Made by a program: the position numbers and the translations under genes. Below, piece after piece: positions 1-64,000 of a stretch of 64,000 nucleotides of DNA (within the stretch, counting starts at the first letter, position 1; every line of letters begins with the position of its first letter). This DNA is from Tubiluchus corallicola. Taxonomy: Eukaryota; Priapulida; Priapulimorpha; Priapulimorphida; Tubiluchidae. A model generated the notes under the pieces. The model had not been told where the DNA came from, did no database searches, and saw nothing but the letters and a program-made list of their open reading frames with translations. The stretch covers positions 62,001 through 126,000 of the forward strand of contig JAQGDQ010000555.1 of NCBI GenBank assembly GCA_030141605.1. The letters run 5' to 3'.

Positions 1-1060
1 AACACAGAAACACAAGAAACACAGAAACACAGAAACACTAGAAACACTAGAAACACAAACACAAGAAACACTAGAAACACTAGAAAAACACAGAAACCAG
101 AAACACAGAAACACAGAAACACAGAAACACTAGAAACACTAGAAACACAAGAAACACTAGAAACACTAGAAACACTAGAAACACAAGAAACACTAGAAAC
201 ACTAGAAACACTAGAAACACTAGAAACACTAGAAACACAAGAAACACAAGAAACACAAGAAACACAAGAAACACTAGAAACACTAGAAACACTAGAAACA
301 CTAGAAACACAAGAAACACCAGAAACACAAGAAACACTAGACTAGAAACAAACACTAGAAGCACTAGAAACACAAGAAACACTAGAAACACTAGAAACAC
401 TAGAAACACAAGAAACACAAGAAACACCAGAAACACAAGAAACACTAGAAACACTAGAAACACTAGAAACACAAGAAACACTAGAAACACTAGAAACACT
501 AGAAACACTAGAAACACAAGAAACACTAGAAACACCAGAAACACTAGAAACACAAGAAACACAAGAAACACCAGAAAGACTAGAAACACAAGAAACACTA
601 GAAACACTAGAAACACTAGAAACACTAGAAACACTAGAAACACAAGAAACACTAGAAACACTAGAAACACTAGAAACACTAGAAACACAAGAAACACTAG
701 AAACACTAGAAACACAAGAAACACTAGAAACACAAGAAACACAAGAAACACCAGAAACACAAGAAACACTAGAAACACAAGAAACACTAGAAACACTAGA
801 AACACTAGAAACACAAGAAACACTAGAAACACTAGAAACACAAGAAACACAAGAAACGCCAGAAACACAAGAAACACTAGAAACACTAGAAACACAAGAA
901 ACACCAGAAACACAAGAAACACTAGAAACACTAGAAACACTAGAAACACAAGAAACACTAGAAACACTAGAAACACTAGAAACACAAGAAACACTAGAAA
1001 CACTAGAAACACTAGAAACACAAGAAACACTAGAAACACAAGAAACACTAGAAACACTAG
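1..1060. repeat. 9-bp minisatellite (GAAACACTA / GAAACACAA)
   Basis: About 115 head-to-tail 9-bp units, mainly GAAACACTA and GAAACACAA with rarer GAAACACCA. It starts before the window. The unit is a multiple of three, so all frames stay open and give artefactual poly-FLV or poly-SSV reading frames; there is no sign that these are translated. The two main unit types are interspersed rather than blocked. Confidence 0.97.
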
Positions 1061-1077
1061 AAATTACACGCCGACAA

Positions 1078-1404
1078 ATGATACTAAACATCTTTCATGA
1101 CATAGTACATCACAGGATAGGTTTAAATTTACCAACTTACATCACCCCATCTCTCAAAGATAACAACAAATTTCTTCAGCCATCAGCAAGAGGCAATATT
1201 TATTTTTACTCCTTCTACCCCAGAGCAATACGTTTGTGGAACAAACTTCCACCGGATATCAGTGAAATCACTTCTAGAGATCACTTGCGAGCACCAGCTG
1301 TTTCTACCATTAGGGTGCCATCCCACCCACCTGTCTGTAAATCTAACTGTGTTTTTAGCCCGCACCCACCATGTTTGTTTTGCTTGTTTCACCTCTTCTC
1401 ATAA
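1078..1404 (+). pseudogene. LINE reverse-transcriptase C-terminal remnant
   Basis: The reading frame resembles the region downstream of the RT domain in Jockey/CR1-type LINE proteins. A block around YITPS leads to a segment ending in LWNKLPPDI, the typical RxWNxLPxxI signature near the end of these ORF2 proteins. No catalytic motifs are present and the 5' side runs straight into the minisatellite, so this is a short truncated relic. The last roughly 35 residues (proline- and cysteine-rich) are probably read-through beyond the old stop. Confidence 0.6.
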
Positions 1405-3649
1405 CCTCTGATACCATCACCAGTTAGCGAGTTGCAGCGTGTATACTAACAATATGCACCCCAAAATTTCTGGTCAAAGACTTTTTAGAAGTATATTATT
1501 CAAGACTTCAAGATCGTAATCTTAACCGTTTTAAATTCTACAGATGACATTATGGCATTATAGTAGAAAGTGAAAATAGAGGTCTGTTTATTTTCTATTT
1601 TGACTATTCTCTACTAGCTCTTGTGAAAATTAAAAAAAGCTTGTCTAAGCGTCACTAACGTCATCGTCCCTTCCACGTCATCATTACCTCTTTTCTTCGA
1701 CTCATAATGGGGAAGAAAGTGCATCTCGTACACACTACATGAGTAAAAAAGGTTGTCTAATCGTCACTAACATCATCGTTCCTTCCTGGTCATCATTGCC
1801 TCTTTTCTTCGACTCATAATGGGGAAGAAAGTATATCTCGTACACACTACATGAGTGAAAAGGTGTTGATTCTAGCAAAGCTATTAAGGACAAGCATTTC
1901 GGTAATAATAATCTAAAAGTTTTTAGGTATTCCCTGGTCATCGACTACCCTGGACCTGGCAGACATCACAGGGCTCAAATCATGCAGAAAAAACAAAACC
2001 ATAATTAAATTATAACAGCGCATTTTGACTTACCTCGATTATCAAAATACGTAGCGCCTTGGGCCACTTCGCAAAAGACATGGATCATCAATAAACGAAG
2101 AACGACTTTCGTGAACATTGTGAACTAGATGAATTTCACCTAAACATTAGCAATATACTTTAACACTGATAAAAACGTGTGAAGCCTACTTATTGAAAAA
2201 ATACTGTTAAAGCTCGGAAATATCTATAATAAATCTAGTCGTTTGCATATCCTTTTAATTATATTTTATAAAAAATTTATACAGATTTTGTGTTCAAGAG
2301 TTACATTGTACTTACATTGAAGTATTTAGTTACATGAAAAACAAAAGAACAACAAAACCCTCAGAAAAGCCACATACTCCTTTACCCCTAATTGAGTAAT
2401 TGAAATGATTATTTTTAAAAGGTTTATAAATAGTTTACTAACTCCTAGTTCCCGTAATGACAAAATATGATTGCTAAAAGCACGTGTTGATACTAAGTAG
2501 AGCTTAGACATATACACAATTAAATTTTACGGGTGGAACTTATTTTGCTTTGCTTAAGCAAGTCAAAATACAGAGGAGTAACTTGCAAACTTTCGTTATT
2601 AAAGTTATGTTGAAAAGTCCAAGAACAAAGAAAAGCAACTAAAATTCTATAGTGACACTAATTCGTAAACAGATTTGCAATAATACACGTGCATACTCAT
2701 CCAATTTGTTATGTATTAATTTTCCGTGCTTTATATTATGCCTGCATCATTATCTATAAGGTGAGCAATAATTAATGCAAGAAACCACAAATATGAAGAC
2801 AGAAGCCGCTTTGTTCGTCGACCTTCAAGATACACACAATGACAAGAGATTCTACCTGTCATTGAAATTCTGAATTAGTACCGCCGTATGTTGCGATGCT
2901 GACATCATTGCCTGCATTATGATACCTACTAAAGTAGCTGAAACGTCGCGTTTAACAAAAAATAAAAAAATCCAATATGAGCACAGCTGTTCGGGTATTG
3001 GATTTGAAACGGCTGTGTTTAAGTCAGTTCGTTTTGGGTTAATAACAACCAAACTCCAACGACAACATGTGCAGAAGACAGTGGCCTGATACTGACCGAC
3101 GGCTGCGGGCGTTGTATGTTGGAAAACAATGTAAAATAAATTTGTTGTTTATAAACTTTTTGTATAACATTTAATAGTAAAGGTCCTGTGACACTCTAGT
3201 AGATTCTTGCTATCAAAATATACTACAGATTAGCGTGATAAAAAACGGGCTTGTTTCTTTATAAAATTGCACATTTTGTTCTGATTTGCATTGAAACACT
3301 TCAAATTTGGCCCCGTACAGATGTCTTGCAAAAAAGAAAAATTGGCGAAGAAAGCGGAAGTAACGCCCTGTTAGGAACGACACTGCGCATGTGCGACTAT
3401 TGCTGTATTTAGTTCTATTTACACTTGCGTACAATATTCCATTCATTTTTGCTTTAATGTTTCTTTTTTATAATTACCGTGCATTTACATTCAGTCTTCG
3501 CTTGGAGTTAGTGTCCGGTGCAAAAAAGTTTTAAAGATTGGATCCATTCAAACATTAACGGACAAACCTAGTCAAGATGGGACCTTTATGTGTCCGTATG
3601 CACATTGATTCGTTCCACCTTAGCACTCACCTTATTGCTGCAAACTGTC
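1405..3649. other. Non-coding stretch, no gene recognised
   Basis: AT-rich sequence with only short unsupported reading frames. It contains the 112-bp tandem duplication listed separately. No RNA gene or transposon end was recognised. Confidence 0.5.
1641..1864. repeat. 112-bp tandem duplication (two copies)
   Basis: Two adjacent copies start with TTGTCTAA at 1641 and 1753. Both carry TCGACTCATAATGGGGAAG and CTCGTACACACTACATGAGT. They differ at scattered bases, so the duplication is not brand new. Confidence 0.85.
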
Positions 3650-4410
3650 ACTTCAACACGATCTCTCCTCATCTTCCACACATGGGGTGTGGTCAATGAC
3701 ATCGTAACTATAGGAGCTAGAATCATGAAATTTACAGGGTAGGCAACTGAGGTGGGGGGAGATTAACATTGGTATAATGCACTTGACCTCGGATCAAATG
3801 GGTAAGGACATTGGCCACTGGTCAGTTTTTTTTGCTGTCCACCTCCTACTGGGGCTTCGGGTTAAATTCAGTTTTTTTCACAGGTATTTAAGCCCTCTTG
3901 GGTAGATGTGCATCAAATATATTCTAGAAATTGGAGTATAGGAAAGTTCCGTGTTAGTAGCAAAACGTGAAAATTAGAGCACTTGCCACTCAACTCCTCT
4001 TACAGTATTAGACTAGGAGTCAATGTATATGCATGTTTGTGCGAGTGGCTGTAAATGTACATTAAGTGTTTTCGAAAAGTGGGCGTGACTTGGTCACGTG
4101 ACATGGCAAAAGTGTGAGAATAGGGTCTGGTCAATAACTCTGTAACTATAAAAGCTAGAATCACAAAACTTGCACAATGGGCACTTAACAAGGTATCCAG
4201 AGAACTACCTATGAATGGTCACCTCTGGGTCAAAGGTCATAGCAGCTGGCCGCAAAATGTGAACTTAGTTGGAATGACTTTGTTACTCAGCACCACTTAC
4301 AGTATTGGACTAAAAGCCTATGTTATTGTAAATATGGGTTGTATTGTAAATAAAGATCGAGTGTAGATGTGTACTAAAAATTGGGCGTCGCCAGGTCACG
4401 TGACAGACGA
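3650..4410. repeat. Diverged tandem pair of about 305 bp
   Basis: Two diverged copies follow each other. Shared blocks are TGGTCAAT-AC-TCGTAACTATA with AGCTAGAATCA (near 3690 and 4128), CTTACAGTATT-GACTA (near 4000 and 4298), and GGTCACGTGACA (4093 and 4393). No ORF explains the conservation. It is probably a dispersed element present here as a tandem dimer. Confidence 0.6.
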
Positions 4411-4663
4411 GTGTTAAAATTGCTTGCAATAAAATGGATTTCCTAGGTAATCAAACACAGAGAATTCAGCAATAGCAGAATTATGATCTTGAGACAAAGA
4501 TTAAGTCAGTAAGGTTTTTCACTGTCAACGGTTGTAATTTTGGTCATAATACGAAATCCTAAGTGTATGACTTTGACATAAACACGGTCTAGTTCTTTAT
4601 TCTTTATAATTTCTCTGCTACAGCTCCAAAAGTTACCTAGAGTCACCAAATCTGGTGGAAACG

Positions 4664-5060
4664 CAAATTAAGTACTTGGGTAGTGATGTTTTGACAAGTG
4701 ATTTTTTTATTGATGTTTCAAGATCAAAAAGGAAGCTTATTGGTTCCATAATCTGGTGAATAATATTCTATCAAACATGGGCCATAATCGTAATGACATA
4801 ATAGCTAAGACTTTGATCAATACATATTGTCTACCAATTTTGTTAGATGAATGCGAAATTGGCGATATATCAAACGACGAACTTAATGCTATTCGACTAA
4901 AATGGAACACTGCTTACAGAAAAATATTAGGTTTTAACCAAAATGGGAGCGTCAAACTGTTAATGCTTTTCTTGGCACAGTCAGGGGCATTTTAACCAAT
5001 AGGCTAACTAGACTACAGCTTAAAGTACCAAAGTTTAAGGGTTATCACATTTTAACAAAA
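4664..5060 (+). pseudogene. Frameshifted LINE RT C-terminal remnant
   Basis: Codons from 4664 read as a post-RT segment starting IKYLGSDV (the KYLGS block that follows RT motif D/E). A frameshift at about 4755 leads into ILSNMGHN and then INTYCLPILL, matching the region around YCLPxLLYGCE in RTE/CR1-like LINEs; the expected YGCE is DECE here. Coding similarity fades after about 5060. The fragment has no palm domain and is non-functional. Confidence 0.65.
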
Positions 5061-8000
5061 TTCATATTCTCCTCGGAAAATGTGTGTACTTTTATATTCA
5101 TGCAAAGGACACTCCTTGTAACACACCACAGGCAGTTACTGAGGGCAGATTTATATAAGTACGACATAACGAGAAGTGCAACGTATTACACAACAAGCAG
5201 CTGCGCATCCTGTTTGAAAATAATTAATGTAATTAATAATAACCATGGAGAAACTATGTTAATAGAGTTTCTAATACACCACAAGTAATTGTCTAGTCTG
5301 TCATTACATAAAAAACCGTAAATTTACAACAGAGATTGGCGGCCCAGAACTATCAGACTAGGCCCTAGGGCGTCGTAAAGTCTTGGTACGCTCCTGGTTA
5401 TAGCAGTCTAATTAGTCTCCTATTTAATATGCTTAAGCAACTGCAGTATCTTGATTCTCTGACACGCAAGGGTACCTGATGCTCTGACGTACATCTTTCT
5501 AACTGTATTTGGAGTTCTTTTTCAGCTTACAGTTTGAAGGAAACAAATGTTTTTGTCAACAGGGTCAGCAACACTGTCACTGTAGACCTGCAGCAATTGA
5601 CATCAAACATATTGGTCTATCGCTCCGCCCCCGCACAACGTAAGCACGCTCAGCAGCATTCAGGACAACAATTGTCTAAGCTAAACTAAACAACATGACA
5701 GTCACAGCAAATGTCTAAGCAGCAGATAAAGTGATTTCACTTTTTCATAAATACAAATATGCAGAGCAGCAGCTATTTTTACACTTCAAGTAGTCAAAGA
5801 TGACTTTGAAATTTAGACAGAATATAGAGACGAAGTTTCAAACCACTAAAAAATACAGAGACATAAGTATAATAAAGAAACTAAGCCAGTTAGCTTTCCT
5901 TTACAATAAATGAGCAAAAAAATATTTAGTCTCTCTTGCCTTTAAGCAAACGAACATCAAGCCTGCCATGTATTTTTCTATATTAACTGATCACGTGCTC
6001 GTCTGCAAGATTTATTAAGGTTTTATATTTTCCGTTTGTCAGGTTACGAAAATGGAATAAATTTGACTGTTCCATTCCATAGACGACCCTTTTATTGAAT
6101 ACCCGAATCACATAAGTCCTAATGGTATCTTTTAACATTGATTAAAACTGAAAAAATAGCGTAAAATGAGCTAATATTGCATTGATGTATAATATAAGTT
6201 TTGACCACATTTGAATTCATTTTGACTGTGAAGATCTCATTGAATTTTATAAAAACTGGCCAGAAAACAAATCATTTTGTTTTTATTCCTTATTTAAAGT
6301 TAATCAAATAGTTGTTTTTATCTAACTTGCAAAGCCATAAACTAAGCTGCGTATTTTCTTGACTGCAAAATGGTTTAATCGGCATATCGGCATCTAATAT
6401 TTCTCCCGCTAACCAATGAAAAGTTGAGCATTTTTCATAACAGTGTTAGACGGAGCTGTAGCTAAATGTCTCGAACGCACCTGCTGCAGGGGTGTGTGAA
6501 ATAACTTGCACGCTGATTGGGCAGTCAACGAAAATGAATGACATTATGTTAGACGTCAATTGCCCTCTTACTTATCAGCAGTTTTGTTTTAGCTCTAAGG
6601 TTTCGTTTCCACGTTATGCATCCCTTTTGCCTGCTCGTTGGTTTCTTTGCCGCAATGGAAGGTGCTTCTGTTTTATCCTTGCTACACAATTGGAGATATA
6701 ACAATGTCAATTTTTCATTTTCGTAATAATAGCAGGTAGAACCACGAAACAGATGCTTCTGAGTGCATAAGCCCTCAGGATGGCCTGCTGCAGATAGGCG
6801 ACCTATTTCAGAACAGCTGGTCATAGGATGCACCCAAACTCACGATCGCCGAGCTTTGGCGCAGTATGAATATTGTTGCGAAACCCGCCTGAGTCAAGAC
6901 TCACGGAGACGGCCGGGCAGTTGGCCTTCGTATGAACGCGCTGCATCCTACTAGATAGGAGGCAAGCAAGAAGTAAAGACAAAAGATTATTAATTACGTT
7001 CAAACTATGCCATACCTACCGAAATGATAATCACTGCTAGGCACGAGAAAGAGCAACACACGTGGTGGTCGTGACAACCACGATAGAGACGTAGAAACCT
7101 ACGTGCTCACCTTTTTTATAGCAAATGGTACGCATGCGCAAAGCCAACCATTACTAAGCGTGCCCGCGACCACAATGATTATTATTCTTACATAGCAATA
7201 GACATTGAAATAATTAAACAGTATTACATAATGAACAATCATAGCAATGAGCCAGCAAATAAATACGTGGGTGTTTCACATTATTACTAATCTGCACATC
7301 AAAATTTTAGAGCAATCTGTTATTATAATACTTCATCTACAATAGGTGGCATTGTTGCACATCAGGCAGATCAACAGCACGTTTTCTTACACAGCTGTGC
7401 AATGCAGTTTAATAATTAATCTCTTAGTAATAGTTACAGTCTTGTCATTTAGTATATGAAAGCAATAAAACTGCTTTTTAAATTTTTGCATGGCTACAGA
7501 ATGTGAAGTTATCCTTAGTTACAATATTTTTTGTTTTAATTAACTCAGTGCATAAAGGTGAAACAGCATAGTAATCGAAATAATTACGAATTAATGATTA
7601 ATATTGACCTGTAAATTTCAAACTAACGAATGGAAACGTGGATAAATTTGTAGTACCAATAAGCTTATTTTTGCTACACTAAGTACACTTAATCTTCGAT
7701 ATTTAACACTTTGACAAATCATTGTAATTACGTATTATTATTATGTCGAATGATTTGTATCACATAGTACGTATGTTTTGAGCAGCGAAACGTGTACGGG
7801 TGTCATGGGGGTAAGGAGAGAGCTGAGGCACCAGGAGCTGGGCGCTGGGGAGCACCAACACACCTTGATTCCTGGTTACAGTTTGTTATGAGGTCCACCA
7901 AGGACCTAAAGTCGCATTTATGAAAGTGTCTCCAACACTGTGATAAACCACGTTTAAATCAGCACAGAAGGCAAAATATAACTCAGTGTCCAATTGTAAA

Positions 8001-8234
8001 TTAAACATTGCTACTAACCATAGTCATGTCTGAAAACTGACGAAGTGCTTTGTGCAGGCAAAAACGAGTTTTATTAGTTTCGATGTGACATCACTGGTAT
8101 CTCTAGCACACGTATGTGGTAAAATACAAATAAAATGCACCAGAATATTTCTCGGTGACTTTACACAAATTACACATCAAAATAAGTTTAGAACATTCGA
8201 GTAACGAGGCAATCAATTTGCTTATTAAACTATA
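5061..8234. other. Non-coding stretch, no gene recognised
   Basis: Long AT-rich interval. Overlapping short reading frames near 6490-7000 lie on both strands in somewhat GC-richer sequence (6750-6950), but none shows a recognisable domain or splice context. No tRNA, array or transposon terminus was identified. Confidence 0.45.
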
Positions 8235-9075
8235 GGTGTATGGAAACTATGAAACCTGTGTGACGTTCATTTAATTAGGCAACATTGAAACCTGTGTGAC
8301 GTTCATTTAATTAGGCAACTTGAAACCTGTGTGACGCTCATTTAATTAGGCAACATCAAAACCTGTGTGACGTTCATTTAATTAGGCAATATTGAAAACT
8401 GTGAGACGTTCATTTAATTAGGCGACATTGAAACCTGTGTGACGTTCATTTAATTAGGCAACATTAAAACCTGTGAGACGTTCATTTAATTAGGCAACAT
8501 TAAAACCTGTGAGACGTTCATTTAATTAGGCAACATTAAAACCTGTGTGACGTTCATTTAATTAGGCAACATCGAAACCTGTGAGACGTTCATCTAATTA
8601 GGCAACATCAAAACCTGTGTGACGTTCATTTAATTAGGCAACATTGAAAACTGTGTGACGTTCATTTAATTAGGCAACATTAAAACCTGTGAGACGTTCA
8701 TTTAATTAGGCAGCATTGAAACCTGTGTGACGTTCATTTAATTAGGCAACATTAAAACCTGTGTGACGTTCATTTAATTAGGCAACATTAAAACCTGTGT
8801 GACGTTCATTTAATTAGGCAACATTGAAACCTGTGTGACGTTCATTTAATTAGGCAACATTAAAACCTGTGAGACGTTCATTTAATTAGGCAACATCGAA
8901 ACCTGTGTGACGTTCATTTAATTAGGCAACATCGAAACCTGTGTGACGTTCATTTAATTAGGCAACATTAAAACCTGTGTGACGTTCATTTAATTAGGCA
9001 ACATTGAAACCTGTGTGACGTTCATTTAATTAGGCAACATTGAAACCTGTGAGACGTTCATTTAATTAGGCAACA
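8235..9075. repeat. 36-bp satellite array (about 23 copies)
   Basis: Head-to-tail 36-bp units with core GTGTGACGTTCATTTAATTA followed by GGCAAC. Variation is mainly GTGTGACG versus GTGAGACG and ACATTG versus ACATTA or ACATCG. Copies are contiguous without unique spacers, so it is not CRISPR-like. Each copy contains a TGACGT half-CRE and TTTAATTAG, a homeodomain-type core; whether this matters is unknown. Confidence 0.95.
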
Positions 9076-9590
9076 CGAATCAAATCATGCCGCAAATAAG
9101 CTGCTATCCACAACGTTCTGAGTTAATACGTACACGGCAATTGTTATCCTTTCTGGTTAAATTTTATGAAAGCTATATTAATATGCCTACTCCGCTTTTT
9201 CTGCTCACCAGGAAGAACCAATAATGCTGTGTTCTCTATTCAACTTTGCGATAATTTTTCTAACCTGCTGATATGTCACAGTATTTGTAATATGTGATAT
9301 AATTTTTCACATTTTGGTTCTTAAATTTAGTACTTATGCGCTTGCTCAACTTTTTATTAAAATGTCATTTCAGAAATATCTAGTTCTTTCTAGACCAGCT
9401 ATCACAAACCACAGATTAGACAGCCAGATTTATTGTAAGCAATAAACAATGAAACTGAAACCATTGTTATCCAATCATTGTTGGAACAATGGGAAAGTTT
9501 CATGCTACAAATTGTCCAACGTTACTGTACAGGAACATCAGATATTGGGGTTGAAACTTGAAAATACACAACCACCTAAAATTTTAGTTG
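9076..9590. other. Non-coding spacer, nothing recognised
   Basis: AT-rich sequence between the 36-bp satellite and the MITE. I see no gene or repeat in it. Confidence 0.5.
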
Positions 9591-9592
9591 TA

Positions 9593-10087
9593 CAGTCAAC
9601 CTTGGGTATAAGGTACTCGCTTACAAGGACATTCGATTATAAAGGACCACTAATACCGGTCCCAATTTGCAGTAACGTTTTCCTTATAAGTCTTCATACG
9701 TATGGTGCTTGGATATAAGGGACTTTCGGTTATAAGGGACGATACCTTCAGGTCCCGCATAACAGAAACACAGGTAAATTACCTCGCATATAAGAGACCC
9801 TATGATCAAAGCAAAATTGATCAACTTTTAACCTCAATTTTTTGCAAACTCGGCGTTCAAACAGCTCGGTTTCTGCGGTCACATACATCTGGCATCCCCA
9901 AAGGAGCTTCCTACGTACCGTTTGCACTGAATGTGTAGCAATAATCCATAAAAATATGGGCAAAAGTACAGAAAATTAGTGGTCTAGATACACCGTCGGT
10001 CTGACTCAACTTCGGCCATAAAGGACTTCAGATATAAGAGACGATTTTTTCTGGTCCCGGGGTGTCTCTTATATCCGAGGTTGACTG
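9593..10087. mobile_element. pogo/Tc1-mariner-type MITE
   Basis: The 495-bp element begins CAGTCAACCTTGGGTATAAG and ends with the inverted complement CTTATATCCGAGGTTGACTG. It is flanked by TA on both sides (9591-9592 and 10088-10089), the target duplication of the Tc1/mariner superfamily. CAGT termini followed by TATAAG are typical of pogo/Tigger relatives. Subterminal TATAAGGGAC and TATAAGAGAC motifs recur internally. There is no transposase ORF, so it is non-autonomous. Confidence 0.88.
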
Positions 10088-10921
10088 TATATGAAAAATG
10101 GATGTGACAATGGGTAATAGATAATGGTTTGGCTGCAATGGGTAAATAGACGTGTCACCAAGTGTTACAAATAAACATACCTCAAAAGTTTTTAACATTC
10201 AGTGGGCTTTTGTAATTTAACACCTGGTATAAAGAGTGACACCTGGTGACTAAACTAAAAATGAACCCCAAAGTTTCAAATTTGCTGTCTAACCAAGTAC
10301 TAGTATTATTACTAAGAAGAAAGACAAATTTAATCTTTACGCCAGGAGCAAATTACTTTCCTTTACAGGAGCTTTGGGAAGACTGGCTGCTTTCCGCAAC
10401 TGCATTGAAATCAATATTGCTATCGAAACAAAATTATAATATGATAAAAATTCAATGCTAAATTTTATTAATTAATAAATAAGTCAATGATTGTTAAAAA
10501 CAATAACGTTGAAAAAAGGAACTACACGGAGCACATAAAAACACTGACATTACATTGATCAAAAACTCACGATAATGATGCTATACTATAAAATAATGTA
10601 TTAGATTATAAATTATGTATCATCTATAGTAGATTATATAGTCGTATAGTAGTCAAACAGATTATATACATATATAATTGTTTATATTGTATATATTGCC
10701 ATAGCACAATCTTAGCAACAAAGTTCAAGCAACACTGATTCTGCTCATTAAATGAGTGAATGACCACTGCTCTGTTTGCGGGTGGTTTCCTCTGACACAC
10801 AGCCATCAGTTACGGCAATAACTGAAGCAAAGTTGTACAAGTTATGCTGGTTCAGATTCTCAACTCGGAGATTGTACTTGATTACTTTTATACAGGTTTC
10901 AGGACATCCAGTTACATTTAG
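10088..10921. other. Non-coding stretch, no gene recognised
   Basis: AT-rich spacer. Reading frames at 10246-10461 and 10624-11017 have no domain signature, and part of the latter is antisense to the LINE remnant that follows. Confidence 0.5.
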
Positions 10922-11127
10922 CATGTTCGACAGAGTTTTCGACTGAATACACAAGATATTCAGTTGAAAACTATGTACTCCCTCTTCCAAAAACAAATAT
11001 AATGAAACAGCCATCAAAATATAATGCTATTAAAATATGGTCATCAATTCCGCGTGAAATGAAAACTCTTAATCTTTATCAATTTAAAAAAGCATCAAAG
11101 AATTACCTACTACAACGGTATAATTAA
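10922..11127 (+). pseudogene. LINE ORF2 C-terminal tail
   Basis: The plus frame ending at TAA 11125-11127 contains YNAIKIWSSIP followed by a lysine-rich FKKASKNYLL end. This is the standard C-terminus of Jockey/CR1-like LINE ORF2 proteins (xNxIPxxI-x-FKK-LKxYL). It is bounded upstream by a TAA at 10919-10921. The sequence to about 11370, ending with AATAAATTCATAATTCAAATTG, may be its 3' UTR. It is a severe 5' truncation. Confidence 0.65.
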
Positions 11128-12049
11128 CTCACAATTCTACTCATCCTGATCTTAAGTTACTAACAAAACTTATTTTGTTGTAATGCACGTTATAACTGAT
11201 GAAAATGTAATGTTAATTGTCAATTGTTTCACTTATCTGGAGGAGGACTCGAAAGCTCAATGCTCCTTCCCCATCCTCACAATAACTCGCATAGTTTATT
11301 ATTTTTTTCAATGTAATATCAATTTTGTATGTATGTTTGAGTTGCTGTGGAATAAATTCATAATTCAAATTGCATTGATCGTTGTACTCCATTATGCTAA
11401 GCGGCAAACTAAAAATGAAGAATTAATTATAACTACTCAACAGCAAAGTTTTTGCCCTCCAGACTCTTAATTAAAGACCTGTAGTCATCAGTGTAAGTAG
11501 AAAAGTTTCTATGAAATGCCTGCAGATGTTTTCCTGCACAGTGATACTGAGCAACTTTCAAAAATGACAGTGACCAGTGGTGATCAGTTTCGCTCAAAAT
11601 AAGCTAGCGGTATGGTTCACAGTAAGTTTGGAAGCACTGAATCATTGTAAGTTCTTGCTCTAGCGGTTTATCTAAAACGTCTAGCTCATTTGCACCATTG
11701 GAAGACGATACTTTTATCGTTGATTGCTAGTCAGACAAGCATGACAATAATGCCATTATCAACAATGCTAAATTAGAGGATCACATGCAAACGTTTTTTC
11801 TCTTTACAGCTAAGAAATTCACAAGAAAGTAGCAACACACAAGATTCACTGTGCTTTCACCAACTTAAATCATTGTTATAGTTGACTATAATCAACTTCG
11901 ATGCATTCAAAAGGCTGCATCACACTCACATTTAAATGGTTTCTTTCTGGTACAATATTATTTTGCTAAATTGAAGCATCACTGCCTATATGATGCATCG
12001 ACCTAGTCAAAAGCGAACTAAATGTTGCTTAGTAACACAGGTCTCCATT
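11128..12049. other. LINE 3' flank and non-coding spacer
   Basis: The first part may be 3' UTR of the preceding LINE tail. The rest is AT-rich without recognisable genes and lies downstream (minus sense) of the PLDLS gene. Confidence 0.4.
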
Positions 12050-12266
12050 CTTTCTTAAAAAAATTTTTGACTCTCCATTAACACTGATGTCTGTGCAAAT
12101 GTGCTTTCACATTCGCTACATTTACATGACATTTTATACGTAAATTGCAGCTAGGAAGCTTCAGACTTGGATAAACACAAAACCACACTCAACAAAAATG
12201 GCAGTTTTTGCCAGAGTGAAATATTGTCTTCACATCGAATATTAATTGACAATTGTCACATCTGTC
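12050..12266 (-). pseudogene. Decayed C2H2 zinc-finger coding debris
   Basis: On the minus strand, the codons directly after the TGA of the PLDLS ORF continue in the same frame with RCDNCQLIF, a C-x2-C zinc-finger start, until another stop. A second half-finger, KCSECESTFAQTSVLM, lies near 12070-12125. The histidine halves are lost or shifted. This looks like the eroded DNA-binding part of a zinc-finger gene whose N-terminal domain is the ORF at 12267-12776. Confidence 0.5.
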
Positions 12267-12776
12267 TCACTTTTCATCTGGATCAACGGGAGGTAGTGAG
12301 TCATTATCAGACATGCCAGCATTCTCTCCCAAGTTAATTTGCTCTTCTACGTAAACAGCAGACTTTGAAGACAAATCTAATGGTAACTGTTCATGGTCTA
12401 GATGATTGTCCATTTTATCTTCTGAAGACAATTGGTAGTTATCAGGTATCTCAGAATTCTCCCTTGAATTTACTTCTTCGCCTTCGTACCTGTCAGACTT
12501 TGAAGATTGACTCAAGTCTAGCGGCAACTGTTCACTGTTTGAAGACTCACTCAGATCCAATCGTCCACCGCTCGAGGACAGACTCAGATCTAATTGACCA
12601 CTGCTTGAAGACCGACTCAGATCTAGTGGCAGTGGTTTGCCACCTGAAGAGTGATTCAGATCTAATAGCAGTTGTTCGTTGCTTAGCGGTTCATCTTGTG
12701 TTCCTGTAGATGGTTCAATCTTGATAACGGTTGTTTCAGTATGACCTGCCTCTGAAGTAGGTGCCGTAAAACCCAT
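12267..12776 (-). CDS. Acidic PLDLS-repeat protein (putative CtBP recruiter)
   Basis: The 169-residue ORF starts at ATG 12776, just inside an exon whose acceptor (TTTTTCAG) ends at 12782, so an untranslated first exon is likely. It carries six LDLS/LDLN motifs: exact PLDLS at residues 50-54, 85-89 and 132-136, and variants at 37-41, 61-65 and 72-76. PxDLS is the known binding motif for the CtBP corepressor. VIKIEP at 17-22 fits a sumoylation site, and the zinc-finger protein next door has VIKTEP at the same place. The C-terminal half is an internal duplication (SSKS...ENSEIPDN versus SSKS...ENAGMSDN). It has no DNA-binding domain. Either it is a free corepressor adaptor or a zinc-finger paralogue truncated by the TGA, since in-frame finger remnants follow. 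Confidence 0.7.
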   Translation of the reverse strand: MGFTAPTSEAGHTETTVIKIEPSTGTQDEPLSNEQLLLDLNHSSGGKPLPLDLSRSSSSGQLDLSLSSSGGRLDLSESSNSEQLPLDLSQSSKSDRYEGEEVNSRENSEIPDNYQLSSEDKMDNHLDHEQLPLDLSSKSAVYVEEQINLGENAGMSDNDSLPPVDPDEK

Positions 12777-12894
12777 TATAACTGAAAAATGAAAATAACA
12801 TGTTTAAACTGATTTACATTACCCGCCTCACTGTGGTGTAATTTGTATTGCAGCCGGTGTAGGGAAAAAGTTTAAGAAACAGACTACTGCAGTT

Positions 12895-13505
12895 ACTACT
12901 ATGGACTACATATGTGTGTTGCATAGCAAAATCATCCATAAATCGGCATTAAACTTTTCTAGTTATTCACTTATTCTGTATCTTCATTTCATAGGGATAA
13001 TTTTGATATCAAGTTCATTACTCTATATTATTTCTAAGCTGAGACAATCCACGTTGAAGTTGAGGTGCAGGCTGCGCACTGATAAACCTAATCTTGAGAA
13101 AAATACTGCTAAAGTTAGCCATTGTTTTTTGACATATTACAAACACTTGGCAACTGTACGAAAGTGTGGCTGCTACAGATTTTAAAAGAGCAAATTGTAG
13201 TTACATTTAAATCCAATAGATGGCTCTTCCTGATGAAGATCTAGTCTTGTCAACAGAAAAAACCCGAAGCAAAATCGCTGCTTCTACGAACCGGAGTTTG
13301 AATTAGATTTTTAGTATTTTTTACACATTTTCCTGATAATTTGATACTAGAATATAAAAGTCCAATACATTTTGCATTTGTTTTCACAAAAAAGAAATAA
13401 TCAACATTTGACCAAATTCTTGGTACTTTCTACTTTGAAGCATCATAACATAGTTTTAACTATGCCGATTTACTGACGGCTTTGCTTTGCAAGCACACAT
13501 TGGTA
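12895..13505. repeat. Dispersed repeat, copy 1 (holds empty hAT site)
   Basis: About 600 bp align to 25715-26315 plus 26813-26870 in the same orientation. Matching blocks include CATAGCA-AATC-TCCAT, AGATGGCTCTTCCTGATGAA, GTCCAATA and TTGAAGCATCATAAC. Near 13458 this copy reads straight from CATAGT into TTTTAACTATGCC, where the other copy carries a 497-bp insertion. The short reading frame at 12901-13185 lies inside the repeat and is probably not a gene. Confidence 0.7.
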
Positions 13506-14373
13506 CAGCTTTTACTACAACACATCAGTTTTACTGTCAAAACTATATTTACCAATGCCACAGCAATACATTGAAACAAGGTTAATCGATAAATTTCCCC
13601 CTAATTTCCACTGCTGCTGTCTACCACTGCCATCACAAGTGCCACAATTTTCGTCACAAACAGCTTTATTACGTCAGTTCAAAATATATATGTGGTATAA
13701 TTCAAAGCACCTTGCAAAATATAGTGTGTGTTTTGAAGTAATCACAAAAAGTTTTATTTTTAAATTCAATATTACAGAAAAAGTAAAAGACGTGGCGATT
13801 TTTTCGCTTCCAATGAGTAGACTAAAAAGCGTGCTCAATTCTGATTGGCTAACCTACTAAATGCATGTAATGAAGCCAAGTTTTACAGGCAATTCTAAAT
13901 AAGTACAACTTTAGATTAAGGGGCAAGCAGAGAGAAATCTTCCGAACAGCGTGAAAAACAACAAAAGTTATTGGCACAGCAAACTGCAACGCACATTCAG
14001 TAATAATAGTGATCTTTTCTCCAAACTTGTTTTGCTCACGTTTTTTGGCTTACATATTAACCTTTTGGCCAAGGGAGGGCAGCAACCTCGGAATACTTCC
14101 AGTAGCTTCATTGGCATGATTGACGCTTGACATGCGCAGGTGTCACTGCTATGTGTCAGTTAATTCACATATTAAACAAGGCGGTATAGTCTCGTTATAC
14201 TGGCCAGCTAGAACAAAGTTTTGATGATGGGAGATTCTCGTCATATAGGCAATGACGTGGTCAAACAATTCAGGACTTCTACATAAAGACGACACTAAGA
14301 ATTTGATAAATACACAAAACAATACTATAACTGCATAATAGATTTGCCAGTCCTGATTAAATCACCTTAATGG
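13506..14373. other. Intergenic stretch downstream of zinc-finger gene
   Basis: AT-rich sequence between two minus-strand genes. It may include the 3' UTR of the zinc-finger gene. No other gene was recognised. Confidence 0.5.
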
Positions 14374-15447
14374 CTATTTATTTTTATAGTATTTCTGATA
14401 CTTACATTTGTGACAAGTCTTCTGATGTAATTTTAACCTCTGTGCTCTTGTATAAGCTGCAGCACATCCGGTACACTTGAAAGGTTTTTCACCTGTGTGA
14501 GACCTTATGTGCTGCTTCAAATGCGTTGAACGATGAAAGCCGGCATCACAAAGGTTACACTTAAACGCTTTTTCTTCTGAATGTATCTTTTGGTGTTCCT
14601 TCAAGTTGTCCGGTCGAACAAAGGTGAGTTCGCAAATCGTACATTGGAAAGGCCTTTCACCTGTATGCATTCTTGCATGCTTTCTCAAGTTACTGGAGCA
14701 AGCAAAAGCAGCACCACAGTACTGACACATAAAAGGCTTTTCCCCTGCATGAGTGTTTAAATGTTCTTTCAGATGAGCTGCGCGACCAAAAGCAGCATCA
14801 CACTCGGTACATTTGTATGGTTTTTCTCCTGTGTGAGTTCTTATGTGTTTTGTCAAGTTGCTTGAACAAGTAAAACCAAAAGAGCAGTACTGACACACAT
14901 AAGGTTTTTCACCTGCGTGGATTCTTTTATGTACTGTCAAACTTACTGCTTGAGTGAAACAAGCGTTACACTCGTCGCATTTGAAAGGCTTTTCTCCAGT
15001 ATGAATTTTGAAGTGTCTCTTTAAAGAAGAAGGTCTGGGGAAGACAGCATCACATATATAACACTGATAAACTTTTTCAACTAACTGAGTTAGTATTCCA
15101 GGATTATATCTCACATCATTCGAATAACCAAAAATTTCATTCATATTTGTGCGTAAAGCACCTTGTCCGGTATTTGCTGGCAGTTCATTCGGTATTTTCA
15201 GGTTTGCTCCTTGCTCACTGTTCCAATCACTTCCGTGATCTTCCGAAACATCTTGTTTTACTACATCATCATGTTCTGTATCTGTAAGTGGTCTGTTAGA
15301 TATGTCTGGACTTGTTGGTTGATCATTGTTCCAATGATTCTTGTAATCTTCTAAAGTATCATCAAGTACACTATCAACATGTGACGTTTCATCACTTTCT
15401 GTTGGTTCAGTTTTTATTACAAAATCAGGCTGTTCATCGCTGTCCAT
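14374..15447 (-). CDS. C2H2 zinc-finger protein, eight fingers
   Basis: The 357-residue protein starts at ATG 15447, 21 bp inside an exon whose acceptor (TTTTCAG) ends at 15469. Starts further upstream lie in the putative intron. The acidic N-terminus (1-125) has VIKTEP at 10-15 (likely sumoylation site) and an internal repeat (HWNNDQ... and DWNSEQ...). Eight consecutive C2H2 fingers run from residue 129 to 346, joined mostly by TGEKP/AGEKP linkers; finger 8 has H-x4-H spacing. A basic lysine/tyrosine-rich tail ends the protein. It is expected to bind DNA in the nucleus as a transcription factor. There is no KRAB, BTB or SCAN domain. Shared exon layout and the VIKxEP motif suggest kinship with the PLDLS gene downstream. 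Confidence 0.9.
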   Translation of the reverse strand: MDSDEQPDFVIKTEPTESDETSHVDSVLDDTLEDYKNHWNNDQPTSPDISNRPLTDTEHDDVVKQDVSEDHGSDWNSEQGANLKIPNELPANTGQGALRTNMNEIFGYSNDVRYNPGILTQLVEKVYQCYICDAVFPRPSSLKRHFKIHTGEKPFKCDECNACFTQAVSLTVHKRIHAGEKPYVCQYCSFGFTCSSNLTKHIRTHTGEKPYKCTECDAAFGRAAHLKEHLNTHAGEKPFMCQYCGAAFACSSNLRKHARMHTGERPFQCTICELTFVRPDNLKEHQKIHSEEKAFKCNLCDAGFHRSTHLKQHIRSHTGEKPFKCTGCAAAYTRAQRLKLHQKTCHKCKYQKYYKNK

Positions 15448-15468
15448 TTTAGAAGTCAGAAGGTTTTC

Positions 15469-17839
15469 CTGAAAACAAACAAAACAATCTAGTTTAAACT
15501 GCCAAAGATGAAATAAATGGATATACGTATCTAAAGTCAAAGTTATAATATGTCTACCATTGATGTTAGCAGCTAGAAAGGAACTGTTTACGTGTTTTGT
15601 AACAAATTCTTATTTTGCATTAAACATGCGATTCATTCGGAATAAATGTAGTTCTGAGAAATAAATTGATCTTTATCGACATTTTATATAAGCTACAGAA
15701 CAATGTAAACAGCTGAATTTTCACGTAAATTTCACTCATTGGTCAAATAGACTGTCACTCATTTTACAGTGCTTACTCAGCTGCAAGTTAAGCAACACTA
15801 TACTTGAATTGTAAATGGACAAGTAACTAACAAAAATGTTTCTGCGCATTTTCGCCTGCCTTTGCTCGTTCCCTCTCTGACGACAGGCACACAACCAACT
15901 GTAGTAGCTAAGACTCTGTCATTTCATTATCTCAACTCACAAGATTCTGGCAAAACAATCCCATGTCAGACAGGCTTTCCATTAAAATATAAACAACTAT
16001 ATAAAAAGCTATGATTAATGTCAGTAAAAATATTCGAGTGGAAATAAAGTGCAAATTCTGATATATTCTGATCAGGTAAATGCAGCAGATGTTGTCCCAT
16101 AGTGACCTACTTAGTCATCTTAAAGGCGCAATCAGACTAGAGCGTTCTTTCCAAACTTATTGCGCAACTTCTCTCTGAGAGTGTTAAAGGACAAGAAAAG
16201 GGATACCTGAAGTGGTTTCAGAAAAATCGCCTTAAAAAGTTATATTACTTTATAGCAATTTTATGCGTATATTTTACTCGCACTGAAAGGAATTTTAGTT
16301 TATTTTCATTTTAAATCTCCCGCAATTCCAAAGTCGCCATTACATGATGTCATGTACCAAACGTAAATCAACGGAAGAAAAAGCAATGTTAAATTATGTC
16401 TCAAAAGAGTTTCCGTGCAAATCTATATTACTTAGATTTTCGCTTACCTGCTAGAGAGATTTATGTAACTAGAAAAAAAATTATTAATTATTTAAAATGT
16501 TTTCACAAATTAGTAAAATGTCGCTGACTCACCCTACAGGGTGCACCACTCACTAACCAAAAACGTATTTTTAATCTTATTGACAAGATGCAGTAACTTT
16601 AAATTTTATTTAGTTAGTGACGTGCGCGCTATGAATACTCTGATTAGTTTTTCAAACTTTACACAATGTTATCTAAACTTGTTTCAAATGACCTGTCGTG
16701 AAAATGGCTGCGTCTAACGGTCATTGCGGGAGTTTAAATTTATACGTTTTATGCAGCGTGACTGCAGATTAGAGTCCTGCATGCAAAACGGCAGTTTGTA
16801 GTGAAATAAAATTTCAAAACAAATTTTTCAATTTTATGTTTATGAAGGGTTTTCTTGTGCTTTAACTTATGCAAGAACTAATGGCAATAAGTTTGCAATA
16901 AGTTCCCAGAGACATTGCCAAGCTATTCACACTTGCAGGTTTACTCTCACAGAAACGAAAGAGAATTCTCTAGTGTGAAAGCGTCATTAGTCACCAAATG
17001 TTGTCAAATATAGGAAACTTGAACATTTAGGTGGGCAGATTAGAAGCAATGACTAGCACATGGATTCATGCCGACCTTCCCAGAGTTTCTAAACGCAAAC
17101 CCAAATTCACAACTATTTCCGGAACTAAATCTAAAGAGGCTGTCTGCGGTGCATAGCATAGGCCTATACTTTTATTTTTCAAAAAATTACACTAATAGCA
17201 TGCAGTTATTACAAAATTAATAGAACATACATAAAAAACACAAAAATAAATTAACAAAAATAATAAATCTGAATAATGTAAATAATTGCTATGGAATCAT
17301 ACTGACAAAAATGAAGCATAGATATTTGTTTCATTTGTACTACAATTTAACATGCTTATTACATAAAAATGTGGCCCAACTTTGAATGACAAACTTATCT
17401 TTAAATTCAAGAAGAGCTCAGCATTATTAGGTACAAATATAAGAAAGCATTGCAGTAATTAAGAGACTAATTATTAAAATACGATAAAAATTGTCTTTTA
17501 CAGATAAAAAAAATTCAAGTTTTCTTAAAGAATTTCCCAAGCACTACATAAGACAGCCATGTCTAGAACCGACAAAAACGTCCGTGTTAAAATGAAAGTT
17601 ATTTAAGCTCCCAAATACTGTGAAAAGGGCGGATAAACTAGCCAGTAGCCAAACTTTGATTCAGACAACAAATTGGAGGATTGTGAATAGCTAGTTCAAA
17701 GACTCTTATTAGATAGTTGTGAAAATGATTAGTATATGAATAAGTATAGGTAACCTAGTTGTTAAAATAGTTTGAAAGAAGTAATATAGAAATTTTTTGC
17801 TAATGCTGCAAATGGAATTGCATTAGTTAATAATGGGAT
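15469..17839. other. Upstream region of zinc-finger gene, no gene recognised
   Basis: AT-rich. It should contain the first exon and promoter of the minus-strand zinc-finger gene, but I cannot place them. The part below about 17165-17839 may be 3' UTR of the minus-strand LINE remnant that follows. Confidence 0.45.
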
Positions 17840-18240
17840 CTAATAAGTTTCATACCTTTTCGCCTTGAAATTTGAGTATGTTAATATCATATGTTCAGTC
17901 ATACCTTTGGGGTAAGGTAATTTGGTTCTTGCTTGCCCACCTAGTGGAATATTGGTGAATTTCAGCAAGTGGACTAAAGTACATGTAAACATATTAAAAT
18001 GTTTCAAAGTTTCAAATTTTTTTAAATATCTCGGGTAAAGTATTTTTTCACATTGATACATTGATTTTCCAGGATAGTGTACTGGCAATGTGTAGCCCAA
18101 GGTATTTGAAGTTGTCTGTTGCAGGGATACGATCAGTTCCCATGCAAATGAAAAGTTGTCAGGAATAGTGCACAAACGGACTGAGATTTACGTATATCTT
18201 GCTTTATTATAATTAATTGCGAGCTTATTTGCTTGTATGT
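17840..18240 (-). pseudogene. Eroded LINE RT fragment
   Basis: The minus frame reads ANKLAINYNKARYT, the conserved NKLxxNxxKTxxM block after the RT catalytic box. After an in-frame stop (18187-18185) it continues past LGYTL with a weak match to the thumb region. The palm motifs are absent. It is a non-functional relic. Confidence 0.6.
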
Positions 18241-18259
18241 AGGAAATGATTTGAGTAGT

Positions 18260-18332
18260 GTGAGGTGGGTGTACGACCATATTTAAGTAAGGTGAGTGTG
18301 TTAATGACCGTATGGTCATACACCCACCTCAC
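18260..18332. repeat. Near-perfect 22-bp inverted repeat (hairpin)
   Basis: The arms 18260-18281 and 18311-18332 are reverse complements with one mismatch (core GTGAGGTGGGTGTA) around a 29-nt loop. The loop repeats part of the arm (AAGGTGAGTGTG). It is not flanked by a gene and may be a small palindromic insertion or a folding RNA. Confidence 0.85.
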
Positions 18333-18603
18333 TTAAATGAAAAAATTATTAAAGTTATGCGTGCTTTTGTAGACGACTTAATGAAATTGATGTGATAAAG
18401 TAAATGATGTAATAATAGCAAGGAAACACAAGGAAAACATAATATGTAATTACGATTTTGATATAGGCTGCGATGAATGAATAATTTCATTTAAATTGAT
18501 TTATACCTTTTACTAATAAAGTAACAAAGGTCGTAATGGTAAAAGAAAAACATTAGTGCAAAAAGACACACGTCCACAAAAAAGAGAAAAAACCTCTGGT
18601 TTT

Positions 18604-19182
18604 CTACGCCAATGAATATTTACTAAGTAAAAATATCTTATATTGTTTGGTAGCTATTTTTAAAGGAGAGGAAATGATTGTATTGGGTACACTATTCCAC
18701 AAAATAACTCCACTGTGCTGTAAGGTATTTAAGCTATATGCTGTGTTAAATTGTGTTTGAAAATAGTGTCCCATACTGGAAGACCTAGTATAATGAGAGT
18801 GAACATCTTTGATTAAGGTAAAGTAGTTAGTATATATTTCAGGCAACTGCCGGTTATTATACTTATACATGGATTTAAACAATTTCAAGATTATAAATAT
18901 CTTTTATTTTCAATAAACTAAGGTGTATGTACGATAGTGTTGTATGGTCTCTGTAATTGGCGAAAGTCATGTATTTAACTATTTTATTCTGAACTGTTAA
19001 TAGTGGTTGTAATAAGTATCTTTTTGTTTGCCACCATGACAACACACAGTATTGGAGGTACGGATAGACTAAGGCATGGTAGATCATTTTCAAAACAGGC
19101 AAATTAATAAAATGTCTTAACTTTGCAAAAATACCAGCTGTTTTGTTTAATTTTGTTGCTGTAGAGGATAATTTTGACTTTC
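18604..19182 (-). pseudogene. Older LINE RT C-terminal fragment, interrupted
   Basis: Two overlapping minus frames together cover the LINE thumb and C-terminal region: IYHALVYPYLQYC and then, after a frameshift near 18885, MYKYNNRQLP and SGVILWNSVP. The same family recurs at 24580-25100. Coding similarity runs upstream to about 19182, where a younger LINE begins, so the older element was probably interrupted there. Confidence 0.7.
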
Positions 19183-20880
19183 AAGATTCAAGATTCAAGA
19201 GTTTTATTCATTTTCCACATTGCATCATTACAATTAGCATTAAAATACAGATAATTTTCCATTTGAGTAAATATAAATATAAATATGAATAAATGCAATA
19301 TTATTAAGAAATTTCATAATGCGGGATATACATGTGCAAATTTCATTACAGAATAATTTTTTGATGCATACAGTTTGAGCCTAAAAGCATAGCTTGACAG
19401 GCCAAACTGTATGTGGAAATCTTAAAAAAAATGGGGGGGGAGTAGTGAATGAAAGATGAAATGGAGCGAGAAACTAAGAAAAACTGTGATCATGGTTACA
19501 AAGTGTTCAGTATCCTGTTAAACATAGTCACGTTATATTAAGATTACTGTAGCAAAAAATGCAGGTTATTACCATTATCAAATTGTGTTACTCTTCAATA
19601 CTTTTGAAATATTTCTTTTCTGACGGTTTTTTTAAAAGTTAAAAGGGAGTGACTACATTTCGAATTGCGGCTTAGTCTGTTCCATAGGACTGGCCCCATA
19701 TAGCTGATGAAGTGTTTCGCCATATTTGTTCTACAACGTCTTGGTATATATTCATTATGTCTGGTATTGTATTTTTTTACATTTATCTTGACTGGATTTT
19801 CAAAAAAAGTTGGAAATAAGTTGTTGTTGGTTCTATACATGTATATACATCCATTAAAATTAATAACATCATCCAGAAGTAATATTTGACATTGCTTAAA
19901 ATGTGTAGTAGTAATTGTGCTCCTTTTGTCTAGTTTGAAGATGACACGTAAAAATTTTCGTTGTAAAACTCTTAAGCATTCTAAATTTGTAGTATAAGTA
20001 AAGCCCCATAATGTTGTGCAGTAATTTAAATATGATAATATTAAACTGTTGTATAATGTTAGAAGATGTTCGGTGTTCAGAAAGTTTTTAATATATGAGA
20101 TGATACCTATATTTTTTGATATTTTTAATCTGATCATGAATATATGTGGTCGCCAGTCTAAATGCTCATTCAGTATTAATCCCAGAAATTTCAGTTCTTT
20201 TACACGTGTAATTCTTTTATGGTCTATTATTAAATCGTGGTTCGCCTGAATTGGTTTATTTCGGGATCTAAACAGAATGTATTTTGTTTTTGATGAATTT
20301 AGTGAAAGTTTATTTGTTTTGAACCATATTGCTAGATCATGTAGAACTGTATTTATGTAGTCAATATTGGTTTCTATTTTATGAAAGCTAAAAAAAATGC
20401 TTGTATCATCAGCAAACTGAAATAAATTGTGATTTTTAACACAACATTTGATGTCATTAATATAAATTAGAAAAAGTAGTGGCCCGAGGACTGAGCCTTG
20501 GGGCATGCCACATTTGATTGTTGTTACATCTGAAAAAGCGTTATTATATTTTACTGTCTGAGTGCGCCCTGTTAAATAATTCTTTAGCCACATATGAGGC
20601 AAACCTCTGATACCGTAATAGTACAACTTATTTAGCAGAATGTCATGATTTACTGCATCAAATGCTTTTGATAGGTCGCAAAATACTCCGTAGGATGTGC
20701 CATTTTTTTCAACAGTATTAATGATATTTTCTATAATTTTTCTTAAGGCCATTTCAGTGGAGCTACCTTTTCTGAAACCAAATTGTTTATTACTCAGAAT
20801 TCTTTTTTTTATTAAATAATGAGATAACTGATTGTAAAAAACTTTTTCTAATATTTTTGATATAAAAGTACTTCTATATG
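19183..20880 (-). mobile_element. 5'-truncated CR1/L2/Jockey-type LINE
   Basis: The minus-strand element carries an RT ORF, a roughly 400-bp 3' UTR, and a short terminal repeat of TCTTGAA units at 19183-19203, the microsatellite-like 3' end typical of CR1/L2 elements. Similarity to RT (STFISKILEKVF, then FGFRKGSS) extends upstream of the first ATG to about 20873 and then stops, so the endonuclease and N-terminal RT are missing. It sits against an older LINE fragment. Confidence 0.8.
19595..20752 (-). CDS. LINE reverse transcriptase (partial ORF2)
   Basis: The 385-codon open frame is part of a longer N-truncated frame. RT motif A is CDLSKAFD (residues 25-32), motif B GMPQGSVLGPLLF (82-94), and the catalytic box FADD (113-116). 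LSLNSSKTKYILF follows as the motif D region and LKFLGLIL as motif E. The C-terminus ends with a Y-x-GPVLWNRLS block. All catalytic aspartates are present, but the missing 5' portion (endonuclease, fingers) makes autonomous activity unlikely. In life it would reverse-transcribe its own RNA at a nicked target. Confidence 0.85.
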   Translation of the reverse strand: MALRKIIENIINTVEKNGTSYGVFCDLSKAFDAVNHDILLNKLYYYGIRGLPHMWLKNYLTGRTQTVKYNNAFSDVTTIKCGMPQGSVLGPLLFLIYINDIKCCVKNHNLFQFADDTSIFFSFHKIETNIDYINTVLHDLAIWFKTNKLSLNSSKTKYILFRSRNKPIQANHDLIIDHKRITRVKELKFLGLILNEHLDWRPHIFMIRLKISKNIGIISYIKNFLNTEHLLTLYNSLILSYLNYCTTLWGFTYTTNLECLRVLQRKFLRVIFKLDKRSTITTTHFKQCQILLLDDVINFNGCIYMYRTNNNLFPTFFENPVKINVKKYNTRHNEYIPRRCRTNMAKHFISYMGPVLWNRLSRNSKCSHSLLTFKKTVRKEIFQKY

Positions 20881-21949
20881 TAACCTGGGTGTGAGTCTCT
20901 TCTAGAAGGACATATCTCCTATTTGCTAGTGCTTTCCTTCTAGATAATTTTCAGAAGGCGTCGGTGCGACATGGTATGGTAAACGGACATTTTATTATTA
21001 TTATTATTTACTAATTTCTAACGAGTGGCTTCGCTTGTAAGTGCAACAGTTTGAAATTATTTTACAACGCACATATAACTTACATAACTTTCCCTTAATG
21101 TAAACAATCTAGATATAACGCTTACCCACGAAGCTGGAAATGAAAAGAATATATGATGTTAGATATCAAATCCATTTCCTGGTGGCAACAATGCGAGAAT
21201 TAATCCGCAATCTTATCAGTTATGGTTGCTTGCTTTCAGAAATACAGATCCGTACAATTCCTACTTTTTAATGTAAAGGCGGATACTTACTTCTATGCGA
21301 TGCTTTCACACAATATCAGAGCAGTGTTACGCACTTTAGTTAGTTCCATACTAGTTGGTGATTAAATCCATTTTTGGTACTTCAGGTAATAGCAAGACGG
21401 GAAATCATAAAAAGTATTACGAACGGAAAAATACAGAAAGCAATATGGCTTTCAAGACTGTTTCACGACTTCGAAGAGTGAAACTATGCGAACCTTATCG
21501 TATGTTGATGAAAATTATTATTATCATAACTTAAAGGAAACAGGCAATCATACAACATCGTACCAATTACCGCTGTATCACCTGTCAGCCAATTGTAAAT
21601 CATGTTTGAGAAGGAACCACAACCCAGTTTAACAGGTTGCAGAGTATTCATCTAGATTGACGGGAATTTGTGTCACACACTCTCTCTCTCCCTTTGTTTT
21701 TAATAAATGCAATATTATGCATGCTGTTTTTACAAAGATATTATTAATTTTTACTATGCAAATAAATCTAGTCTAATGTTAATGACTTTTGCCTGTGTTT
21801 TGGCTAACTGTAATAATTACAAAGGTTTTGTTTCAGTTATGTGTTATTTCAAACATTCTGCTTTGTTTGCTAAAATATTGAAGAATATAGCACATGCGTA
21901 TTATCATAATGATTTGTGAGCCTCCTATAATATTGTAACGGATCCAATT
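20881..21949. other. Non-coding stretch, no gene recognised
   Basis: It contains a short TTA run near 20990-21006 and AT-rich sequence. A small reading frame at 21707-21919 has no recognisable features. Confidence 0.5.
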
Positions 21950-22650
21950 ACAATTACAATTGTACAATTACAATTACAATTACAATTACAATTACAATTA
22001 CAATTGTACAATTACAATTACAATTACAATTACAATTACAATTACAATTGTACAATTACAATTACAATTACAATTACAATTACAATTACAAATTACAATT
22101 ACAATTACAATTACAATTACAATTACAATTACAATTACAATTGTACAATTACAATTACAATTACAATTACAATTGTACAATTACAATTACAATTACAATT
22201 ACAATTACAATTACAATTACAATTACAATTACAATTACAATTACAATTACAATTACAATTACAATTACAATTACAATTACAATTACAATTACAATTACAA
22301 TTACAATTACAATTACAATTACAATTACAATTACAATTACAATTACAATTACAATTACAATTACAATTACAATTACAATTACAATTACAATTACAATTAC
22401 AATTACAATTACAATTACAATTACAATTACAATTACAATTACAATTACAATTATAATTGTACAATTACAATTACAATTATAATTATACAATTATAATTAT
22501 ACAATTACAATTACAATTGTACAAGTACAATTACATTTACAATTACAATTATAATTATACAATTACAATTACAATTGTACAAGTACAATTACATTTACAA
22601 TTACAATTATACAATTGCTACAATTCTACAATTACAATTACAATTACAAT
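21950..22650. repeat. (ACAATT)n hexanucleotide array
   Basis: Nearly pure 6-bp repeat over roughly 700 bp, interrupted in the first 240 bp and after 22440 by palindromic AATTGTACAATT joints and later by AATTATAATTATAC variants. The core 22180-22450 is uninterrupted. Reading frames through it (NYNYNY, QLQLQL, ITITIT) are artefacts of the unit length. Confidence 0.97.
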
Positions 22651-23904
22651 CTGTTTTATACAGGTACATTTGCAACATTTGCATTACTGGGCTTCTCAAC
22701 CATACCCATTACTAACATTAGGGGTTGGTCATAATCTGCCTTCGTAACAATATGTTAGTGTTAACATTTGCCTGTAATACTGTGAGGTCACAGTAATTAC
22801 ATCCATATTAAAATTATTCTGTACTATGTTAAATTTTTGTACACTATTTTAATTTCAGCATAATGAAAAGTTCACTTTTGTTCTGGGATGGGGTTGCATC
22901 CTTGTCCATCTCTCATCTTCTTACCTCTGTTCTTCCCACTTTTGGTAGAGATCTTCTGCTACGCTTTACTTCAAGGGTTATGCGTAAGTGAATTTCCGCA
23001 CCCCTTGCAATCACTGTGCCGTAATTTCGTTGTTATTGACATCATATGTTATGCTATTATAAAGAAAAGACGTTTTTGCGGCAGATTTGGGGTCCTATAA
23101 TGCACGGGCTGTGAATCAGTTTGATATTTTACTGCCACTTCAAGCAAAGTGACTTTTGGTTTATCATTATCTATTCTTTTGAAAGGAGACCAGATGGTAC
23201 CTTTGCTGTGTTTCAGGAGTAGTTGTGAAACATCATCACGTACGTCAATTCGTTCCAAAGTTCAACCGATTTGTTCAGTTTTGTCACTAGTTGTTAGTGG
23301 AGCTCCTGAAGTATGGGCGTTCAGGTTCTGAGAATTTACCTAATTTAATATTGTTGCTGCCAAATGTAAAAACAAGAATCTTTCCCCTACTTCCTCGGTT
23401 TTTTAGCTGCTAGTGAAGTATCATAATTATGGTGACATATTTGGAGTTTCTGGAATTCTGATAGCCAACCTGCTAGACTGGTCAAGCTTATGATGCATGA
23501 ACACTACAGATGGCTATAGATAACACACTGCAGTTATTTGTTTCGATGCATGTTCCTGAGTGGCGCCTAGGTATGACAATGTCCGCGGCTATACAACTGC
23601 ATTGTCAGTGGTATTTTCGACTGGTATTTCTTTCCTCTCCTTCAATTAAACCTGAGTTGGGGTTAATTGGAATTTTTGATATTTACAGCACTTATTTTCA
23701 AACACACATGTACATGTAATTAAGTTTCGTAAGCGGTTAATTTAAAGAGAATTAGTAGACTAGTGGCAAAAGTAAATCACAAACATTAAACATTACATGA
23801 AATAATGCCAGAGGCAAAAGTTTGTGAAATCACCCTGTATCGTAAAGAGCTATTGCCTAGAATTTACCATATATTTTAAAAATTTCTCATGTTCTTTTTT
23901 GTAG
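22651..23904. other. Mostly non-coding; one possible degenerate minus-strand ORF
   Basis: The minus frame across 23049-23300 reads smoothly through an in-frame stop (near 23259), suggesting a decayed protein-coding or transposon fragment; a segment runs GTIWSPFKRIDNDKPKVTLL. I do not recognise the family. The rest has no visible features. Confidence 0.3.
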
Positions 23905-25100
23905 AAAAAGATACAGATACAGAATAATTTATTTGTCTCAATAACGTAATAAACATAGCATTAACAAATGATGTGACTACTAATAGAGACAGGGTGGCGA
24001 AAAGACAGAAAAGTCATCAAGTCTACCACCCTTCTACTAATTTAATAACAAAAATCTTAGTACTGTGAGCTATGTAAGTTAAACTATAACATAAATGTAA
24101 ATTAAATTATTATATCTTATCTAGAGCATTATTCTTGTATAGCAGCAGTTGTTAGTTAGTAGCACATGCATATGGTATACTTGCATAGCTGGATTAGTCA
24201 ATAATATGTGAAAACAATTTTAATTTACAATTAAAATTGATCAATACTTTGTCATATAGCATAACTGTTAACTGATACTGACCACATGCAGCCGTAAGCA
24301 TAGCGATGGCATGCACCACTTTCCATGTGTTGGACTATAGGTATTTCACTAAATTCACATCTGCAAACTGAATAATCCAGCCAAAAACAACGTAATTCCA
24401 TAAGGTCATTTTCATTTTATTTCAAACCTTAAGCATCTGGAAATATTAACAAACACAATTATCAGGACGTAGAATAATTAATGAGCATAGAATTATAAAT
24501 CAAATTATAGCTCAAGATGATTATTAATAAATATAACAAAAATCAATTTAAAAAAGAATTAATGTTCACTAATATTTGGAGATTATTTTAGTACGACATT
24601 TTTTACTGCTGTTTTAAAGATGGAGAAGATTTAATAGAAGATTCAAGGCCATTCCAGAACTTTACACTCAAAAATTGCAAGAAATTTAAACCATAAGATG
24701 TTAGAAATCATTACTGGAAATAGTGTCCCCTAGTAGCTGCTCTAGTAGTATACGAGTGTGAATCTCTAATTAGTTTAAAGTAGCTAGGATACAAGGACGG
24801 CAACATCTTGTTTTCATACTTGTACATAAACTTAAACAGCTTTACAGAGTAAATATCTTTTAATTTAAGGACACCAAGGGAAATATATGAGAGTGTGGCA
24901 TGATCACGCATTTTTGCAAACTTCATTAGTTTAACAATTTTATTATGTACAGTATTTAGCGGATACAGATAAGTAATTTTGGCTTTTCCCCAGGATAGAA
25001 TGCAATATTTCAGGTAGGAATAGACAAGTGCATGGTATATGAGTTTTAATGTGTCTCTGTCAATATGGTGTCTGAGTTTAGCAATAATAAAAGAAAACAT
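23905..25100 (-). mobile_element. 5'-truncated LINE with dead RT C-terminus
   Basis: The minus frame at 24711-25100 encodes IYHALVYSYLKYC and the following thumb region. The same frame then continues past two stops into VKFWNGLESSIKSSPS, the usual C-terminus, so the ORF is broken. The 3' end lies near 23910 at an ATACAG repeat next to AATAATTTATTTG. Same family as 18604-19182. No palm domain remains. Confidence 0.7.
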
Positions 25101-25714
25101 TTATTTCTCATACCAGACAAATAAATTTATCCTGTAATATTACACATAACCAAAACCATCACAAATGGGCTCTGAAGTTGTCACAATTGGTTTATTACTG
25201 ACAAATCAGTTTATTGACTGATATACATTGACAGAATATCAAAAATACTATGAAGCATCTTAATGTTCGTTTATTGTACAAATTTCCAGTGGAAAGAGAA
25301 ACAAGAATCGAAATTTACTGAGGGAAGCAGTGTTAGCAGCGTTTATTAATTTCGTCTCAATAATTGACGCGCTTACGGCGGTGCGTTTTTCTGCGCGCGT
25401 GTGCTCGTTGAATGCAAGAAAGCTAACGCGAAAAGAAGTTTAGCGTGTGCATGCTCAGGACGCTCGTTTTTGCCACTTTTGCGGCCGTCGATGTATGTGG
25501 GTTTGGAATGAAATTTTCGATTTTAATCTGATTTACGAGTAAGCGTTTTCGTCTACTGTTTGATTTGTAAACATTATACGCCAGCCTAAATTTTCAGTAA
25601 GTCTGAACTATGACTTTTCGTCAGTCAAATCTTAAGTTTCTTAAGCTGAAGGTCATGTGGCCGTCCGGTAACTTCCTCATCATGTGATTAATGTTTGTAA
25701 AATGCGTACTTACA
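25101..25714. other. Non-coding stretch, no gene recognised
   Basis: It includes a GC- and CpG-richer patch at about 25370-25500. No ORF or repeat was recognised. Confidence 0.45.
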
Positions 25715-26315
25715 TAGCATAATCGTCCATGAGTCGGCGATTAAGCTTTTCTAGGTGTTCACATATCCTGAATCTCCATTTCATGAGAATTATTTTGATA
25801 CTAAGCTCGTCACTCTATGTTATTTCCAAACTGAGATAATCCACATTGCAGTTGAGGTGCATGTTATGCACCTGGAAAACGTAGTCATGAGAAAATCGCT
25901 GTTAAAGTTAGCTGTTGTTTTTGGTCGCGTTTCCACAAAATACAAAACAATCGTGCAAATGTTATTTGCTATGGACTTTGCAAAAACATATTGATGTTAT
26001 GTTTAAATCCAGTAGATGGTTCTTTCTGACGAAGATCTAGGCTTGGCTACAGAAAAAAACCTGAAGGCTGAAGCAAAATGACTGCTTTCGTGAGCTATTA
26101 CCGGAGCTTGAAAGTACAAGTTTTTCTCAATTGCATTACTACTTTCTAGACAGAAAAGCGGGTACGGGGTTATAAATATGCATTTTTTGATAATTTGATG
26201 CTAGAATATGAGAGTCCAATATACTTAGTGTTTGTTTTTACAAAATACGAAAAATTGGCATTAGAACAGATTTTGGTGCATTCTACTTTGAAGCATCATA
26301 ACGTAGTGTTTGACT
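25715..26315. repeat. Dispersed repeat, copy 2 (left part)
   Basis: Aligns with 12895-13458 in the same orientation and continues after the hAT insertion at 26813-26870. Short reading frames at 25755-25994 and 26195-26386 lie inside it and are not supported as genes. Confidence 0.7.
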
Positions 26316-26812
26316 CGGGGATGAGAATTTTCTGCGGATACGTGGAAATCCGAGTTTTTGGAAGACCAGTAGTGCCATTTCTGTAAATCGCGTAAATTCG
26401 TTGAGAAAATTTTACGGATCCAATATATTATTTCACAAGCAGACCGCTAGTTGGCAGGCTGTCACTTTGCTTACATCACGTACATCAGTGTAACCATGTG
26501 TATATCTGTATGTATAAAAATATAGAATCAATTGTGCGGAGTTATTTGAGTCAATTCCAGACAGTTTTTATATACTTTTGCATAGGAGCAGCCAGTACTT
26601 AGGCATTTTTGAGACAATTAGGTATTTTAAATTATGCATGAATCAAGGTAATTGATGTTTTAAGTGCACTTAGAGGCTCTCTGTGGTCACAAAATTGCAA
26701 TTTGTTGCTGACTCCAAGGGGGCTTTGTCCCTCAACCCCATTGGAGGCCTTGGCGGCCCCAAAACCCCCGGCCTCTTTCAGAGTTTTTTGCAATTTGTCA
26801 TTCTCATCCCTG
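26316..26812. mobile_element. hAT-type MITE
   Basis: 497 bp bounded by inverted ends CGGGGATGAGAA and TTCTCATCCCTG, the CAGGGATGAGAA-type terminus of hAT elements. It is flanked by an 8-bp target duplication, GTTTGACT (26308-26315) and ATTTGACT (26813-26820). The homologous repeat near 13458 reads TTTTAACT at this point without the insert, a natural empty site. No transposase ORF. A diverged relative lies inverted at 34165-34490. Confidence 0.85.
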
Positions 26813-26899
26813 ATTTGACTATGCCGACATGTGGATGGTTTTGGTTTGCAAGCACCAAATTATCTGATAGAAATTTCAATTAATTTCTAGCTGTGCTTC

Positions 26900-27045
26900 T
26901 GTATGTTGATCTTATAGTTTGGCAGTTGTGATTGTGTAAGAGTTTTGACCCGTCTCTAATTTGTTAATATAATTTACTGACTGTAATTTCATATTTTTGT
27001 AACCTATTGAGAGGCAAATAAAATTTTTAAATTGAATTGAATAAT
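26900..27045 (+). mobile_element. LINE 3' tail fragment
   Basis: The sequence ends with GCAAATAAA and a terminal AAATTGAATTGAAT repeat, the pattern of a plus-strand CR1/L2-type LINE 3' end. No coding part is recognisable upstream. It may be a very short 5'-truncated insertion. Confidence 0.4.
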
Positions 27046-27387
27046 CACAGGCCCATTCATCATTGGCTGGTTGAGAAGCAGACAATGGACGTTGAATGCT
27101 AGCCACTCCGTTTTTCAACATCCTTCCCGAAATATTTGGATTCGTGTAGTCAGTGACAAGCTGTTTTTCGTTTCTAGACTTTGGACACTTTGGTGTATCA
27201 AAGGCATTAGATTTTAAAACAAGAACCATTCCATAGATCAAAATATAGAATATTTTGTCTAACCTTGTCTGTGCTGCATTTGTTTCTGTGCTAAAATGTA
27301 AACACGGCTCTTGCGGCCCTATCTCAGAGTTTTATTTCGTAACTGTGTTTTCATAACATTTTCAGCTGTCTAACCTGATCTGGCATA
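27046..27387. promoter_or_regulatory. Likely ARL2 5' flank
   Basis: Sequence upstream of the ARL2 start codon. A transcription start must lie here or further upstream, but I see no TATA box or other element strong enough to place it. Confidence 0.3.
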
Positions 27388-27452
27388 ATGGGTCTTCTCA
27401 CAATATTGAAGAAAATGAAAGAAAAGGAGAAAGAAGTGAGAATTTTGATGTT
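27388..27452 (+). CDS. ARL2: ARL2 exon 1 (coding part)
   Basis: ATG 27388 through the first two bases of codon 22, then donor GTATCC at 27453. It encodes the N-terminal amphipathic helix and first beta strand (VRILML). Confidence 0.92.
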
Positions 27453-30400
27453 GTATCCTTTTTTGAAGTTGTTTTTTCCTTGAAAATTGTAAATGGGTCG
27501 TTCTCCACAGAATGTATAATTTTTGTCCCAGGATAATTTTTTTTAAATAACAAAGTTTCTGGTGCAATACTGTCTCATGACTGGTAGACACCAAAGAAAG
27601 AGACTTATTCCAGTTGTATTTGTAGACAGAAAAGTGATTTGGACATTTCTACTGAAGCTGAAATCAATTCCTCTGAAAGTTTTTCCCATTTTCAACTTTT
27701 CCATTACATTAGATTTGGCAGAAAGTTTCCGTTTAAAAATTAATTTGCAGTATTTTATTCTACGCAGCACACATTGAAGTAAAAATCCTCTTCCCAAATA
27801 CTTTCAGAACTAGCAAATATTCGTGTTGCTTAATTTCATGTGTCTCCGTGTTCATGTGTCATTCCTGTTACTTTGGCAGAAAAGCTGAGGCATGTACCAC
27901 TGATTGACTCAATTGGTTTAAATATTTGTTAGCAGAGAGCACCACCTATTGTGATTTGGCAAACTTTTTAACGGTGGCTTCTCCGATGTTTTTTTAAGTT
28001 TCCTGACAAAAGTTTTGGTTCATTGTTATTGGTAGATCCATCTATAGGTAATTGAAAAATGCTTCCATAATTTGGTAATGATATAAAATAAGTTTAGTTA
28101 AAAAAGAAGTGTTGTTTTTTCAGATGTGAAATTGACGAAAAATTTGCATGATTTTTGCTTGATTGGCTTTAGTAGGTATAATAATGGCAGCTGTCACAAC
28201 GTAAGCTGAACAGTCCAATGTATTTCTAATAAATTTGAGTTAATATGGAGTTCTCACTGAAATACTAAAGTTGGAAAGGTATCTCAGAAAATCTGCTTGA
28301 TGACTCGAAATTTTACTTGCAGCTTGGCAACAGTTAGTAAAGAAGGAGTGACAAAGTTTTTATATCTATTCATAATTTTACATCAATTTTATCAGTTTTA
28401 AATAGTTTACTTTTATAGTATTTTTGAGCTTTAGTCTTAAAACAAGTTAAGCACTAAAAATTTTATTCGCTATGATTCACATTATAATAAGAGCACGGTT
28501 AGTACAAACTCAAATTTACATTAAAATTGAAATGGATTAGTTTATTTGTGTCATTCCATATGGATACGTACCGTTTAATGACACACAATCCATTACTGTG
28601 CAAATATTTGTATTACCTAATTATAATAGATTGTGATATTCTGGGCCATGTCAGTGTGATGATTTATCGGTAGAGAGTAAACTTGGGACATTTGGAAGTT
28701 GTTAACCTTCCATTTAGTGGTTATCAGTTGCTGTCGGCTAACCGGTAAAGCGTTACCGATGACGTCATACATATAAGAAAATGTACACATGACTTGCACG
28801 ATTTAGCATGCTTCAGCGAAGGTGTCCAACATGCCGGCATCCTTGTAGCATACGCGTGTGAAAACTTTTTGCAATTTGCTGTTTGGATGCGTCTTGGGCT
28901 ACCAGATTCATTGAAACAATGTTTTATATTATAGTACAATTTTATGTAGTACGCTAAGTGCGTACGCCAACTCAGAAAAGATATAAGGTTTCATTAATAC
29001 GGATACACAGAAAACTTAGCTAAGTAACGGTTAAATGATTAGTGATTTTCTAAAGGGTTTCACCGGTTAGCGGTCGGTTAAGCAGTTAAGCGTATCAGCC
29101 CTAGTAGAGAATATACTGTCAGGTGTTACGTGTACATGTAGGACAATAGAGGGGGAGTAGACGTATTAGCTTGGTCCACCAGCCATTTCGTTTGCAACAG
29201 ACATTTGTGTATGGCCTCGTGTATAACATTGAATAAGCCTTTTCACAGTTTTACAATTGATGATGATCGTTAAAAGTTCAAAGGTTAAGTGTACCAGACA
29301 ATTCATTTGTGTGTGCTTGACAACGCCTCACAGCCCATTCTGTTGTCATAGTAACAAAAGTTGGCAAGAACTTTACCTACTTTTCATTTTTTCTTACGCA
29401 CAAAGAAACTGTGAAAACGCTTATAGCATCACATACAAGCTTCCTATGTAGCATTAGACGTTTTAGCTTTACATGTTCAAATTCAATGATATTGTCACGT
29501 GTCGACATTGCTTCACTTAACCGATTGACATCAGAGGTTTAGATAATGCCGGCAAGACGACGATAGTGAAGAAGTTCAATGGTGAAGACGTTTCTACTAT
29601 ATCACCAACTCTTGGTTTTAATATCAAAACTTTAGAACATAAAGGGTAATGTTTTTATGCAAATTATTTTCAAAGTAAAACTTTGGAGAACCAAAAATCT
29701 AGCAAACATAAAGCTAGAGATTTAGTCATTCTTGCGTAAATGCAGTTGTTAAAATTTCCTGTGTCTTACTTCATGAACTCAAAAGATTTCAGTAGGGAGG
29801 GGAAAAATGTCATATTTCAAAATGCTTTGTGAAAGTTTGAAGCTGAATAACGGAATATTTAAAACCAGTCGAAACAAAGTTTGTGTATTTTTCTCTGGTT
29901 AGCAGTAATGTTTTAAATTTTTTCAATGCACATTTTTTAGCCTTGCTTTTTAATTTTTTATTTAGCTTACAAAATTGTCTTAAAATTATGGGTTATCGTT
30001 TCTCTTCTACGCTTGAACTTATCTTTTGATAATTGTGGTATAAGCGGCAACACTGCCTAGCCGTTGGTTCACCTGATTTGGTGGAAAGTGCGACATTTTT
30101 AGCCTTCAGTACGATAATCAGCATCATATAAAGTGACAACCACGGCCGAGAGTTAGCCGTAAAAAACATGGCTGCATTTTTGCCGAATAACCTTGTTATA
30201 ATAATTATTGCATTTGTGTTTTCAGTTAAAAAGACTGTACTTTTATATGACTGCATTAGGCAAGTATATTGCATTGGTGGTCGCCATGAAAAATATTAGC
30301 TGCCTGTTTTGCAATTGGATGGTAATAGAAGTATTTTTATTGTCAGCCTAAATTTGTGGAATCATAATGCCCTGTTCGTAATGGTTTAAATGTAGTTGAA

Positions 30401-33400
30401 AAAGTGGGGTAAAAATTCAGAGACCTCAAAGGTTAGACTTGTAACTGTCCAAATCAAATTGCTGTTGAGGCTGAAAAGTGTAGAGAGAGTTAGGTGAGGT
30501 GTCCCATGTTACAGAGTTTGAGCTGTAGAGAGAGTTAGGTGAGAAGGTTTGCCATCTTGCAGAGTTTGAGCTGTAGAGGGAGTTAGGTGAGAAGGTTTGC
30601 CATGTTGCAGAGTTTGAGCTGTAAAGAGAGGTAGGTGAGAAGGTTTGCCATCTTGCAGAGTTTGAGCTGTAGAGAGAGTTAGGTGAGAAGGTTTGCCATG
30701 TTGCAGAGTTTGAGCTGTAGAGAGAGTTAGGTGAGAAGGTCTGCCATGTTGCAGAGTTTGAGCAAGCCACACGTCAATTATCACTGCATAAAAAATTGTT
30801 GCCACCCCAGCAAAAATGTAACAACAGCTTAGTGACTTTTCAGCTTGCTATGGTCACTTTAAAAGTATACATTTTAATGCATTTAATACTGTAAAAGCAT
30901 TTATGATAATTAAATAATTGATGGCAACTATTGTGTAATAATTCTCAACAGCAAAAATATTTGGAATATTGGAAATTGGAATACAAAGAATCATGTTCTT
31001 TGCACTTGACACAAAAACTGTGTGTTTGGAAATTGGAATACAAAGAATTATGTTCGTTGCACTTGACACAAAAACTGTGTGTTTGGAAATTGAAATACAA
31101 AACTGTGTGTTTGGAAATTGAAATACAAAGAATCATGTTCGTTGCACTTGACACAGAAACTGTGTGTTTGGAAATTGGAATACAAAGAATTATATTTGTT
31201 GCACTAGACACAAAAACTGTGTGTTTGGAAATTGGAATACAAAGAATTATGTTCATTGCACTAGACACAAAAACTGTGTGTTTGGAAATTGGAATGCAAA
31301 GAGTTATGTTCGTTGCACTTGACACAAAAACTGTGTGTTTGGAAATTGGAATGCAAAGAGTTATGTTCGTTGCACTTGACACAAAAACTGTGTGTTTGGA
31401 AATTGGAATACAAAGAATTATGTTCGCTGCACTTGACACAAAAACTGTGTGTTTGGAAATTGGAATACAAAGAATCATGTTCGTTGCACTTGACACAGAA
31501 ACTGTGTGTTTGGAAATTGGAATACAAAGAATTATGTTCGTTGCACTTGACCCAGAAACTGTGTGTTTGGAAATTGGAATGCAAAGAGTTATGTTCGTTG
31601 CACTTGACCCAGAAACTGTGTGTTTGGAAATTGGAATACAAAGAATCATGTTCGCTGCACTTGACACAGAAACTGTGTGTTTGGAAATTGGAATACAAAG
31701 AATTATATTCGTTGCACTAGACACAAAAACTGTGTGTTTGGAAATTGGAATACAAAGAATTATGTTCATTGCACTAGACACAAAAACTGTGTGTTTGGAA
31801 ATTGGAATACAAAGAGATATGTGCTGATGTTTTTTTTAATTTTGTAAACTGACATTACTACCTGTGTAGAACTTTTCAAGTAGAATGTGCGGGGGGTGTC
31901 GACTGACTAAAGTCACAAAGTCACCAAATTCATACTGGTGCAATTAATTTGAGAGAACCAATGAGTTGGTATTGGCTGTTGATGCACTGATCTCTTGTTT
32001 AATCAATTTCAGGTTTAAGTTGAATGTCTGGGACGTCGGTGGACAAAAGTCTCTGAGGTCTTACTGGCGTAATTATTTTGAGAGCACCGACGGGTTGATA
32101 TGGGTTGTTGACAGTGCCGATCGACGTCGACTTGGCGATTGTAAGAAAGAACTGCATTCATTACTTGTAGAAGAGGTGAGTTATCCTAGCAATGGCCTAT
32201 TTGCTTGGAAAGGGTCTTTAGAAGCTCGTGTTCAATACTGTAATTGTCTGTGCTCACTTATTTAGGATTTCTGTTAGTTTGTACTATTCATGTATCTTTA
32301 AATGTTTGGTTGTTTTACGTTCAAAATGGATTATCAAATAATCCCTTAGTAGAACAGTGAAAATGCAGGGTGCTCCAAGCCAGTGGCAGCTTGTGTATAG
32401 GTACTGTGGAACTACAGCTTTCCCTATTCTCTCTTGACATTATCAGTAATATTCAATATGATAAGATCTACTCTTCTTTAATTCCTTCTTTCTGCTTCTA
32501 TGGAACCAGAGCACGTAATGGAACTGTGTTGTTCACTGGTCCAGCACTGTGCATTTCATAGGTCCAGCAACATCATAATGGAACTGTGCTGTTCACAGGT
32601 CCAGCACTGTGCATTTCATAGGTCCAGCAACATCGTAATGGAACTGTGTTGTTCACAGGTCCAGCACTGTGCATGTCATAGGTCCAGCAACATCATAATG
32701 GAACTGTGCTGTTCACAGGTCCAGCACTGTGCATTTCATAGGTCCAGCAACATCATAATGGAACTGTGTTGTTCACAGGTCCAGCACTGTGCATTTCATA
32801 GGTCCAGCAACATCGTAATGGAACTGTGTTGTTCACAGGTCCAGCACCGTGCACTTCATAGGTCCAGCAACATCGTAATGGAACTGTGTTGTTCACAGGT
32901 CCAGCATTGTGCACTTCATAGGTCCAGCAACATCGTAATGGAACTGTGTTGTTCACAGGTCCAGCACTGTGCATTTCATAGGTCCAGCAACATCATAATG
33001 GAACTGTGTTGTTCACAGGTCCAGCACTGTGCATTTCATAGGTCCAGCAACGTCATAATGGAACTGTGTTGTTCGTAGGTCCAGCACTGTGCACTTTATA
33101 GTTTCAGCAACATCATAATGGAACTGTGTTGTTCACAGGTCCAGCACTGTGCATTTCATAGGTCCAGCACTGTGCCCTTCGTAGGTCCAAAATGTACCCT
33201 TCATGGGTTCAGCAATGTTGTGTTTGGCTGCTAGTAGCATCTGCTACTAGGTAGAGAAAGTACTTTCCCTCACGCAGTGAGGTCAGTTGTCATGTGCTCA
33301 AACCCCGTGTACTGGAAATATTCTTGAACTACATCAGTTTAGGCTATTCGTAAGCAAAATGTATTTTTATTTAGGATTTTATCAAATTATATACAAATTT

Positions 33401-36400
33401 TTTGTTTGCTTGAAATTCCAATTACAAATTACAACAATAAAATTACATGTTTGTCTCATTTTACACTGTATTAAAACAGTGGTTAAACATTGTCTGAAGC
33501 AACAACCCCACTAATTTTAGCTACTAAATGCCACCATTACAAACTGCAGGTTATTATTAGGCAACAAAAGGGAAAAACGCTTGATACTAATACTGATGCT
33601 CTGTTTTGGAGCACAGGAATAATAATCCCAGATCTCTGGTTCAAATCCCGACTAGTCTACAATTTTTCAGCATTTTTTTTCTTTCTCCAATTTTTAACCC
33701 TCAATGGGAAATAATTGTTAAAAACGATCATCAGTGGTTTGTAATCACTCCGCTAATCACAGTCATAATCTTGCTAATTAATTATGTTGTCAGCTGCCAG
33801 CTCATTTGAGAAAAGTGTTGACACCTGATACTAAAATTATTTCAGTTTCGGTAATATCCCTGTGCACAATACGTACTAGTAAACGTATACAATGTGCACA
33901 TAGAAAACAACATATGTTTGCTAGACAGAAGTGGGGAGACTTTGAATTTCAGTCTCGGTAATATCCCTGTGCACAATACGTACTAGTAAACGTATACAAT
34001 GTGCACATATAAAACAACATATGTTTGCCAGACAGAAGTGGGGAGACTTTGAATTTCAGTCTCGATAATATCCCTGTGCACAATACGTACTAGTAAACGT
34101 ATACAATGTGCACATAGAAAACAACATATGTTTGCCAGACAGAAGCGGGGAGACTCTGAATTTGCCGATTCTCCATATTTTCCGATGCTAAACTAATACA
34201 GTAGACGCCATGTGTTAGAATCACGGTAATGTAGAATCAATCACCTAATTGCCTCAAAAACGTCTAGTATGGGCCGCCCTATGCAAAATTGTAGAAAAGC
34301 TGTTGGCAATTAACTCTGCATAATTGATTCTATATTTTTACACATAGAGATATGCATGTGGTCACACTGATGTACGTAATGTAAACCCGATCGGCTCGCG
34401 AAATAACAGACTGTGTCCGTATTACATGAGAATTTTAACTGACCAAATTTTGTCCGAATTTTCCGATATCCGCAAAAGTCTGGCAAACCACAACAATAAG
34501 CTTACAAGCATGTAATGAGAACATCCTAAGCACTGATGGATCACAGTAATAAGCTTACAAGCATGTAATGAGAACATCCTAAGTACTGATGGGCCACAAT
34601 AATAAGCTTACAAGCATGTAATGAGAACATCCTAAGTACTGATGGGTCACAGTAATAAGCTTACAAGCATGTAATGAGAACATCCTAAGCACTGATGGAT
34701 CACAGTGATAAGCTTACAAGCATGTAATGAGAACATCCTAAGTACTGATGGGTCACAGTAATAAGCTTACAAGCATGTAATGAGAACATCCTAAGTACTG
34801 ATGGGCCACAGTAATAAGCTTACAAGCATGTAATGAGAACATCCTAAGTACTGATGGGCCACAGTAATAAGCTTACAAGCATGTAATGAGAACATCCTAA
34901 GTACTGATGGGCCACAGTAATAAGCTTACAAGCATGTAATGAGAACATCCTAAGTACTGATGGGCCACAGTAATAAGCTTGCAAGCATGTAATGAGAACA
35001 TCCTAAGTACTGATGGACCACAATAATAAGCTTACAAGCATGTAATGAGAACATCCTAAGTACCATCCGACACTTAGGACACTAAGTTCAACTTTTTCTT
35101 TAGTTTTCTTTTTATTTATTTTTTTTCCTTTGAAACAGATTTTAATATTTTATTTTAATGTGTTTGTTTGTTTGTTTCTAGAGACTAGCTGGAGCTACTC
35201 TCTTAGTATTTGCAAATAAACAGGATTTACCTGGTGCATTGACTGGTGATAATCTCAGACAGGTGAGTAAAGTTTTTCTCCGTGTTTGCATACCTGTTGA
35301 ATAACTTTTGTAATTAAGTTGTTCTTTCTTAACTTACAATATTTTCTCATTAGATTGCTGTAGCACAAAATTTTAAATTTGCTTCGCTAGACCCGTTGTA
35401 ATTTCATGCAAATCTTTATAATGTGTTTTATGGCAAAATGGTTTCTAGGGTGAGGACAAATGATTTCAAATTTTTTTCGATGTTCGATTTTAGCTGACAG
35501 TGTTCGATTTGATACAATTCAACTTCGATTTTTGGTGAAGAAGAGTTTTTCAACCTATGCAAGTGTATTTCTTGATTTGATTGTCAGTACGTTTATCCCT
35601 AACTCCAGTGCACTGCTAAATTACTTGCATTACAAGTATTAGCACACTCAGTGAAAATTTTCAGCACAAAACTTCTTGAACTTGCGCCATCTTGTGCCGT
35701 CAGGTTTAATAAACGCTTAGTGCACATGGCTGTAGATGTTCTTGCATTAAGGAAACCGAAGATTTTTTTGCCATTAAGCAGCGGTCCAACGTTGAGGATG
35801 GAAAAATTGAATTTTTAATCGTAGCAGCAAGCTGTTTTTCGATGTTGAAGAATTAAATGTTGATTTGATAGTTGCGCAATATTTGTTAGTACTCCAATTT
35901 CCTGTCCCTTTATCTAGACAAAACTTTGTTTATTATGAGATTATTTACCCTGACTATGCTTGAAGGCAGTCAGAGTCAAGAAGTAGTCCAGTCACATTGT
36001 TTCTAATGCTAATTATTTGGTACCATGATTAAGTTCTTTGGAAAGTGTGTATGAAGAGTAGTAAAAACAATGGCAAAATATTTGATTTCTTAGCATTTGG
36101 CAGTCAGTAACTGCATTTTTTCTATGATTATGACATGAAACTTGATAACTTTTTTCTCTAGTTCTTGGATTTGGATAGCATAGTAACACATCATTGGAAC
36201 ATTGTTACATGGAGTGTTGTTACTAATGATTCAATCACTTCGTGTTTTATTCTCTAGTTGCTGGATTTGGATAGCATAGTAACACATCACTGGAACATTG
36301 TTACATGCAGTGCTGTTACTAATGATTCAATCACTTCGTGTTTTATTCTCTAGTTGCTGGATTTGGATAGCATAGTAACACATCACTGGAACATTGTTAC

Positions 36401-36776
36401 ATGTAGTGTTGTTACCAATGATTCAATCACTTCGTGTTTTATTCTCTAGTTGTTGGATTTGGATAGCATAGTAACTCATCACTGGAACATTGTTACATGC
36501 AGTGCTGTTACTAATGATTCAATCACTTCGTGTTTTATTCTCTAGTTGTTGGATTTGGATAGCATAGTAACTCATCACTGGAACATTGTTACATGCAGTG
36601 CTGTTACTAATGATTCAATCACTTCGTGTTTTATTCTCTAGTTGTTGGATTTGGATAGCATAGTAACACATCACTGGAACATTGTTACATGCAGTGCTGT
36701 TACTGGAGATAATCTACTTCATGGTGTTAACTGGATTATTGATGACATTTCTTCAAGGATATTTACCATGGACTGA
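27388..36776 (+). CDS. ARL2: ADP-ribosylation-factor-like 2 (ARL2), five exons
   Basis: Joining 27388-27452, 29535-29645, 32013-32175, 35182-35262 and 36642-36776 gives one frame of 184 codons plus TGA, the usual length of ARL2, with GT/AG at every junction. It is a small Arf-family GTPase that acts with tubulin cofactor D in tubulin folding and microtubule regulation, and binds BART and PDE-delta as effectors. Visible landmarks are the N-terminal amphipathic start [11 protein letters not shown], the P-loop GLDNAGKT (23-30), switch I T47, WDVGGQ (65-70, catalytic Q70), NKQD (125-128) and CSA (157-159). All GTP-binding motifs are intact. Introns are 2.1, 2.4, 3.0 and 1.4 kb and carry several minisatellites and copies of its own exons. 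Confidence 0.97.
27453..29534 (+). other. ARL2 intron 1
   Basis: 2.1 kb of AT-rich sequence with no recognised gene or array. Reading frames at 27543-27797 and 28724-28939 have no support. Confidence 0.7.
29535..29645 (+). CDS. ARL2: ARL2 exon 2
   Basis: Acceptor ACATCAG ends at 29534; donor GTAATG begins at 29646. It encodes P-loop GLDNAGKT and switch I SPTLGFN, residues 22-59. Confidence 0.95.
30478..30765. repeat. 48-bp minisatellite in ARL2 intron 2 (six copies)
   Basis: Head-to-tail units with core GAGTTAGGTGAGAAGGTTTG and TTGCAGAGTTTGAGCTGTA. The unit is a multiple of three, producing artefactual minus-strand repeat ORFs. Each unit contains GTGAG and TTGCAG, so cryptic splice-like sites recur. 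Confidence 0.92.
30960..31822. repeat. 57-bp minisatellite in ARL2 intron 2 (about 15 copies)
   Basis: Units with cores GGAAATTGGAATACAAAGAA and GCACTTGACACAAAAACTGT. One shortened unit of about 35 bp lies near 31088-31122. The length keeps all frames open in both strands; the predicted proteins are artefacts. Confidence 0.95.
31876..31997 (+). pseudogene. Relic duplicate of ARL2 exon 3 inside intron 2
   Basis: About 120 bp just upstream of exon 3 align to its first two thirds. AAGTAGAATGTGCGGGGG corresponds to AAGTTGAATGTCTGGGAC, and TACTGGTGCAATTAATTTGA to TACTGGCGTAATTATTTTGA, then ATTGGCTGTTGATGC to ATGGGTTGTTGACAG. It has an in-frame stop and small indels. It is an old partial duplication of the exon, not a functional alternative exon. 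Confidence 0.75.
32013..32175 (+). CDS. ARL2: ARL2 exon 3
   Basis: Acceptor AATTTCAG ends at 32012; donor GTGAGT begins at 32176. It encodes switch [15 protein letters not shown] and the LIWVVDSAD strand, residues 60-113. Confidence 0.97.
32500..33170. repeat. 60-bp minisatellite in ARL2 intron 3 (about 11 copies)
   Basis: Exact 60-bp period with core GGTCCAGCACTGTGCATTTC and CATAATGGAACTGTGTTGTT. Every unit contains CACAG/GT, resembling a splice acceptor or donor context. A degenerate tail follows to about 33215. Confidence 0.95.
33216..33843 (+). other. ARL2 intron 3, unique part
   Basis: No gene seen. GGTTCAAATCC at 33640 resembles a tRNA B box, but the arm pairing is poor and no A box was found. 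Confidence 0.5.
33844..34163. repeat. 107-bp tandem repeat (three copies) in ARL2 intron 3
   Basis: Copies start AGT-TCGGTAATATCCCTGT at 33844, 33951 and 34058. Each includes an imperfect palindrome bounded by GTGCACAATACGT and ACGTATACAATGTGCAC around ACTAGT. Confidence 0.92.
34165..34490 (-). repeat. Diverged inverted relative of the 26316-26812 MITE
   Basis: The reverse complement shares TTTTGAGGCAATTAGGT (26598 region: TTTTGAGACAATTAGGT) and TGCGGATA near its end. The termini are not preserved. Confidence 0.5.
34487..35060. repeat. 53-bp minisatellite in ARL2 intron 3 (about 11 copies)
   Basis: Units with core AATAAGCTTACAAGCATGTA and ATGAGAACATCCTAAGTACT, the latter followed by GATGG-CCACA. 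Copies are more than 95 percent alike by eye. It ends about 120 bp before exon 4. Confidence 0.95.
35182..35262 (+). CDS. ARL2: ARL2 exon 4
   Basis: Acceptor TTTCTAG ends at 35181; donor GTGAGT begins at 35263. It is exactly 27 codons and carries NKQD, which contacts the guanine. Confidence 0.97.
36162..36641 (+). repeat. 96-bp tandem array of ARL2 exon 5 start plus splice acceptor
   Basis: Five complete 96-bp units precede the real exon 5. Each starts right after an acceptor AG (36161, 36257, 36353, 36449, 36545; the sixth at 36641 is the true one). Each holds the first 63 bp of exon 5 followed by 33 bp unrelated to exon 5 that end in TTTTATTCTCTAG. Read in the ARL2 frame, every unit encodes 21 ARL2 residues, then [10 protein letters not shown], and stops at TAG, whose AG is the next acceptor. 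Using any upstream acceptor would give a 171-residue protein lacking the C-terminal helix. The first unit also changes the CSA motif. Confidence 0.93.
36642..36776 (+). CDS. ARL2: ARL2 exon 5 (terminal coding part)
   Basis: Acceptor ATTCTCTAG ends at 36641. It encodes residues 141-184, including TCSAV, and stops at TGA 36774-36776. Only this last of six acceptor-plus-exon-start copies continues into the true C-terminus (GDNLLHGV and onward). Confidence 0.95.
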
Positions 36777-37190
36777 ATGAGGTGAGTGTTGAATCTTCAT
36801 TTTCATGTTCTTATGTATTATTGCTTTTACATTATTCCATGATTTATGTCATTTGGCAGGCACTTATGAAGATGTGAACTGATTTATGATCTGCCACCAT
36901 ATGACACATGTGCTGCCATCTATAGTATATTTATTTATAAAACAGGAAATAAGATGTTGATATTTTGATGGTATATTACTCTTGTGACTGTTAGTCTGTG
37001 ACTACTGTTTGTTAGTGAATTATAGGAAAACAACAACTACATCCTTTGTGTTTATTTAGTTGGTTATTAAGCAGAAGGAAAGGCATTTCCAATTAATATT
37101 TGAGTTTTCCTCGAAACAGCTACTGTAACAGCGAAATCCTTGTTCTTTGATCAATTCCGCCCTTGTAAACTAAGGTATTTTGTTAAGTTT
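36777..37190 (+). other. ARL2 3' UTR and intergenic
   Basis: Follows the ARL2 stop codon. It should hold the 3' UTR; ATTTATTTATAAAACAGG near 36930 is AT-rich, but no canonical AATAAA was placed. The next coding trace is on the opposite strand. Confidence 0.4.
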
Positions 37191-37678
37191 TTACGCATAA
37201 ATCTTAAGCTGGTGAATTAACACCAGCTGGAATGCAATGCTTTGTGCTTTCAGTGCATGTTCATTTTCATCATAACTCTCTGTGCACTGGTCTCTTCTCT
37301 TGTCTACTGCAGTAGTGAGCAAATCAACAGATCTCTGTTTTTCCGTTTTCCGACTTTCTATACGATTAATTCCCGATTCAGTGCTAGCTTGTAGATTCAA
37401 TCAGTTTTTGTTAGATGAGTCTTGACAGTCTGCACCACTGGTTACATTTGCAGACCAGGGAGCAGTCAGGTCATCTGACTCAGATGTGTACTGGCTTGAA
37501 TAAGTACACAGCTATGTCGTTTAGTTTCTACTGAAACCTGATCTGTTGTTTCTACTGTAACAAGATCTGTTGTTTCTATTGTAACATGATCTGTTGTTTC
37601 TACTGTAACCTGATCTGTTGGGGGAGTTTCAGAAGCTGGTAACAAAGTTAGTGTTTCGGTCTTCAGTTGACGCAGGTC
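37191..37678 (-). pseudogene. Decayed minus-strand coding exon with TDxVTVET repeats
   Basis: After acceptor CTTCTCTCCTAG (ending 37679) the minus strand reads 70 codons to TGA 37466. These include four tandem 8-residue repeats TDQVTVET/TDHVTIET/TDLVTVET/TDQVSVET encoded by a 24-bp minisatellite (about 37525-37620). Another frame continues with SESDDLTAPWSANVT to a TGA at 37401, and the same frame then reads a lysine/glutamate-rich stretch (INRIESRKTEKQR) to TAA 37191. One frameshift and one internal stop suggest a pseudogene or a frame-broken terminal exon. It is tail-to-tail with ARL2. The protein family is not recognised. Confidence 0.5.
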
Positions 37679-40600
37679 CTAGGAGAGAAGCTAACAAAAA
37701 CAAGGGCATTACACACATAATGTAAATATAACAAAAATGAGAGCAATATATGCAAGTATACGCCCATAGTAGAGAAAATCTTACAATAAATGAGGACATT
37801 ACAAGATTAAAACAAGAATATTTCGAATAAAAGCAGTTATTAATTTAAAAAATTAAAAATGCTTCATGAAAACGAAAGACAATTGTAGAAACAAGTTTGC
37901 ATCATCATGTGTACTTGCAAATAATTCTTCAGGGTTCTTGTAAGTAAAATTTTACTACTATGTAAAAAAGTAATAACTGTATGGATAACATCTCTTTTTA
38001 GTGATCATGATTCTACTGGAGGTTTTATTATCTTCATCTCTTAAACACTATGCTTTTATATAAAAAAATTACATAACGTCAAGATAAAAGACAAAGTGAA
38101 AACTGTTGTTTAATTCTTTTTTTATTTACATACCATGTTTAGATTCGAAATACAAATTAGCATTGTCAGTCATTGTTGATATCAAAGTTTAATACTGTAG
38201 ACTTGTACAGTAATGTTTGCACTTTGACAAAGATGACCAAAACAAGACTCATAATGCAGGCTAGCATCACAAAAATTGATATGTTCAAGCTATTTAATCA
38301 AACAAATTATAAAAAACATTTACTGTAAATGATTAACGTTCTTGAGCGTTTTTAAGAATAAAACACCCATAAGTTATTATTTCCCAAATTTGTTATTTAA
38401 TGCTAACAATGCCGATAATAATTATCCGTTTCAATAAAGAACAAAAGTTCCAATCAGATCTTATTCAAACTCATCTATCTTATTAGTCTGTTCGCCAATT
38501 TCGACTAGATAATAATACACGTTTTGGTTTCAGATTATAATGAAATCATATGTCGCATTTTATCAACTTCAAACTTGCTTAGTTTTAAGAAACATTTAGC
38601 AATTATTAGAAACAGTTTAGCAGTTATATTAAACAGATAATTAAATCAACAATTAACGAAAATAGCAGTTTTAAACTGAAATAATAGTAACAGTACTTTA
38701 CATTGAATTAAAAAATCATTACAATATATACAATATATACAAAAATGTTTACCAAGCTTTACCTTAAAAAGAAAGTAATACAAATTTCAATTTAAGTGCT
38801 GTATGACAGTAATGAATACATACCTATTTAGCGACATACAACTCATGTGAAAAACTGCAACCTGCGCATGCGTAGATTCAGTCAAAATGTCAAACTAAAC
38901 GTGTAAATCTAGAACAATCAAATTCATTACAAAACCGAATAAACAGCAAATGAAATAAACGAGACATTGAACTATTATGTTGTATAATTAACACTTGCAA
39001 AGGTTGTCAAATTTCAATCTCACAGACTGCTTTGCATATTTAACTTAGGATCTCATCAAAAGAAAAACAACACAAAAATGTTCCACCCTAAGATATGTAA
39101 AAACAGCTGGCACTTTTGCTAATTTAGAAAAGCGCCCCATGCAAAATTAAACATAAATGTTTAAGTTTATCGGTTCATATACTACAATTTTAAATTTGTA
39201 ACTAGGTATTGTTAATGATCTAGTTATCAATGGAATCAATGTTCAAACGTCAGTTACATACATCGATAACGATCAGTAGCGGCTCGTAGCTAAAATTAGT
39301 GGGGGTGCTGCAAAATTAAAATTTTTAGCCATTGTGTTAATACACTGTAAAACAAAACAAACATGTGTAATTATAATGTTGTAATTGTAATTTTAAACAA
39401 ACGGACTAATTTGAAGATAACTTTGATAAACTCTTAAACAAAAAAATGTTTTCTTACTAATAGGCTAAATTGCCTCAGCTTATTTAATGTTGTAATTGTA
39501 TTTTTAAACAAACGAACTAATTTAAACATAATCTTAATTAAACTCTTAAACAAGAAATACTATTTTCTGACTACACGGTTCTAAAGCAGGTGACAATTGA
39601 CAACACGTACTGCAATGAGCGACAGTACTCTTTCTACCTAAAGTACAGCGTCTTATCTCAGACATTCGCATGACCGCATGCGCACAGGAGCCATACAGCA
39701 CATTGCTTTAGCTGTGAAGCAATAATCAAAAGTAATGAGTGAAAATGAGGTACAGCAGTACCTATATACGAGCCGTACTAATATGGACATGAAAAACAGA
39801 TCAAATAATAATTACAATATGATACATTCCAATTTTCCAATTCTTTTCCCCGTTTCCTTCATCGTTTTTTCTTTAGACGATTCTACTTTATCGCTACAAT
39901 GAACAGAGGACAATCAAACCAAGATACTTCAAGCATCGAACAATATTTACATAGCATATTTTTATAGTCAAAAGCACACAATTTGAAAATAAAAGTCCTA
40001 AAACCCTTTCTTACCATTACAACATTTACAATTCAAAGTGCTTTACAAATACAAGATCAAAAACCAAGTTTATAAAAAGGCAGCTTAATCACAACTTAGT
40101 GACTTGTATTGACCAACAAGAGGACAAATACAGAGTGAGCCACGTAAAATGGCAACAAAAAATCCCCTAGCCATATTGCATTTGACTTACACTTGCTAGT
40201 GTTTCTCGCGCAATACGTTATTACATAATGCAACGTATTTCTCACATTGTTTGTTAAACTAAGGTAAACATAGAAATAAACTAACTAGCAAAAACTAACA
40301 TTGTAACACACCACGTAAAGTATTAATTACTCTAACGTGTACATTAATGGTGCAAATAGGTATAGCAATTTTCAAAAATTAATGACATTTTTTACAAAAC
40401 TACACGATAGTGTTGCCACACATTCATTCGTGTCATAGATTCTGACACTTCATAGATCATAAGAATCTCTGCATTAAAGGCAAGCGGTAACCAGTTATTA
40501 CCATACGTCATTGGGTTTCGGAACTTAACTGGACCATTCATATAGCACCCCCATAGCCTAGTTGTTAGTTGGCTATTTCGTTATTTTGCTAGTCATAATC

Positions 40601-40859
40601 CAACAGTTTTGTTACATTTCTGTTAAGCTGCAAACAGAAAGAAGCATATTCCAATAGACAATATTTACATAGCGTATTTACGTTCGTGTGACTAATAAGC
40701 TTTTATGACATTTATATCATCTTAGTTCGCTTTTGTCACATAATATACATAGAAACAATAATGTTAAGTACCGTTTTGCATGTAAGCAGGAACGTTTGTC
40801 ATACGCTAATACGCTAGCCTAATGGTTTGCTTTAGTAGAAGTTCTGGCTCACTTTTCCA
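37679..40859. other. AT-rich stretch, no gene recognised
   Basis: If the 37191-37678 segment is part of a spliced gene, its upstream exons should be here, but none could be supported. No arrays or transposon ends were seen. Confidence 0.45.
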
Positions 40860-41420
40860 GGAAGTTTAATCAGTTGCTTGCTTGCTGTTATGCCAGGGAT
40901 GCAGGTACAGTACAGCAAGTACGTCACGATAGCAAGCGAGAGTTTGCAGACGAAACCACATGCCGGGAGTACGGTCACCACTAACAGTTCAAGCACATTG
41001 TATGAACAACACTGTATGCCCACACTGTATCTCTACACTAGGCAGAAGAGCTACACAAGCAGCCAACAGCTAGAGGGCAGAGGTCAAGTGACCCAACGGC
41101 CATGTGTAGAGGAGTAAATCTTCCAAATCAGGAGTGGAGCCCCGAAGGCGAACCAGTGCAGCATGCTCAATGACTCCAGCAGCTCCTGCAGCCAACCTGG
41201 TGCCAAACGTATCGCTCGGCTTTCCTTTGGACTACACCAGGGAGTAAGAGAGGGGGTTCCTGTTGTCTGGGCAACTCAGGATCTCCATACACCTTGCCCA
41301 GGCGTGCGCCCCGGAGACGTACTGCTCAGCCACAGTCGATGCTGCAACTCCATCAATGTGATCAGTAACTGACTCTCTTGGTGCGAGAGAGAGAGAGAGG
41401 GGGGGGGGGGGAGGGGAGAG
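40860..41420. other. GC-richer island ending in polypurine run
   Basis: Markedly richer in G+C than its surroundings. Plus reading frames (40878-41117 and 41163-41372) have no recognised domain. It ends in (GA)n followed by a G-run at 41386-41412. It may be a transposon fragment or CpG-type promoter segment; I cannot decide. Confidence 0.3.
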
Positions 41421-42730
41421 ATCACTTTAGTATAAGCTCCTTACCTATATTGTCCCTTTGCGTTATAAGGAAAAGCAAATCCTATTTGCTTTGTTCAGCG
41501 ATTTCTGCAAGTCCAATTTGGAACCACTTCAAAAAATGAGCCATTCTTCATCTTTCTCCAGGTAACTTAAAGCATGTCACAAGCTAGACTTGTGCAGAAA
41601 ATCTGTGAATCCTCAAGCAAGCTCTCGGATCTTTCCACAACAATTTTATTTGTCCGTTGTTGACTATTATTTCACTACCTCGTGCATCCAGCGATTTAAT
41701 GTAATTAAAATAAATAGTGAAGAGTAAGAATCACCAACTGTCTAAATGGCTAGTCTACTTAAGCCCAGGAAAGTAATTAGTTTCTGTTAGATCATTAAAT
41801 TTTGCAGCACCTTAAGCTGGTCCGTCTAATAAGTAATTACTAAACAGGTCAGCAACTGAAGAATGAAAAGGTCAGCAAGTCGAAAATTAGATGATTGTAG
41901 CAGCAAAAAACAGCAGAGGAAACAATTAGAAAATTAAAGGTTTGACAGTTTAAGATACTTCCTTGATTTTCTAGGCATACATTGAAATTCTTGATTAGCG
42001 ATCTTTAAGGTATAGTAGATGCAAACTATGACGAAGTGTTTCACAAGGTAGCGCACACCGTCAAGCAGAATCTTATATTTTGACATGTGGCATTTGATAT
42101 TTTATTTTCCTTAATAATGTGAGCGACAGTACTCTGTGCAGCACAGTATTGGTCAAATGTAGCTCTAACGTGATTTTCCGCCTGACTAGACCACGTTATG
42201 GAGTGGTTGTTGGCACACACAATCGCGTGTCATCATTGTGAAAAGATTTCAATGAGATGTATAAATTTTCATTTTCATGAATCTTGGACTCAATTGCAGC
42301 AGTAAATAGTTTATCAAATTTAATATTTACAAGATGGATATTTTACAGTTTAATGTATAATCGTCAGAAAAACACTTACTTATTTCTTGCCTTCTTCATA
42401 AAGACTGCTGTCCTCTCTGGCGTTATTGCAAAAGATGTTGCCTTATTGGAGGAAAATGCTGTTGCCATATACGATGTGGCTCATGATGCTCTTGTTGTCT
42501 GGGTCACTTATGTTGTTGTTTATGTTTATGTCTTTGTCGTTGCTGTTGTACATTTATTATTCCTCCTATTTGTATTTTTACACGTAAACAAGCCGCATTT
42601 AATGAACATTTATTTTGACCTAAGCCTAACTGCATCATAAAAAATTGGGCTAAATGCAAGTGACGTCTGCACATGATATATAAGACTAATGTATGATTAT
42701 ATGGCGATATAATTGATATAATTATAATAT
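41421..42730. other. Non-coding stretch, one weak hydrophobic ORF
   Basis: A 118-codon plus frame (42284-42640) begins at TTG, is very hydrophobic and has no homology I recognise. It is probably chance in T-rich sequence. Confidence 0.35.
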
Positions 42731-42734
42731 TTGT

Positions 42735-43795
42735 ATGTCAGAATAGCTACCTCCTATATTTTTGTTCTTCTAAACCATGAGGTTGTATGTCAGAATGGCT
42801 GTCTTCTACATTTTAGTTCTTCTAAACCACGAGGTTGTATGTCAGAATGGCTACCTTCTACATTTTAGTTCTTCTAAACCATGAGGTTGTATGTCAGAAT
42901 GGCTGTCTTCTACATTTAGTTCTTCTAAACCACGAGGTTGTATGTCAGAATGGCTACCTTCTACATTTTAGTTCTTCTAAACCATGAGGTTGTATGTCAG
43001 AATGGCTACCTCCTATATTTTTGTTCTTCTAAACCACGAGGTTGTATGTCAGAATGGCTGTCTTCTACATTTTAGTTCTTCTAAACCACGAGGTTGTATG
43101 TCAGAATGGCTACCTTCTACATTTTAGTTCTTCTGAACCATGAGGTTGTATGTCAGAATGGCTGTCTTCTACATTTTAGTTCTTCTAAACCACGAGGCTG
43201 TATGTCAGAATGGCTACCTTCTACATTTTAGTTCTTCTAAACCACGAGGTTGTATGTCAGAATGGCTGTCTTCTACATTTTAGTTCTTCTAAACCATGAG
43301 GTTGTATGTCAGAATGGCTGTCTTCTACATTTTAGTTCTTCTAAACCACGAGGTTGTATGTCAGAATGGCTACCTTCTACATTTTAGTTCTTCAAAACCA
43401 CGAGGTTGTATGTCAGAATGGCTATCTTCTACATTTTAGTTCTTCTAAACCACGAGGTTGTGTGTCAGAATGGCTGTCTTCTACATTTTAGTTCTGCTAA
43501 ACCACGAGGTTGTGTGTCAGAATGGCTACCTTCTACACTTTAGTTCTTCAAAACCACGAGGTTGTATGTCAGAATGGCTGTCTTCTACATTTTAGTTCTT
43601 CTAAACCACGAGGTTGTATGTCAGAATGGCTACCTTCTACATTTTAGTTCTTCAAAACCACGAGGTTGTATGTCAGAATGGCTATCTTCTACATTTTAGT
43701 TCTTCTAAACCACGAGGTTGTGTGTCAGAATGGCTGTCTTCTACATTTTAGTTCTGCTAAACCACGAGGTTGTGTGTCAGAATGGCTACCTTCTA
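42735..43795. repeat. 52-bp minisatellite, left array (about 20 copies)
   Basis: Core units TTCTACATTTTAGTTCTTCT, AAACCACGAGGTTGTATGTC and AGAATGGCTACC, 52 bp each. Variants alternate (GGCTGTC, GGCTACC, GGCTATC; CACGAG or CATGAG), hinting at higher-order structure of two or more units. The same repeat separates and flanks the three 3.7-kb units to the right. Confidence 0.96.
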
Positions 43796-43934
43796 TTTTA
43801 TTATTATTTATTTATTGACCATGGTCAAAGATATATACAAAAAGTCATAAGAATCGTTTCGAGATAGTTGCAACATTTAAGAAATTTGGGCTGATCATAG
43901 TCCATAGATCACTCAATGTATGGTGTAGTAACAA

Positions 43935-45434
43935 TTAGAGACCAAAAATGGCTAGAGCATCGTGTACAAAATTACAAATATCAGCGGGATTTCCGCTGAA
44001 GAAAGTCACTAAATCATCAAATATTAAATCGGAATTGTTTCTTAAGATACGTGTTTCAGGGCATTCACATATTACGTGCAGTTCTGTTTGGATTTGTCCA
44101 CATGAACAGAGTCTTCGCTCTCTTTCAATACGGGACCAACGACCAGTTTCTATGGCAAGGTTGTGTGAGGAAAGTCTGAGCCTTGACGTTTTTATCCGTT
44201 TCAGTTCATTAACATTGTCACAGTAAATTCGATGGATAGAGAGTTCAGGGTTTAGTTGTAAGTATGTGACAAATTTCGTACGGTCAGAAGCGCGGGTCCT
44301 ATCTTTGATTCTATTCAGGTCATCATCGATAAAATCACCACGGTATCCAGTTATATTACGCAAATATCGAGCACATGGGGTGTTTGACTCGCGACACAAA
44401 TTGTAAACAATCATAAACGGATCATCAGGAATATTCACTCTTGAGCGAACACTCTTATTGAAAAAGCGAGATTGGGTGTCCTTCACAAAACCATTCAGGG
44501 AGGGAAGGCCCAACTCTATGAGACACAAATCATTAGCAGTTGTACGTCGCACACCGAGTAAACATTTGATAACACTAATATACATCCCTTGAATAGGATT
44601 AAGGTCATTGAATAGCCAAGACTCACATCCGTAAGTAATTGCAGCAAGTAGCGCGGCATTTAAAACTAACTTCTTAACTGCGAAAGGATAAGCTGAATTC
44701 TTAGAAATAAATGACACGAACTTCAGTACGTGACAATATTTGTCTTCGCAGTGTTTTTCCAGAGCGGGTTTAAATTTTCCTGTTGAGCTAAAGACAGCAC
44801 CGAGGTAAACGTAATAGTCACAGTGATTAACAGTAAGGGGGTTCACTACGAGGTCCAGACGATCAACAGCATCGCCATTAATAACCATAAATTTAGTCTT
44901 TTTTAAGTTCACCTTCATACCGGATTGATCACAGAACTCAATAAGGATACTGAGTTTTTGAATAATACCTTCTCTAGATGTTGACAATAAGATTGTATCA
45001 TCCATCAACATCAAACAGTGTAAATTTCCTAGGAAACCATCGAGACCACATCGAGACTTTAATTCACGAATAAGAGGGTTAATATACAGTGTGAAGAGGA
45101 AACAGGATGACGGAGAACCCTGCTTCACACCTAATGTAACACCAATAACGGCAGCACCAAGGACCAGCTGCGTATTCACATACATGGCAGCAAGAGCAGA
45201 AAGCATCACAAGACGACAGCCAAGAGCTCTCAAGGCCCTAATCAAACCAGAACGTGGAACTCTATCGTAAGCTTTCGAGAAGTCTACGAAAACGATATAT
45301 AATTTCCTCTTTTTAAACAGTGCATAGTCCATTAATAGTCTTAGAGTCACAATCCACTCAATGCAGGATCTACCCTTTTGGGCGCCAGCCTGCTCCCTAT
45401 CGGGTTTGAACCACATCTCTAAACGAAAAAACAA
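43935..45434 (-). CDS. Truncated LINE reverse transcriptase (unit 1)
   Basis: The 499-codon open frame begins at TTG; the first ATG is codon 7. It opens in mid-RT (EQAGAQKGR, residues 14-22). Motif A is VDFSKAYD (50-57), motif B VKQGSPSS (103-110), and the catalytic box LMDD (143-146) in place of FADD, a variant known in some invertebrate LINEs. A C-terminal CSCG...H...CEC cluster (443-458) resembles the terminal zinc-binding motif of LINE ORF2. Endonuclease and fingers are absent, so it cannot act alone. It lies about 20 bp after the glycoprotein stop codon. Confidence 0.85.
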   Translation of the reverse strand: MFFRLEMWFKPDREQAGAQKGRSCIEWIVTLRLLMDYALFKKRKLYIVFVDFSKAYDRVPRSGLIRALRALGCRLVMLSALAAMYVNTQLVLGAAVIGVTLGVKQGSPSSCFLFTLYINPLIRELKSRCGLDGFLGNLHCLMLMDDTILLSTSREGIIQKLSILIEFCDQSGMKVNLKKTKFMVINGDAVDRLDLVVNPLTVNHCDYYVYLGAVFSSTGKFKPALEKHCEDKYCHVLKFVSFISKNSAYPFAVKKLVLNAALLAAITYGCESWLFNDLNPIQGMYISVIKCLLGVRRTTANDLCLIELGLPSLNGFVKDTQSRFFNKSVRSRVNIPDDPFMIVYNLCRESNTPCARYLRNITGYRGDFIDDDLNRIKDRTRASDRTKFVTYLQLNPELSIHRIYCDNVNELKRIKTSRLRLSSHNLAIETGRWSRIERERRLCSCGQIQTELHVICECPETRILRNNSDLIFDDLVTFFSGNPADICNFVHDALAIFGL

Positions 45435-45454
45435 GTTATAGTGTTTTGATATAA

Positions 45455-46966
45455 TTATAGTTCATCTTCTGATCTTTTGGCACATTCTTTCATTTCTATA
45501 CTTTCTCCTTGAACTGCGTTTTTGTTTTTAATCTTGAATCTGATCAACTTGTACCCAATCCAAATGAGCAAAGAATTCACCTCAATACACGTGATTACCG
45601 TCATTAGCCATAGCCAATCTTTCGCAGAAGAGTAATCTTCATACCAGGCTAATGGTTCCATTTCGTGGTGAGAAATAAGTAGTGCATGAGTTTTGTTAAT
45701 TAAAGCATTTATCTCGTCGGTATAAGTAGTTAGATTATGGCTCTCCAATTTAGGTATCCAACTTTTCACCCGGTGGAGAGAATCACTACATTTGAGAAAA
45801 TATCCAGGGAGATGATACTCATTAGCTTTCTTGCATGTTAGCACAAGACTAGTGTTCTTGGGAATAATCTTTTCTGATGCTCCTGTATATCTTGATACTG
45901 TTCTTAATGAATAACTAGCCTGTCTTTGAACTAGCCACCCACCCATTAATGTAACTACTCCCCAACTTTCTGGCGACCTTTCATATTTGATAGATTGGTC
46001 AAACGGTTGGGTTTCCAAATAAGTTGGGCATACAATTACATTAAGATCTTGGCAAGATCCAGGAGGAATAATTTTAATTTCATTTATTCCCAAAATCATG
46101 TTGAATGCGTTTCCGTGGACAACCCAAGTTCCTCCTTTGACGATTGGCACATTCTGTGTCTTTACATGTACTTTGCCAGGCACTTGGATGATTTCTCTGA
46201 CATTGATTAACATCCACAGTCTTCGTGGCTCAGATTTAATGACTATAGCCCGGCTAGCTCCATAGGATAGCGGGATGCTGTTCTTTTGGTCAGACATGAG
46301 AGAATGAAACTGGGTGGGACTGATCAGTAGGGGGTCTATTTTTGAAGAGGTGATAGATTGTAGGCCATGTCCATATCGGATAGAATTTAAATAGTCGTGA
46401 AGTTTCTTCATGTCGTTAGCGTGTGCCATCATCAGGTTATGTACATTAGCATCTAACTTGCCAACAATTCTCTCTAACTCTTCTAGATCGTGGCCTAGGA
46501 TACCTATTTCTTTATTAGCTATTTCCAGTTCATGTGCTATTATCCCTTGATTGTTTCTTAATTCCCCCATTTTCTTATTTAATGAATTTATTTCTGCCCT
46601 GTTTGTAGCGCCTAAGGCTAAAGCAGCAGTCGCCTCTGCCATAGCTGCGCTGGACATAATTAATCCGAGAAATCGTTTTTTCCTGTTATTATGGGTTGAA
46701 GAATTATCTTTTTCTCGAAACTGAAAGAGATCGTAATGAATATTCCAGGCCCGGGACATATCGACTCTAACAACTTTGAAAGATTGTGCCACTTGATACC
46801 CAATGGGTTTTGGTTCTGTAATTATAATGCCATAAGACGCCAAGGCATCTTGATGTTTGTAGATTATATCTTGCGATAATTGTGGAATAATACTATTTAC
46901 ACTTATTATGGTTCCATAAGTAACAGCTGAAAGAACAAGAAGGATTGAAAGAGTATAATGACCCAT
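45455..46966 (-). CDS. Class I fusion-glycoprotein-like ORF (unit 1)
   Basis: Intact 503-codon ORF on the minus strand. It has a hydrophobic signal peptide (about 1-18), a polybasic furin-type site RKKR at 95-98, then an Ala/Gly-rich hydrophobic segment (99-120) like a fusion peptide. A long amphipathic heptad region spans about 121-195, and cysteines sit at 305, 313, 378 and 393. Sequons are at 88, 371, 411 and 424. A membrane anchor lies at about 451-474, followed by a 29-residue basic/acidic tail. This order matches envelope fusion proteins of the class I type (paramyxovirus F, baculovirus F and errantivirus Env are examples); the exact family is not identified. In a virus it would sit in the membrane and fuse it with a host cell. 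Only about 5 bp of 5' leader precedes the ATG before the satellite. Confidence 0.7.
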   Translation of the reverse strand: MGHYTLSILLVLSAVTYGTIISVNSIIPQLSQDIIYKHQDALASYGIIITEPKPIGYQVAQSFKVVRVDMSRAWNIHYDLFQFREKDNSSTHNNRKKRFLGLIMSSAAMAEATAALALGATNRAEINSLNKKMGELRNNQGIIAHELEIANKEIGILGHDLEELERIVGKLDANVHNLMMAHANDMKKLHDYLNSIRYGHGLQSITSSKIDPLLISPTQFHSLMSDQKNSIPLSYGASRAIVIKSEPRRLWMLINVREIIQVPGKVHVKTQNVPIVKGGTWVVHGNAFNMILGINEIKIIPPGSCQDLNVIVCPTYLETQPFDQSIKYERSPESWGVVTLMGGWLVQRQASYSLRTVSRYTGASEKIIPKNTSLVLTCKKANEYHLPGYFLKCSDSLHRVKSWIPKLESHNLTTYTDEINALINKTHALLISHHEMEPLAWYEDYSSAKDWLWLMTVITCIEVNSLLIWIGYKLIRFKIKNKNAVQGESIEMKECAKRSEDEL

Positions 46967-46971
46967 TTTGA

Positions 46972-47495
46972 CTTCTACATTTTAGTTCTTCAAAACCACG
47001 AGGTTGTATGTCAGAATGGCTATCTTCTACATTTTAGTTCTTCTAAACCACGAGGTTGTATGTCAGAATGGCTACCTCCTATATTTTTGTTCTTCAAAAC
47101 CATGAGGTTGTATGTCAGAATGGCTACCTTCTACATTTTAGTTCTTCTAAACCACGAGGTTGTATGTCAGAATGGCTATCTTCTACATTTTAGTTCTTCT
47201 AAACCACGAGGTTGTATGTCAGAATGGCTATCTTCTACATTTTAGTTCTTCTAAACCACGAGGTTGTATGTCAGAATGGCTCTTCTACATTTTAGTTCTG
47301 CTAAACCACGAGGTTGTATGTCAGAATGGCTATCTTCTACATTTTAGTTCTTCAAAACCACGAGGTTGTATGTCAGAATGGCTATCTTCTACATTTTAGT
47401 TCTTCTAAACCACGAGGTTGTGTGTCAGAATGGCTGTCTTCTACATTTTAGTTCTGCTAAACCACGAGGTTGTGTGTCAGAATGGCTACCTTCTA
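46972..47495. repeat. 52-bp minisatellite between units 1 and 2
   Basis: About ten copies, including one shortened unit (GGCTCTTCTAC near 47278) also present in the two later arrays. This shows that these arrays were copied together with the units. Confidence 0.95.
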
Positions 47496-47634
47496 TTTTA
47501 TTATTATTTATTTATTGACCATGGTCAAAGATATATACAAAAAGTCATAAGAATCGTTTCGAGATAGTTGCAACATTTAAGAAATTTGGGCTGATCATAG
47601 TCCATAGATCACTCAATGTATGGTGTAGTAACAA

Positions 47635-49134
47635 TTAGAGACCAAAAATGGCTAGAGCATCGTGTACAAAATTACAAATATCAGCGGGATTTCCGCTGAA
47701 GAAAGTCACTAAATCATCAAATATTAAATCGGAATTGTTTCTTAAGATACGTGTTTCAGGGCATTCACATATTACGTGCAGTTCTGTTTGGATTTGTCCA
47801 CATGAACAGAGTCTTCGCTCTCTTTCAATACGGGACCAACGACCGGTTTCTATGGCAAGGTTGTGTGAGGAAAGTCTGAGCCTTGACGTTTTTATCCGTT
47901 TCAGTTCATTAACATTGTCACAGTAAATTCGATGGATAGAGAGTTCAGGGTTTAGTTGTAAGTATGTGACAAATTTCGTACGGTCAGAAGCGCGGGTCCT
48001 ATCTTTGATTCTATTCAGGTCATCATCGATAAAATCACCACGGTATCCAGTTATATTACGCAAATATCGAGCACATGGGGTGTTTGACTCGCGACACAAA
48101 TTGTAAACAATCATAAACGGATCATCAGGAATATTCACTCTTGAGCGAACAATCTTATTGAAAAAGCGAGATTGGGTGTCCTTCACAAAACCATTCAGGG
48201 AGGAAAGGCCCAACTCTATGAGACACAAATCATTAGCAGTTGTACGTCGCACACCGAGTAAACATTTGATAACACTAATATACATCCCTTGAATAGGATT
48301 AAGGTCATTGAATAGCCAAGACTCACATCCGTAAGTAATTGCAGCAAGTAGCGCGGCATTTAAAACTAACTTCTTAACTGCGAAAGGATAAGCTGAATTC
48401 TTAGAAATAAATGACACGAACTTCAGTACGTGACAATATTTGTCTTCGCAGTGTTTTTCCAGAGCGGGTTTAAATTTTCCTGTTGAGCTAAAGACAGCAC
48501 CGAGGTAAACGTAATAGTCACAGTGATTAACAGTAAGGGGGTTCACTACGAGGTCCAGACGATCAACAGCATCGCCATTAATAACCATAAATTTAGTCTT
48601 TTTTAAGTTCACCTTCATACCGGATTGATCACAGAACTCAATAAGGATACTGAGTTTTTGAATAATACCTTCTCTAGATGTTGACAATAAGATTGTATCA
48701 TCCATCAACATCAAACAGTGTAAATTTCCTAGGAAACCATCGAGACCACATCTAGACTTTAATTCACGAATAAGAGGGTTAATATACAGTGTGAAGAGGA
48801 AACAGGATGACGGAGAACCCTGCTTCACACCTAATGTAACACCAATAACGGCAGCACCAAGGACCAGCTGCGTATTCACATACATGGCAGCAAGAGCAGA
48901 AAGCATCACAAGACGACAGCCAAGAGCTCTCAAGGCCCTAATCAAACCAGAACGTGGAACTCTATCGTAAGCTTTCGAGAAGTCTACGAAAACGATATAT
49001 AATTTCCTCTTTTTAAACAGTGCATAGTCCATTAATAGTCTTAGAGTCACAATCCACTCAATGCAGGATCTACCCTTTTGGGCGCCAGCCTGCTCCCTAT
49101 CGGGTTTGAACCACATCTCTAAACGAAAAAACAA
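47635..49134 (-). CDS. Truncated LINE reverse transcriptase (unit 2)
   Basis: 499 codons, same motifs and truncation as unit 1. It differs at residue 311 (S for P) and residue 328 (I for S). No stop or frameshift. Confidence 0.85.
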   Translation of the reverse strand: MFFRLEMWFKPDREQAGAQKGRSCIEWIVTLRLLMDYALFKKRKLYIVFVDFSKAYDRVPRSGLIRALRALGCRLVMLSALAAMYVNTQLVLGAAVIGVTLGVKQGSPSSCFLFTLYINPLIRELKSRCGLDGFLGNLHCLMLMDDTILLSTSREGIIQKLSILIEFCDQSGMKVNLKKTKFMVINGDAVDRLDLVVNPLTVNHCDYYVYLGAVFSSTGKFKPALEKHCEDKYCHVLKFVSFISKNSAYPFAVKKLVLNAALLAAITYGCESWLFNDLNPIQGMYISVIKCLLGVRRTTANDLCLIELGLSSLNGFVKDTQSRFFNKIVRSRVNIPDDPFMIVYNLCRESNTPCARYLRNITGYRGDFIDDDLNRIKDRTRASDRTKFVTYLQLNPELSIHRIYCDNVNELKRIKTSRLRLSSHNLAIETGRWSRIERERRLCSCGQIQTELHVICECPETRILRNNSDLIFDDLVTFFSGNPADICNFVHDALAIFGL

Positions 49135-49154
49135 GTTATAGTGTTTTGATATAA

Positions 49155-50666
49155 TTATAGTTCATCTTCTGATCTTTTGGCACATTCTTTCATTTCTATA
49201 CTTTCTCCTTGAACTGCGTTTTTGTTTTTAATCTTGAATCTGATCAACTTGTACCCAATCCAAATGAGCAAAGAATTCACCTCAATACACGTGATTACCG
49301 TCATTAGCCATAGCCAATCTTTCGCAGAAGAGTAATCTTCATACCAGGCTAATGGTTCCATTTCGTGGTGAGAAATAAGTAGTGCATGAGTTTTGTTAAT
49401 TAAAGCATTTATCTCGTCGGTATAAGTAGTTAGATTATGGCTCTCCAATTTAGGTATCCAACTTTTCACCCGGTGGAGAGAATCACTACATTTGAGAAAA
49501 TATCCAGGGAGATGATACTCATTAGCTTTCTTGCATGTTAGCACAAGACTAGTGTTCTTGGGAATAATCTTTTCTGATGCTCCTGTATATCTTGATACTG
49601 TTCTTAATGAATAACTAGCCTGTCTTTGAACTAGCCACCCACCCATTAATGTAACTACTCCCCAACTTTCTGGCGACCTTTCATATTTGATAGATTGGTC
49701 AAACGGTTGGGTTTCCAAATAAGTTGGGCATACAATTACATTAAGATCTTGGCAAGATCCAGGAGGAATAATTTTAATTTCATTTATTCCCAAAATCATG
49801 TTGAATGCGTTTCCGTGGACAACCCAAGTTCCTCCTTTGACGATTGGCACATTCTGTGTCTTTACATGTACTTTGCCAGGCACTTGGATGATTTCTCTGA
49901 CATTGATTAACATCCACAGTCTTCGTGGCTCAGATTTAATGACTATAGCCCGGCTAGCTCCATAGGATAGCGGGATGCTGTTCTTTTGGTCAGACATGAG
50001 AGAATGAAACTGGGTGGGACTGATCAGTAGGGGGTCTATTTTTGAAGAGGTGATAGATTGTAGGCCATGTCCATATCGGATAGAATTTAAATAGTCGTGA
50101 AGTTTCTTCATGTCGTTAGCGTGTGCCATCATCAGGTTATGTACATTAGCATCTAACTTGCCAACAATTCTCTCTAACTCTTCTAGATCGTGGCCTAGGA
50201 TACCTATTTCTTTATTAGCTATTTCCAGTTCATGTGCTATTATCCCTTGATTGTTTCTTAATTCCCCCATTTTCTTATTTAATGAATTTATTTCTGCCCT
50301 GTTTGTAGCGCCTAAGGCTAAAGCAGCAGTCGCCTCTGCCATAGCTGCGCTGGACATAATTAATCCGAGAAATCGTTTTTTCCTGTTATTATGGGTTGAA
50401 GAATTATCTTTTTCTCGAAACTGAAAGAGATCGTAATGAATATTCCAGGCCCGGGACATATCGACTCTAACAACTTTGAAAGATTGTGCCACTTGATACC
50501 CAATGGGTTTTGGTTCTGTAATTATAATGCCATAAGACGCCAAGGCATCTTGATGTTTGTAGATTATATCTTGCGATAATTGTGGAATAATACTATTTAC
50601 ACTTATTATGGTTCCATAAGTAACAGCTGAAAGAACAAGAAGGATTGAAAGAGTATAATGACCCAT
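49155..50666 (-). CDS. Class I fusion-glycoprotein-like ORF (unit 2)
   Basis: 503 codons, apparently identical in protein sequence to unit 1, with the RKKR site, fusion-peptide-like segment and membrane anchor intact. Confidence 0.7.
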   Translation of the reverse strand: MGHYTLSILLVLSAVTYGTIISVNSIIPQLSQDIIYKHQDALASYGIIITEPKPIGYQVAQSFKVVRVDMSRAWNIHYDLFQFREKDNSSTHNNRKKRFLGLIMSSAAMAEATAALALGATNRAEINSLNKKMGELRNNQGIIAHELEIANKEIGILGHDLEELERIVGKLDANVHNLMMAHANDMKKLHDYLNSIRYGHGLQSITSSKIDPLLISPTQFHSLMSDQKNSIPLSYGASRAIVIKSEPRRLWMLINVREIIQVPGKVHVKTQNVPIVKGGTWVVHGNAFNMILGINEIKIIPPGSCQDLNVIVCPTYLETQPFDQSIKYERSPESWGVVTLMGGWLVQRQASYSLRTVSRYTGASEKIIPKNTSLVLTCKKANEYHLPGYFLKCSDSLHRVKSWIPKLESHNLTTYTDEINALINKTHALLISHHEMEPLAWYEDYSSAKDWLWLMTVITCIEVNSLLIWIGYKLIRFKIKNKNAVQGESIEMKECAKRSEDEL

Positions 50667-50671
50667 TTTGA

Positions 50672-51195
50672 CTTCTACATTTTAGTTCTTCAAAACCACG
50701 AGGTTGTATGTCAGAATGGCTATCTTCTACATTTTAGTTCTTCTAAACCACGAGGTTGTATGTCAGAATGGCTACCTCCTATATTTTTGTTCTTCAAAAC
50801 CATGAGGTTGTATGTCAGAATGGCTACCTTCTACATTTTAGTTCTTCTAAACCACGAGGTTGTATGTCAGAATGGCTATCTTCTACATTTTAGTTCTTCT
50901 AAACCACGAGGTTGTATGTCAGAATGGCTATCTTCTACATTTTAGTTCTTCTAAACCACGAGGTTGTATGTCAGAATGGCTCTTCTACATTTTAGTTCTG
51001 CTAAACCACGAGGTTGTATGTCAGAATGGCTATCTTCTACATTTTAGTTCTTCAAAACCACGAGGTTGTATGTCAGAATGGCTATCTTCTACATTTTAGT
51101 TCTTCTAAACCACGAGGTTGTGTGTCAGAATGGCTGTCTTCTACATTTTAGTTCTGCTAAACCACGAGGTTGTGTGTCAGAATGGCTACCTTCTA
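50672..51195. repeat. 52-bp minisatellite between units 2 and 3
   Basis: Same ten-copy array as 46972-47495, including the short unit near 50978. Confidence 0.95.
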
Positions 51196-51334
51196 TTTTA
51201 TTATTATTTATTTATTGACCATGGTCAAAGATATATACAAAAAGTCATAAGAATCGTTTCGAGATAGCTGCAACATTTAAGAAATTTGGGCTGATCATAG
51301 TCCATAGATCACTCAATGTATGGTGTAGTAACAA

Positions 51335-52834
51335 TTAGAGACCAAAAATGGCTAGAGCATCGTGTACAAAATTACAAATATCAGCGGGATTTCCGCTGAA
51401 GAAAGTCACTAAATCATCAAATATTAAATCGGAATTGTTTCTTAAGATACGTGTTTCAGGGCATTCACATATTACGTGCAGTTCTGTTTGGATTTGTCCA
51501 CATGAACAGAGTCTTCGCTCTCTTTCAATACGGGACCAACGACCGGTTTCTATGGCAAGGTTGTGTGAGGAAAGTCTGAGCCTTGACGTTTTTATCCGTT
51601 TCAGTTCATTAACATTGTCACAGTAAATTCGATGGATAGAGAGTTCAGGGTTTAGTTGTAAGTATGTGACAAATTTCGTACGGTCAGAAGCGCGGGTCCT
51701 ATCTTTGATTCTATTCAGGTCATCATCGATAAAATCACCACGGTATCCAGTTATATTACGCAAATATCGAGCACATGGGGTGTTTGACTCGCGACACAAA
51801 TTGTAAACAATCATAAACGGATCATCAGGAATATTCACTCTTGAGCGAACAATCTTATTGAAAAAGCGAGATTGGGTGTCCTTCACAAAACCATTCAGGG
51901 AGGGAAGGCCCAACTCTATGAGACACAAATCATTAGCAGTTGTACGTCGCACACCGAGTAAACATTTGATAACACTAATATACATCCCTTGAATAGGATT
52001 AAGGTCATTGAATAGCCAAGACTCACATCCGTAAGTAATTGCAGCAAGTAGCGCGGCATTTAAAACTAACTTCTTAACTGCGAAAGGATAAGCTGAATTC
52101 TTAGAAATAAATGACACGAACTTCAGTACGTGACAATATTTGTCTTCGCAGTGTTTTTCCAGAGCGGGTTTAAATTTTCCTGTTGAGCTAAAGACAGCAC
52201 CGAGGTAAACGTAATAGTCACAGTGATTAACAGTAAGGGGGTTCACTACGAGGTCCAGACGATCAACAGCATCGCCATTAATAACCATAAATTTAGTCTT
52301 TTTTAAGTTCACCTTCATACCGGATTGATCACAGAACTCAATAAGGATACTGAGTTTTTGAATAATACCTTCTCTAGATGTTGACAATAAGATTGTATCA
52401 TCCATCAACATCAAACAGTGTAAATTTCCTAGGAAACCATCGAGACCACATCTAGACTTTAATTCACGAATAAGAGGGTTAATATACAGTGTGAAGAGGA
52501 AACAGGATGACGGAGAACCCTGCTTCACACCTAATGTAACACCAATAACGGCAGCACCAAGGACCAGCTGCGTATTCACATACATGGCAGCAAGAGCAGA
52601 AAGCATCACAAGACGACAGCCAAGAGCTCTCAAGGCCCTAATCAAACCAGAACGTGGAACTCTATCGTAAGCTTTCGAGAAGTCTACGAAAACGATATAT
52701 AATTTCCTCTTTTTAAACAGTGCATAGTCCATTAATAGTCTTAGAGTCACAATCCACTCAATGCAGGATCTACCCTTTTGGGCGCCAGCCTGCTCCCTAT
52801 CGGGTTTGAACCACATCTCTAAACGAAAAAACAA
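51335..52834 (-). CDS. Truncated LINE reverse transcriptase (unit 3)
   Basis: 499 codons, motifs as in unit 1. P311 as in unit 1, I328 as in unit 2. No stop or frameshift. Confidence 0.85.
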   Translation of the reverse strand: MFFRLEMWFKPDREQAGAQKGRSCIEWIVTLRLLMDYALFKKRKLYIVFVDFSKAYDRVPRSGLIRALRALGCRLVMLSALAAMYVNTQLVLGAAVIGVTLGVKQGSPSSCFLFTLYINPLIRELKSRCGLDGFLGNLHCLMLMDDTILLSTSREGIIQKLSILIEFCDQSGMKVNLKKTKFMVINGDAVDRLDLVVNPLTVNHCDYYVYLGAVFSSTGKFKPALEKHCEDKYCHVLKFVSFISKNSAYPFAVKKLVLNAALLAAITYGCESWLFNDLNPIQGMYISVIKCLLGVRRTTANDLCLIELGLPSLNGFVKDTQSRFFNKIVRSRVNIPDDPFMIVYNLCRESNTPCARYLRNITGYRGDFIDDDLNRIKDRTRASDRTKFVTYLQLNPELSIHRIYCDNVNELKRIKTSRLRLSSHNLAIETGRWSRIERERRLCSCGQIQTELHVICECPETRILRNNSDLIFDDLVTFFSGNPADICNFVHDALAIFGL

Positions 52835-52854
52835 GTTATAGTGTTTTGATATAA

Positions 52855-54366
52855 TTATAGTTCATCTTCTGATCTTTTGGCACATTCTTTCATTTCTATA
52901 CTTTCTCCTTGAACTGCGTTTTTGTTTTTAATCTTGAATCTGATCAACTTGTACCCAATCCAAATGAGCAAAGAATTCACCTCAATACACGTGATTACCG
53001 TCATTAGCCATAGCCAATCTTTCGCAGAAGAGTAATCTTCATACCAGGCTAATGGTTCCATTTCGTGGTGAGAAATAAGTAGTGCATGAGTTTTGTTAAT
53101 TAAAGCATTTATCTCGTCGGTATAAGTAGTTAGATTATGGCTCTCCAATTTAGGTATCCAACTTTTCACCCGGTGGAGAGAATCACTACATTTGAGAAAA
53201 TATCCAGGGAGATGATACTCATTAGCTTTCTTGCATGTTAGCACAAGACTAGTGTTCTTGGGAATAATCTTTTCTGATGCTCCTGTATATCTTGATACTG
53301 TTCTTAATGAATAACTAGCCTGTCTTTGAACTAGCCACCCACCCATTAATGTAACTACTCCCCAACTTTCTGGCGACCTTTCATATTTGATAGATTGGTC
53401 AAACGGTTGGGTTTCCAAATAAGTTGGGCATACAATTACATTAAGATCTTGGCAAGATCCAGGAGGAATAATTTTAATTTCATTTATTCCCAAAATCATG
53501 TTGAATGCGTTTCCGTGGACAACCCAAGTTCCTCCTTTGACGATTGGCACATTCTGTGTCTTTACATGTACTTTGCCAGGCACTTGGATGATTTCTCTGA
53601 CATTGATTAACATCCACAGTCTTCGTGGCTCAGATTTAATGACTATAGCCCGGCTAGCTCCATAGGATAGCGGGATGCTGTTCTTTTGGTCAGACATGAG
53701 AGAATGAAACTGGGTGGGACTGATCAGTAGGGGGTCTATTTTTGAAGAGGTGATAGATTGTAGGCCATGTCCATATCGGATAGAATTTAAATAGTCGTGA
53801 AGTTTCTTCATGTCGTTAGCGTGTGCCATCATCAGGTTATGTACATTAGCATCTAACTTGCCAACAATTCTCTCTAACTCTTCTAGATCGTGGCCTAGGA
53901 TACCTATTTCTTTATTAGCTATTTCCAGTTCATGTGCTATTATCCCTTGATTGTTTCTTAAGTCCCCCATTTTCTTATTTAATGAATTTATTTCTGCCCT
54001 GTTTGTAGCGCCTAAGGCTAAAGCAGCAGTCGCCTCTGCCATAGCTGCGCTGGACATAATTAATCCGAGAAATCGTTTTTTCCTGTTATTATGGGTTGAA
54101 GAATTATCTTTTTCTCGAAACTGAATGAGATCGTAATGAATATTCCAGGCCCGGGACATATCGACTCTAACAACTTTGAAAGATTGTGCCACTTGATACC
54201 CAATGGGTTTTGGTTCTGTAATTATAATGCCATAAGACGCCAAGGCATCTTGATGTTTGTAGATTATATCTTGCGATAATTGTGGAATAATACTATTTAC
54301 ACTTATTATGGTTCCATAAGTAACAGCTGAAAGAACAAGAAGGATTGAAAGAGTATAATGACCCAT
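52855..54366 (-). CDS. Class I fusion-glycoprotein-like ORF (unit 3)
   Basis: 503 codons with two substitutions relative to units 1 and 2, at residue 81 (I for F) and 135 (D for E). The cleavage site and membrane anchor are unchanged. Confidence 0.7.
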   Translation of the reverse strand: MGHYTLSILLVLSAVTYGTIISVNSIIPQLSQDIIYKHQDALASYGIIITEPKPIGYQVAQSFKVVRVDMSRAWNIHYDLIQFREKDNSSTHNNRKKRFLGLIMSSAAMAEATAALALGATNRAEINSLNKKMGDLRNNQGIIAHELEIANKEIGILGHDLEELERIVGKLDANVHNLMMAHANDMKKLHDYLNSIRYGHGLQSITSSKIDPLLISPTQFHSLMSDQKNSIPLSYGASRAIVIKSEPRRLWMLINVREIIQVPGKVHVKTQNVPIVKGGTWVVHGNAFNMILGINEIKIIPPGSCQDLNVIVCPTYLETQPFDQSIKYERSPESWGVVTLMGGWLVQRQASYSLRTVSRYTGASEKIIPKNTSLVLTCKKANEYHLPGYFLKCSDSLHRVKSWIPKLESHNLTTYTDEINALINKTHALLISHHEMEPLAWYEDYSSAKDWLWLMTVITCIEVNSLLIWIGYKLIRFKIKNKNAVQGESIEMKECAKRSEDEL

Positions 54367-54371
54367 TTTGA

Positions 54372-54745
54372 CTTCTACATTTTAGTTCTTCAAAACCACG
54401 AGGTTGTATGTCAGAATGGCTATCTTCTACATTTTAGTTCTTCTAAACCACGAGGTTGTATGTCAGAATGGCTACCTCCTATATTTTTGTTCTTCAAAAC
54501 CATGAGGTTGTATGTCAGAATGGCTACCTTCTACATTTTAGTTCTTCTAAACCACGAGGTTGTATGTCAGAATGGCTATCTTCTACATTTTAGTTCTTCT
54601 AAACCACGAGGTTGTATGTCAGAATGGCTATCTTCTACATTTTAGTTCTTCTAAACCACGAGGTTGTATGTCAGAATGGCTCTTCTACATTTTAGTTCTG
54701 CTAAACCACGAGGTTGTATGTCAGAATGGCTACCTTCTATGCAAT
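54372..54745. repeat. 52-bp minisatellite, right array
   Basis: About seven copies, truncated relative to the inter-unit arrays. It ends at GGCTACCTTCTA, directly against the stop-codon side of the next ORF. Confidence 0.93.
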
Positions 54746-55813
54746 TTATGCAATTTTGAAATTGGTCGTGGTTGTTTGGAATTCATCATCACTGTCTTCG
54801 ATATACTTGTTTCCTACTGTGTGTCTGGTTACTTGATCCCTTTGAAAGTTTGCTCTTTCTATGGAGAGGTTTTCCATTGCCTGTCTTACATCTTCAGAGC
54901 CCTCATTTCTCGCCGCTGTAGCGGCTTCTCTTCTGATGATTTTTCCTAGCTGTTTCGCGAATTCGTCGATTGTTGGGGAAACATCAGGCTTTTTATATTG
55001 CCAAACACTGTATCGAGGGTCGTTTGTGTTATCCTTATCGGAAATGATGTGCAATAATACTGTTGTGAGTACTCTGTTATTGTTAGTACTTATGTTGGTG
55101 AATGCATTTTGGTTAAAGTTTTTGGCGTACAAATAGGATTTGTCGGGTCTCCCAACACAAGTTTGCCAGAACCTTTGGAGCCGGAGCAACTCTTTTATAG
55201 TCCATGAGCACCCTATTTTCTTTAACAACTCATTTCTGTCCAGTTTTGTAGACTCTGTGGCTTGTGCTAACAATTGGGGAAGTGTAAGTGAGGCCCACGT
55301 TAGGTGTCTCATTACAGCAAAGTTTACATACCGATAGAGTTCTTCTCCCCGACCAGTTATCCTTCCGCTCCTTACACAAAGCCCAAACGTCATAAGCGCT
55401 GTTGCGCAGACCTCCGGACGTGAAAACACTGTATAGTAAGCATTCCATAGTGACTCGTTGACTTTGAGTCCTAGTGGCCTATAATTCCACATCATTGAAT
55501 TCTCAGTTTCTTCACTCAGTACTTTGTTTCTTACTTGTTTCGATTTGCCTGCCGCTCGAGTGAGAACCATTACAAGAAAACATATTGAGTCTAATTCCCA
55601 TTCGTAGATGTCGGTAGCTGCCGTTTCAAAATAACTGTCGACTTTTTCCCACACCTCAATGATGTCGTTGGTCATGACATCTGGTGATCGTTGAGGAAGT
55701 TTAGATAGTTCATGGAGTAATTTGCCTGTGTCACCATCTGATCCGGAGGTTCCAGGCTCTAGATCTTCTCCCTTTGATCCAGCATTCAATTTGGCATAGC
55801 TGCCCAAAGTCAT
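54746..55813 (-). CDS. Unidentified ORF, possibly viral nucleoprotein-type
   Basis: From ATG 55813 the minus frame gives 355 codons; the frame is open to an earlier ATG at 56083, but that extension is AT-rich, hydrophobic and lies in repeat-like sequence. The protein is mainly helical in composition. It has a short acidic N-terminus (EDLEPGTSGSDGD), a core with VMVLTRAAGKSKQVRNK and GRGEELYRYVNFAVM, and an acidic C-terminus (EDSDDEF). It has no signal peptide, zinc finger or enzyme motif. Size, composition and closeness to the fusion-protein units are compatible with a negative-strand RNA virus nucleoprotein or a capsid-type protein captured in the genome, but I do not recognise the family. 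It is intact and intronless. Confidence 0.45.
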   Translation of the reverse strand: MTLGSYAKLNAGSKGEDLEPGTSGSDGDTGKLLHELSKLPQRSPDVMTNDIIEVWEKVDSYFETAATDIYEWELDSICFLVMVLTRAAGKSKQVRNKVLSEETENSMMWNYRPLGLKVNESLWNAYYTVFSRPEVCATALMTFGLCVRSGRITGRGEELYRYVNFAVMRHLTWASLTLPQLLAQATESTKLDRNELLKKIGCSWTIKELLRLQRFWQTCVGRPDKSYLYAKNFNQNAFTNISTNNNRVLTTVLLHIISDKDNTNDPRYSVWQYKKPDVSPTIDEFAKQLGKIIRREAATAARNEGSEDVRQAMENLSIERANFQRDQVTRHTVGNKYIEDSDDEFQTTTTNFKIA

Positions 55814-56083
55814 AGTTTTGTGTTGGAGCGGAAAGTCTTGCGAGAACTCATCACACAAATTATTACCAGGTGTTACACATTTTGGATCACGTACAGTATT
55901 ACCAGATGTTACACATTTTTTGCAAAAGACAAATTTACAATTATATGTAATAGTAAAACATATGTAACGAGCTACAAATTGGATTAGTACTATACAAGGA
56001 GAATGCATTACAGGATAAGATACATATTCACAATTATACGATAATAAAAATATATAAGGTAAGATTAGGTAGACATCAAACAT
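55814..56083 (-). other. Possible N-terminal extension or leader of the 54746-55813 ORF
   Basis: In-frame 90 codons with hydrophobic stretches and a short duplicated KCVTSGNT / KCVTPGNN segment (DNA repeat GTGTTACACATTTT at 55872 and 55907). Coding status undecided. Confidence 0.3.
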
Positions 56084-56390
56084 TCGAGTTCGCCATTCTA
56101 CTGGTGTTTGCTAAAAGAAATTATTGAGTTTACTAAGAGGTTACTTTTTTATCTCACTAGTACACATTAGGGGTAAACATCAAACATTCCAGTTCGCCAT
56201 TCTACTGGTCTTTGCTAAAAGAAATTATTGAGTTTACTAAGGGGTTACTTTTTTATCTCATTAGTACACACTAGGGGTAAACATCAAACATTCGAGTTCG
56301 CCATTCTACTGGTGTTTGCTAAAAGAAATTATTGAATTATTAATGATTAGTTTTTATCAGCCGTGCTTTTGCTTAAGTCTCAACCTGGTG
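56060..56390. repeat. 104-bp tandem repeat (about 2.5 copies)
   Basis: Copies start CATTC-AGTTCGCCATTCTA at 56081, 56185 and 56289. A fourth lies at 59067, at the start of the segmental duplicate. Confidence 0.9.
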
Positions 56391-56789
56391 GAGTGACTCA
56401 AATCAAGCACAGTGTTCATGTTTACTGTCTAAAATATCGAAAATGAATTGAAAAACATGATTATTTTTCATATACACTTTTATACATAATTGTCAGATAT
56501 ATTTAAAATAAAATGGGGAAATGATGTTCAAAAACTTGCGCAACAGCTTGTTTTAAAATGCTGAAATTAATAAATAAAAACAATTTTTAATGACTGTTAG
56601 CTATGAGCTTATAGACTTTTGCGTCTAATTGTTTTAATCGCTCAATTAGCTTATCTATTAGATAAGCAGTTAACTCATTGTTGTGTATCAAATAAGAAAT
56701 CAAATCTTCGATAAACTGCACTTGTTCTTCCGTTAGTTAAATTTTCCGTGTAACTGCACACACATTAAAGATATTAAAATTTAGCTTAC

Positions 56790-56915
56790 TTCGTTCGTAG
56801 AACGTTTTTCTCCTCCATTTTGTGGTTTAACATTGTACTTGAATTTTGGAGGAGAATATGCAGGTGGCGGTACTATATTAATTCGCCGTGGTATCATTAT
56901 ACGTTTCTTTCCTCT
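56790..56915 (-). CDS. Proline-rich PPxY exon A
   Basis: 126 nt (42 codons) on the minus strand between acceptor TTTAGAG and donor GAA|GTAAGC. It encodes a proline-rich peptide with VPPPAYSPPKF, a PPxY motif (binding WW domains of the Nedd4/YAP type). A potential start ATG lies at codon 7 (56897), so this could be a first coding exon under the promoter-like module just upstream. The partner exons are not certain. Confidence 0.5.
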
Positions 56916-56983
56916 CTCTAAATAAAAAAATCGCACTTTTCTTTACTTGTGTCGCATGAAAACTAATTGAATGTCGCGTAGGG

Positions 56984-57082
56984 TGACGTCATAGAACCCT
57001 CGGCTGTTGCTCAGGACCAATCAGAGTTCGTAGCGTCACTCCCAACTTTTGCGTTATTATGCTTCCGGTTGCTATAGTAACC
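56984..57082 (-). promoter_or_regulatory. Promoter-like module 1 (CRE, CCAAT, X-box-like)
   Basis: TGACGTCA (56984-56991), GGACCAATCAGA (CCAAT at 57017-57021) and the near-palindrome GGTTGCTATAGTAACC (57067-57082) lie just upstream, in minus sense, of PPxY exon A. The same set recurs at 59825-59923. Factor names are inferred from consensus only. Confidence 0.5.
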
Positions 57083-57258
57083 ATTGTAGGTAAATTTGCC
57101 CTCCTGGTAAATCCTGTGAAATAAGACGAACAAAAAATCAAGTTTATTTTTGGTTACTTTGATTGAGTTTTAACGAACTTAATGCTGTGGAAATATAGTT
57201 CAAAAGCTGAATCTGACAGTGATAGTTTTTATTAAAATTCGATAAGCTTTCACACTAT

Positions 57259-57789
57259 TAATATATAACCTTTGCACATTAATTCAACCGCTAACAGATT
57301 TTTTCCCACCTCTCATGGTATTTTTCAGCCATTAAATGGGACGTATACGTCACCAAATCCCACAAACAGTATTTCTAACATGAACTAGCCTAATTTATAC
57401 ATTGTAAATATTGTTACTGATATGATGTGATCGGAGCAGTAGATCTGACGGAAACAGTGAGAGATGCGAAAGACGTTCCCCGATGCACCATGTCAAAAGT
57501 TGTCAAGAATTTATCGAAAAAACTGTCGTGGACAGACCTTAGGATTCTTAGGATTTAATCCCAATTGAAAACTCATTAAATTCAAGCTACAAGCTGGATG
57601 AGTTCCATATTCAAATTATATGAATTTCCTTAACAAAATCAGGGAGGAGCGAGTTTATCATCTTAATCTGATTCATCTGATAAACTCAATTAATATCTAC
57701 TGAAATTCATATTCCGAAATTTATTCATAACATAATGCACATGGGGAACAAACAAGTATTTAGGCCAGCACATTGCAAACTGGTATATT
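57259..57789. other. Non-coding spacer
   Basis: No gene recognised; it contains the short duplicated block noted at 57305-57380. Confidence 0.4.
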
Positions 57790-57929
57790 TGCTAAGCTTC
57801 AGCAATATGAGTCTAACATGCTTAACACTAAAATACAAATTGTACTTTAATTCTAATGCAAAACAGATTATTAACTGTGAACACTTGCAAAACGATAGTT
57901 AGTTAATTATGGCTAGTAAGCATACTTAC

Positions 57930-58055
57930 TCGTTCAACAACCTGGTTACAGCTGTAAAACGTTCTCCCACCATACACAGGGGGTAGGAGGGCCTCCCTCG
58001 GTCTTTTCCTCATTGGGAAGTTTGGCAAAAGCCCAGTAGACCTGCGATTGTCATA
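57930..58055 (-). CDS. Proline-rich PPxY exon B
   Basis: 126 nt after acceptor CCCTATTTTGCAG, before donor GTAAGTATGC. It encodes YDNRRSTGLLPNFP, then LLPPVYGGRTF (PPxY motif). It is homologous to exon C about 310 bp away and similar in length and proline content to exon A. Phase 0 at both ends makes it skippable or repeatable without frameshift. Confidence 0.55.
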
Positions 58056-58239
58056 CTGCAAAATAGGGTGAACATTGAGTTTGAATGCTATCCGGTGTCC
58101 GGAAGCAAGTACATATATGAGTCTAACATGCTTAACACTAAAATACAAATTGTACTTTAATTCTAATGCAAAACGGATTATTAACTGCGAACATTTGCAA
58201 AACGATAGTTAGTTAATTATGGCTAGTAAGCATACTTAC

Positions 58240-58368
58240 TTTGTCGAATGCCTTTTTCGATGGATAAAACGGTCTGCCACCGTATAGTGGTGGCAGAACC
58301 GCTTCTTTAGGTCTTGGTAATGGCGGAAAGTTGGGTACTGGGCCCGTACGCCCGCGGCAATTGTCACA
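58240..58368 (-). CDS. Proline-rich PPxY exon C
   Basis: 129 nt, acceptor CCCTATTTTGCAG, donor GTAAGTATGC. It encodes CDNCRGRTGPVPNFP, then VLPPLYGGRPFYP (PPxY motif). Phase 0 at both ends. The intron sequence on both sides matches exon B. The host gene is unknown and the terminal exons are not identified with certainty. Confidence 0.55.
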
Positions 58369-58626
58369 CTGCAAAATAGGGTGAACATTGAGTTAGAATC
58401 CTATCAGGTGTGAAATATAATAAATATGTTTGGCAGAAATAAAGGCATCTGTAATTTCCTTCAGTGAGAAATGCGGATTGGTTTTAAGATCCGTATTTGT
58501 AGAGGGTTGTATATACACTGCAGGTGTCTCTATGCGTAATTCTCAACATCATTTTCAAGATTTGTAGAGAAAACACTTTATCAGCTGCTTCGCTTTTAAC
58601 CTAAATAATGACGTAGTTATGCGACC

Positions 58627-58663
58627 TTACGTCATAGAAACCTGCCAGGCACAGAGGACCAAT
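58627..58663 (-). promoter_or_regulatory. Promoter-like module 3 (partial)
   Basis: TTACGTCATAGAAACC and GGACCAATAAGAACC repeat the CRE-CCAAT spacing of modules 1 and 2, but the X-box-like palindrome is missing. It lies about 260 bp upstream (minus sense) of exon C. Confidence 0.4.
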
Positions 58664-59066
58664 AAGAACCCTGACAGCTCGCATTAGCAAAAATTATTTA
58701 TATATTTAATTATGTATTTACTTATATTTTTTTATTTATTCAGTCAACAAGGAGTATTTAAATTTTACAAGGTGCGATACAAAAGTATAGTGTCGTGACA
58801 TTAAATAGGGGAGACCCGGGTAAAGTGGACATTTACGGGTTTTCGCTCATAAAGTTCAAGACGTTTGATCTGTAACAATCAATTACATGCCCTATTCTTC
58901 CGTAGGAAACTCTGCTATATTCATGTGGTAAAAACTTATAATTACTATTACTCGTTTAACCGATAATTCCGAAATACGAAACCAAAATTTCTAGCGCAAA
59001 GTGGATCTTTTACGACCATTATGGATCATACGTATGGGCATTAGTACACGTTAGGAGTAAACATCA
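58664..59066. other. Non-coding; transposon-like fragment
   Basis: GGGGAGACCCGGGTAAAGTG near 58808 looks like a transposon-derived terminus, but the other end was not found. Confidence 0.3.
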
Positions 59067-59643
59067 GACATTCGAGTTCGCCATTCTACTGGTGTTTGCT
59101 AAAAGAAATTATTGAATTATTAATGATTAGTATTTATCAGCCGTGCTTTTGCTTAAGTCTGTACCTGGTGAAGTGACTCAAATCAAGCACAGTGTTCATG
59201 TTTACGGTCTAAAACATCGAAAATGAATTGAAAAACATAATTATTTTTCATATACACTTTTATACATAATTGTCAGATATATTTAAAATAAAATGGGGAA
59301 ATGATGTTCAAAAAGTTGCGCAACAGTTTGTTTTAAAATGCTGAAATTAATAAGTAAAAACAATTTTTAATGACTGTTATAGACTTTTGCGTCTAACTGT
59401 TTTAATTGCTCCATTAGCTTATCTATTAGATAAGCAGTTAACTCATTGTTTTTTATCTAGATTTCTGCTGGATTTCTACTGTGTTTACCTATCTTGAGGG
59501 CAGGCTGCTTTCTATAGTATGTCTACAATAGACGTAATAGCCATATGATGGCGATAATTTTTCTCATTACTAACCTAACACTGCATGAGCTGAAATTTTC
59601 CATGTAACTGCACACACGTTAAAGATATTAAAATTTAGCTTAG

Positions 59644-59760
59644 TTCGTTCGTAGAATGTTTTGCTCCTGCATTTTGTGGTTTAACGTTGTACTTGAATTT
59701 TGGAGAAGAATATGCAGGTGGCGGTACTATATTAATTCGCCATGGTATCTTTTTATATCT
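59644..59760 (-). pseudogene. Decayed PPxY exon A'
   Basis: Homologous to exon A (VPPPAYSSPKF kept), three codons shorter. The donor has changed from GAA|GTAAGC to GAA|CTAAGC and the in-frame ATG is lost, so it is probably not spliced. Confidence 0.6.
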
Positions 59761-59824
59761 CTCTAAAAAACGTAGTTTTCGTTTTGCTTGTATCGCATGA
59801 AAAGTAATTGAATGTCGTGTAGGG

Positions 59825-59923
59825 TGACGTCATAGAGCCCTCGGCTCTTGCTCAGGACCAATCAGAATTCGTAGCGTCACTCCCAACTTTTGCGTTATTA
59901 TGCTTCCGGTTGCTATAGTAACC
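59825..59923 (-). promoter_or_regulatory. Promoter-like module 2
   Basis: TGACGTCA (59825-59832), CCAAT (59858-59862), GGTTGCTATAGTAACC (59908-59923), same spacing as module 1 and conserved although the adjacent exon A' has decayed. Confidence 0.45.
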
Positions 59924-60283
59924 ATTGTAGGTAAAATTGCCCTCCTGGTAAATCCTGTGAAATAAGACGAACAGAAAATCAAGTTTATTTTTGGTTACTT
60001 TGATTGAGTTTTAACGAACTTAATCCTGTGGAAATATAGTTTGAAAGCTGAATCTGACAGAGATAGTTTTTATTAGAATTCGATAAATTTTCACACTAGG
60101 CTATGCTAAATGACTAACAAAATTCCTTTAAGATATAGGTGTTTAAAACATGAATCTAACATACCATTTGGCTTTGTCCTTTTCTCCTTTGCTCCACTTT
60201 TAAATAGTTTTAAATAGTTCTTTTTGATTTGTTGTATTTTGTCAATTTTTTGTGTTTTTTTCTTTTTTTTCTTCCTCCGTCCA

Positions 60284-60901
60284 CTAGTCGCTCTCCACAT
60301 CAATTAAATGTGGCAGTACCTCGAAAGAAGTAAGCCACATTTCTTCCGCCCCGTCATACCAGCTCCGCTTGGCTTCCCGTAATATGGAGGCCAGTTCGAA
60401 AATATTAAAAATTTCACAGGGGTCCATAGCCACACAATATTGTTCTCTATTTATTAAACGCACCCTCCCTGGAGCGAAATGGTTTAATAACCTTGCCATG
60501 ACTGGCATCCCATAGATCCTACTCACTTGGAAGAGTACTATTTCCTCCTGTAAAATGAATATAAATCCTTATTAATATTTCTTTAGGCAAACCTCTTTTT
60601 TTTCTGTAAATTTATTAACGTGATTTTAGCTCCAAAGCTCCAAAATCATCAATACAGTGATTTTATTGATACTGGTATTATAATTGTGATTATTACTAAA
60701 ATTATTACTTACGCCATTAACAACCGATTTCCCATACAAATGCCGGAAGGTCCCCGGAAAATTTATGCCTAGTTGCCTAATCCGGCGTGATATCTGTTGT
60801 AGAAGGTACTCTGCTTCACATAACACGTCATAAATGCTGTCGTCGTTAGGACTGGGCAACACACCCAATAGATATGCATTCGTAGAAATCTGTGCTGCCA
60901 T
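60284..60901 (-). CDS. Unknown two-exon gene (150 aa)
   Basis: Exon 1 (60901-60713) begins with ATG and gives 63 codons to donor GGC|GTAAGT. Exon 2 (60547-60284) follows acceptor ATTTTACAG and adds 87 codons to TAG. Both are phase 0 and join in frame. The product is a soluble, mostly helical protein. Segments include MAAQISTNAYLLGVLPSPND, YLLQQISRRIRQLG and, in exon 2, ARLLNHFAPGRVRLINREQ. No domain recognised, no signal peptide or membrane segment. It occupies the 1-kb stretch present only in copy 2 of the surrounding segmental duplication, so it is either an insertion or was lost from copy 1. It is unclear whether it shares transcripts with the PPxY exons downstream. Confidence 0.55.
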
Positions 60902-60904
60902 TGT

Positions 60905-61437
60905 ATGCTAGGTTTTAAGAAACAAATTGATGGATAAACCGCTAACAACAATCTACAAACTTCACCAAGCACGGGCTAAATCCAAAAGAGGCTACTTAAA
61001 AGCCTAGGAGTCTCTTTTATGCTTAAGAGGCCTGGGAACTTTCGTATACTGTGTATAGAATTTGACTCCGTTTCGGTCCCAATGCTCATTACTACGCAAT
61101 AAAAGTCCTAATAGTCAAAACCCTTTTTCCCACCTCTCATGGTATTTTTCAGCCATTAAATGGGATGTATACATCACAAAATCCCATAAACAGTATTTCT
61201 AGACATAAGGTCCAGACATCAATTTAACTCCATTAGTCTTCTTTGTTTTCTTTGATGTTTCACTCTGAAAGTCTGTTGTCTACATTCACTTCGCTTGACT
61301 GGAATTCAGGCAGATTGAGTTTCAGTTCCATAAACCAAATCGTGGGCTAGGTCATCTTGTGTATTGCACACAACGGGTTCAGAATCTATTACTCTCACAA
61401 GCTTCTTACAATGTTCAGCTGTGTTGCCGACTCCCAC
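60905..61437. other. Intergenic; includes block shared with 57305-57380
   Basis: No gene recognised. 61130-61203 matches 57305-57380 with few changes. Confidence 0.45.
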
Positions 61438-62077
61438 TTAAATATCACTAAGCTCACCAAAAAAATCAAGTTTAGGGCCCTGACCTTCGATCCACTGGGC
61501 CACCTGATCTACATTCTGTCCATATACTACTATACGCTTTGCAGGTTTAAATGACAACTTTCCATAAATCCGAGCTTCAATTGCCTCATCACTCTTGTAC
61601 CTTTCGTCAACATCTAAAAGACCATATCTGTTTGTACCCAGATCAATCTTACAATCAGTTTTCTCATGGTTAGCCAGATTTGGTTTTCCTAAACCGACCT
61701 TATACCAAGTCTGCTCCTCAAGTTGTTTGCTTAACACTCTAACTACACCTCTAAGCCTGTTTATTAAAGCATTAATCTTGTTTCGTTGCACCTTTTCAAT
61801 CTTTTCAATTAACCTCTTCGCTGATCCAAGTAACTTGTTCATAATTAGCTCTTTGGCACTTTTCCTCTTCTAATTTTTCTACAAAGCGACATCTTCGGGC
61901 ACAGGCTTTCTTGATTTTCTTGACTCTCGCTTCGTACATTTGCATTTGTTCTTCTGCATGCATAGCTTGCCTGGATCTCACTTTCTTTTGAGCAATGATC
62001 CGGTTGAGCATTTTACTGCTCTTATTTACTAATTTTACGCTAAAGTTTTGCTCATCTTTAGCGTGAAAATTGGTCAA
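61438..62077 (-). pseudogene. Two overlapping minus-strand ORFs, probably one frame-broken gene
   Basis: The upstream ORF (62077-61805, 90 codons) is a highly charged coiled-coil-like protein (Met/Lys/Glu/Arg-rich, for example MYEARVKKIKKACARR). The downstream ORF (61842-61438, 134 codons) continues as coiled coil and then a mixed region with GLLDVDERY and RIVVYGQNVDQVAQWIEG. They overlap by 38 nt in frames offset by +1. No clear slippery site is visible. A single indel in one gene is the simplest reading; two separate ORFs cannot be excluded. The family is not recognised. Confidence 0.45.
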
Positions 62078-63704
62078 GGTTTGCAGTCTTCCGTGTTCCT
62101 CATCTAACCAATTTTAATATCCTATCCCAACAATCTCCTGTCTGACCGGGATAGAATCGAACGTGCGCTGAAATTCTTCTAGTTCATCTTTTTTCAAAGG
62201 AATTTATCCCTGACTCTATCAAAGGAATTTGAAAAAGCGAAAACTCGACTTTTAACCGTTTCTACATCACAAGTCACGCAACATTGTGAATCTCAAGTAT
62301 TGATACTCTGCAAAACGGGCACTTACACTCCAAGTTTGCAAGCTTGTTTTTAGTGCAAGTTTGCAAGCATTGTTCAAAAAGTGCGTTGATTACAAAAAAC
62401 AACGAGGCTAAAATTTGTATGGACAAATCAAGGAAGAATCTTTATGAGAGCTAATGAAAAAATGGAATCCTTCGAAATAAAATGTGAAGAGGACTTAACC
62501 TAATTTGAACTGTTTCAGATTCTGATTATACTTATGCTCGTCTTTAACGCTAATCAAGTAAACAGGTATCTTTCTTATTTTAAGTTTCTTTGCCGTTTGT
62601 CAGATTGCCCGTTCGCCTAATACAGTTCACGTGTGTACTAATTGTGTGTGCATGCCTGCGGGTGTATGTATTATTCATAATTGTATGTATTATTCAAGTT
62701 TATATTGTATAAGTGAGCAAAAAATAGCTCACATTTTTTTGTATGATAACTAGAAACAGTTATCGGTACAGTCGTAATGCCTATGCAGGTTGGTACTGTA
62801 AGTGATTACAAAACTAAGGATACCACCGAGTAATAATTACAAACAGCTTAGTGTGGTTGAATGAAACCAGTTTTTTTTTGTCCGTATGTTAATTGATAAC
62901 CTTGACTACATGGGTAAATGGTCCAATGAATAAGCGATTCGTAAATGGTTGCGGACGAGATTTTGTCACGTATCAAGTATTTAATATATTAACCTGTTTA
63001 CAGAAACCGATTAACAGATTACCTTGAAGTGAAAACTTTAACGTACCTGGGCATAACCTATGACATTCACAGGTACGCTGCCTTGATTGCGAAATTGTAT
63101 TTTTTTACCAATGAATACACGAAGGGATTTTTTTGAACAAGCACTGTTAGACACTAAATGAAACGTGAGCGTGTAATATTTTTAATACAGAAGTGACTCC
63201 ATTTTTTATATGGCGAGACAGCTTAACGTAAATTTATGCTTAAATTCATGCTTAACTCCATATTAAATTTACCCCTTTTTAGAAAGATATGCATAAAAAA
63301 TAGTAACTTTGTTTCAATTTTCACTTATTAGCAACATGGATATATAATTAAACTGTATTAATCCTACGTACCGTGATTAGTTAATATCTGGCAAGTTATT
63401 TTCTGTCTATATATCATTAACAGTCAAATTTAAGTGGAACCATATTTCTAAATATGAGACTATTTTTGTGTACTTTAATGTATAATCAAAGAATTCATAC
63501 TACATCAGTAATCCAAAATACATGTGCAAATTATATGCTCCAGGATATATTAATTTGATAATTTGAAGCAATTATTTTATTTATCTTTTTTTAAATCAAA
63601 GTGGAAGATAGAGGCAAATAAGTCGGCCCTAATTACTACCTCAGTTTTTTTGTATTTTCTTTCTTTTTTAACAATTACTCACCCTCTTTAACTACATCAT
63701 TCAT
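62078..63704. other. Non-coding; right part may be LINE 5' UTR
   Basis: AT-rich, no ORF of note. The last few hundred bases before 63705 may be the 5' UTR of the LINE that runs off the window. Its 5' boundary was not found. Confidence 0.4.
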
Positions 63705-64000
63705 ATGTTAACATTCTCATGTCCCGCTTGCGAGAAACCTGTTAAACATAACCAAAAGGCTCTAGGATGTGACAACTGTTATAGGTGGATTCACCTAAGA
63801 TGCTCACCGTTATCAGTTGACGATTATAATGACCTGGCTACAGATGATAATGAATGGTTTTGCCATCTTTGTCTACAGTCTATTTTTCCATTCAATAATA
63901 TACCAGATGATGAAGAATTTAAACATATTGCACGTTTTTCAAATATTGGTTCTATCTTGTGCGATTATAACTTAAATCTCTTTTGCGCTGAATCAGATGA
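63705..64000 (+). CDS. LINE protein N-terminus with PHD finger (partial, runs off window)
   Basis: From ATG 63705 the frame is open to the window end (98 codons). A C4HC3 PHD finger spans residues 6-56: CPAC, CDNC, H-L-R-C and CHLC, with the typical W before the last pair. It is followed by SIFPFNNIPDDEEF, a segment I associate with PHD-containing CR1/L2-type LINE proteins in sponges, cnidarians and lancelets. A cellular PHD protein is a less likely alternative. The expected endonuclease and RT domains would be to the right. Confidence 0.65.
   Translation, partial: MLTFSCPACEKPVKHNQKALGCDNCYRWIHLRCSPLSVDDYNDLATDDNEWFCHLCLQSIFPFNNIPDDEEFKHIARFSNIGSILCDYNLNLFCAESD

What the first reader, a model, noticed from the sequence alone, without database searches (positions are those of the whole stretch)
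43796..54371. Tandemly triplicated 3.7-kb unit joining a viral-type fusion glycoprotein ORF to a truncated LINE RT
Three units repeat with an exact 3,700-bp period, each with an intact 503-codon class I fusion-protein-like ORF and an intact 499-codon RT fragment in the same sense, embedded in a 52-bp minisatellite. Protein differences between copies are one or two residues per ORF. Directly seen: the copies, ORFs and motifs. Inferred: very recent amplification by unequal exchange in the satellite, which created a multi-copy envelope gene. I know of no described element with this composition.
Basis: partly seen in the sequence, partly recalled or inferred. Interest (0 to 1): 0.87.

Follow-up and report, generated by a model that had tools for sequence, protein, structure and literature searches.

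The report
Tripled viral glycoprotein–LINE fusion copy
A eukaryotic, probably animal, genome holds a copy of an RNA virus's surface-protein message that seems to have been pasted in by a cellular jumping gene and later tripled inside an array of short repeats.

Summary
In detail: three head-to-tail units (3,700-bp period, minus strand), each with an intact 503-codon glycoprotein ORF and a 499-codon RT ORF, separated by a 52-bp satellite. The glycoprotein has class I fusion anatomy. It is viral: in a relative on contig C43 it lies directly before a mononegavirus L gene, with a gene-end/gene-start signal between, and a truncated nucleoprotein gene (Rhabdo_ncap_2) lies beside the window array. 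The RT part is the 3' end of a young LINE. The unit starts where the viral mRNA starts, runs from the viral 3' end into LINE sequence, keeps the LINE 3' end, and sits in the satellite with a 6-bp duplication. This fits one LINE insertion whose reverse transcriptase jumped from LINE RNA to viral mRNA; unequal exchange in the satellite then tripled it. The junction was found only in these three units, so it is one event, not a mobile element. Two other places show virus–LINE joins, one with two viruses; three other contigs carry arrays of this gene. Youth explains the open frames; no selection after insertion was detected. Both the LINE-made viral copy and the LINE chimera are known kinds; joined in one insertion they are a new variant.

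The parts
52855..54366 (-). viral glycoprotein ORF, unit C (503 aa)
49155..50666 (-). viral glycoprotein ORF, unit B (identical protein to A)
45455..46966 (-). viral glycoprotein ORF, unit A: hydrophobic N-terminus, RKKR at residues 95-98, hydrophobic stretch from 99, heptad pattern from 123, hydrophobic segment about 450-475
   Evidence: Fusion_gly match below cut-off
46967..46975 (-). start of the viral mRNA copy (GAAGTCAAA before ATG), unit A; its GAAG overlaps the satellite edge; same in units B and C at +3,700 and +7,400
45426..45454 (-). viral 3' UTR ending ACTTGT (to 45431) followed by five T (45430-45426), unit A
43796..45425 (-). LINE 3' part, 1,630 bp, with the intact 3' end and AAT-rich tail, unit A
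47496..49125 (-). LINE 3' part, unit B
51196..52825 (-). LINE 3' part, unit C
46972..46977 (-). TAGAAG, satellite copy at the 5' edge of the insertion (unit A)
43790..43795 (-). TAGAAG, satellite copy at the 3' edge of the insertion (unit A)
42731..43795 (.). 52-bp satellite, outer array on the LINE side
46972..47495 (.). 52-bp satellite, internal array 1, recombinant of the two outer arrays
50672..51195 (.). 52-bp satellite, internal array 2, same as array 1
54372..54739 (.). 52-bp satellite, outer array on the nucleoprotein side
54746..56083 (-). ORF with a 5'-truncated viral nucleoprotein (viral from about residue 74); residues 1 to about 54 are a host repeat
   Evidence: Rhabdo_ncap_2 E 4.1e-6, 26.9 bits, cut-off 25

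Best explanation
The unit is an endogenous viral element: a reverse-transcribed copy of the glycoprotein mRNA of an unclassified mononegavirus, joined to the 3' part of a young LINE. Proposed steps: (1) the LINE protein nicked the satellite and began target-primed reverse transcription at the 3' end of LINE RNA; (2) after 1.63 kb the enzyme left the LINE RNA and went on along a viral glycoprotein mRNA, entering at the end of the message body and running to its 5' end; (3) the cDNA was closed into the satellite, leaving a 6-bp duplication (TAGAAG) and a 4-base overlap (GAAG); (4) later, unequal exchange between satellite arrays on either side gave three copies. Shown: the junctions, the relatedness of both halves, the recombinant satellite arrays. 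Inferred: the jump (RNA ligation before insertion would look the same), the exchange, and the lack of function.
For: Viral side: in C43 the gene is followed by CTTGTAAAAAAATGAAGTCAAAATG and an ORF that is 68% identical over 682 nt to the start of a frame carrying Mononeg_RNA_pol; in C464 the first 276 residues run into an L piece; N fragment next door. The window copy starts at the same GAAGTCAAA, as do C1996 and one C43 copy. LINE side: the sequence from 45425 matches 14 other places at 96-100%; its 3' tail resembles those of the four other copies whose 3' end was seen. Single event: both outer edges of the composite lie at the same satellite phase with a TAGAAG duplication, and the flanks join to a normal monomer. 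Amplification: internal arrays match one outer array for 361 bp and the other for about 215 bp with 2 mismatches.
Against: Of four other LINE copies one (C612) shows a 6-bp duplication, three show none clearly. In a 52-bp repeat the phase agreement is weak evidence by itself. The viral part ends in T residues where mRNA would have A; this is unexplained. The N copy abuts the satellite at the same phase without LINE sequence, which the model does not explain beyond a shared nick site. The glycoprotein itself has no relative outside this genome in the searches run.
Confidence: 0.77

Rival explanations
1. Two insertions in turn: a viral mRNA copy entered the satellite first, and a 5'-truncated LINE later landed at its 3' end in the same direction.
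For: 5'-truncated copies of this LINE exist (C612). The T residues between the halves could belong to a target site.
Against: No viral remnant, A tail or second duplication lies beyond the LINE 3' end; satellite follows at once in the phase of the 5' edge. The join sits at the very end of the viral message body (CTTGT). Two further virus-LINE joins occur in the same sense.
Confidence: 0.12
2. A kept, working gene array: the host uses the glycoprotein (blocking envelope, fusogen, or antisense small RNAs) and selection favoured more copies.
For: Three intact copies here; an intact full-length frame at C1996 and a long open frame at C1349. Four of the eight contigs with matches carry neighbouring repeats of the gene.
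Against: LINE part only 0.55-1.05% from five other copies, so open frames are expected without selection. Both changes among the window copies are non-synonymous. Arrays also form of L pieces and of broken glycoprotein pieces. No expression data.
Confidence: 0.1
3. The three units are an assembly error, one real copy expanded through the satellite.
For: Satellite-flanked repeats are hard to assemble; units A and B are identical over the glycoprotein.
Against: The units carry three different sets of variants: 5 columns private to A, 1 to B, 3 to C; two alleles of one copy cannot give three. Other contigs show arrays of the same gene without this satellite.
Confidence: 0.08
4. An ordinary host membrane protein or a retroviral envelope, not a mononegavirus gene.
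For: The Fusion_gly match is below cut-off (E 0.0053) and nothing outside this genome was found.
Against: L directly downstream with a gene-junction signal in C43, L fusion in C464, N beside the window array; no CX6CC motif.
Confidence: 0.03

Closest known systems
Endogenous bornavirus-like elements (LINE-1-made copies of mononegavirus mRNAs)
   Same: A copy of one mononegavirus mRNA, starting at the mRNA start, placed by LINE machinery (for bornavirus-like elements: passage in PMC8554740; details otherwise recalled).
   Different: Here the LINE's own 3' end is part of the insertion, and the gene is a glycoprotein gene; the copy was then tripled in a satellite.
Chimeric LINE retrocopies: mammalian LINE-1 with U6, U3, 28S and other RNAs (PMC13174262, passages); Magnaporthe bipartite and tripartite chimeras (PMC2104539, abstract)
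   Same: Foreign RNA upstream, 5'-truncated LINE with its 3' end downstream, same sense; C1996 resembles a tripartite case.
   Different: The foreign RNA is viral mRNA. In PMC13174262 the words virus and viral do not occur in the main text.
Aedes viral integrations linked to LTR retrotransposons (PMC5497376, passages)
   Same: RNA-virus pieces next to retroelements, with template switching proposed.
   Different: There mainly Ty3/gypsy elements flank; here a LINE is fused to the viral message. (C1349 here lies in a BEL/Pao-like gag region.)
Class I viral fusion proteins such as paramyxovirus F
   Same: Cleavage motif, hydrophobic stretch behind it, strong heptad helix, C-terminal membrane segment.
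   Different: Pfam match below cut-off, no solved relative, fold model unusable.

Membership tests
Endogenous viral element of Mononegavirales | sequence homology to a mononegavirus gene | tested here: met
   Indirect for the glycoprotein: next to L in C43 with gene junction; direct for N (just above cut-off; two relatives below it) and L.
Endogenous viral element of Mononegavirales | integrated in host chromosome, with host sequence on both sides | tested here: met
   Satellite on both sides, inside a contig of host-type repeats.
Named mononegavirus family (Rhabdo-, Borna-, Paramyxoviridae and others) | L clearly nearest to one family | tested here: inconclusive
   Two L pieces rank different solved L chains first; no virus protein library of animal viruses was on hand.
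Chimeric LINE retrocopy | foreign RNA copy fused directly to a 5'-truncated LINE in the same sense | tested here: met
   Join at 45425/45426 with five T between CTTGT and LINE.
Chimeric LINE retrocopy | LINE 3' end intact and target duplication around the whole composite | tested here: met
   AAT-rich tail and TAGAAG on both sides; short, and inside a repeat.
Class I viral fusion protein | signal, cleavage site, fusion peptide, heptad repeat, membrane anchor in order | tested here: met
   Sequence features only.
Class I viral fusion protein | fold | tested here: inconclusive
   Single-sequence model, mean pLDDT 33.6.
Mobile composite element | same junction at several unlinked loci | tested here: not met
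   Only the 3 window units of 20 scored matches span it (the tool calls its counts lower bounds).
Retrovirus or errantivirus envelope gene | gag-pol and LTRs around it, or CX6CC motif | tested here: not met
   No CX6CC; the frames next to it are N and LINE RT; LTRs were not searched for separately.

The most novel reading that the evidence does not exclude
In this host, LINE reverse transcription repeatedly splices pieces of RNA viruses (mononega-, phlebo- and flavi-like) onto LINE 3' ends in the germ line, sometimes two viruses in one insertion, and such copies are then amplified in tandem at several loci because arrays of viral glycoprotein and polymerase pieces serve antiviral defence, as a small-RNA source or as blocking envelope.
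Probability: 0.13. Interest if true: 0.86.

Novelty: new variant of a known kind. Interest (0 to 1): 0.62.

Why it matters
How RNA viruses without a reverse transcriptase enter germ lines is mostly inferred. A copy that begins at the viral mRNA start and ends inside the LINE that probably inserted it points directly to the enzyme and the step. The C1996 locus suggests that two viruses' RNAs can be caught in one insertion. The repeated arrays make it testable whether viral pieces multiply by chance or are kept for defence. The copies also record an otherwise unseen mononegavirus lineage with a class I-like protein just before L.

Tried and rejected
Tried without result: glycoprotein against 5.8 billion proteins (the 7,995 candidates sharing most words were scored, none passed), N alignment against the same (likewise none of 7,995), N alignment in viral contigs (32 pattern matches, none confirmed), glycoprotein alignment in viral contigs (no usable stretch), glycoprotein against solved structures (none), NCBIfam (nothing relevant for the viral proteins). 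Single-sequence fold of the glycoprotein: mean pLDDT 33.6, so no fold search was run. Host naming: COX1 was not found in the assembly; the LINE protein search gave 456 proteins, 120 listed, without organism names.

Considered and rejected: retroviral env element, host membrane protein, mobile composite element (reasons in rivals and membership test). My first count of 3 changes between two C43 glycoprotein copies was too high: only 1 lies in the shared 814 bases, the others are past the end of the shared part.

Papers: seven searches showed me no report of a LINE fused to an endogenous RNA-virus copy as one genomic insertion. There I saw listings and the starts of abstracts; of four papers I saw passages and of one the abstract and outline. 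This does not prove that none exists. Nearest mention seen: an HBx-LINE1 chimeric RNA and bornavirus-like elements, both cited in PMC8554740.

Full report
Observation. Searches confirm three minus-strand units with glycoprotein and RT ORFs, and four stretches of a 52-bp satellite. In register at 3,700 bp, 9 of 3,749 compared columns differ among the units: 5 private to A, 1 to B, 3 to C. Two lie in the glycoprotein and change residues 81 and 135 of copy C. Reads were not available, so an assembly error cannot be excluded, but three distinct variant sets do not fit two alleles of a single copy.

The glycoprotein. Pfam gives a Fusion_gly match at residues 87-115 below its cut-off (E 0.0053), among six other weak matches that I take as chance. 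Features run in class I order: hydrophobic N-terminus, one RKKR at 95-98, a hydrophobic stretch from 99, a heptad pattern best from residue 123 (contrast 5.22; 200 shuffles: mean 2.24, maximum 3.48), a hydrophobic segment at about 450-475, four N-glycosylation motifs, no CX6CC. No sequence relative was found outside this genome and the fold model is unusable.

It is viral. In its own genome the glycoprotein has 25 match rows on 8 contigs (the tool calls such counts lower bounds). In C43 (L018) it is followed by CTTGTAAAAAAATGAAGTCAAAATG and a new ORF. That ORF had no convincing Pfam match by itself, but it is 68% identical over 682 nt to the start of a frame in L053, and that frame carries Mononeg_RNA_pol (C43:132924-134441, E 5e-65). 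So the string reads as gene end plus gene start, and the glycoprotein lies directly before L. In C464 the gene runs after residue 276 into an L piece. In C394 an ORF with weak coiled-coil matches (P by position only) precedes it, with a run of 33 A and then TGAAGTCAAAATG. In the window the neighbouring ORF 54746-56083 matches Rhabdo_ncap_2 just above its cut-off (4.1e-6); longer relatives at C1349 and C1570 match the same family below the cut-off (0.0054 and 2.3e-5) and reach further upstream than the window copy. L pieces match solved L chains of several kinds without a clear nearest family; the family is left open.

Several entries. Between loci synonymous differences are saturated (pS 0.85-0.99) while pN is 0.11-0.23, which is divergence under purifying selection, most simply in the virus before entry. 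The C2181 copy is closer (91-93% nt) and carries stops. Within arrays, both changes in the window glycoproteins and the single change in 814 shared bases of two C43 copies are non-synonymous. This gives no sign of selection after entry, on very few events.

The LINE half. With a 501-base query across the join, 3 of 20 matches cover the whole query, all in the window; 14 match only from position 276 on or later (window 45425) at 96-100%; 3 match only the glycoprotein side. One longer copy (C1790, L024) has a 680-aa RT frame, and the window part is its residues 185-680. Against four copies the window LINE part differs at 9-17 of 1,620-1,630 bases, against a fifth (C850) at 10-12 of 1,151; the units differ from each other at 2-4 of 1,630. 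At five positions all three units share a base absent from every compared copy that covers the position. The insertion is young and the tripling younger; no rate is known for this host, so I give no years.

One chimeric insertion. On the minus strand the order is satellite ..AAAATGTAGAAG, TCAAAATG.. glycoprotein, stop..ACTTGT, TTTTT, CGTTTAGAG.. LINE, its AAT-rich 3' end, then TAGAAGGTAGCC.. satellite. GAAGTCAAA is what follows the gene-end signal in C43; the C1996 copy and one C43 copy also begin exactly there, while C2181 and the other C43 copies do not, and C464 has a variant of it. The viral edge CTTGT is what precedes the A run in C43 and C1996. The flanks join to a normal monomer when one TAGAAG is dropped. 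Of four other LINE copies only C612 shows a 6-bp duplication clearly. The five T are unexplained. The N copy also meets the satellite at TAGAAGGTA, which may mean a shared nick site.

Recurrence. C1996 (L013) reads on one strand: glycoprotein message through the gene junction, a piece with Phlebovirus_G1 (4.4e-8), then a divergent LINE 3' part (40% aa over 177 residues, 9e-29). C43 (L018) has Flavi_DEAD pieces (6.7e-8, and 0.0059 below cut-off) followed by a LINE 3' part (56% over 59 residues). I looked for LINE RT with one query in L004 and in the loci from L012 on. Besides the fetched LINE copies and these loci, only distant matches in L040 and elsewhere in the window appeared; thus the fetched C464, C394, C2181, C1349, C2173, C1570, C1207 and C719 stretches showed none. 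Other LINE clades would be missed. The C1349 copy lies antisense in a BEL/Pao-like gag region (PF03564), between direct repeats of it.

Tandem arrays. Of the 8 contigs with glycoprotein matches 4 have neighbouring repeats: C42 (3,700 bp), C464 (about 2.2 kb, six places), C43 (3.29 kb, two copies, a third about 9 kb off), C394 (723-745 bp, five). L pieces form arrays too: three in C43 at 3,210 and 3,113 bp, six in C464. N showed one place on each of four contigs. The C464 stretch tested has no minisatellite, so satellites are not needed for arrays. In the window the route can be read: the internal arrays match one outer array for 361 bp and the other for about 215 bp with 2 mismatches, as unequal exchange predicts. 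Whether arrays are commoner for viral pieces than for other DNA here was not tested.

Known or new. LINE-made mononegavirus copies and LINE chimeras with cellular RNAs are known kinds; Aedes integrations are linked to LTR elements and template switching. Their combination in one insertion I did not see in seven searches. I call it a new variant of a known kind.

Noticed in passing
window 55924-56335 and 59039-59457: A host repeat with about 104-bp tandem units lies upstream of the N fragment and again at 59 kb; other genomic copies run on past window 55924, where the N insert interrupts it.
   Followed up: partly
window 54720-54760 and 43790-43800: The N copy and the LINE 3' end both meet the 52-bp satellite at the same phase (TAGAAGGTA), though the N copy has no LINE part.
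   Followed up: partly
L020 about 7079-7111 (contig C394): A run of 33 A between a P-like ORF and the gene start of the glycoprotein; it may be a fossil of a two-gene transcript with poly(A) between the genes, or a grown A run. Each array unit has its own A run.
   Followed up: partly
L018 about 4985-5020 (contig C43): One glycoprotein copy starts at GAAGTC right behind a pyrimidine-rich stretch ending in CAG, like a splice acceptor.
   Followed up: no
L018 7445-9040 (contig C43) and L013 3427-3816 (contig C1996): Flavivirus-like helicase pieces and a phlebovirus-like glycoprotein piece: the genome holds copies of several RNA-virus groups.
   Followed up: partly
contig C1207:12682-13452 and 40529-41299: The same L fragment on opposite strands 28 kb apart, with the same kinds of stops: a large inverted duplication.
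   Followed up: no
window 1-1063, 8250-9075, 21945-22650, 30479-36704: The window is rich in minisatellites of many unrelated periods, from 6 to 112 bp.
   Followed up: no
window 45426-45430 and the same place in units B and C: Five T stand where a viral mRNA would have A; added T during the jump or a tail of U on the viral RNA are both guesses.
   Followed up: no
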